Below, one piece after another: positions 1-33,448 of a DNA stretch of 33,448 bases. Every line of letters begins with the position of its first letter. Within the stretch, counting starts at the first letter, position 1. The DNA lies in IMG/VR virus record IMGVR_UViG_3300049255_000538, positions 1 to 33,448 of that record, one strand, 5' to 3'. This stretch comes from a virus. Both the position numbers and the translations under genes were made by a program. The notes under the pieces are model-generated. The model was not told the DNA's origin, did no database searches, and worked only from the letters and a program-made list of their open reading frames with translations.

Positions 1-438
1 ATGGCGATCAGTGGAATTCGGGACCTGATCCCGAGCCCGAGCATACTCCTGACCGTCGGGCTGTCGAGCCTGGTTGGCGGGGCGGTGGCGATCGGCGTAT
101 CCGGCCGGTTGGGCGACCCCGCCGGCCCGCCGGCACCCCCGCAAGACGCGCACTTCGTCAAGGTCGGCCGGGCGTATCTTCCCGGGCTGGGGAAGGCCTA
201 TGCCGCAGCCTGGGAGGAAGGGGCCAAAGGCCTCGAGGCCGGGCAGCCCGTCTCTGCCGCCATCGCGGTTGTGGGCAAGGCCTGGGATGTGAACCGAGCC
301 CAGCTTTTCGATCGGATGGCGACCCCCGAGTTCGCCAGGATCATCCCGGAATCGCAGAAGGACGCCGACGTCACGTCTCAACAGCGCGCGGCCATGGCTG
401 CGGCCTGGCGCGGCTTCGCATCGGGCCTCGGCAATTAA
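1..438 (+). CDS. Small membrane-anchored protein of unknown function
   Basis: This encodes 145 residues from an ATG at the first base of the window, so no ribosome binding site is visible and the true start could lie upstream. Residues about 14-34 are hydrophobic and Gly/Ala/Val-rich, consistent with one membrane segment or an uncleaved signal anchor. A short Pro-rich linker (GPPAPP) follows, and then a soluble, Ala-rich, mostly helical-looking C-terminal region. I do not recognise the family. It stands before a peptidase-like gene and other membrane-anchored proteins. A role in an envelope or lysis cluster is possible from position alone. Confidence 0.6.
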   Translation: MAISGIRDLIPSPSILLTVGLSSLVGGAVAIGVSGRLGDPAGPPAPPQDAHFVKVGRAYLPGLGKAYAAAWEEGAKGLEAGQPVSAAIAVVGKAWDVNRAQLFDRMATPEFARIIPESQKDADVTSQQRAAMAAAWRGFASGLGN

Positions 439-492
439 CTTCCGGGGGACGGAGGCTATGGGCCAGTGAAGTCTCACTTCTTCGTGCCTATT

Positions 493-527
493 CCTCGTCC
501 CTGGCCCCTCGTCCCTATCCCCTAGAG
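493..527 (+). repeat. Heptad-periodic leader tract before the peptidase-like gene
   Basis: Five consecutive 7-base units read CCTCGTC, CCTGGCC, CCTCGTC, CCTATCC and CCTAGAG. They are followed by GAGCGAAGCGA (529-539) and the ATG at 545. The first three bases of each unit are constant and the last four vary. The tract lies between the two genes and has no ORF of its own. Comparable tracts with other units precede several other genes in this window. Confidence 0.7.
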
Positions 528-544
528 CGAGCGAAGCGAGCGAT

Positions 545-1444
545 ATGAGCGACGAAATGTTGTATGCCCACCTGTATGGTTGGCGAGGCGTGGATGACCT
601 CCAGCGCGCCTTCGCCGGACAATTTCCCAAGCTGGCGCAGTCCGCTCCCCACCTGGTGGGAGGGCCGGCCCCGACCGAGCCGGTCCTGCTCTACAAGGCG
701 TGGCGGGACGTGCTCGGCAATGACCCGGCCTATCCGGCCCAGCAGATCGGCGACTGCGTGTCGTTCGGCCACGGGCACGGCAACGACTTGCTCCAGTGCA
801 TCGAGATCGGCCTGGGGGCGCCGGCGGTCTTCCAGGAGACGGATACCGAGTTCATCTACGGGACGTCGCGGGAGGTCGCCGGGATCCTGGGGCGCCAGGA
901 TGGGTCGTACGGCGCGGCCGCGGTCAAGGCGATGATGACGGTCGGGATGGTAAGCCGGGCGATGCTGGGGAGTGACGGCAGCTACTCCGGGCAGAGGGCC
1001 AAGGCGTGGGGCCTCTCCGGCGCGCCCGCGTCCGTCAAGCAAGAGGCCGGGGCGTTCAAGCTCGGGTCGTCGGCGCAGGTCTCGACCTGGGACGAACTGG
1101 TCGCGGCGCTGCAGAACGGCTATCCCGTCACGATCTGCACCGCCCAGGGCTTCACGCTGGAACGCGACTCCGACGGCTTCTGCAAGGCCCGGGGCCGTTG
1201 GGGTCATTGCATGTTCATCGCGGGGATTCGGTTCGATCGGCCGGGAGCGTGCATCATCCAGAGCTGGGGCCCGGACACTCCCAGCGGCGCCCAGGCCCTC
1301 GGCCAGCCGAGCTTCTCATTCTGGGCCGATCGGTCGGTCATTGAGCGGATCCTCGGCGAGGGGGATAGCTGGGCACTTTCGAAGTCTCCGGCGTTCGAGA
1401 AGCGCGAGCTCCCGCCGGCCTGGAGATACCACGACGCCGCCTGA
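545..1444 (+). CDS. Papain-like (C1-type) cysteine peptidase relative
   Basis: This is a 299-residue protein with the layout of a papain-fold peptidase. Q66/Q67 and C71 lie in QQIGDCVSFG, matching the oxyanion Gln and catalytic Cys. H221 lies in GRWGHCMFI, matching the catalytic His block. QSWGP at 239-243 stands where papain enzymes have NSWG, so the usual Asn is replaced by Gln. Between the Cys and His blocks is an IYGTSRE segment like that seen in C1-type proteins. No signal peptide is evident. In a phage it could process virion proteins or act in lysis; neither is shown. The start at 545 is the first ATG after a GAGCGAAGCGA leader and lacks a clear Shine-Dalgarno sequence. The fold call is fairly firm; activity is uncertain because of the Asn-to-Gln change. 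Confidence 0.72.
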   Translation: MSDEMLYAHLYGWRGVDDLQRAFAGQFPKLAQSAPHLVGGPAPTEPVLLYKAWRDVLGNDPAYPAQQIGDCVSFGHGHGNDLLQCIEIGLGAPAVFQETDTEFIYGTSREVAGILGRQDGSYGAAAVKAMMTVGMVSRAMLGSDGSYSGQRAKAWGLSGAPASVKQEAGAFKLGSSAQVSTWDELVAALQNGYPVTICTAQGFTLERDSDGFCKARGRWGHCMFIAGIRFDRPGACIIQSWGPDTPSGAQALGQPSFSFWADRSVIERILGEGDSWALSKSPAFEKRELPPAWRYHDAA

Positions 1445-1451
1445 ATCGTCT

Positions 1452-1479
1452 TTGGTCATTGGTCCTGAGTCCTGGGTGA
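1452..1479 (+). repeat. Short heptad-periodic tract after the peptidase-like gene
   Basis: Four 7-base units (TTGGTCA, TTGGTCC, TGAGTCC, TGGGTGA) begin a few bases after the peptidase-like stop codon. They open the 144-base spacer before the next gene, whose other end carries a second heptad tract. Confidence 0.55.
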
Positions 1480-1541
1480 GGGCTTGCCCACCTCGCGGCT
1501 TCGGCCATCGTTAATGGCCTCGATTCGTGGCAAGCCTCTCG

Positions 1542-1590
1542 ACGAATGACGCACGACGGACAACGCACGACGGACAAAGGACAAACGAAT
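1542..1590 (+). repeat. Seven-unit heptad-periodic leader that includes the Shine-Dalgarno
   Basis: Seven consecutive 7-base units lead up to the ATG at 1589: ACGAATG, ACGCACG, ACGGACA, ACGCACG, ACGGACA, AAGGACA and AACGAAT. The sixth unit contains AAGGA (1577-1581), seven bases before the start codon, so the repeat appears to supply the ribosome binding site. The 14-base pair of units ACGCACG+ACGGACA occurs twice in a row. Confidence 0.75.
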
Positions 1591-2098
1591 GAACGGCCTC
1601 TTCGTCCTCGCCCAAGCCGTGGCCAACGTCGATCCGAACGCAATCGGCGTGTCGGTCACCAGCCTGATCGGTTCCCTGGGTGCGGCCGGTGCGGCCGTCG
1701 CCGTCACCTACTACTTCCTCGGCTTCCTCCGCAACGAAGGACAGAAGCAGGATCGTATCTTCTCGGAGTTCCGTGACTATCACGCCGAGTCCCAGAAGAA
1801 GTTCCAGGATCAACTCGATCGGCTCGCCGACCGGCAGGAGAATTTCCAGCGCGGCTTCCAGGATCAAGTCTCCCGGATGGCCGAGACGCAGAATTCGCTT
1901 CTGCGCGACTGCATCATGGCGATGAAGGCCGTGGAGAAGACCCTGGATAACTCGACCGCGACGGTCCACGGGATGGAGAAGGCCATCGGAGGCCTTCAGG
2001 TCTCCATGAACGGCATCGACGTCATGATCCGCCGAATGATCGAGGTCGGGGTGGACTCGAAGAAGATGTCCCCGACTCCCATGTCCCGGGAGACCTAG
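1589..2098 (+). CDS. Membrane-anchored coiled-coil protein
   Basis: This encodes 169 residues. Residues about 21-48 form a Gly/Ala/Val-rich membrane segment. A long, charged, Gln-rich helical region follows (about 50-110) with the repeated pattern KFQDQLDRLADRQ / FQRGFQDQVSRMAETQ, which suggests a coiled coil. The C-terminal third is also helical. The ATG is backed by AAGGA seven bases upstream. The gene ends in TAG two bases before the GTG of the next gene, which is also a membrane-anchored coiled-coil protein, so the two are probably translated together. The topology (one membrane anchor plus a long coil) fits spanin-like or holin-accessory proteins, but there is no diagnostic motif. Confidence 0.65.
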   Translation: MNGLFVLAQAVANVDPNAIGVSVTSLIGSLGAAGAAVAVTYYFLGFLRNEGQKQDRIFSEFRDYHAESQKKFQDQLDRLADRQENFQRGFQDQVSRMAETQNSLLRDCIMAMKAVEKTLDNSTATVHGMEKAIGGLQVSMNGIDVMIRRMIEVGVDSKKMSPTPMSRET

Positions 2099-2100
2099 CC

Positions 2101-2409
2101 GTGAATCGAGCTGAACGAGGCCCGCTGCTGCTGATCGTCGCCGGCGTCCTGCTGCTGCTGGCGGTGGTCGCCTACTTGATCAACGATGCCGAGGACCAGT
2201 CCCGGCGGGTAGAGGCGACCTACGAGCGCCACGCCCTCGATGCGCAGACGCGTCGATCGATCTCGGAGATGAGGGCGCTGCGGGACGAGAACAATGAGAT
2301 CCGCCTGGATAGGGAAGGCATCCGCGGTCAGCAGCAGGAGATCCTCAAGTCCGTGAAGCGGATCCAGGGGTTGCTGGAGGCGGCGCCCCCGGCCGCGGCC
2401 AATCGCTGA
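2101..2409 (+). CDS. Single-pass coiled-coil protein, spanin-like topology
   Basis: This 102-residue protein starts with GTG at 2101. GGGAG at 2088-2092 sits eight bases upstream and supports that start. Residues 8-27 are a Leu/Val/Ala-rich membrane segment. The rest is highly charged and helical, with heptad-like spacing of hydrophobic residues, ending in an Ala/Pro-rich tail. An N-terminal anchor followed by a coil of about 70 residues is the general form of an inner-membrane spanin (Rz type). No overlapping lipoprotein (Rz1) partner was found, so this is inference from shape and from the neighbouring holin-like gene. Confidence 0.6.
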   Translation: MNRAERGPLLLIVAGVLLLLAVVAYLINDAEDQSRRVEATYERHALDAQTRRSISEMRALRDENNEIRLDREGIRGQQQEILKSVKRIQGLLEAAPPAAANR

Positions 2410-2568
2410 GGGCGAGGTTGCTTCAGCCCGCCGTGAGGGCCGCGGCGTCATCGCCATGGGGGCTATAGATCGGGGCGGAGCGTCATATCGAGCGGTCCGC
2501 CCGGCGCGAGTCCGTGGGCATCGTCGCGGACCGGTCCTCCATCGCCGAGGGCGCGATGTGGCGGAGCA

Positions 2569-2591
2569 CGAATTACCACCCAAATAATTCG
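2569..2591 (+). promoter_or_regulatory. AT-rich 7-bp inverted repeat abutting the holin-like start
   Basis: CGAATTA (2569-2575) and TAATTCG (2585-2591) are perfect inverted copies around a 9-base spacer, in otherwise GC-rich DNA. The right arm ends on the first G of GAGG (2591-2594), the ribosome binding site for the ATG at 2602. In RNA it would form a small hairpin next to the ribosome site; in DNA it could be an operator. The preceding spacer (2410-2568, about 160 bases) contains no other feature I can support. Confidence 0.45.
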
Positions 2592-2601
2592 AGGTATGCA
2601 C

Positions 2602-2901
2602 ATGAGTTTTGTTGCAATCCTGCTCGCGTTGCTCGAGGCGTGCAAGACCATTCTTCCGGTGATCCTGGCGGTTCTTTCGGGGTTGTTGATGATCCTCACC
2701 AAGACCCTCGGCTGGGGAATCTCGGAGACCTTCCAGGCACTGGCCTTCGTCTTCGGCGGGGCCAGCGTCGTCGGGCTGAAGGGCGTGATGGCCGAGCTCT
2801 CCACCCTGGCGCAGGCCATCCATGTCCGGGTGGCGGGCACCGGCACCGGCACCAGCCCGGCCGCGGGCACCGGCACCGGGCAGGAGGCCAAGGCGAATTG
2901 A
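2602..2901 (+). CDS. Holin-like small membrane protein
   Basis: I place the start at ATG 2602 because GAGG at 2591-2594 is seven bases upstream; the alternative ATG at 2596 is too close to it. The 99-residue product has two hydrophobic stretches (about 2-35 and 43-62). A short amphipathic section follows, then a low-complexity GTGTGT/AAGTGTGQ tail coded by tandem GGCACCGGC-type repeats (about 2836-2880). Small size and two membrane segments fit a holin, as does its place after two membrane-anchored coiled-coil genes and before a terminator-like hairpin. Many unrelated small membrane proteins look the same, so the call is tentative. Confidence 0.5.
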   Translation: MSFVAILLALLEACKTILPVILAVLSGLLMILTKTLGWGISETFQALAFVFGGASVVGLKGVMAELSTLAQAIHVRVAGTGTGTSPAAGTGTGQEAKAN

Positions 2902-2907
2902 CGGAGC

Positions 2908-2967
2908 GGGGGGGCTCCCCGGCATGCTCGGCCGGATCGGTCGGGCGAAGGAGCGGGGAGCCCCCCC
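2908..2967 (+). terminator. Strong GC hairpin separating the first cluster from the packaging genes
   Basis: GGGGGGGCTCCCCG (2908-2921) is perfectly complementary to CGGGGAGCCCCCCC (2954-2967), a 14-bp stem with a 32-base loop. It begins seven bases after the holin-like stop codon. There is no T-tract after the stem, so it is not a textbook intrinsic terminator. It could instead slow transcription, protect the 3' end of the upstream message, or act with Rho. The remaining 80 bases before the next gene hold only the GAGGTGATC ribosome site. Confidence 0.5.
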
Positions 2968-3048
2968 ATCGGCGTGTGGTGCATCTCCGAGAGCGACCGG
3001 CTTGCGGGACAAGGCGGGCTGGTCGCGGATGGAATGAGGTGATCGGAC

Positions 3049-3429
3049 GTGTCCCGAATTTCCGGTGAGGCCGAAGTCGCGCCGCGAGACAGTTTGGCTG
3101 CGCAGATCTTCGCGGCCGGGGCCCTAAACCTCCGAGCCCTCGGCCTGCTCGAGGAGGGGGGCGTACTCAACCTGACGGGCGTGCTGTGTCATCTCCTGGC
3201 CCTGGAGGACGGGTCGGGGAAGTCCTGGGGGCAGCGGTTGAGCGAGATCTGGATCGCCAGCGCCCTGAGCGGGAATCCCCGGGCGATCGAGGACATTCTC
3301 GACCGGACCGACAAGGGGCGGCCGGCCCGGACGTCGGCCGCGGTGGCTGCTCCGGGCATCGACGATCAGACGGCCAGCAAGATCCTGGAGGTTCTCTGTG
3401 GTCGGGGAGAAGATGCGACGGGCGATTGA
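3049..3429 (+). CDS. Terminase small subunit candidate
   Basis: This encodes 126 residues from a GTG start, supported by GAGGTGATC (3036-3044), an unusually long match to the 16S anti-Shine-Dalgarno. The central segment (about 44-88) is helical and reads like small-terminase or terminase-associated DNA-binding proteins, with an AIEDILDRTDKGRPA stretch close to the AIKEILDR-type motif of such proteins. The last 32 bases overlap the large terminase gene, the usual neighbour of a small subunit. The N-terminus lacks a clear helix-turn-helix. Position and overlap are the best support; sequence support is moderate. Confidence 0.6.
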   Translation: MSRISGEAEVAPRDSLAAQIFAAGALNLRALGLLEEGGVLNLTGVLCHLLALEDGSGKSWGQRLSEIWIASALSGNPRAIEDILDRTDKGRPARTSAAVAAPGIDDQTASKILEVLCGRGEDATGD

Positions 3430-4975
3430 GGGGATCGAGCAGGCCCGGGGCCGTCGGCCGCTGAACCGGCGGGATCTCGAGCGATGGGTTCTGGCATTCA
3501 CGGGTGTCCGAGTGCCGGGGCGGGCTGTCTGTCGCGGTCATACCGCCCCACTTGACATGTTCGCCCGGCAGGTGCTCGAGCGGCCGGCCCTGGCGCTCTG
3601 GCATGGGCCGCGCGGGAGCGGTAAGAGCTTCCTCTCGGCGATCGATACGCACCTCGCCAGCCGGTTCCACCCCCGTCACGAGACCCGGATTCTGGGCGGC
3701 TCGCTGGCGCAGTCGGAGCAGATTCATCAGGCGTTGCGCGAAGCGGTGGTGCATGGCCGAGGCCCGATGGGGGAGTCGGACGCCGGCAGCATCGCCCGGC
3801 TGCTCAAGAGCGAGGTGCATTATCACAACCGAAGCGAGGTCTCGATCCTGGCGGCGTCCGCGACGTCGGTGCGTGGCCCGCACGTGCCGAGCCTCAAGCT
3901 CGATGAGGTCGACGAGATTGCTCCCGAGATCCGCGATAGCGCCATCGGCATGGCCATGGAAGTTCGGGGATGTCGATCGTCGGTGCTGATGACCTCGACC
4001 TGGCACCGGGTGGCTGGCCCGATGGCCGAGCTGATCGAGCGGGGACGAGAAGGAGCCTTCCCGGTCGATACGTTCTGCGCCTTCGAGGTCCTGGAGCGAT
4101 GCCCCGAGGAGCGGAGCGGTCCGCGGCTGGAGAATTGCCCCGGATGTCCTCTGGCGGCCTGGTGCCATTCGGATCGCGATTCGCACCCGTCCGGCTTGCC
4201 GAAGGCCAAGCGTTCGGCGGGGCATTATACCATCGACTCGTTGATTCAGAAGGTCCGGGCGGTCAGCCTCGGCGTCTTCGAGTCGGATTACCTGTGCCTG
4301 CGTCCGCGGGCCGCGGGTGTGTGGTTCTCGATGTTCGACGAGACGGGCCACGTGAGCCAGTCGGCCGAGTTCAACCCGGGTTGGCCGGTGCACCTGGCGA
4401 TCGACCCGGGGGTCCACACCGGCGCGATCTGGTTCCAGTCCGTGCCGCGGGTCGACGGCCGCGGCCATCGGATCATCGTCTTCGCCGACTACTTCGCCGA
4501 GGGGCTTTCGGCGGAGACCAATGCACGGGCGATCGTCGAGCAATCGCGGCAGCTCTGCGGGATCGGGATGGACCGGCTCCGCGTGTCGATGGATCCGGCC
4601 GGCAACGCGCGGACGGCGGTCGGGCCTACGGTGCGCGGCGAGTACGAGCGGGCCGGATGTCGGGGGAGGAACGGACTTGAGTCCTGGCCCTGCCTGCCCA
4701 AGGCCGACGGCCTGCAACTCGTCGAGGCCCTGCTCAAGTCGGCCGACGGCTCGATCAACCTGATCATTCACCCGAGGTGCCGGCGGCTGATCACGGCGCT
4801 GCGATGCTACGCCCGGGCGCGACGGGCCGATCAGTGGATGGACTACCCCGAAGACCCCCAGCACCCTCACGAAGACCTGGTCGACCCGCTCTGCGGCGGG
4901 TTGAAGCTGGACTTCCCCCAGGGACGTGCCCCGGAGCCGCAGTTCCGCCGGGTCTCGGCCCGATGGGCCCTGTGA
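3398..4975 (+). CDS. terL: Terminase large subunit (ATPase and nuclease)
   Basis: This is the DNA-packaging motor. The 525-residue protein starts at GTG 3398, six bases after GGAGG (3387-3391); an ATG at 3413 is less well spaced. ATPase: Walker A GPRGSGKS at 70-77, Walker B LKLDEVDE at 166-173 (D169, E170), and a TSTWH coupling motif near 199-203. Nuclease: acidic residues D336 (AIDPG), D399 (SMDPAGN) and D493/D496 (HEDLVDPL), as in the RNase H-like domain of terminases. Unusual: a Cys-rich insertion between the domains (C235, C247, C250, C256) that resembles a zinc- or iron-sulphur-binding knuckle. The length fits the family. It overlaps the small-subunit gene and is followed by a tiny membrane peptide and the portal gene. 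Confidence 0.92.
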   Translation: MVGEKMRRAIEGIEQARGRRPLNRRDLERWVLAFTGVRVPGRAVCRGHTAPLDMFARQVLERPALALWHGPRGSGKSFLSAIDTHLASRFHPRHETRILGGSLAQSEQIHQALREAVVHGRGPMGESDAGSIARLLKSEVHYHNRSEVSILAASATSVRGPHVPSLKLDEVDEIAPEIRDSAIGMAMEVRGCRSSVLMTSTWHRVAGPMAELIERGREGAFPVDTFCAFEVLERCPEERSGPRLENCPGCPLAAWCHSDRDSHPSGLPKAKRSAGHYTIDSLIQKVRAVSLGVFESDYLCLRPRAAGVWFSMFDETGHVSQSAEFNPGWPVHLAIDPGVHTGAIWFQSVPRVDGRGHRIIVFADYFAEGLSAETNARAIVEQSRQLCGIGMDRLRVSMDPAGNARTAVGPTVRGEYERAGCRGRNGLESWPCLPKADGLQLVEALLKSADGSINLIIHPRCRRLITALRCYARARRADQWMDYPEDPQHPHEDLVDPLCGGLKLDFPQGRAPEPQFRRVSARWAL

Positions 4976-5015
4976 TGCCCCGCGGGGGATCGCGGAGGGC
5001 CGAGTAGGAGAGACG

Positions 5016-5138
5016 ATGCGACTTCGCTATGCCTGGACCGACCTGCCGTTCTTCATCTTGGCGGTCGTGCTCCTCATCCCGCTGATCGTTCACCTGGCCG
5101 AGATCGTGATCGACTTCATCACGTCCACCGAGTTCTAA
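5016..5138 (+). CDS. 40-residue single-pass membrane peptide
   Basis: AGGAG at 5006-5010 lies five bases before the ATG, a very good ribosome site. The product begins MRLRYAWTDLPFFILAV; residues about 9-35 are almost entirely hydrophobic, with an FITSTEF tail. It fits exactly between the terminase and portal genes, with four bases to the portal ATG. The function is unknown. Its strong start signal and clean spacing suggest it is a real gene rather than a chance frame. Confidence 0.6.
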   Translation: MRLRYAWTDLPFFILAVVLLIPLIVHLAEIVIDFITSTEF

Positions 5139-5142
5139 ACCC

Positions 5143-7077
5143 ATGGCGATGGACTGGCTCCGAAAGACGACGGCTCCCCCGCCCGGCAAGGGCACCGGCT
5201 ACGACGGCCGCGCGGTGATCGCCACGGACGCAAGCGGGTCTCGGGCGAGGCGGAGCTCCGACCTGGACCTCGACGGCAAGCTGGTCGTCCAGCGGCGCCA
5301 TGTGGACTGGGTCGAGCATCAGATCCGATGGCGCTGGCTACTCGATTCGTTCGAGGGGGGCGAGCGGTACCGCAATGCCGTCTACGGCCCCGATCGCCGG
5401 GGGTTGCCGGCACGCAATCTGTTCCGGCACAAGCGCGAGTATCCTGACGCCCAGACGAACCCCAACTCCTATCAGGGATTCGCGGGGTTTCTTGGCTCGG
5501 TCAACGCTCAGACCCAGGACGTCGGATATGGCCCGTATCCGGGGATGATCGGCGCCGACCCGGCCGCGACGGCGCAGGACGACGACTATGAATACCGACG
5601 CAGCCGTACGCCGGTTCCGGAGTTCGTCGCGGAGGCCGTCGAGGTCCACCTGTCGAAGGTGTACGATCAGGAGGTGCGCCGGGAGGGAACCGACGACCTG
5701 GTGGCGTGGTGGCGGGACGTGGACGGCCGCGGTACCCCGGCCGACGATTGGATGCGCGAGACGGTCGCACCCTTGCTCCTCGTGCTCGGCTGCCTCGACG
5801 TCTGCCTCGATCATCCAAAGGCTCCGCCCGGTGAGAAGATCACGACGCGGGCCGACGAACTGCGGCTGGGGCTCGATCGCTGCGTGGCGAGCTACATCCT
5901 CCCCCAGAACATGGTCTGGTGGCGGCTGGACGCGGCGGGGCGATACCTCGAGTGCCTGGTCCGCGAGTATATCGACCCATCCGATCGGATCGATCACGGC
6001 AAGGTCCTCACCGCAATCGATCCGGAGGACCCGGGCAACATCGGGGAGGCCTGGCGCAAGGACTATGTCCGCTGGAGGCTGTGGCGCACCGACGAGTCGA
6101 TCGTGTTCTCGTACAACGGCGACGAGGTGCTCGAGCGGGTACCGCACTCGTTCGGCTGCGTCCCGATCGTACGGCTGGTGGACTTCCCCAAGCACCGCAC
6201 GCCGCACATCGGCAAGAGCCGGTACGAGGCGATCGCGGAGTACCAGCGCGAGTATTACAACCGCGACAGCGAGCTGATCCTGAGTGACACGCTCCAGGCC
6301 CACCCGTTCCTCTCGGGGGCGGAGGACTTCTGCAAGGCTGACAATACGCTGTCGGTCGGGCCGGGCTACATCCTGCCGATGAAGAAGAATCCCGAGGGTA
6401 AGGGCTACCAGGGTTGGGAGTTCGTCAGCCCGCCCAAGGACCCCGCTGAGTCGCTGCGGAGAAATAAGCAGGACATCATCGATCTGAAGGACCGGCGGGC
6501 CTGCCTGACGAAGCCGGCCGGCGCCGTGACGGGGGCAACCACGTCGCAATCGGGGATCTCCAAGCAGCTCGACGCCGTCGCCGGGCACAAGCTCCTGGTC
6601 TCGATCGCTAAGTCGCTGGCGAAGGCCGAGCGCCAGCTCGCCGAGTACGCCCTGGTGATCCTGCGCAACAGTCCGCTGGGGCGCGAGCTGCGAGATCAGA
6701 TCAAGGTTGTCTATCCGGCCCGCTTCGAGCTGTTCGCCGCGGCCGAGATGACCGAGAGCTTGCTCCAGCTCCAGACGGCGCTCGCCCGGGCCGGCGAGGC
6801 GCCCGATACCGAGCGGGAGATCCTCCAGACCATCGTCCGCCAGACCCTCCTTGGGTTGAGCGACGCCGATTACGCCCGCCTCGACGCGGAGATCGAGCTG
6901 ATGGTCGAGAGCAAGTCCCGGCTTAAAGAGAGGCCGAGGGAGATGGCGCCCGGGGGCATCACCTCGCACGTCGAGGCGATGGAGGGCCCGGGCTCCGCAG
7001 AGCAGGCGGCGGGCGAGGACCCCACCGGCCAATCGGGCGGCACGATGGTCAGCAACATGATCCCGAGCGTCATGTAA
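5143..7077 (+). CDS. Portal protein
   Basis: The portal is the dodecameric ring through which DNA enters the head and to which the tail attaches. The 644-residue product has the portal layout. An N-terminal region is followed by a wing with YILPQNMVWWRLDAAGRYLECLVREY (residues about 250-275), a segment with PHIGKSRYEAIAEYQREYYNRDSEL (about 348-372), and a stem-like helix around 465-500 (SQSGISKQLDAVAGHKLL, then KSLAKAERQLAEYALVI). A Gln/Gly-rich C-terminal tail follows. Its position directly after the large terminase and upstream of scaffold and capsid supports the call. The ATGs at 5143 and 5149 are both possible starts; neither has a strong ribosome site, so coupling to the upstream peptide is likely. 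Confidence 0.85.
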   Translation: MAMDWLRKTTAPPPGKGTGYDGRAVIATDASGSRARRSSDLDLDGKLVVQRRHVDWVEHQIRWRWLLDSFEGGERYRNAVYGPDRRGLPARNLFRHKREYPDAQTNPNSYQGFAGFLGSVNAQTQDVGYGPYPGMIGADPAATAQDDDYEYRRSRTPVPEFVAEAVEVHLSKVYDQEVRREGTDDLVAWWRDVDGRGTPADDWMRETVAPLLLVLGCLDVCLDHPKAPPGEKITTRADELRLGLDRCVASYILPQNMVWWRLDAAGRYLECLVREYIDPSDRIDHGKVLTAIDPEDPGNIGEAWRKDYVRWRLWRTDESIVFSYNGDEVLERVPHSFGCVPIVRLVDFPKHRTPHIGKSRYEAIAEYQREYYNRDSELILSDTLQAHPFLSGAEDFCKADNTLSVGPGYILPMKKNPEGKGYQGWEFVSPPKDPAESLRRNKQDIIDLKDRRACLTKPAGAVTGATTSQSGISKQLDAVAGHKLLVSIAKSLAKAERQLAEYALVILRNSPLGRELRDQIKVVYPARFELFAAAEMTESLLQLQTALARAGEAPDTEREILQTIVRQTLLGLSDADYARLDAEIELMVESKSRLKERPREMAPGGITSHVEAMEGPGSAEQAAGEDPTGQSGGTMVSNMIPSVM

Positions 7078-7127
7078 ACGTTCTTGAGTGACGCCCCGAG
7101 GTGAGTGCAGCGAACCGGGAGGACACC

Positions 7128-7355
7128 ATGCCGAACCTGACCCCCGTCCAGGCCCAATGGCTCACGCTGGCGTTCGTGATGGCCGTCACGGCGCTGGTGC
7201 TCGGCTACGACGTGCTGGCGATCCGCTCATGGGGCGTTGAGGCCTCGATCTCGCGCGTCATGCGCCGACTGTTCGGGGCCAGCCCGACGCTGTTCGTGGT
7301 GATGGTGTTCTGGCTGGGCATCCTGGTCGGCCACATCTGGCTGCCGACGGAGTGA
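7128..7355 (+). CDS. 75-residue two-pass membrane protein
   Basis: The start at ATG 7128 is favoured over the upstream GTG 7101 because GGGAGG (7117-7122) lies five bases before it. The product has two hydrophobic stretches (about 10-32 and 53-71) separated by a basic loop containing RVMRRLFG, and ends WLPTE. I do not recognise the family. Two-helix topology would suit a holin, but it stands between portal and head genes rather than with lysis genes. It ends seven bases before the next gene. Confidence 0.65.
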   Translation: MPNLTPVQAQWLTLAFVMAVTALVLGYDVLAIRSWGVEASISRVMRRLFGASPTLFVVMVFWLGILVGHIWLPTE

Positions 7356-7362
7356 ACGAATC

Positions 7363-7782
7363 ATGGTCTCGATCCTGGCCGTGAGCCTGGCTGCTCAGGT
7401 CTCGCCCGCGACGGTCGAGGCCGCCCGCGGCGACCTGGCGTTCGTCCGGGGGGTTGAGGAGTTCGTGCTCGGCGCCGATCCGGGCGGGAGACCTCCCGAG
7501 CCCTATCGGGGGCTGATCGAGCGGCTCGGGGATCCGGCGTGGCGCGAGCGAGAGGCCGCATCCGAGGCCCTTCAAGAGGTATCGGCCGCGGACCATCGCT
7601 GGCTGTTCTGGGGCCGTCGCCACCCCGACCCCGAGGTCCGGCTCCGCTCGAACGCGATCCTGCGGCGGCTGAATCCCTGCTCCACTTGCGAGGGCGCCGG
7701 CAACTCGAAGGATTGGGAGCTCTGGCCGTGCTGGGACTGCCAGGGCACAGCCACGGCGTGGCCATGGTCGATGTGGGACTGA
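7363..7782 (+). CDS. HEAT-like protein with DnaJ-type CxxCxGxG motifs
   Basis: This encodes 139 residues starting eight bases after the preceding stop; the overlapping GGAGTGA provides a ribosome site. Residues about 1-18 are weakly hydrophobic, possibly a signal. The middle (about 52-102) matches the planctomycete-style HEAT pattern: RLGDPAWREREAASEAL, then HPDPEVRLRSNAILRRL. The C-terminus has two cysteine knuckles, CSTCEGAG (about 106-113) and CWDCQGTA, which mimic the zinc-binding repeats of DnaJ. Such short HEAT plus zinc-knuckle proteins suggest protein-protein contacts, but no specific role can be assigned. It lies in the accessory island between portal and scaffold. Confidence 0.62.
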   Translation: MVSILAVSLAAQVSPATVEAARGDLAFVRGVEEFVLGADPGGRPPEPYRGLIERLGDPAWREREAASEALQEVSAADHRWLFWGRRHPDPEVRLRSNAILRRLNPCSTCEGAGNSKDWELWPCWDCQGTATAWPWSMWD

Positions 7783-7789
7783 CGATCCG

Positions 7790-8165
7790 ATTAGCACCAC
7801 GCCCTTTCTAACTCTTACCTCGGTGTTTGCCGCCGATCAGATCCGCGTCGGCGATGCCATCCGCTTCTCGTTCGCCGAGACCACCAGCGGCCATCTAAGA
7901 CTGGGAGGTCAGCAACGATCTGCCCGACAGCGATTACGTGCCCGCGCCCGGCATGACACACGACGGTACTGACATCAAAACTACCTTAGGCGGCTTCAAC
8001 TTCCTTGAGGCCAGCACGGCCGACGACGTGGACGCCCGCGTCCTCGAGTGTCTTGCCCCCGGCAAGTTCGCCATATCGCTCCGCTATACAGCCGGGTCCA
8101 TCCGGACCAAGTCCGGCTCCGGTTACGACCTGGACCTCTACGTCGGGGTCGCGCCGGGAGGCTGA
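7790..8165 (+). pseudogene. Broken gene: lost start codon and one-base insertion
   Basis: Two frames give one continuous-looking protein. The first runs from 7790 as (I)STTPFLTLTSVFAADQIRVGD...FAETTSGHL. The second continues from 7899 as DWEVSNDLPDSDYVPAPGMTHDG and ends at the TGA at 8163-8165. Removing one A from CTAAGAC (7895-7901) joins them as GHL-DWEV. In the existing sequence that A creates an in-frame TAA at 7896. The position where a start would be expected reads ATT (7790), next to AGCACCACG. About 124 residues would be restored. A truncated product from GTG 7938 (75 residues) remains possible. The family is unknown; the sequence looks beta-rich. Confidence 0.55.
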
Positions 8166-8167
8166 CG

Positions 8168-8254
8168 ATGGAACTCCTGATCCTGCTCGCCCCCGCGATT
8201 GGCCTCGTCGGTTTGCGGGCTTCTACTGCTGCGGCTCTCGCGGCAGCCGGCTGA
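8168..8254 (+). CDS. 28-residue hydrophobic ORF, possibly truncated
   Basis: An ATG two bases after the preceding stop opens a 28-codon frame, MELLILLAPAIGLVGLRAS followed by an Ala-rich end, predicted to be membrane-inserted. A second hydrophobic stretch (GLIVLVLLLVITVVIPI) lies directly downstream in the next frame and stops at 8325. The pair may be one small two-pass membrane protein split by a frameshift, which would match the decay just upstream. There is no independent support for expression. Confidence 0.35.
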   Translation: MELLILLAPAIGLVGLRASTAAALAAAG

Positions 8255-8341
8255 GGTTCGGGATCGACGTCGGATTGATCGTTCTTGTGCTGCTGCTCGT
8301 GATCACCGTGGTCATCCCGATCTAGGCGGGATGGGACCTTT

Positions 8342-9328
8342 GTGTTTGGCTGTGAATCGAGGGCAGGCATTCGCCTGAACCGGATGACGAACTGTAAACA
8401 CAACTGCCTATCGCTCGAGCCTCTGGAGGTGATCGCCCTTCGTTCCGGCTTCGCCCCCGCCGAACTCCGAGTCGCCTACGGCTTCGCCCATGCGTTCCAG
8501 GTCTACGGCGCTGCAGCTCGGGGAGCCGGCGTCACGATCGCCGTTGTGGACGCTTACAACGATCCGACGCTGGCGGGTGACCTGTCGGCGTACTCGAGCC
8601 ACTTCGGCCTGGCGACGCCCGAACTCGCCGTCGTCAACCTGGGGCCGCCGGGCAACACCGGAGGCGAGACCGGCTGGAGCATCGAGGAGGTGCTGGACGT
8701 CGAGACGATCCACGCCCTGCTCCCGCGAGCCCGAATCGTGCTCGTCGAGGCCGCGAGTGCGTCGCTGATCGACCTGGCGACCGCTGAGATGTACGCGGCT
8801 GGCATCCCCGGCGCGGCCGCGATCTCGAATAGCTGGGGCTCGGCCGACGACCCTTACGACGGCCCGAATAACGTGCCGTTCGCCTCGGCATTCGGCGCCG
8901 ATTCCGGTATTGTATACGCCGCCGCGGCCGGGGACGCATCCGGTCCGCTGTCCTACCCTGCCGCACTGCCCAACGTCGTCGCGGTGGGCGGCACGACGCT
9001 GACGCACAACGCCCAAGGCTACCATCAGCGGCCCTGGCTCTCTTACTTCGCCGGTTACACAGACCCCGCCAAGACCAGGCCCGACGCCCGCCTGGTGGGC
9101 GGGTATCCCGGTCTCGAAGTCTACGGAACATCGGGGTTCGGCGCGCCAACGTGGACCGACGTCTGGGGAACATCGCTGGCCTGTCCGGCGTTCGTCGCCA
9201 TGGTCGGCGTGGCCGACGGGGTGAGGCTGGGGCGGGGGCTCACTCCGCTAGGGACCTCGGAAGTGCTGGCCGGGCTGACGCCGGATGAGACGCCGACAGC
9301 GCCGGGGTTCGTCGTACAGTTTGGGTGA
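8342..9328 (+). CDS. S53 family (sedolisin-type) serine-carboxyl peptidase
   Basis: This encodes 328 residues from GTG 8342; ATG 8384 is an alternative. Sedolisin signatures are clear. AVVDAYNDPTLAGDL (68-81) is the start of the catalytic domain. E115 and D119 in WSIEEVLDVE give the Glu-x3-Asp catalytic pair. SNSWG (162-166), AAAGDAS with D198 (oxyanion Asp), VAVGGTTL (213-220) and WGTSLACP with S278 (the nucleophile) follow. The long pro-region of secreted sedolisins is missing. The N-terminus instead has LSLEPLEVIALRSG, resembling the LEPLE-type motif of planctomycete exported proteins. These enzymes normally act outside the cell at acid pH. A phage copy might degrade surface protein or process virion parts; both ideas are inference. 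Confidence 0.82.
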   Translation: MFGCESRAGIRLNRMTNCKHNCLSLEPLEVIALRSGFAPAELRVAYGFAHAFQVYGAAARGAGVTIAVVDAYNDPTLAGDLSAYSSHFGLATPELAVVNLGPPGNTGGETGWSIEEVLDVETIHALLPRARIVLVEAASASLIDLATAEMYAAGIPGAAAISNSWGSADDPYDGPNNVPFASAFGADSGIVYAAAAGDASGPLSYPAALPNVVAVGGTTLTHNAQGYHQRPWLSYFAGYTDPAKTRPDARLVGGYPGLEVYGTSGFGAPTWTDVWGTSLACPAFVAMVGVADGVRLGRGLTPLGTSEVLAGLTPDETPTAPGFVVQFG

Positions 9329-9335
9329 GGCCGCG

Positions 9336-9476
9336 ATGTTCATGATGGCCGTCATTTTCGAGTCGCTCGCGGTGATCAGCGTATCGGACTTCTTCCTGAG
9401 GCGAGCTGCTGAACTGAGAAAGCTTTCCCGAACGTTGATACGCGCATGCGAATCACCATCCTCGTCGTGGCTCTGA
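9336..9476 (+). CDS. 46-residue ORF with hydrophobic N-terminus
   Basis: This frame starts with ATG eight bases after the S53 stop and encodes MFMMAVIFESLAVISVSDF followed by a basic segment (RRAAELRKLSRTLIRA). It overlaps the next small gene by 31 bases in another frame. A membrane-tethered peptide is plausible. Support is limited to spacing and amino-acid pattern. Confidence 0.35.
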   Translation: MFMMAVIFESLAVISVSDFFLRRAAELRKLSRTLIRACESPSSSWL

Positions 9477-9610
9477 CGGCGGCGCTCACCGCGACACTCT
9501 CGCTGCCGCGTGGGCAGCGCGTCTGCAAGCCCGTGCTCCGCTACGGCCGGGGTGGTCGCTGGCGGACTCCCCAAGGGGCCAGGTTCGCCTGGCTGATGGA
9601 GAATCGATGA
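9446..9610 (+). CDS. 54-residue small exported protein
   Basis: The ATG at 9446 gives MRITILVVALTAALTATLS, a typical signal peptide (basic start, hydrophobic core, small residues), then a short basic mature part with PRGQRVC and RYGRGGRWRTPQG, ending MENR. The stop overlaps the glycosyltransferase start as ATGA (9607-9610), a classic sign of translational coupling, which supports its being real. One Cys is present, not in a clear lipobox. The function is unknown. Confidence 0.5.
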   Translation: MRITILVVALTAALTATLSLPRGQRVCKPVLRYGRGGRWRTPQGARFAWLMENR

Positions 9611-10419
9611 ACAGGCTTGAGGCAGTGGTGGTCTGCGTGGACTACGCGGATTACCTGGCGGAAACCTTGCCGTTCCTCCTGCCGCACGTCGATGACGTGG
9701 TGGTAGTGACGACCCCGGACGATGGCCGCACCCACCGGGTCTGCAAGCGACACGGGGTGAGGTTCCTCCCGACCCGGTGCTTCTATCGTGAAGGGGAAGC
9801 CTTCAACAAGGCCCGCGGGATCAACTACGGACTAGCGAACCTCAAGCTAGACGGCTGGGTACTCCACATCGATGCGGATACCGTCCTGCCATCGCGCACG
9901 CGGTACATACTGGGCAACGTCGACCTCGACCATCGCAAGCTGTACGGGTGCGATCGCGTTCATTGCTTGGGCCGTGCAGCGTGGGACAATCTGAAGGCCG
10001 ACCCTGAGGTCCAGTACGAGTGGAATTGCCTCGTCAAGCCGCCTCGGCAATGGACGCTCGGTGCCCGGATCGCTCACCTTGAGTATGGCGGATATTGCCC
10101 GATCGGATTCTTCCAGTTGTGGAATCCATCTGGCTCGGGCGTGGCGCGATATCCCCGCGTGGGACAGGGGACGGCCGAGCACTCCGACGTTCTGCATGCC
10201 ATCCAATGGGACCGCCAGGATCGCTGCTTGATCCCCGAATTGATCTGCATCCACCTGGAGACGAAGGACAAGGGCGATGGCCGCCCGATGGGGCAGAATT
10301 GGTCCGGCCGAACAACTCCGGAATTCACCCGGGATGAGTCGCCTTATCGCGTCTCATCTGCACGGCCGAGCGGAGTCCGGGCCGCTAGCCCAGGCGCCTA
10401 TTCGTCCGCGGAGAGTTGA
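9607..10419 (+). CDS. Glycosyltransferase-like protein (GT-A fold)
   Basis: This is a 270-residue protein. The N-terminal strand MNRLEAVVVCVDYADYLAET and PHVDDVVVVTTPDDGRT resemble the nucleotide-binding start of GT-A (family 2-like) enzymes. FNKARGINYGLANL precedes HIDADTVLP, whose DAD (89-91) is the expected metal/sugar-nucleotide DxD motif. The C-terminal 40 residues are Pro/Ser/Ala-rich and probably unstructured. The start overlaps the preceding small exported gene by four bases. In phages such enzymes can glycosylate virion proteins, alter host surface sugars or modify DNA; position near capsid genes slightly favours a virion target, which is inference. Confidence 0.72.
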   Translation: MNRLEAVVVCVDYADYLAETLPFLLPHVDDVVVVTTPDDGRTHRVCKRHGVRFLPTRCFYREGEAFNKARGINYGLANLKLDGWVLHIDADTVLPSRTRYILGNVDLDHRKLYGCDRVHCLGRAAWDNLKADPEVQYEWNCLVKPPRQWTLGARIAHLEYGGYCPIGFFQLWNPSGSGVARYPRVGQGTAEHSDVLHAIQWDRQDRCLIPELICIHLETKDKGDGRPMGQNWSGRTTPEFTRDESPYRVSSARPSGVRAASPGAYSSAES

Positions 10420-10509
10420 TTAGAAGCAGTATGCCGTTGGGCGCATTCGGGTCAGTCCGACCTGGACGTCCTACTGCCGGATTCTCACCCACTTTGAGGA
10501 ACTTGAACA

Positions 10510-11211
10510 ATGCCCCTGGACAATCAGGGTGGTCCGGCGACGGCCTCGCCGTTCCAGACCGCCGCGACACAGCAGACCGTGACGATTCCGCTGGAGCAGC
10601 TCCAGACGTTCACGAGCATCCAGGCGCGGCTGGCGGAGATGGAGGCCGCCCAGCGGACCCAGCAGGAGGCCGCCCAGCAGGAGCAGGCCCGCATCCTGGC
10701 CCAGAAGGGCGAGGTTGAGCACGCCCTGCGGATGCTCCGCGAGCAGTCCGAGCAGACGCTCGGCGCCGAGCGGCAGAGGCTCGTCCAGGTCGAGGATCGG
10801 GCCAAACGATACGCGCTCGACGGCGAGATCTCTCGGGCACTGTCGTCCCACAATCTCGTCCAAGGCGGAGCCGAGCAGCTCTCGCAGCTCTGGCGGAGCC
10901 AGTTCCTTGTCGACACGCAGGGCGATTCGTTCGCCGTGCGGACGCCGACGTTCCAGTCGGTGGGCGAGTTCGTTTCCCAGCAGCTTGCCCGACCGGAGTA
11001 TGCCCACTTCGTCCGGGCCTCGACGCAGGGGGGGACGGCCACGGGCCAGACGATTCAGGCGGCCCAGACGCCGCCCGCAAGCCCGACGTCGGCGCCCCAG
11101 CCGAGGAATATGGGCGAGGCAGTGATCCTCCACATGCAGGGCCTCCAGAAGACCCAGGGCGATGCCCGGGCCAACCTGAGTTTGCCCATGGGGCTTCGGG
11201 CGGCTCGCTGA
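10510..11211 (+). CDS. Capsid scaffold candidate
   Basis: This is a 233-residue protein. GAGGA (10496-10500) lies nine bases before the ATG. Residues about 28-105 are a long, Gln/Glu/Arg-rich coiled-coil (LEQLQTF, RLAEMEAAQRTQQEAAQQ, LREQSEQTLGAERQRLVQVED). A mixed segment and a Pro/Ala/Gln-rich tail follow. An acidic, Gln-rich coil directly upstream of the major capsid gene is the usual form and place of a scaffolding protein that guides procapsid assembly. No protease domain is visible, so it is not a protease-scaffold fusion. The 90 bases upstream of it (10420-10509) hold only the ribosome site. Confidence 0.68.
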   Translation: MPLDNQGGPATASPFQTAATQQTVTIPLEQLQTFTSIQARLAEMEAAQRTQQEAAQQEQARILAQKGEVEHALRMLREQSEQTLGAERQRLVQVEDRAKRYALDGEISRALSSHNLVQGGAEQLSQLWRSQFLVDTQGDSFAVRTPTFQSVGEFVSQQLARPEYAHFVRASTQGGTATGQTIQAAQTPPASPTSAPQPRNMGEAVILHMQGLQKTQGDARANLSLPMGLRAAR

Positions 11212-11340
11212 CGTTCGCCTCGCTCGCGGTCGTCGGTGGTCAGCGACGAACGACTGATCGACCCGCCCACTCACCACTGGTCATCGAATCCTCAATCCGA
11301 CGCCCTTCGAGGGCATGCCGGCCGGGGGCCCGCCACCTCC

Positions 11341-11369
11341 CGAGAACCGCGAATGTGGCGATCGAGATC
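11341..11369 (+). promoter_or_regulatory. Duplicated leader element before the major capsid gene
   Basis: CGAGAACCGCGAA (11341-11353), then GTGGC and GAGATC (11364-11369), precede the capsid ATG by eight bases. The same 13-mer, followed by GGGGC, GAGATC and CATGGC, occurs at 15364-15391 in front of the gene at 15399. The shared order and spacing show a common leader. It also supports ATG 11378 as the capsid start. Confidence 0.55.
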
Positions 11370-11377
11370 CTATTTCC

Positions 11378-12577
11378 ATGGCCGACTTCCTCCAGGGCTT
11401 CCTCGGCACACAACTGGCCGGCGTCGAGGCTCGCAATGATGTCACCGTTGCGATTCGCAACTGGTTTGCGAATCGCAACCCCCTCGTGACCCGGCTGCCC
11501 TACGTGCCGGTCGAGCGGGTGGACTTTCAGATGTACACACACAAGTACCGGGCGCGTTCCACGGTGCTTGGCGCCTCGGTCTCGTCCGCCGCGCAGACCA
11601 GCCTGACCGTCGCGGACTCCACGTTCATGATGAACCACGACGTGCTCGAGATCGTGGATTCGGCGACCGGCAACGTCGAGCGGGTCCAGATCAACGGCGA
11701 CCCGACGGGGCCCAACACGGTCAACATCACTCGCGGGTTGTGGTCGCAGATCGGCGGAGTCGTCGGGACCACGCCGCTCGCGTCGGCGGCCACCAGCTCG
11801 ACGGTCAACCTGATCGGCAACTCGCGGAACGGTGCCGAAGTCAACCAGACCGGGCTGACGACCATCGGCGTGCCGCGTACGCAGTATTGCCAGACGTTCC
11901 AGTTCCCGGTCCAGATCAGCGGCAGTGCTCAGAGCGCCCGGGCCCAGGTGCTGCCGGGCGGCATCCAGACGCCGTTCGACTTCAACATGACCGTCCAGCT
12001 CCAGAACATGGTGGACGACATCGAGAACTCTTGCTACTACGGCATCGCCCAAGGGCCCAATGATGCCGCGGGCGTAACGGCCAAGATGAACGGGCTGCGA
12101 TCGATTTTCCAGACCAACAACATCTCGAGCCTGACCGGGATGACGCCGGTCAACGCGGCGGCCTACGGCGCGACGGACCTCGTCCGCGACACGCTCCAGG
12201 CGGCCCGCTCCGGCGGCGGCGAGCCGGATCTCCTGATCGTCTCGACCAACTTCATGAGCGGGTTCGCGACCTGGGGCCAGGCGATCCAGCGCGTGCCGGC
12301 CGGCGAGACCGCGTTCGGCACACCGATCAACGTCCTGGAGGCGCCGTTCCTCCACGGCGTCACGATCGTCGAGGCGCCGCTGCTGCGGCCGTTCACGGCG
12401 ATCGCCCTGACCAGCTCGGAGGTCTACATCCGCAACAAGCGGAACCCGTACTGGCAGCTCCGCGGCTCCCGCGGCGACATGGTCGAGGGCGACTGGCTGG
12501 CCGAGATGGCGATCGAGGTCGTCAATGAGAGCCACCACGCGTGGGTCGAGGGCATCACGGCGTTCTCCGCGAACTGA
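11378..12577 (+). CDS. Major capsid protein, SU10-like (HK97 fold)
   Basis: This encodes 399 residues starting MADFLQGF; an in-frame ATG at 11315 would add 21 Pro-rich residues, but the duplicated leader favours 11378. The protein reads like the SU10-type capsid family. An early beta insertion (AAQTSLTVADSTFMMNHDVL...GNVERVQI, residues about 69-110) is followed by an RTQYCQTFQFPVQISG segment and the helical spine with LQNMVDDIENSCYYG. A substrate-like strand region and the C-terminal KRNPYWQLRGSRGDMVEGDWLAEMAIEVVNE end the protein. It assembles as hexamers and pentamers of the head shell. It lies right after the scaffold candidate. No N-terminal delta domain to be cleaved is obvious, in keeping with a separate scaffold. 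Confidence 0.85.
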   Translation: MADFLQGFLGTQLAGVEARNDVTVAIRNWFANRNPLVTRLPYVPVERVDFQMYTHKYRARSTVLGASVSSAAQTSLTVADSTFMMNHDVLEIVDSATGNVERVQINGDPTGPNTVNITRGLWSQIGGVVGTTPLASAATSSTVNLIGNSRNGAEVNQTGLTTIGVPRTQYCQTFQFPVQISGSAQSARAQVLPGGIQTPFDFNMTVQLQNMVDDIENSCYYGIAQGPNDAAGVTAKMNGLRSIFQTNNISSLTGMTPVNAAAYGATDLVRDTLQAARSGGGEPDLLIVSTNFMSGFATWGQAIQRVPAGETAFGTPINVLEAPFLHGVTIVEAPLLRPFTAIALTSSEVYIRNKRNPYWQLRGSRGDMVEGDWLAEMAIEVVNESHHAWVEGITAFSAN

Positions 12578-12588
12578 CGTTCGCGGTG

Positions 12589-12655
12589 GTGGTCAGTGGC
12601 CGGTGACCCCGGAATGGACCGACCATCATTCTCCTCGCGTCTGACCACTGACCAC
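12589..12655 (+). repeat. Inverted repeat downstream of the capsid gene
   Basis: GTGGTCAGTGG (12589-12599) and CCACTGACCAC (12645-12655) are perfect 11-base inverted copies 45 bases apart. The right arm is part of the heptad tract. Folded in RNA this would give a hairpin after the highly expressed capsid gene. No T-run follows, so terminator function is doubtful. Confidence 0.45.
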
Positions 12656-12669
12656 TGACTATTGACCAT
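12642..12669 (+). repeat. Heptad-periodic leader TGACCAC
   Basis: Four 7-base units (TGACCAC, TGACCAC, TGACTAT, TGACCAT) end 24 bases before the ATG at 12694. They are followed by GAGCGAAGCGA (12682-12692), the same 11-mer that precedes the gene at 545. Confidence 0.7.
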
Positions 12670-12693
12670 CAGAGCGGAGTGGAGCGAAGCGAC

Positions 12694-13110
12694 ATGTGGC
12701 GATTCCGCGGCACCCCGTATTACCTTGATGCCCAGGGCGAGCGTCTCGGGTTATCGAAGATCTTGACCGACCGGGCGAGACACAATCCGGAAGTCTACCG
12801 GGTGTCCGTCCTCCTGGGCCAGCTCTGCGAGCGGTATCACCGGGCCCCGAAGGAGGACGGTCGCGCCGTGGTCTCCCCTGCCGAGCTGGCGCAGATCCGC
12901 GGCACGCTCGGTCAGTGCGAGCACGAGCTGGAGAAGCTTCACGCCCTGGCGGCCGCCTCGCAGGCGATGGTCGACGAGGCGCACGAGGCTTTCGGGCTGG
13001 AGGTCCCGGGGCGCCACTTCCGCGTTAGGTGTGATTTCGACGATCTGCCGGGCTCGGCAGACTTTATCCCCATCAAGGTCATCCGCGACAGGACGGCGAA
13101 AGCAAGATAA
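12694..13110 (+). CDS. Hypothetical head-region protein
   Basis: I place the start at ATG 12694 (138 residues), since GGAG at 12681-12684 lies nine bases before it; GTG 12679 would add five residues. The protein starts MWRFRGTPYYLDAQGERLG and has a helical middle (about 75-115: AELAQIRGTLGQCEHELEKLHALAAASQ split by short turns). It ends in a beta-like stretch with FIPIKVIRDR. No family recognised. Its place after the capsid gene suggests a head-completion or virion accessory role. It ends four bases before the next ATG. Confidence 0.6.
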   Translation: MWRFRGTPYYLDAQGERLGLSKILTDRARHNPEVYRVSVLLGQLCERYHRAPKEDGRAVVSPAELAQIRGTLGQCEHELEKLHALAAASQAMVDEAHEAFGLEVPGRHFRVRCDFDDLPGSADFIPIKVIRDRTAKAR

Positions 13111-13113
13111 ACC

Positions 13114-13872
13114 ATGGCCTACACCTCACCCAGCATAGCGCCTTCGGGCACAACCTTCGCCCAGTTCCAGGCGGGGGGAGCCAGCGGCATCCTGGAGCGA
13201 TTGATCGCCGCGAATTTCGCCGGGACCGCGGCCCCTGCCACCCCGACGATCTCCGCTACGAGCGGCGGCACCACTGGCGGCAACCTCGCCGCCGGCACCT
13301 ATTATGTCAAGGTCACCGAGAGCAACGGGCTCGGCGAGACGACCGCGAGCCCCGAGGTCTCCGTCACGGTTGCGGCCGGCAACATTCCGCAGGTCACGTT
13401 CGCGGCGCTACAGGCGGGCAACACCTCCCGCAACGTGTATGTCGGGACGACCAGCGGCGCGGAGGGCCTCTACGTCAGCGGTATCACGGCCGGGACATAC
13501 AACCTCTCGGCCACGATTCCGACCAACTCCTACGCGGTCCCCGTGCCGACGGTCAACACGACTGGCCTGACGAGTACGAACGCCACCACCGGGGTCGTGG
13601 CCAATCAGAAGCTCGCGGCGCTACGGGCGTGCGAGAAGGGTCGGCTGCAGGACGTCTGGAATAACGTCGCGGGGTTGGTCTCGCAGTTCAACCGGGGCGA
13701 GCCGGTCTCCTTCAGCAACGTGGTGTCGAAACTCCGCGATGCCCAGACCGTCTTCGCCGCCCTTACCGAGATCTGCGCCGAGATGGGTGCACTGATCGAC
13801 GCCAATCCCGGGCATTTTACGAATGTCACGACCGGAATCGGCGGTCAGAAGACCGTGCGACAGTGGCCCTGA
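13114..13872 (+). CDS. Virion protein with an FN3/Ig-like domain
   Basis: This encodes 252 residues. The first 40 residues form an N-terminal segment. Residues about 44-150 look like a beta-sandwich of the sort common in phage virion proteins: NLAAGTYYVKVTESNGLGET, then NTSRNVYVGTTSG and GITAGTYNLSATIPT. A short Thr/Asn linker leads to a helical C-terminal region (about 170-235) with KLAALRACEKGRLQDVW. A related [20 protein letters not shown] segment is present in the giant protein at 24277. It may be a head decoration or connector protein; exact role unknown. It starts directly after the preceding stop and is probably coupled. Confidence 0.6.
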   Translation: MAYTSPSIAPSGTTFAQFQAGGASGILERLIAANFAGTAAPATPTISATSGGTTGGNLAAGTYYVKVTESNGLGETTASPEVSVTVAAGNIPQVTFAALQAGNTSRNVYVGTTSGAEGLYVSGITAGTYNLSATIPTNSYAVPVPTVNTTGLTSTNATTGVVANQKLAALRACEKGRLQDVWNNVAGLVSQFNRGEPVSFSNVVSKLRDAQTVFAALTEICAEMGALIDANPGHFTNVTTGIGGQKTVRQWP

Positions 13873-13908
13873 TCTCATGCAAAGGGCTCAACACTGACGT
13901 GGGAGACG

Positions 13909-14145
13909 ATGGCGTTCATCGATCCGACCTCCGACCTCCGGAGTCTGGCCTTTCTGGAATGCCCTCCGATGAACGACGATATCCGGCTCGTCCGATTGGA
14001 GCCCAGGCAGATGGCCCAGATCACGATCGTCGTGCGGTGCGGCGGGACCCGCAAGCTCCGCCTAAGTCTGGCCATGGCGCTCATGCGGATCGCCGGAAGG
14101 CTCGGCGGTTTCAAGCAAGTCAAGCTCGTGCGAGAAACGAGGTAA
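13909..14145 (+). CDS. Hypothetical 78-residue basic protein
   Basis: GGGAG (13901-13905) lies just before the ATG. The product has an N-terminal acidic part (MAFIDPTSDLRS) and a basic half with VVRCGGTRKLRLSLAMALMRIAGRLGG, which could form a beta strand followed by an amphipathic helix. No family recognised. It sits tightly between virion genes, four bases before the next, so it is probably co-translated. Confidence 0.5.
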   Translation: MAFIDPTSDLRSLAFLECPPMNDDIRLVRLEPRQMAQITIVVRCGGTRKLRLSLAMALMRIAGRLGGFKQVKLVRETR

Positions 14146-14149
14146 TCTC

Positions 14150-14512
14150 ATGGCACACAGTCCCAAGCCGGGAGACGCCCGCTGGGGTGTCGTCCAGCCT
14201 TCGAACGTAGCCGGCCTCGGCGGCAGCCGCGCCACCAATGGCTATCTTCCGCTCGTCGGCTCCGCGAGCCCACTCCCCCCTGGCGGACTGGGCTGCGGGG
14301 ATCGGCGCAACGGTTCCTTCCCGATCGGCAGGATCGCCAGCCCGGTACATCCCCCGGAGAGCCGTTTCGACGTCGAGACGGCGAAGATGCCGCAGCCCCC
14401 CTCGGCAATCGAGCCGGGCAAGGGGGCCATCCCCGTGAATCCGTGGGACGGCGCGGGTCGGCCGATCCGAGTGACATCCAATTCAGAGATCCTGGATGAG
14501 CCGCGCCGGTGA
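14150..14512 (+). CDS. Hypothetical Pro/Gly-rich protein
   Basis: This encodes 120 residues, rich in Pro, Gly and Ser, with little hydrophobic core, so much of it is probably unstructured. It ends EILDEPRR. GAGGTAA about eight bases upstream of the ATG gives a weak ribosome site. Its position between head genes suggests a small virion or assembly protein. No family recognised; two other frames here are also open, so the frame choice rests on spacing. Confidence 0.42.
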   Translation: MAHSPKPGDARWGVVQPSNVAGLGGSRATNGYLPLVGSASPLPPGGLGCGDRRNGSFPIGRIASPVHPPESRFDVETAKMPQPPSAIEPGKGAIPVNPWDGAGRPIRVTSNSEILDEPRR

Positions 14513-14525
14513 GCCGCTCGTCCCT

Positions 14526-14567
14526 GTCCGTGGTCCTTCGTTCGCGGTCCTTCGTCCGCTGACTCGC
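14526..14567 (+). repeat. Heptad-periodic tract GTCCTTC type
   Basis: Six 7-base units (GTCCGTG, GTCCTTC, GTTCGCG, GTCCTTC, GTCCGCT, GACTCGC) fill the first half of the spacer before the gene at 14624. A second short tract (GACCACG, GGCAACG, GGCACCT at 14586-14606) fills the other half. Confidence 0.65.
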
Positions 14568-14623
14568 ACCATTTCAGCTATCGCCGACCACGGGCAACGG
14601 GCACCTCACAACGGATAGATCAC

Positions 14624-15316
14624 ATGAGCAATCTGCCCTTGCAAACGACGCCCGTCTACTGCTCGGACGAGGACATCCTGGTCCATGCCGGGGGTGATTT
14701 CGCCACGCTCTGCCCACCGTGGCAGCAGATGGCCCAGGGAACCGACGGCGCCTTCGCCCCTGGGTCTCCCTGGATTCTGACTTCCGCTTCGGTCGACTTC
14801 GCCTCCAACGGCGTGGGCCCGAATCAGGTCGTGTGGCTGACGGCCCCTAGGACGCAATACCCCGGGGGCGGTCATTTCCTCGCGATCGATTCCGTGGCCG
14901 GCAACTCCATCACACTCCGACGGCCGTACAAGGACCTGAACGTCGGGATGCCGCCGGCGCCGGCGGGCGGGCTGACGGGCGTTGCCTTCGCGATCAATAC
15001 CCTCGACCCCCAGAGCGCCGAGGCGTCCTACGACATCAAGCAGCGTTTCGCCATCGACGACAACCCCGTGATCGGCGAACAGCGGGCATCGTCCTGGATC
15101 TATGACCTCCAGGTTCTGAGGGTCGCGACCATCTACACCGTCCTGCTCGAGCGGTACACGCAGGAGACACGGACCGAACGCGGTGACTTCGAGAAGAAAG
15201 TGGTCCGATTCCGCCAGAAACTCGATGACGCGCTGGCCCGCGTCCAGCTCCGCTGGGGCCCGTTCGGCAACTCCGCCGCGCCGGCCACGCTCTTCAGTTG
15301 CAAGCTCTCCCGCTGA
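14624..15316 (+). CDS. Head-tail connector candidate
   Basis: This is a 230-residue protein. It begins MSNLPLQTTPVYCSDEDIL, which resembles the start of head-tail adaptor proteins that carry a 'D-ED-I/L' segment. A beta domain follows (about 47-110) of the pattern seen in capsid and fibre proteins here: ILTSASVDFASNGVGPNQVVWL, then IDSVAGNSITLRRPYK. The C-terminal part is helical (DIKQRFAIDD..., ERYTQETRTERGDFEKKVVRFRQKLDDALARVQL). Order in the cluster (after capsid, before tail) is right for an adaptor; the family match is only moderate. Confidence 0.5.
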   Translation: MSNLPLQTTPVYCSDEDILVHAGGDFATLCPPWQQMAQGTDGAFAPGSPWILTSASVDFASNGVGPNQVVWLTAPRTQYPGGGHFLAIDSVAGNSITLRRPYKDLNVGMPPAPAGGLTGVAFAINTLDPQSAEASYDIKQRFAIDDNPVIGEQRASSWIYDLQVLRVATIYTVLLERYTQETRTERGDFEKKVVRFRQKLDDALARVQLRWGPFGNSAAPATLFSCKLSR

Positions 15317-15363
15317 TCACATCCGAGGGCCTCGAGCCCGGGCCGGCCGCCCATGCCCCGGGG

Positions 15364-15391
15364 CGAGAACCGCGAACGGGGCACAGAGATC
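15364..15391 (+). promoter_or_regulatory. Second copy of the capsid-type leader
   Basis: CGAGAACCGCGAA (15364-15376) followed by GAGATC (15386-15391) precedes the ATG at 15399. It matches 11341-11369 before the major capsid gene in sequence, order and near-identical spacing. GAGATC is the likely ribosome site, seven bases from the start. Confidence 0.55.
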
Positions 15392-15398
15392 AACGAAC

Positions 15399-15848
15399 AT
15401 GGCAGCTCTGCAAGGCCAAGTGTCTCTCGGCATGACGGCGCTGGTCGCCAGCACCCCCAAGACGGTCATCCGGGTCAAGGCGCCCACGAACCAGCGCGCC
15501 AAGGTCCTGGGCTATGGCTTCTACTTCGACGGTACGTCGAACTCGGCCACGCCGGTCCAGATCCAGATCGGCCGCATCTCTGCGGACGGTACGTTCACGG
15601 CCGCCACACCGCTGCCCAACGAGGAGGAGCTGACCGAGACCTTCCAGACCGCCGTGGGGGTCAACGCTTCTGCCGAGCCGACTTACTCAAACTACCTGAA
15701 GACTCTCACCGTACACCCGCAGCTCGGCTACGAATACCTGGCGCCGCTCGGCCAGGAGATCATCGTCAAGGGCGGCGGCATGCTGGGTTTCGTCGTCAAC
15801 GCCCCTGCGGCCGTGGACGTCCGCGGATACGTGATGTTCGAGGAGTAA
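15399..15848 (+). CDS. Virion protein, possible capsid decoration protein
   Basis: This encodes 149 residues starting MAALQGQVSLGM. The sequence is beta-rich with no charged coils: KVLGYGFYFDGTSNSATPVQ, then LTVHPQLGYEYLAPLGQEII and MLGFVVNAPAAVDVRGYVMFEE. A compact beta-sandwich is likely. It shares its leader with the major capsid gene, which hints at matched high expression, as would be needed for a decoration or other abundant virion protein. That role is inference; the family is not recognised. Confidence 0.58.
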   Translation: MAALQGQVSLGMTALVASTPKTVIRVKAPTNQRAKVLGYGFYFDGTSNSATPVQIQIGRISADGTFTAATPLPNEEELTETFQTAVGVNASAEPTYSNYLKTLTVHPQLGYEYLAPLGQEIIVKGGGMLGFVVNAPAAVDVRGYVMFEE

Positions 15849-15901
15849 TCTTTCGCGGAAGGCCGAGGGCTGGAGCCGGAATCAGGAGAGGACGGCCACC
15901 G

Positions 15902-15943
15902 CCTCATTCAGCCTTCAGCCCTGAGCCTTCAGCCTTCGAGGAT
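15902..15943 (+). repeat. Heptad-periodic leader CAGCCTT type
   Basis: Six 7-base units (CCTCATT, CAGCCTT, CAGCCCT, GAGCCTT, CAGCCTT, CGAGGAT) run to within five bases of the ATG at 15949. The last unit contains the likely ribosome site GAGGA. Confidence 0.75.
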
Positions 15944-15948
15944 TCGAC

Positions 15949-16557
15949 ATGGCGGCACCAACCTACTCGGCCGGGACGCCCGGGAACGTCTTCAATAACG
16001 TGCCCTTGGCCGCCGGCGGCAGCAAGAACGTGGCCGCGCTCGTAGACCTCACGACGGTCGTGGGCGGCGCGTTGCATTGCAAGATGCTTACGGGCGCAAC
16101 ACCCCCGACCCAGGCCACGACATTCCGCTGCTTCCGCGTCTATGCCGCGACGGCGGCGGCGCCCTCTGCGATGCTCTCCGGCACCGCGACGGCCGGGACG
16201 ACATCGCTCCCGGTCAACTCATCCGCCGGTGTCTCCAGCGGCCAGCAGATTGCGATCGTGACGGCCGCCGGGCTGGTCGGGGAGATCGTGACGGTAACGT
16301 CCGTCTCGGGCACGACTTTGACGCTCTCGGCCGGGACTATCAACGCGTATTCGACCGGCGACCTGGTGTTCCTGGTCGAGCAGACTGCCTCGGGTGGCAC
16401 GATCGCCCCGGGTGGTTCGTGGGTGGCCAATGCGGTCTATAGCACGTCGATCTATCCCCCGGCCGCCTGGCTCTGGATCGTCCAGGCTGTCAATGCCGAT
16501 ACCGCCCAGTCGGTGACGGTCTCCGCGACAGTCGATAAGAATCCGTCCTTCCAGTGA
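15949..16557 (+). CDS. Fibre adaptor family protein A, copy 1
   Basis: This 202-residue beta-rich protein belongs to a family with three members in this window. Residues 1-65 (YSAGTPGNVFNNVPLAAGG, then LVDLTTVVGGALHCKM) and the C-terminal VTVSATVDKNPSFQ align with the gene at 23622 and the dead copy at 18926. Between them, residues about 78-145 form a separate beta domain of the TATAGTTSLPVNSSAGVSSGQQ... type that the dead copy lacks. Each intact copy stands directly before a LamG fibre gene, which suggests a small adaptor or chaperone for that fibre. The role is inferred from linkage only. Confidence 0.65.
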   Translation: MAAPTYSAGTPGNVFNNVPLAAGGSKNVAALVDLTTVVGGALHCKMLTGATPPTQATTFRCFRVYAATAAAPSAMLSGTATAGTTSLPVNSSAGVSSGQQIAIVTAAGLVGEIVTVTSVSGTTLTLSAGTINAYSTGDLVFLVEQTASGGTIAPGGSWVANAVYSTSIYPPAAWLWIVQAVNADTAQSVTVSATVDKNPSFQ

Positions 16558-16597
16558 TTCCCCACGTGTCACTTCTGATTAAGCGGGTCGATGACAC

Positions 16598-17437
16598 ATG
16601 CTCGGATCGCGATGGCCGCAGAAGCCTCCGGTGGGGACGTCGATCGCGCCGCCCTCGGGGTTGGCACAAGGGCTGGTGGCGTTCTGGGCGTTGAACGAGG
16701 GGACCGGCCTTCCGTTCGACACCGCATCGGGGCATCTGGCGGCGAGCAACAATGCGACGTGGACCGGCTCACCCTATGGCGCGGCCCTCGCGTTCAACGG
16801 CACGAACCAGTACGTCAACCTGGGTTCGAGCACACCCTGGCTGAACCTCACCGGGCCGCTGACCCTGGCCTGTCTTGCGGCACCGATCGCCGGATCCGCG
16901 ACGAACCAACAACTCATCGACGGCCACACGACGACGAACCAGGGGGGCTATCTCCTCGTCGTGAACACCTCAGGCAACAACGAGATGGACTATTACACCG
17001 TCCAGGGCGGGAGCGTCGCGTCGGCGGCCTCGAACTCCGGCGCGGCCGATGGCGGATGGCACGTCTTTGCTGTGAGCCACTGGAGCACCGCCGCGAATGG
17101 TGTGCAGTTCTACCGGGACGGCTACGCCTGGGGCACCGCGACTGCATCTTTCTTCGGCGGGTCGTACACCGGTCAGCGGACCCTGGGAGCCCGGACCGAT
17201 GCCGCCGCGAAATGGCTGTCCGGTGGTATGGCCTGGGCCGCGATCTGGTCGCGTGCCCTATCGGCCCAGGAGCACCTGGCGATGGCATCGAACCCGTGGC
17301 AAGTCCTCCGGCCGCAGCGAGACGTGGCAAGCATGTCCGCGGCGCGCTCGGGCGGCCGGGTCTCGTATCGGCGGGGGTCGTCGATCCTTCTCCCGCTTCA
17401 GCTTCCCACGGCCGATCTCTACTGCTACCTGGACTGA
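16598..17437 (+). CDS. LamG-domain (concanavalin-like) fibre or adhesin protein
   Basis: This encodes 279 residues. After a basic start (MLGSRWPQKPPVGTS), residues about 25-235 read as a LamG/concanavalin-like lectin sandwich: GLVAFWALNEGTGLPFDTAS, then ALAFNGTNQYVNLGS, GGWHVFAVSHWSTAANGVQFYRDG and AIWSRALSAQEHLAMASNPW. It aligns over this whole length with the first 230 residues of the giant protein at 24277. The C-terminal 40 residues are basic and Ser-rich. It probably binds host surface sugars as a tail fibre or decoration. It follows A copy 1, as the giant follows A copy 2. Confidence 0.75.
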   Translation: MLGSRWPQKPPVGTSIAPPSGLAQGLVAFWALNEGTGLPFDTASGHLAASNNATWTGSPYGAALAFNGTNQYVNLGSSTPWLNLTGPLTLACLAAPIAGSATNQQLIDGHTTTNQGGYLLVVNTSGNNEMDYYTVQGGSVASAASNSGAADGGWHVFAVSHWSTAANGVQFYRDGYAWGTATASFFGGSYTGQRTLGARTDAAAKWLSGGMAWAAIWSRALSAQEHLAMASNPWQVLRPQRDVASMSAARSGGRVSYRRGSSILLPLQLPTADLYCYLD

Positions 17438-17445
17438 GTTGACAT

Positions 17446-18810
17446 ATGGTCACTGTGCCGCCGCGTGAACTCTTCACCGGGCCGCAGCCCGGTGGAGGCC
17501 CGACTGGCACGGGCACGACCGGCGGGCCCGGCTCGTCGGTAGGTCCTCTGGGCTGGAGCCCGGCGAGACGCAAGCCGCGGTCCATCTGGCGCAGCGGATT
17601 CGCCGGACCAGGTTCGGGGCCGCCGACCGCCGGCCTCTCGGCAACGATCATCCGGGCCGAGGCATCGGTCCAGCCTCGGGCTGGGCGTGCCGGCATCCCT
17701 GTCGCGTTCCCGTCGCACGGCGCGATGCAGCCGCCGCTGAGGGGCCTCTCGATAGGGATCAGGAGAAGACCGACCGCAGGCCGAGTCTGGATGCCCGAGG
17801 GCGCAGCCCGTCCGCCCCAGTCGCCGCCGTTGCCATCAATGAGGCCTGTCTCGGCGCGAACTCGTTGGCGGCCCGGTCGGTCGACGCTCCGGGTCTTGCC
17901 TGCCGCGGTCGGCACAAGGCCGCCGCTCGTGCCCGTCGCGGTCGCGCGGCCCTCGCGCCGGGGATTGCCCGGCTTCGCCTCACCCGTTCGGTTCCCTGTG
18001 GAGATCATCGATTCCCTCTCGCTGCCGTACCACGGGACCCTGACCCCGACCGTGCGGCGGGGGACTACTCCGTGCCCGGCCGGCCGGACCTGGCCCTCAC
18101 AGTCTCCCTTCCGGGTCTCCACGCCCTCCGCGCTCCCCGGCACCACGGCCGTCCGCCGCCACGGCGACGACGCGGCAAGGCGGCGGATGGGCCGGCTGAT
18201 CCTCGGCCAGTCGATGGGGCTCGCGTTTTCGGGGCGATTGCATTATAATATCTATATAAATTCGGGATCCGGTGGCCCGGTGGATTATTCGGACCCGATC
18301 GGCGCCGTCATGACTACGACGTGGACGACGTCCGGGCTCGCGGCTCCGGGGACCTGGAGCTTCGGCGTCCGGGCGGCGGATGGGAACGGCGAGGAGGAGA
18401 ACCTCGACTGTGCCGTCACGATCGTGCTGGATGCTTCGGGCAACGACATCTCCGCCCGCCCGGCTCCTCCGATCGGGCTCCGAGCCTTCCCGCTCGCGGG
18501 CGGGGCGGTCCGGGTCGAATGGTACTATACTCCGGTCCGCGAGTCCGCCCCTGTCGGCTTCAACGTCTATCTCGGCCCAGGCGTGACTCCGAACTACGCG
18601 ACCCCGACCGCTGTGGTGGCGTATGGCTCCGGCCGCTTCAACACGTTCGTCGCCGATCTCTTGGGCTTGACGGACGGGATGGCCTACAGCATCGGCGTAC
18701 GTGCCTTCAACGCGAGCGGCGAGGAAGCCAACACCACCTCGGCGGGGGTCACCGCCGACGCCACAGGACCGCTGCCGGTGGATCTCCTGATCGCTACCGC
18801 TATCGTCTAG
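17446..18810 (+). CDS. Arg/Pro-rich stalk with C-terminal FN3-like domains
   Basis: This is a 454-residue protein in two contrasting parts. Residues 1-about 245 are Pro/Arg/Gly-rich with no hydrophobic core and loosely repeating RP/GR pieces. Residues about 255-454 contain two FN3-like domains, with TWSFGVRAADGNGEEENLDC and AYSIGVRAFNASGEEANTT as matching end strands and APPIGLRAFPLAGGAVRVEWYY as the start of the second. The junction coincides with an AT-rich patch (18241-18262) and an internal ATG (18187) that could start a separate FN3 protein. A decayed relative of the FN3 part lies at 19239-19791. Likely a fibre or appendage protein. Confidence 0.6.
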   Translation: MVTVPPRELFTGPQPGGGPTGTGTTGGPGSSVGPLGWSPARRKPRSIWRSGFAGPGSGPPTAGLSATIIRAEASVQPRAGRAGIPVAFPSHGAMQPPLRGLSIGIRRRPTAGRVWMPEGAARPPQSPPLPSMRPVSARTRWRPGRSTLRVLPAAVGTRPPLVPVAVARPSRRGLPGFASPVRFPVEIIDSLSLPYHGTLTPTVRRGTTPCPAGRTWPSQSPFRVSTPSALPGTTAVRRHGDDAARRRMGRLILGQSMGLAFSGRLHYNIYINSGSGGPVDYSDPIGAVMTTTWTTSGLAAPGTWSFGVRAADGNGEEENLDCAVTIVLDASGNDISARPAPPIGLRAFPLAGGAVRVEWYYTPVRESAPVGFNVYLGPGVTPNYATPTAVVAYGSGRFNTFVADLLGLTDGMAYSIGVRAFNASGEEANTTSAGVTADATGPLPVDLLIATAIV

Positions 18811-18925
18811 TCCTTTAGTACTTCACGGCTGGAAGCCGGGGGATCGAGCGACCTCCGCCGCCTCTGATTACGACGTTGGGCTCTTGAATTCCGCCTTCCG
18901 AGCACTCCAGAGAGTCCGATCCGCC

Positions 18926-19153
18926 ATGCCTTTGCCCGGATAGTCCGCCGGCTCGGCCGCAAACCTGATCAACGGTGTCTCGGTCGCCCACGGGACAATG
19001 ATCTCCGTGTTCCTCGACCTCTCGACGTGCATCGAGTGGCAGGTCTCGTGCGAGATGACCACCACGTCCGGCACCTAGTCGGGCAGCACAACGTTCGGCG
19101 TCGGCGCCAATTCCGTCACCGTCGGTGTGGAAGAGGTCAGGGCCTATCAGTGA
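18926..19153 (+). pseudogene. Dead third copy of adaptor family A
   Basis: This 76-codon stretch keeps one frame but has two TAG stops (18941 and 19076). It reads as [36 protein letters not shown] (in two runs), then VTVGVEEVRAYQ before the final TGA. It matches the 23622 protein ([45 protein letters not shown]). The central beta domain of about 100 residues is missing. The preceding 115 bases (18811-18925) contain nothing I can identify. TAG ends other genes in this window, so readthrough is not expected. Confidence 0.75.
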
Positions 19154-19238
19154 GTAAATCCAACACCCGATCCTCGACCACCGCCGCCACCACTGGGACT
19201 AGGCTACGTCAATCCTTGCGTGCGACGCCGGAACCGCC

Positions 19239-19791
19239 ATCGAACTCGCAGCCGTCGGGCTCGTCACCTGGGGCCACCAGGTCTACATGAGCCCGGCCGT
19301 CAACTCAGCCGATCGATTACACGACCGTCGTCGCGACGATCCTCGGGTTCGAGAACACCACCTGGACGAGATCGACCCTGGCGGTGAGCGGCGAGTGGTC
19401 TTTCGGCGTGCGGGCCTTCAACGATGCCAGCGAGGAGCAGAATCTCGACTGTTCCGTCACGGTTCTCTTCAGCCAATCAGGCGAGGATATCAGCACCATC
19501 CCCGCCCATCGATTGGGCTTCGCGCCATCCCGACCGCCGGCGCCGGCATCGAAGTCATTGGGCTACCCATCGACCAGCGGACCCGGGACGCCCACTCGGT
19601 TCTTCGTACAGCACGGCGATCGAGAGTGCCTATCAAGCCACGCTTAGCAGTGTCATCGGCACGGCTACACAATCGGGGTCCGGGCGGCGAACTCAAGTCG
19701 CAAAGAACAAAACGCGGCGACAGTGGTCGTGACTGGCGATGGCGTGGGTCTGACCGTCGTGACTGGCCTGAGCGTCACAACGATTCCATGA
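19239..19791 (+). pseudogene. Decayed copy of the FN3-like gene
   Basis: Pieces in three frames line up with residues about 255-454 of the intact FN3 protein at 17446. They are GHQVYMSPAVNS, then PIDYTTVVATILGFENTTWT, GEWSFGVRAFNDASEEQNLD, PSIGLRAIPTAGAGIEV, YPSTSGPGTPTRFFV, TAIESAYQATLSSVI and finally GYTIGVRAANSSRKEQN through VTTIP and TGA. At least four frameshifts separate these pieces, so no full product can be made. It directly follows the dead A copy, so a whole adaptor plus fibre segment appears to have been duplicated and then lost. The 19154-19238 stretch between the two has no recognisable content. Confidence 0.72.
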
Positions 19792-19858
19792 ATTACCGAG
19801 GCAGCATGGTCGCGTACAGTGTGGGGCTATTCGGTGGTAGTCTGAGGAATTCACGATA

Positions 19859-21508
19859 ATGAACTGGATAAACCGGAGATTCCGCAACCGTCTGGCCACA
19901 GTGGTGCTCGGCGCCCCAGCGCTGGCCACGGTCTCGCTCCTGATGGTCGAGTCGCTCGGCGGGCGGCCGCGGCCGACACACGCCGTACCCCGGACAGCGG
20001 CGCCGAAACGGCCACTCGTCGGCGACACCCAGGTTATCTCACAGTCGACTTCGGTCCGATACGCCTCGCAGGTCGGCTGCAAGGCCGACGGCGCCACCGA
20101 CTGCACTGCGGCTGTCCAGGCCGTTCTCGACACCGCCGGGGTCGCCGGCACGCCGGTGAGGTTCGTGTTCGACTCGGCCGGCGTCTATCTCATCGCGGGC
20201 TCGATCAAGCTCTGGAGCAACCAGGAGCTCGACGGGCTCGGCGTCGCGACCATCAAGAAGGGCGGGACCGGGGTTGGCGACTCCAAGCCGATCGTCACCA
20301 ACAAGCATTGGGTAGCCTATAGCACCGGATCGCAGACAGATCAATATGTGACGATACGAAATCTCTACGTCGACGGAAACCGCCGCGGCGGCGCGAGCAA
20401 CAACCCCAACAACCCGACGATGACCGCAAATTCCCCGCAGGGCTATGTGGTGCCGACGCTGGGGTTCTACGGGATCAACATTTTCCACATCGAGAACGTC
20501 CACGTCTACGACAGCCCGGCCTACGGCATGCAGCTCGGTTTCGCGACGAATGGCGTCATCATCAATTTCTCCAAGTATCTCGCGGCCGGCGACACCGTGC
20601 CGGGAGATGCGGTGATCCAGTGCCAGGGCGGCTGCTCGGACCTCTGGATGTACGGCCTGCACGGCACCACGAACGACGATCATGTGGCGTTCAACGCCAA
20701 CGATGGCAACGACATACCGGGCAACATCGCCACGTTCTGGCCTGGGTCGGTGCACTACGGGCCGATCAGCAATTGCGTCGTCAGCGACTCGGTGTTCACT
20801 CCCGGGGCGCTGAACGTGGGCAACATGGGCCGGTGCCTCTCGGCCAACCCCAGCGGGGCCCCGATCACCAATATCACCTGGCGGAACTGCACCGCGACGG
20901 TCCAGGATCGCGGGGTGATTTTCAATGACTTCACGATCTCGCCGGGCCTGGGCTGGTACGACGGGATCACGTTGGATAACTGCACCTTTTACGCGACCGG
21001 GAACCTCAACGACGGGGTGGTATGGGCATCGTCGGCCACGATGGGCCGGCTCACGATTCGCAATTGCCGGGTGATCCCGAGCGCCACGCAATCGAACGGC
21101 CCCCTGATCTGGCTCCTGTCCGGTTCCACGGTCGGCTCGCTCCTGGTCGACGGCTTTGACCTGTACGACCCGAGCGCCTACGTCACCAAGCCGATCGTCG
21201 GCCTGTTCGGCACCCTCACCGACGGCGAGCTCAAGTCGCTCCGCTGGAACCGGGGGACGGCATCGACCCTGTCGCAGCCGGCGATTTCCAGCACGGGCAC
21301 CGTCGGCCGCATCCGCGTGATCGGCGGGGCCTTTGACCGCATCTCGAACGTCGTGAACGTCTCGGGGGGCTCTCCCGTCGTGGTAGCGGCCGGCGTGACC
21401 CACACCAACGCGGGCGGCGGAAAATCCTTCACCTCGTCGGGCTCGGGCACCCTGACGTCGAGCTCGCTCATTACCTCCGCGATCGACTCGGCCTCTGTGG
21501 GACCTTGA
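19859..21508 (+). CDS. Beta-helix tailspike (pectate lyase-like), N-terminal membrane segment
   Basis: This is a 549-residue protein; TGAGGAA just upstream is the likely ribosome site. Residues about 12-33 are hydrophobic (ATVVLGAPALATVSLLMV) after a basic start, like a signal peptide or anchor, which is unusual for a virion tailspike. Residues about 64-110 give the typical entry to a pectate-lyase-3 type right-handed beta-helix: GCKADGATDCTAAVQAVLDT, then FVFDSAGVYLIAGSIKL. Repeating beta-helix coils follow (YVTIRNLYVDGN, FHIENVHVYDSPAYGM, ISNCVVSDSVF, ITWRNCTATV, GITLDNCTFYA, LTIRNCRVI). A Ser/Thr/Gly-rich C-terminus completes it. Likely binds or cleaves surface polysaccharide. Catalytic residues cannot be assigned by eye. 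Confidence 0.78.
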   Translation: MNWINRRFRNRLATVVLGAPALATVSLLMVESLGGRPRPTHAVPRTAAPKRPLVGDTQVISQSTSVRYASQVGCKADGATDCTAAVQAVLDTAGVAGTPVRFVFDSAGVYLIAGSIKLWSNQELDGLGVATIKKGGTGVGDSKPIVTNKHWVAYSTGSQTDQYVTIRNLYVDGNRRGGASNNPNNPTMTANSPQGYVVPTLGFYGINIFHIENVHVYDSPAYGMQLGFATNGVIINFSKYLAAGDTVPGDAVIQCQGGCSDLWMYGLHGTTNDDHVAFNANDGNDIPGNIATFWPGSVHYGPISNCVVSDSVFTPGALNVGNMGRCLSANPSGAPITNITWRNCTATVQDRGVIFNDFTISPGLGWYDGITLDNCTFYATGNLNDGVVWASSATMGRLTIRNCRVIPSATQSNGPLIWLLSGSTVGSLLVDGFDLYDPSAYVTKPIVGLFGTLTDGELKSLRWNRGTASTLSQPAISSTGTVGRIRVIGGAFDRISNVVNVSGGSPVVVAAGVTHTNAGGGKSFTSSGSGTLTSSSLITSAIDSASVGP

Positions 21509-21511
21509 ATT

Positions 21512-23218
21512 ATGTCATACACCGTCTATCTCAACGAGCCGTTCGCGGGGTCGTCGGGCACCATCCTGACGTCGCTGGCCGACGCGCTGTGGACGAACAG
21601 TGCCAGCTACGTAGCCGGGTCCAACGCCATCGAGGTCGATGGGAACGGCTATAGTTTCCTGTCGGGCGCCGACTCGGCCAACATCCCCAATGTGTCGATG
21701 CCCTTGACGCCGAACTTCGAGGTGTTCGTCGATCACAAGCGGTTGACCGCGCTGTCATCGGGCCAGACGGCCGGCGTCACTCTCTTCGTGTCGTCGCCGT
21801 ACGCCAGTTTCGCGACGAAATACTATCTCGGGGCCATCGAGCCGGGCCTCGCGGGTACTGGCGTCGCGTTTTTCAACGGCGCCACCGCGATGGGCAGCAC
21901 CGCCGCGCTGCCCTCCGTCGGGGTCAATACGAGGCTCCGCATCAGGGTCACGACGACCGGCGGCAACACGACCTTCCAGTGCAGCTCGAGCACGGACGGT
22001 GTCACCTACACCGACTTGGGGATCAGCGCGACCATCGCGACGCCGACGCAGCCCGTCGCGATCGGCCTCTATTATCAGAATCGGTCGGGCTCCGGCGGCT
22101 GGACGGCGACGACCGGCCCCCACCTGGGACGGCTGATCGTCGAGGACCTTTCGGCCACCACCGCGACACTCTCGATCGCGTCCGGATCGGGTGTGACCGG
22201 GACGCCGGTCCAGCTCACCGTCAATCTCGACCGGCCTGCGGGATACGGCGGCATCAGCGACCCGGTGGCCCAGGCCGGCGGGACCGGCACCCTATCGGCC
22301 GCCGCCGGCGGTCCGACCATCAGTTCGATCACGATCGCCCAGGGGGCGAGCTCCGGTAATTTCTGGTGGAACCCGTCGGCCGCCGGGACGGCCAGCATCT
22401 CGGACGGCCCGACGGCGCCGGTGCTGACGCTGGCGGGCTCGCCGCAGCCGTTCACGGCCGCGGCCACCGCTACCGGGTACACGATCTCGGGCGCGACCTC
22501 AGGGTTCGCCAACATCGCGACCGGCAACATCGTCGTGACGCCGAACGGGTACATCGCGAGCGACACCATCACGATCACGCTCGCGGGCGCATCCGGGTCC
22601 ATATCTTCCTCGACCCTGACCTTCACTGCCACCAACGCCGCCCAGAGCGTGACGTTCACCGGCGCGGCCGCCGGGACGGCCGTACTGACGTTCTCGAGTT
22701 CATCCAACCTGACGGTCGGCGGCTCACCGCTCGACCTGTCGATCGCGGCCAGCGTCACCTTCGACAGCCGCATCACGGGGATGGCGTCGGGGCAGACCCC
22801 CACGATCGTCCCCAAGACCTGGAACGGTTTCGCCTACTCGACGGTCGGCTCGGGCCTGTATTCCCTCGGCACGGCGGTAAACTCGACCGACGAGACCGAC
22901 TCCTACGAATGCCGGGTCACTTACGCGGCCTCGCAACTCCCGCCCGGCACGACGCCGCGCGTCGTCTGGACTGTCAACGGCGTCACGGCCGTCGACAAGA
23001 ACCCGACTGCGCCGTCGGTGCTGCTCGACGGCAATCTCAGCTTCGGCCAGGCGCTCAACCAGATCCTCGCCGGCATCTCGGGCGTCCTATCAGGCGTGCC
23101 GCCATCCGGCGCCGGCACGCTCGCTTATAAGTCTCCCGGCGGCGCACCTCGGATCGCGATGGGCGTGGACGGGACGGGCAACCGGACCTCGATCACGCAT
23201 ACACCCCCGATCGCGTGA
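21512..23218 (+). CDS. Fibre protein with lectin-like and Ig-like repeats
   Basis: This encodes 568 residues. Residues 1-about 215 resemble a concanavalin-like sandwich (MSYTVYLNEPFAGSSGTILT, then FEVFVDHKRLTALSSGQ and TRLRIRVTTTGGNTTFQCSS). Residues about 215-415 contain at least two Ig-like repeats sharing the pattern 'TLSIASGSGVTGTPVQLTV ... ITIAQGASSGNF' and 'GNIVVTPNGYIASDTITITL ... TNAAQSVTFTGAAAGTAVLTF'. The C-terminal part has another beta region and a Gly/Pro/Thr-rich tail. The start is four bases after the tailspike stop, so the two are coupled. It is likely a tail fibre or head fibre; the function in binding is inferred. Confidence 0.65.
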   Translation: MSYTVYLNEPFAGSSGTILTSLADALWTNSASYVAGSNAIEVDGNGYSFLSGADSANIPNVSMPLTPNFEVFVDHKRLTALSSGQTAGVTLFVSSPYASFATKYYLGAIEPGLAGTGVAFFNGATAMGSTAALPSVGVNTRLRIRVTTTGGNTTFQCSSSTDGVTYTDLGISATIATPTQPVAIGLYYQNRSGSGGWTATTGPHLGRLIVEDLSATTATLSIASGSGVTGTPVQLTVNLDRPAGYGGISDPVAQAGGTGTLSAAAGGPTISSITIAQGASSGNFWWNPSAAGTASISDGPTAPVLTLAGSPQPFTAAATATGYTISGATSGFANIATGNIVVTPNGYIASDTITITLAGASGSISSSTLTFTATNAAQSVTFTGAAAGTAVLTFSSSSNLTVGGSPLDLSIAASVTFDSRITGMASGQTPTIVPKTWNGFAYSTVGSGLYSLGTAVNSTDETDSYECRVTYAASQLPPGTTPRVVWTVNGVTAVDKNPTAPSVLLDGNLSFGQALNQILAGISGVLSGVPPSGAGTLAYKSPGGAPRIAMGVDGTGNRTSITHTPPIA

Positions 23219-23227
23219 GGCAACCCC

Positions 23228-23413
23228 ATGGCCGTCTCCAATAGCGGTCCGTTCCCGCAGGTCGCCTTCCCGGCGGTCGCCTTCCCGGCGGTCGCCTTCC
23301 CGGGCGCGGGCAAGGGCGCCCCAGCCAATCCGCCCGCGCATACGACCGGCGGCTCGCTCAAGTGGCCGTGCACCCGATCGTTCCGTCCGCGGCCTCGTCC
23401 GCGGCCCCGCTGA
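23228..23413 (+). CDS. Small low-complexity protein with VAFPA repeats
   Basis: This encodes 61 residues from an ATG nine bases after the preceding stop. Three tandem 15-base copies of GTCGCCTTCCCGGCG type (23259-23303) code VAFPAVAFPAVAFPG. The end is RPRPRPRPR, coded by tandem repeats too. The product is probably unfolded and basic. The function is unknown; it may simply be a linker or an unstable repeat region that stays open in this frame. Confidence 0.45.
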   Translation: MAVSNSGPFPQVAFPAVAFPAVAFPGAGKGAPANPPAHTTGGSLKWPCTRSFRPRPRPRPR

Positions 23414-23423
23414 AGAGGTCGCG

Positions 23424-23591
23424 TTGCCCTCCACATCGCTGCTCCGCGGCACGAAGTCGTATCTCGTCACCGTCTCCGGGGCCACCGCGCGGGACGGCAC
23501 CCCGATGACCGCACCGATCACCTTCAGCTTCACGCCCTCAGGCGGCAGCAACATCGGATATACCTCGATCGGCGCCCGCCGCGTCGCCTGA
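23424..23591 (+). CDS. 55-residue half Ig-like domain
   Basis: AGAGG (23414-23418) lies five bases before a TTG start at 23424. The product, starting LPSTSLLRGTKSYLVTVSGA, then ARDGTPMTAPITFSFTPSGG, looks like the C-terminal half of the bacterial Ig-like domain that ends 'Y-x-V-T-V-x-G ... P-x-T-F-S-F-T'. A complete domain would need about 45 further residues upstream. It may be a remnant of a larger fibre or a self-standing strand donor. It is followed by A copy 2. Confidence 0.45.
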   Translation: MPSTSLLRGTKSYLVTVSGATARDGTPMTAPITFSFTPSGGSNIGYTSIGARRVA

Positions 23592-23621
23592 AATCCACAT
23601 CTTCGCGAGGATACCGTTCCT

Positions 23622-24218
23622 ATGCCTTCGCCCGTCTATTTCGCCGGCACGCCCGGCAACCTAATCAACGGCCTCACCGTTGCCCACGGGACGACCGTCG
23701 CCGCGTTCCTCGACCTCTCGACGTCGATCGAGGGTCAGGTCTCGTGCGAGATGACCACCGGCGGCAGTGCTCTGTCGGGCGGGACGACCTTTAGCGCTTA
23801 CAAGGTCTACGGCAACGCGACTCCGATCACGCTGTCTTCGGCCGCGTCGTCGGGCGCCACGTCGCTTTCTGTCTCGTCCGCGACCGGCATCCACGTCGGC
23901 CAGAAAGTCTTGCTCCAACAGTCCAGCGGCGGGAAGCTCGGCGAGATTGCGACGGTCTCTGCGGTCAATAGCACGACCCTGACCGTCTCCGCAACGGCCA
24001 ACGGCTACTCTGTCGGCGACGGCGTGTACCTGATCGAGCAGACCGCGACCTATTCCACGGTGCCCAGTAGTTCGTCCGGGTCATGGTTGCCCAGCACCGA
24101 TTATTCGCTCCCGCTGTTTCTCGGGACCGGCCAGTGGTGCATCACGGCCGGCAACGGCGACACCACCAACTCCGTCACTGTCACCGTCAGCGTGGACAAG
24201 ATCACCGCCTACCAGTGA
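23622..24218 (+). CDS. Fibre adaptor family protein A, copy 2
   Basis: This 198-residue paralogue of the 15949 protein shares the N-terminal segment ([19 protein letters not shown], then [16 protein letters not shown]), a central beta domain ([19 protein letters not shown] through [12 protein letters not shown]) and the end [12 protein letters not shown]. It is even closer to the dead copy at 18926 ([24 protein letters not shown]). It stands 58 bases before the giant LamG protein. The pairing with a LamG gene at both loci suggests a partner role. No known family was recognised. Confidence 0.68.
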
Positions 24219-24276
24219 TCCGCCGCTCGGCCCGCCGCGTTATCCGCTTGCTTCGCCGATCGCCCGGAGCCTCCTC

Positions 24277-27200
24277 ATGTTCGATCGCCACTGGCACCAG
24301 AAGCCGCCCAGGGGTACGCAGCTCAACTTAGAGCATCCGCTGACGCGTGGCCTGGCGTCTTTCTTCCCGCTCTGGGAAGGCGAAGGCCCACCGGCTGACG
24401 TCGTCAGCGGCCGCGCGGCGAGCAGCAATACTGTGCCATGGGGCGGCTCATCCAAGGGCTGGGCGCTGTTCGGTGCCGGCGGCGACACCTGCATCGTCGC
24501 CAACGGCAGCTCGCCGCTAAACATCACCGGGCCGATCACAATTGCGGCCCTGGCGCGGCCGCAGACCGGATTCAACGGCCAGACGCTTTACAGCACCGGC
24601 TACAACGCCAGCATGTTCTCGGTGGACACCTACAGCGGCGTCCTCGCGATCAATTACGGCAACTCCGCCAGCAGCGGTCGGTCCAACTTCCTGACCCCCG
24701 ACGGCAACTGGCACACCTTCGCCATTTCCCAGGGGTCCGCCACCGGGGCCGTCTTCTACTTCGACGGCTACTCGGTGGGCACGGCGTCTTACTCGGGTTA
24801 CGCGCCGAGCTACACCGGCAACCGCTCGATCCTGGCCAACGACGACGGCTCGTATCCATTCTACGGGCCGATCGCGTGGATCGGCTTCTGGAACCGGGCG
24901 CTTTCCGGCCCGGAACACATCCTCCTGGCCACCGACCCCTGGCAGATCTTCGGTACCCGGAACACGGTCGCGGCGATCCCGCAGATCATCGTCCCGGGCT
25001 TCTCCGTCTCGGCCCCGGCCGTGCTCTATGCGGGCAATCCATCCACCACGCTCAGCCTGCTCGGATTCGACACGAACTGGAGCGGCGGCACGACCTTCAC
25101 CGTCTCCGGCGTCGCCGGGACCAGCAAGTCCTCGCAGGCGGTCATCGACATCAACCATGCGACGGTCGCCGTATCGACCGGCGCGGCCGCCGGGACGCTG
25201 ACGATCTCGGACGGCACCGAGTCGGCCACCTTCCCCGTTACGCCGCAGTCGATCGCGGCCGTGCCCTACACCGTCCCCGCGCATCACACCGGCCACATCG
25301 CCATCACGCTGACGGGCAGCGGCACGCGCTGGACCACGGGAACTACGACATTCAGCGTCTCGGGCGTCTCGGGCGTCTCGATCGTCGGTCAGTCGATCGC
25401 CTCGATGACTTTGGCCACCCTGACGATCGCGACGGGCTCCGGCACGGGCACCCTAGCGATCACCGACGGGACCAGCACGGTGCCGGTCACCGTCGCGACC
25501 GCCGGCCTGGCGGCCTCGCCGAACCCTGTCGCAGCCACCGGGCTGATCACCCTCACCGGCACGTCCACCGTCTGGACGCAGGAGACGGCCGCGAGCCTCT
25601 TCACGGCATCGGGCGTCTCGGGCGCCGGCCTGTCGGGCATCACGGTGCAGTCCGACACCCAGGCGACCGCGCTCCTGGCCGCATCGACCGCCACCGGCAC
25701 GATCACGATCATCGACAACAGCGCCGGCGCGACCGCGACCGCGACGGCCGACGCGCTCCCGGCGGGCTCGCTCCACCTGGGCACCCCGCTCCTGGTCGGC
25801 CCGTCGTCCTCCAGCACGCTGTTCGGCAACCGGGCCGCCGCCACGCTCGCGTTCCGGTTCAAGGTGAACAGCAATGCCGGCCTCAACTCGACCGGCGGCA
25901 CGCAGGTCGTCGCCTGGGGGACCAATGCGAACGGCGGCCAGCCGCTCGCCGTCTATTACCCCGCCAGCGGCCAGCTCACGATCACCGCCTATGGCGGCAA
26001 TAATAGCGGCTACTACGTCGACGCCTTCACAACCAGCATCCCGATCCAGCGCGGCGTCGGCTATCATATCCTGATATCCTGGGGCGCCACGCCGCAACTC
26101 TACGTCAACGGCCTCCTCTACGCCACCGCGGGGTTCTCGAACGTCGCGACCTTCCCCTACCAGCAGGTAAGGGTCGGCGGCAACGCCGGAGTGGGGATCG
26201 CCACCGATCACGCCGTCTCCGACATTTGCATCTGGAACGCCTACGCGGCGACGTCCTCCGACGCGCTCGGCCTTGCAACCGCGGCCTCGAGCCCGCTCCA
26301 GGTCGGCGGCACGCAGCCCGGCACGTCGTGCTCGGCCTGGTGGCCGCTGGGCGGCGGGACCGTCGGGAGTACTCCCTCGCTCTCCGACCAGTGGTTCGGC
26401 GATTACTCGGCCAATGGCAACACCCTGTCGGTCGTCGCGGGCACGCTCCCGGGCGGGACCTATGCGGCCGGGATCGGCCTGGGCTCGCCGTCCCTGGTCT
26501 CCGGCTGGGTACCGAAGTGCGGCAAACTGGCGATCTTCGGCGCCACGTCCTCGGTAGCCGCCGGCAACGGCGGCTATCCGGTCGCCCCGATCACGGCGGT
26601 CGGCGGCACGCCCGCGATCTCGCGCAACGGGACTCCAGTCTCGATCGGGCCGGCGACGTGGTTCTCGACCGACCAGGACACGCCGTTCGTGGCCTACCTG
26701 CTCCAGTGCGGGTCGGTGCAGGCGATCTCCAACGTGCTGCCCGGGTCGAATTACACGAACCCTACCGTCACCGCCTCGGGCGGCGGCGGCTCCGGCGCGA
26801 CGTTCGGGACGCCCGTGCTCAAGACGGGGGTGACCGGCTACACCATCCTCAACGGCGGCAGCTTCTCCGGCACCCCGGCCGTCTCGGTTGCCCCGCCGTC
26901 CAACGACTCGGGGCCACAGGGCGGGACCGCGGCCACGGCCCGAGCGACCGTCTCGGGTGGTACCCTCGCGACCGTCGTGCCGGCGTGCGGCGGCATCCTG
27001 GGCTGCGGGCAGGGATACTCCGCCGGCTCGCTGCCCACCGTAACGATCGGCCCGGGTAGCGGCGCGCAGCTCACCCCGGTCGTCTCCGGCGGCAAGATCA
27101 CCGCGATCAACGTGCCGTATGGCTACAGCGGCTCGGGATACCCTTCGGCGGTCCAGATCAATATCTGGGACTCGACCGGTACCGGCGCGACGGCCACCGC

Positions 27201-30200
27201 GACCATGACCGGGACGGGCGGACCCGGTCCGAATAACTATGGGATCCTGTCGGTCGCCGTCGGAGGCTCGGGCGGCTCGGGCTACACCAACCCAATCATC
27301 ACCGTCGCGCCGACGGGCAAGACAGCCTGCGTCCAGCCGATCCTCTCCACCTACATCGCGTCGGTCCCGGTCGCGAACGGCGGGTCGGGCTACACCTCGC
27401 TGCCCACGATTGCGGTGTCGGATCCCACCGGGACTGGGGCGACCTTCGTCCCGATCATGTCGGGCGTCTCCCCCGGCGACGCCATGACCTACGGCGCGCC
27501 GGCCGCCTGGATCACGCCCTCGATCGGCGGCCAGCAACTGGGCGGCCTCCAGGCGGTCTCAGGCGCGCACATGGACAACTGGACCGGGCAGCGCGAAGGG
27601 GCCAGCGGCGGCTTCGCGGCGTTCGCGCAGACCCCGACCATGCTGGCGGGCGTCAACGTGGGCGAGCAGCCGACGAATTACGCGCTGCTCCCCTTCACGG
27701 CCAAGAACCGGCTGCACCAGGGCGGCGGCTGGGGTGCGTCCGGCGGCGGCTCCCTGTCCAGCGCGAACGGCATCCCCGTCTCCTGGACCTCGCCCGCGAC
27801 CACGATCATCCAGGACTCGCTGTACGGCCCGAGCGGGCCGAATTACGTCGACAACTCGGGATGGCCCGATCAGGCCGGCCAGTGGACCGTCGAATACGAC
27901 GACTCGCAGGCCAACACGCCCGCGGCGAGCGCGTTCTGGCTCTATTGCCAGTCGCAGCTCGGCTACTCCTACATGACCGTCACGCCGGTCAACCTGTCCG
28001 GCCCCCATACCGGGAGAACGACAGGCGCGGTCAACACCGGGACCGTCTCGTACACCTACGGCGGCGGCCTCACGGGGATCACGCCCGGCGGTCTCGGCTC
28101 GGGCTACTCCGGCGCGACTGTCGTCATCTCCGGCGGCGGCGGCTCCGGCGCGATCGCGACTGCGATGGTCGCCGGGGGCGTCATCGAGTCCTTCCACATC
28201 GTCTGCCCCGGCACCGGATACAGCAGCGCCCCGACGGTCACGGTCTACGGGACGACGCTGTCCGGCACGACCATCACGGCCGTCATCGACATCGCCTACA
28301 GCGGCGCCAATCCGCCCATCTGGACATTGAACATCGTGGCCGCGGTGGCGGCGCCGGCCAATAACACCGGCGGCAACGACGGCAAGGCTTACTGGACGAT
28401 CGGCAATCCCTGGATCGTCGCGCCGAACGCGGCGACTGGGCTGGCCGTCGCCTCGATCGACCGGACCAAGGCGCTGGCGACCGACGACAATGCGATCCAG
28501 GCGCTCACGACCCCCAGCGGCAAGGTCCCGGGCGTGCTGCGGTTCATGGACGTGACGCAGGGGTACGGCGGGATCTCGAATTTCGTCTACGGCGCCGACC
28601 TGATGAACCCGAACCAGCCGGGCTGGCAGGGTCAGACGACCCTCAGCCCGACCTTCCAGTTCGTCCGCTACTGGAACACCAATCCGAGCAGCACCACGTA
28701 CACCTGGTCGAGCACGAAGGTCTACGGGCCGCAGGCGTATTTCGTCGAGACCGATGCCCCCTTCGCGATCACCGGCACGACGACCTCGGGATCGACCTCG
28801 GTGACCGGCATCGCGACCGGCTTAATGGTCGGCTCGGCGATCTCCGGCCCCGGGATCCCCTCGGGCACGATCATCGTGGGCCTGCGCTCCTCCGGCGCGA
28901 CCGCGATCCTCTCGCAGGCGGCGACCGCATCGGGGGCGGGGGTCACGCTGACGGTGACCAATCCCGGATATATCCCGCTTCCCCCCGGCGACAACGGATA
29001 TTTCGCGAACAACAACTATGGATCTCAGAGCTGGGCGGTGTGGGAGCTGCGATCGACGACGCCGCACGGGCTCTCCACCGGCCAGGTCGTCACCCTGAAC
29101 AGCAACAACAACGTCCTGCCGCTGACCAACCTCGGCAACTGGAATCCCAACGGCGGCACGACGTCTCCGATCTGGGTGACCGGGCCGTACACGATCGCTA
29201 CCACCGGTTACGTCGGCGGCAGCGCCCCGGCCTCCTCCCGAGCGCAGACCGTCAACTCCACGACCGAGATCAATTACTCGGGCGGCCAGGGCGGCGGCTG
29301 GTCGTCGGCGATGGTGTTGCCTTACAGCAACCATTGCGTGCCCTACGAATACTCGGCGGCGATGGCGGCGCAGCTCCCCGGCAGCGGCCTCTGGGTGAAC
29401 ATCCCGCACCCGGCATCCGACAACCTGATCGCGGCCATCGCGCAGAAGATCGCGGCCAACATCGGCCCGAGCAACATCATTTACGTCGAGCACGGCAACG
29501 AGAACTGGAACGGGGCGTTTCCCTACTATCTCTGGTACTGGAACCTGTCCACCCTGCTGGGCTACATCCCGCAGGGGAGGACGGCGATCAATTACTACAC
29601 CAGCACCGGCGGCGCCCTCCCCTACGACGCCTACGGCCCGGCGACGCTGCTCTCGGCGCACAGCCACGACGCCTTCATCGCGGCGTGGACCGCGGCGGGC
29701 CAGGACCCGTCGCGTGTCCGCCGGGTCATGGGCTCCTGGTGGAACGGCCCCTTCCGGACCCAGGACGTCGTGGCGGCCGCCGGGCAGTGGGGCTTCCAAT
29801 TCGAGCACATCGCGATCGCCCCATATTACACGCTGCCCAACGACAGCCCGGTCGTAGTCGCCCATACTCCGGCCGGGACGTCATACGCGAATGCCGGCAA
29901 CTGGCCCGTGGACGCGCTCAACGACCTGAACCGCCACTGGATCACCTACAACAGCACCAATCAATCCTACTGGAGCCAGCATGCTCAGTATACCCAGGCA
30001 TACGGCCAGCCGGTAGCCTCGGTCAACTTTACCGATTCCAACGCGATCGCCAATGCCTTCCTATCGCCGACCTCCATCGCCTCGGTCTCGATCGTCAGCG
30101 GCGGCTCGGGATATACCGGCCCGAGTGTGACGTTCAACGGCGGCGGGGGGACCGGGGCCACCGGCACCGCCGCGGTATCGGGCGGCGTCATCATCGGGAT

Positions 30201-31380
30201 CACCATCACGAATGGCGGATCGGGCTACACATCCGGTCCCGTGGTCAGTCTTTCCGATCCCAACGGTTCGGGATTCGCGGCGGGCGTGCTCCTGACCCCC
30301 ACCTCGGTGGCCTCGCTGTCCATCACGAGCCAGGGCGTCGGCTACCGGTCCGCACCTCAAGCGGTGATCACGAACCAGGACGGCCGAGGCTCTGGCGCCT
30401 CCGCCACCGCGACGATCAACGGCAGCGGGCAGGTCACGGGGTTCACGAATCTGGTGGGCGGCTCCGGCTACACCACCACGCCCAAGGTCACCATAACGGG
30501 CGGCGGCGGCGGCCTGGCCGCCGGCCAATACTACGCTTGCTTTACCTACGTGGATTATCAGGGGAATGAGACGACGATCGGCCTGAGCCGGGTCGGTTGG
30601 ATTGCGATAGGACCCGGCGACATCCCGACTTTCTCGATGCCTACCTGGCCCTCCTGGGCGGCCTCGATGAACATTTATTTGTCACCGCCCTACGGCGTGC
30701 CGGGGACAGAAGTCTTCTACATGAATGTCCCGCGGTCGGCGTACGGGACCACCTACCCGGTCGGTGCCCCTATCCCACTCAACGCTGCGATCCCGTCGCC
30801 CGGGACGCGGAAGCCCCCAGCTACCAACCAGGCGGCCGCCAATATCTCGAATCCGCCGAGCCTGATCACATACGAGGGTGGCGTCCAGACCGGCGTGCCA
30901 TTCGGCGTACCCTATTCGGACCAGCTCTTCCATGACACGTTCGCCCACCCGTCGCAGCGGGACCTGATCTGGGGATGGTACGCTTCGTGCCAGCTCGGTA
31001 ATCAGTCGCAGGCCGGCAGCGGCGCCGTCCTGGCAACGTATTATCAGCTCTACAACGGCCCGAATTACCCGTATACCTGGCAACTCGCATACGGGTGCGG
31101 CCAGCCGCCCGGCGATGGGACGTCGAACGCCTACCTCGGGTCGAGCGCCTACACGGTGCCCGCCAACCGGTTCGCGACCACACAGGGCGGCCTCCCGGCC
31201 GACAACCACGACCACAACGGAGGCCCGACGCCCAACACGTCTCCCGCCCTCCAGGGATTCCGCGATTGGTTCGAGGCGTCCTCACCGCTGCCCGTCCAGC
31301 CCACGCCGACGGGACGCGGTGGCCGTAACCGCCGCTGGTTCGCCGGATTGGCGCAGAATGCCATGCGGCTGGGGAGATGA
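24277..31380 (+). CDS. Giant multidomain fibre (2367 aa) with LamG, Ig-like, GSGYT repeats and glycosidase-like domain
   Basis: Domains in order: LamG-like 1-235, paralogous to the 16598 protein; three Ig-like repeats about 240-492; a second concanavalin-like domain about 498-670; GSGYT-type beta repeats about 808-1067; then a large region (about 1068-2310) resembling a TIM-barrel glycosidase. That region has NEN at 1741-1743 in [13 protein letters not shown] (Glu 1742 as likely acid/base) and YEGG at 2199-2202 (Glu 2200 as likely nucleophile). GSGYT repeat blocks are inserted inside it (about 1255-1345 and 1932-2082). The end is Arg-rich ([17 protein letters not shown]). It probably binds and cuts surface glycans as a fibre. 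The start follows a GGAG-type site. The enzyme family is uncertain. Confidence 0.78.
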
Positions 31381-31462
31381 GGTGATCACCGAGGCCCGAT
31401 CTGGGATTTCGGATTCGCCAGCCCCTTATCTTTGATCAAGAGTCCTCGCTCCAGAGTCCCAT

Positions 31463-31918
31463 ATGTCACGAGAACGCGACGTCCGCAACGCCCTGAGAGA
31501 CGCCTTGATACAGACCGGGGCGTTCTCACTCGTCCAGCTCACCGGCCTCCCGGAGGATTACGGGGAAGGGGCTAGCGACTTGACGGCAGCGGCGATCCAG
31601 CCGGGCTCGACGCGGCTACTCACCGGCTGGGACGCGGCCCCCGCAGGGGGCCGGACCTTCCTGTGCCAGCTCCTGGTGACGGTCCTGGCTCGGCATGCCG
31701 ATGCCGAGCTCTGCGACGAGCTGGCCGAGCAGCTCGTTGAATTCCTCCGCAACGTCGTTGACGGCCGGCCGCTCGTGCCCGGCTTCAACGAGCCTGAAGA
31801 GACCATGGTCACCGGCTGGCAATGGCTCCCCAGGACGGCTCCGGAGCGACGGATCGCCGTTACCGTGACTTATGACTATCTCCAAGACGGCTGGAACGAC
31901 GCCGACACATCTCAGTAA
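31463..31918 (+). CDS. Tail terminator candidate
   Basis: This encodes 151 residues, MSRERDVRNALRDALIQTGAF and onward. Small alpha/beta form: an N-terminal helix, a strand FLCQLLVTVLARHADAEL, a helix CDELAEQLVEFLRNVVDG, then a final strand pair ending RRIAVTVTYDYLQDGW. This matches the shape of siphovirus tail-terminator or tail-completion proteins, which sit just before the tail tube gene as here. The upstream spacer (31381-31462) has two weak 7-base repeats (TGGGATT, TCGGATT) and no other feature. The role is supported mainly by shape and order. Confidence 0.58.
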   Translation: MSRERDVRNALRDALIQTGAFSLVQLTGLPEDYGEGASDLTAAAIQPGSTRLLTGWDAAPAGGRTFLCQLLVTVLARHADAELCDELAEQLVEFLRNVVDGRPLVPGFNEPEETMVTGWQWLPRTAPERRIAVTVTYDYLQDGWNDADTSQ

Positions 31919-31929
31919 GGAGCTGTCCC

Positions 31930-32346
31930 ATGTCCGCCACCGCGCTCCAGTTGAACTGGACCAGCGTGCAGTTCGCCTCGACGAGCCTCACCCGGGTTAC
32001 ATCCGTGACCTTCTCGCAGGGTGGTGAGTTGATCGAATTCGCCGGCGACAACAACCGCTATCCGGTCGTGATCGCCAACAATTTTAACCGGCCGCGGTGC
32101 TCGATCACCTCGGCCGACGTCGCGACCTTGATGGGCATCGCTCCCGGCACTTCCGGGACGATCACGGCCACCCAGAACGATGCCCTCGCCGCGCCCGGCG
32201 GTGCCGTCAACTGGACGATGAGCAACGCCGTCCATCAGAACACCGACGATAGCGGCCGGTGGGGACACTTCGCCGCGGCCACGGCGACATTCCGCGCCTA
32301 CGCCGCCGATGGGGCGACGAACCCGCTGAGCTTCACTCGGAGTTGA
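31930..32346 (+). CDS. Tail tube protein candidate
   Basis: AAGGAG at 31917-31922 lies seven bases before the ATG, the strongest site in this part, as expected for an abundant protein. The 138-residue product is beta-rich: VTSVTFSQGGELIEFAGDNN, RPRCSITSADVATLMGIAPG, then SGTITATQND and FRAYAADGATNPLSFTRS. Small beta-sandwich tube proteins of siphoviruses have this size, with this place between tail terminator and chaperone genes. Sequence match to a named family is moderate; a head-tail joining role is the alternative. Confidence 0.62.
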   Translation: MSATALQLNWTSVQFASTSLTRVTSVTFSQGGELIEFAGDNNRYPVVIANNFNRPRCSITSADVATLMGIAPGTSGTITATQNDALAAPGGAVNWTMSNAVHQNTDDSGRWGHFAAATATFRAYAADGATNPLSFTRS

Positions 32347-32425
32347 TCGTCGCTGGCGATGCCGGACGTCTCACCGGCCTGCGACCGGCGATTCGCGACT
32401 GAGACCGCTAGCGGAGCGACCGACC

Positions 32426-32755
32426 ATGATCCCGACCGACCCGGTACCCGATGCCCTGTTCCTCCCCGAGACCATGAAGCGGGGTCGTACGTTGTACGAG
32501 CGGATCGACTCGATCCTGGAGATCGCGGAGCCGCTCCTAGGCGTCGATCGCGGCCGTGGGGATCGTGCCTACGTCCGTCGCCAAGGCGACGGGTGGCTCT
32601 TCGTGACCCGCGACCCGCAGGACACGATCTACTTCCCGCTGACGACCCCGTTCCGCGGCCGACCTCGATATCACTGGCTCGACGGAGCGGACGGCATCCG
32701 GCGGGGGCACCTCGTGCCGGAGGCGATGAATGACCGACGAGATAGCAAAGCGTAA
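32426..32755 (+). CDS. Hypothetical tail-region protein
   Basis: GGAG (32413-32416) stands nine bases before the ATG. The 109-residue product has an N-terminal helix (TMKRGRTLYERIDSILEIAEP) and a beta part (AYVRRQGDGWLFVTRDPQD, then TIYFPLTTPF). No family recognised. It overlaps the next gene by 26 bases, so the two are probably co-translated. Position between tail tube and chaperone genes suggests an assembly or tube accessory role. Confidence 0.55.
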   Translation: MIPTDPVPDALFLPETMKRGRTLYERIDSILEIAEPLLGVDRGRGDRAYVRRQGDGWLFVTRDPQDTIYFPLTTPFRGRPRYHWLDGADGIRRGHLVPEAMNDRRDSKA

Positions 32756-33140
32756 GCCCGATTTCGACGAGCGGAATTCGATCTGGATCACCCTGGCTGA
32801 CGGGACCCGATGGGCTTTCCCCAAGCCATGGCTCGAGGTCCGCGCCTCGTTCCGCGAGGGCCGGGCCGTGTCGGCCTACCCGGTGCTCACCTACGGGCCC
32901 GAGCTGGACGAATTGGTCGATGCCATCGACGAATGCCGCGACAACGCCGCGCTCATCATCGGCGCCGCATCGCTCGGCGCCTTCCTGCTTCGCCGGCACT
33001 ACGACGTCTCGGACGAGGATCTCGACCGGCTGTTCGCGGTCCGGATCAGCGATCCGTCGTCGTGGGATTGGGCGCAGGCCGTCATCGAGGTAGCGACGGG
33101 GTCCGGCGGGTCCCGGTCTTTTCGCGGTGGCAGCGACTGA
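32730..33140 (+). CDS. Tail assembly chaperone candidate (upstream frame)
   Basis: GGAGG (32719-32723) lies six bases before the ATG. The 136-residue protein has ADGTRWAFPKPWLEVRASF, an acidic helical middle (YGPELDELVDAIDECRDN), a hydrophobic patch and a Gly/Ser-rich end. It occupies the gpG-like place directly before the tape-measure gene. The frame one base back (32810-33301) is open across the end of this gene, so a -1 frameshift near TCTTTTCGC (33117-33125) could make a longer protein ending with the residues of the 33146 ORF. Confidence 0.55.
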   Translation: MTDEIAKRKPDFDERNSIWITLADGTRWAFPKPWLEVRASFREGRAVSAYPVLTYGPELDELVDAIDECRDNAALIIGAASLGAFLLRRHYDVSDEDLDRLFAVRISDPSSWDWAQAVIEVATGSGGSRSFRGGSD

Positions 33141-33145
33141 CTCTG

Positions 33146-33301
33146 ATGGCCAACGGTGCGCTGCCGGATCTAATGCTCCTCGAGGATGCCATCGACCTCT
33201 GCGATTTCCTCGAGGCGACCGGGAGGACGATCCCCCGTTCGAAGTGGGCCGTCGAGTCGATCGCGGCCGTCCAGAGAGCGAACCTCGAGGCGATGATCTG
33301 A
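33146..33301 (+). CDS. Small ORF, possible frameshift extension of the chaperone
   Basis: This frame encodes 51 residues, MANGALPDLMLLEDAIDLCD then FLEATGRTIPRSKWAVESIA and so on, with a helical, acidic look. No good ribosome site precedes it (GGTGG at 33126 is about 15 bases away). It lies in the -1 frame relative to the upstream gene and ends three bases before the tape-measure ATG. It may be made only as a frameshift product, or as a separate coupled peptide. Confidence 0.45.
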   Translation: MANGALPDLMLLEDAIDLCDFLEATGRTIPRSKWAVESIAAVQRANLEAMI

Positions 33302-33304
33302 GCC

Positions 33305-33448
33305 ATGGATAAACGCGACTTGATCATACCGGCCCGATTCGATGCTAGGGGCGCGGCGGCCGGGCTCAAGGCGGTCGGGGAGGGCGGCGATGTCGCCGGC
33401 GACCTGGGGCAGGCCGCGGCCGCGGCGGCCGCCCAGTTTCGCAGGGCG
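33305..33448 (+). CDS. Tape-measure protein, N-terminal fragment
   Basis: This is the first 48 codons of a gene cut by the window end. It reads MDKRDLIIPARFDARGAAAG, then LKAVGEGGDVAGDLGQ and an Ala run. The ARFDARGAAAGLKAVGE pattern is like the start of phage tape-measure proteins, and the gene follows the chaperone pair as expected. The Ala-rich, helical onset also fits. Confirmation needs the remainder of the gene. Confidence 0.6.
   Translation, partial: MDKRDLIIPARFDARGAAAGLKAVGEGGDVAGDLGQAAAAAAAQFRRA

Follow-up and report, generated by a model that had tools for sequence, protein, structure and literature searches.

A small beta-sandwich protein paired with LamG fibre-like genes in an exchange island of a phage-like genome

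Why does one phage-like genome carry two intact copies and one dead copy of the same small gene, each intact copy placed directly before a LamG gene? The DNA analyzed here (the window) is an entire IMG/VR record of 33,448 bases. End repeats are absent, and all clear genes are oriented on the plus strand (Table 1). An earlier note, made from the sequence alone, had taken the sets as the outcome of repeated duplication of host-recognition modules within a phage. The comparison with relatives described below addresses where the sets came from, what the small protein (A) might do, and whether the element is a phage.

Table 1. Features of the window, in order of position.
Feature	Position	Strand	Remarks
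Large terminase	3398	+	
Portal	5143	+	
Scaffold	10510	+	
Major capsid protein (MCP)	11315	+	
HC, conserved 230-aa protein, left border of the island	14624..15316	+	Connector-like by position only
D, 150-aa small protein, candidate decoration protein	15396..15848	+	92% identity in G417
A1, intact 202-aa partner protein, beta-sandwich with inserted module	15949..16557	+	
L1, intact 279-aa LamG fibre-like protein, N-terminal KPPxGT motif	16598..17437	+	PF13385
F, 454 aa, variable linker and C-terminal tandem FN3	17446..18810	+	
A', decayed A	18926..19153	+	TAG at 18941 and 19076; internal loss of ~125 aa
F', decayed tandem-FN3 gene	19300..19785	+	Frame breaks
Pectate-lyase-like beta-helix protein, 549 aa	19859..21508	+	Pfam PF12708
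568-aa protein, type unassigned	21512..23218	+	
A2, intact 198-aa partner protein	23622..24218	+	Model pLDDT 87
G, giant of 2367 aa, LamG start (1-234) fused to giant	24277..31380	+	
Tail terminator, right border of the island	31463..31918	+	phrog_123, E 0.0017
Tube-like protein	31930	+	Conservation and position
Tape measure, apparent start	near window end	+	

The element is best read as prophage-like and of planctomycete (Isosphaeraceae) origin. Its region between HC and the tail terminator is a fibre-exchange island, in which alleles are swapped and scars are left behind. HC gave no match in Pfam or PHROG. The tail terminator is kept at the equivalent place in relatives. At 16.1 kb, the island of the window is the longest of the 14 that were measured (the others span 5.3 to 13.9 kb). 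Its extra length consists of the two sets, the dead stretch and the two genes at 19859 and 21512. The beta-helix protein encoded at 19859 has no homologue in the relatives compared. The 568-aa protein has no full-length counterpart in related islands, where a single local match of 97 residues was found in L104. Neither of these two window-unique genes had a defence match in PADLOC. F is found in nearly all islands. In L011, a D remnant of 22 aa adjoins an unrelated replacement gene and forms a second scar.

The earlier note placed A before a LamG gene twice, and this is borne out. The alignment of A1 with A2 has 41% identity in 205 columns (E at most 1e-33), and that of L1 with residues 1-234 of G has 39% (E 3e-40). 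L1 is a Laminin_G_3 protein (PF13385; 38.4 bits against the curated cut-off of 27.6), and the LamG regions of L1 and G score 39.6, 43.8 and 29.1 bits, all above the same cut-off. Both L1 and the beginning of G therefore belong to this ConA-like lectin family. Unlike generic PF13385 domains, LamG here follows an N-terminal segment with a conserved KPPxGT motif, which lies in the first 40 residues of the LamG gene product, and it has a dedicated upstream partner. That partner has no recognized family name, as had been noted: A1 and A2 had no Pfam match at E 0.01, chaperone families included, and the PHROG matches were marginal and confined to the central insert.

The FN3 label of F is supported by its predicted structure. 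The model (18187-18807) has the FN3 fold (4pln_C, Z 13.6, 100 aligned residues, 2.5 Å); a sequence search of F against Pfam did not match FN3. A non-coding N-terminal half of F was ruled out, since F is conserved in its G004 homologue (44% identity across residues 33-454). The gene order A-LamG-F is found in G004, G402 and G403, and in L004 LamG, a linker and FN3 form a single ORF of 609 aa. From gene order and sequence, F is taken to be a partner of LamG and not an unrelated neighbour.

One set is dead, as the earlier note had proposed; both A' and F' are broken. Over 44 aa, A' shares 66% identity with A2 and scores 61.6 bits; the best of 100 codon shuffles reached 23.1. Approximately 58 N-terminal residues of A' remain, in which the two TAG stops occupy codons 6 and 51. 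The stops had been recognized correctly, and the damage is larger than the loss of a central domain that was described: approximately 125 aa are missing between the N-terminus and the last 16 aa. This exceeds the central module; the outer sandwich, too, has lost much of its C-terminal half. F', the broken FN3 copy after the intact FN3 gene, is likewise confirmed and scores as high as 95.9 bits, where shuffles reached no more than 28.9. Recoding of TAG was ruled out, because intact genes (1589-2098 and 17446-18810) end in TAG, A' has lost a long internal segment and F' is broken in frame. Since F appears to be a LamG partner, the dead set is best read as A', a lost LamG gene, and F'.

Does A always accompany a fibre gene, as the earlier note proposed to check? 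All 12 intact A genes, both window copies included, have a gene with a LamG start 2-91 bases downstream. The ten loci outside the window are from three IMG/VR contigs and seven Isosphaeraceae genomes, and three unrelated backbones are represented in all. The short A of G402 and G403, which has no insert, is paired with LamG in the same way. We also compared the region downstream of HC in Isosphaeraceae genomes after orienting it. Six of the 20 complete islands carry both A and LamG, and 14 carry neither (Fisher p 2.6e-5, relatedness ignored). On the HC tree this presence and absence requires at least two changes. The linkage at every locus, together with the joint presence or absence in islands, identifies the pair as a true cassette. 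The pair is also present in L005 and G421/L044, in which homology to the structural genes of the window was not detected. It is thus a transferable unit, which moves between viral backbones as a whole and is probably part of the cell-binding apparatus of the particle. In the X-type islands of close kin (L106 and L112 are alike), a beta-helix gene occupies the slot before F. One LamG-FN3 fusion in L004 has no A directly upstream, so the linkage of LamG to A is looser than the reverse.

A tblastn search of GenBank phages with A2, the LamG start and the A of L005 gave no match, and the family is thus absent from those phage records at the sensitivity of tblastn. In the viral scan A2 alone found nothing, and a two-row alignment was needed to recover A. 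Wide scans of the Planctomycetota sample and its class gave, beyond the known loci, only matches to the insert inside larger proteins; the searches covered few non-planctomycete genomes.

The trees give a view of ancestry that a single genome does not. In the tree of the 12 A proteins, a sister grouping of A1 and A2 was rejected (AU p 4e-5). The sister of A1 is instead the A protein of L014 (99/98, starred), with 61% identity between the two. When A' was added to the tree it grouped with A2 (91/85, not starred), and a grouping with A1 was rejected (p 3e-6). F' falls apart from the intact F beside it (p 0.045), but its branch is very long and the result is weak. The LamG tree is poorly resolved. 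Within it L1 and the LamG start of G join weakly (89/91), and the LamG data mildly disfavour the arrangement of the A tree (p 0.02-0.04). This disagreement suggests that A and LamG were re-paired, or that the LamG starts were partly homogenized within this genome. Re-pairing, if it occurred, would weaken strict specificity of the pair. Duplication within this lineage, with later divergence or partial conversion, would account for L1 and the start of G being mutual closest relatives here and for the placement of A' with A2. As the source of the two living sets it is very improbable, because A1 and A2 are not sisters and A1 is much nearer in identity to the A of L014 than to A2. The repeated duplication invoked by the earlier note is not retained for these sets. 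The two living sets are of mixed origin rather than duplicates made in this lineage, and only A' and A2 look like the products of a within-lineage duplication.

The fusion in the giant protein G is older than the window genome. After its LamG start, G contains more beta domains, a second LamG domain (approximately residues 514-654), YTTPP-like repeats and a glycosidase-like region, a label given by eye for which Pfam gave no match. A full-length homologue of G is present in G417 (36% identity over 2549 columns). The fusion of LamG to the giant is found in both G417 and G002, with a KPPxGT start and a homologous giant. G004, G402 and G403 have LamG as a gene of its own, and their giant opens with an inner LamG-like domain. 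In the HC tree, a starred clade unites the window with G417, G002 and L009. As the fusion is common to relatives, it predates the window genome. The grafting of domains onto a LamG start that had been proposed for the second set is therefore real, but it is not specific to this genome.

The two members of the pair evolve differently; A is constrained while LamG diverges fast. The dN/dS of A is 0.20 (G402/G403) and 0.28 (G002/G003), and that of LamG is 0.71 and 0.60 for the same pairs. The value for the MCP is 0.12. The dS of A and LamG (0.60-1.24, with some values near saturation) is greater than that of the MCP or HC (0.39-0.59) in the same genome pairs. This excess fits deep island alleles swapped into a younger backbone, as allele replacement predicts.

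The alignment of the 12 A proteins separates an outer core from a central module. The A of G402 and G403 is 125 aa long and has no such module, which is therefore an optional insert. In the AlphaFold2 model of A2, a beta-sandwich (approximately residues 6-60 and 145-198) holds a small barrel inserted at residues 62-141. The barrel matches the tail tube of phage Mystique (9n71; Z 11.4, 77 aligned residues, 1.7 Å). The same fold is matched in the tailspikes 4ru4 and 7w1c and in the VP1 capsid 9in6 (Z 8.5-11.4 overall). The difference from those proteins is that in A the module is optional. The outer sandwich resembles many viral, fibre and carbohydrate-binding beta-sandwiches, among them the trimeric cement protein of phage KHP40 (7dou_4; Z 8.5, 111 aligned residues, 3.5 Å, where a Z near 8 is common for sandwiches). 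Scores near 8 for a predicted sandwich fix neither the function of A nor a role in the virion. A weak match of the A profile (E 7e-4) also lies among the capsid genes of L013, which is consistent with the same module occurring in capsid proteins. Homology of A to D was looked for by profile comparison and not found (hhalign probability 0.1).

Our preferred reading, which we put at a little better than even, is that A is a structural base or adaptor of the LamG fibre near the head or neck. A and LamG are observed to be paired, to be gained and lost together and to differ in pace, A being constrained and LamG divergent. From this we infer an arrangement in which A would sit on the particle and the N-terminus of LamG would dock on it through the conserved KPPxGT segment. 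The LamG domain would then bind a glycan of the cell surface. New sets would enter when related elements recombine via the conserved borders of the island, and a displaced set would decay in place.

A could instead serve the LamG fibre as its own folding chaperone or cap, and be off the particle or only transiently on it. Such a protein would be expected to show an obligate one-to-one linkage to one fibre type and to be lost with it, as A is, and fibre-plus-chaperone modules common to unrelated phages have been documented (PMC10579305). We consider this reading unlikely. The insert of A matches modules of exposed virion proteins, the A gene of G421 comes directly after the likely major capsid gene, and the Pfam search gave no chaperone family. 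Tfa-type chaperones follow their fibre gene, whereas A precedes the LamG gene in every pair. The place of A just after the head genes, and next to the likely MCP in G421, together with the resemblance of its sandwich to the KHP40 cement protein, raises the prospect that A is a capsid decoration (cement) protein. Its adjacency to LamG would then be a habit of gene order without physical partnership. However, the 14 complete islands that have neither A nor LamG are on the same backbone and have homologous head genes, and an essential cement protein would not depart with a fibre. We judge a decoration protein to be distinctly improbable.

The term phage, used in the earlier note, is itself uncertain, since the element behaves as host-inherited. 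The evidence for this comes from relatives; the window itself has no host flank. HC is present in 28 of 45 Isosphaeraceae genomes, with one copy in 27 of the 28. The distances of HC and RpoB are correlated over 23 genomes (Spearman 0.75, 0/2000 permutations), and in 14 of these 23 the nearest neighbour is identical for the two proteins. Downstream of the element, an M32 carboxypeptidase gene is common to G402, G425, G429 and one G427 copy, and a membrane-protein gene is common to G402, G425 and G002. The upstream flank is common to G402 and G403. Inheritance of the structural cluster with the host at one chromosomal site, which is one criterion for a gene transfer agent (GTA), is thus found in the relatives. 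A search limited to tyrosine integrases found none closer than approximately 0.5 Mb to the element in the four genomes examined (G402, G425, G429 and G412). A sigma-70 factor and a pentapeptide protein are encoded at the end of the element.

The single copy, the tracking of host phylogeny and the fixed chromosomal site suggest that the element may be domesticated and GTA-like. A domesticated element of this kind accounts for the pattern no less well than a free phage does. Domestication would explain the retention of approximately a kilobase of dead genes. The closest published hint that we found is the terminase of a Zavarzinella prophage, which lies near those of RcGTA-like elements (PMC7947584). 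We tentatively suggest, as a possibility and not as the likelier case, that the window is a copy of an unrecognized host-inherited GTA-like element that is widespread in Isosphaeraceae. The A-LamG island would be its one fast-changing part, restocked by recombination among elements, and would set which cells are bound. If the element is domesticated, one more lineage joins the short list of host-inherited particle makers.

The phage biology of planctomycetes has hardly been studied, and this locus is a candidate cell-recognition site with intact, swapped and dead alleles. The small protein family A is now named, and its obligate pairing to a lectin-like fibre is open to laboratory tests. Comparison with relatives also reveals that sets which look duplicated within one phage-like genome can be imports of different ancestry, something that this genome read alone would hide.

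The A-LamG pair is a variant of the known fibre-plus-partner module. In Alteromonas phage A5/V22, a tail fibre and its chaperone form a module that is shared by distantly related phages (PMC10579305). As in that module, a fibre gene and a small cognate partner gene travel here as a unit. The partner in A5/V22 is a chaperone and the fibre a known receptor-binding protein, whereas here the partner precedes a LamG fibre and has a proposed role. The head spike of RcGTA combines a base-protein pentamer with a flexible spike fibre that binds glycans and is anchored N-terminally (PMC10218006). The likeness is that of a proposed base and a lectin-like fibre on a host-inherited, phage-like particle. 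Unlike RcGTA, the element described here is known from its genes alone. By analogy, the base and head-spike fibre of RcGTA may serve as the working model for A and LamG.

The profile of A, the small beta-sandwich protein encoded upstream of the LamG fibre gene, matched weakly within the major capsid gene of one compared locus (L013 10133-10477, E 7e-4). This match suggests that the inserted module of A is present in the capsid protein too. One domain is common to the giant and to a protein encoded after the capsid genes (30% over 112 columns, E 0.002; see table). A subtilase-like gene (window 8342-9328; PF00082, E 6e-7) is located between the portal and scaffold genes, a position that might be expected to hold a prohead protease.

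Two genes are inserted at window 19859-23218, with the dead set (decayed A' and F') on one side and the A copy A2 on the other. The first encodes a pectate-lyase-like beta-helix with a hydrophobic N-terminus, the second a 568-aa protein; neither has a full-length counterpart in the related islands compared. A second scar of gene displacement within the island is the 22-aa remnant of the small protein D in L011 (14960-15025, 73% identical). An unrelated replacement small protein adjoins it.

Coordinates of the shared domain and of the downstream region
Feature	Location	Position
Shared domain	giant	30478-30801, residues 2068-2175
Shared domain	protein after capsid genes	window 13114-13872
Sigma-70 factor/pentapeptide-repeat region	G402	L102:14973-17579
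Sigma-70 factor/pentapeptide-repeat region	G002	L103:14680-17196

In several genomes, genes for a sigma-70 factor and for a pentapeptide-repeat protein are located at the element's downstream end. Judged from the conserved protein HC (window 14624-15316) and its homologues (L079-L098), 27 of the 28 element-bearing Isosphaeraceae genomes (45 searched) hold a single copy, and element divergence follows host RpoB. The same chromosomal site is retained in several genomes, and no tyrosine integrase was found within about 0.5 Mb (G402, G425, G429, G412). Taken together, these four observations indicate that the element is possibly domesticated or gene-transfer-agent-like.
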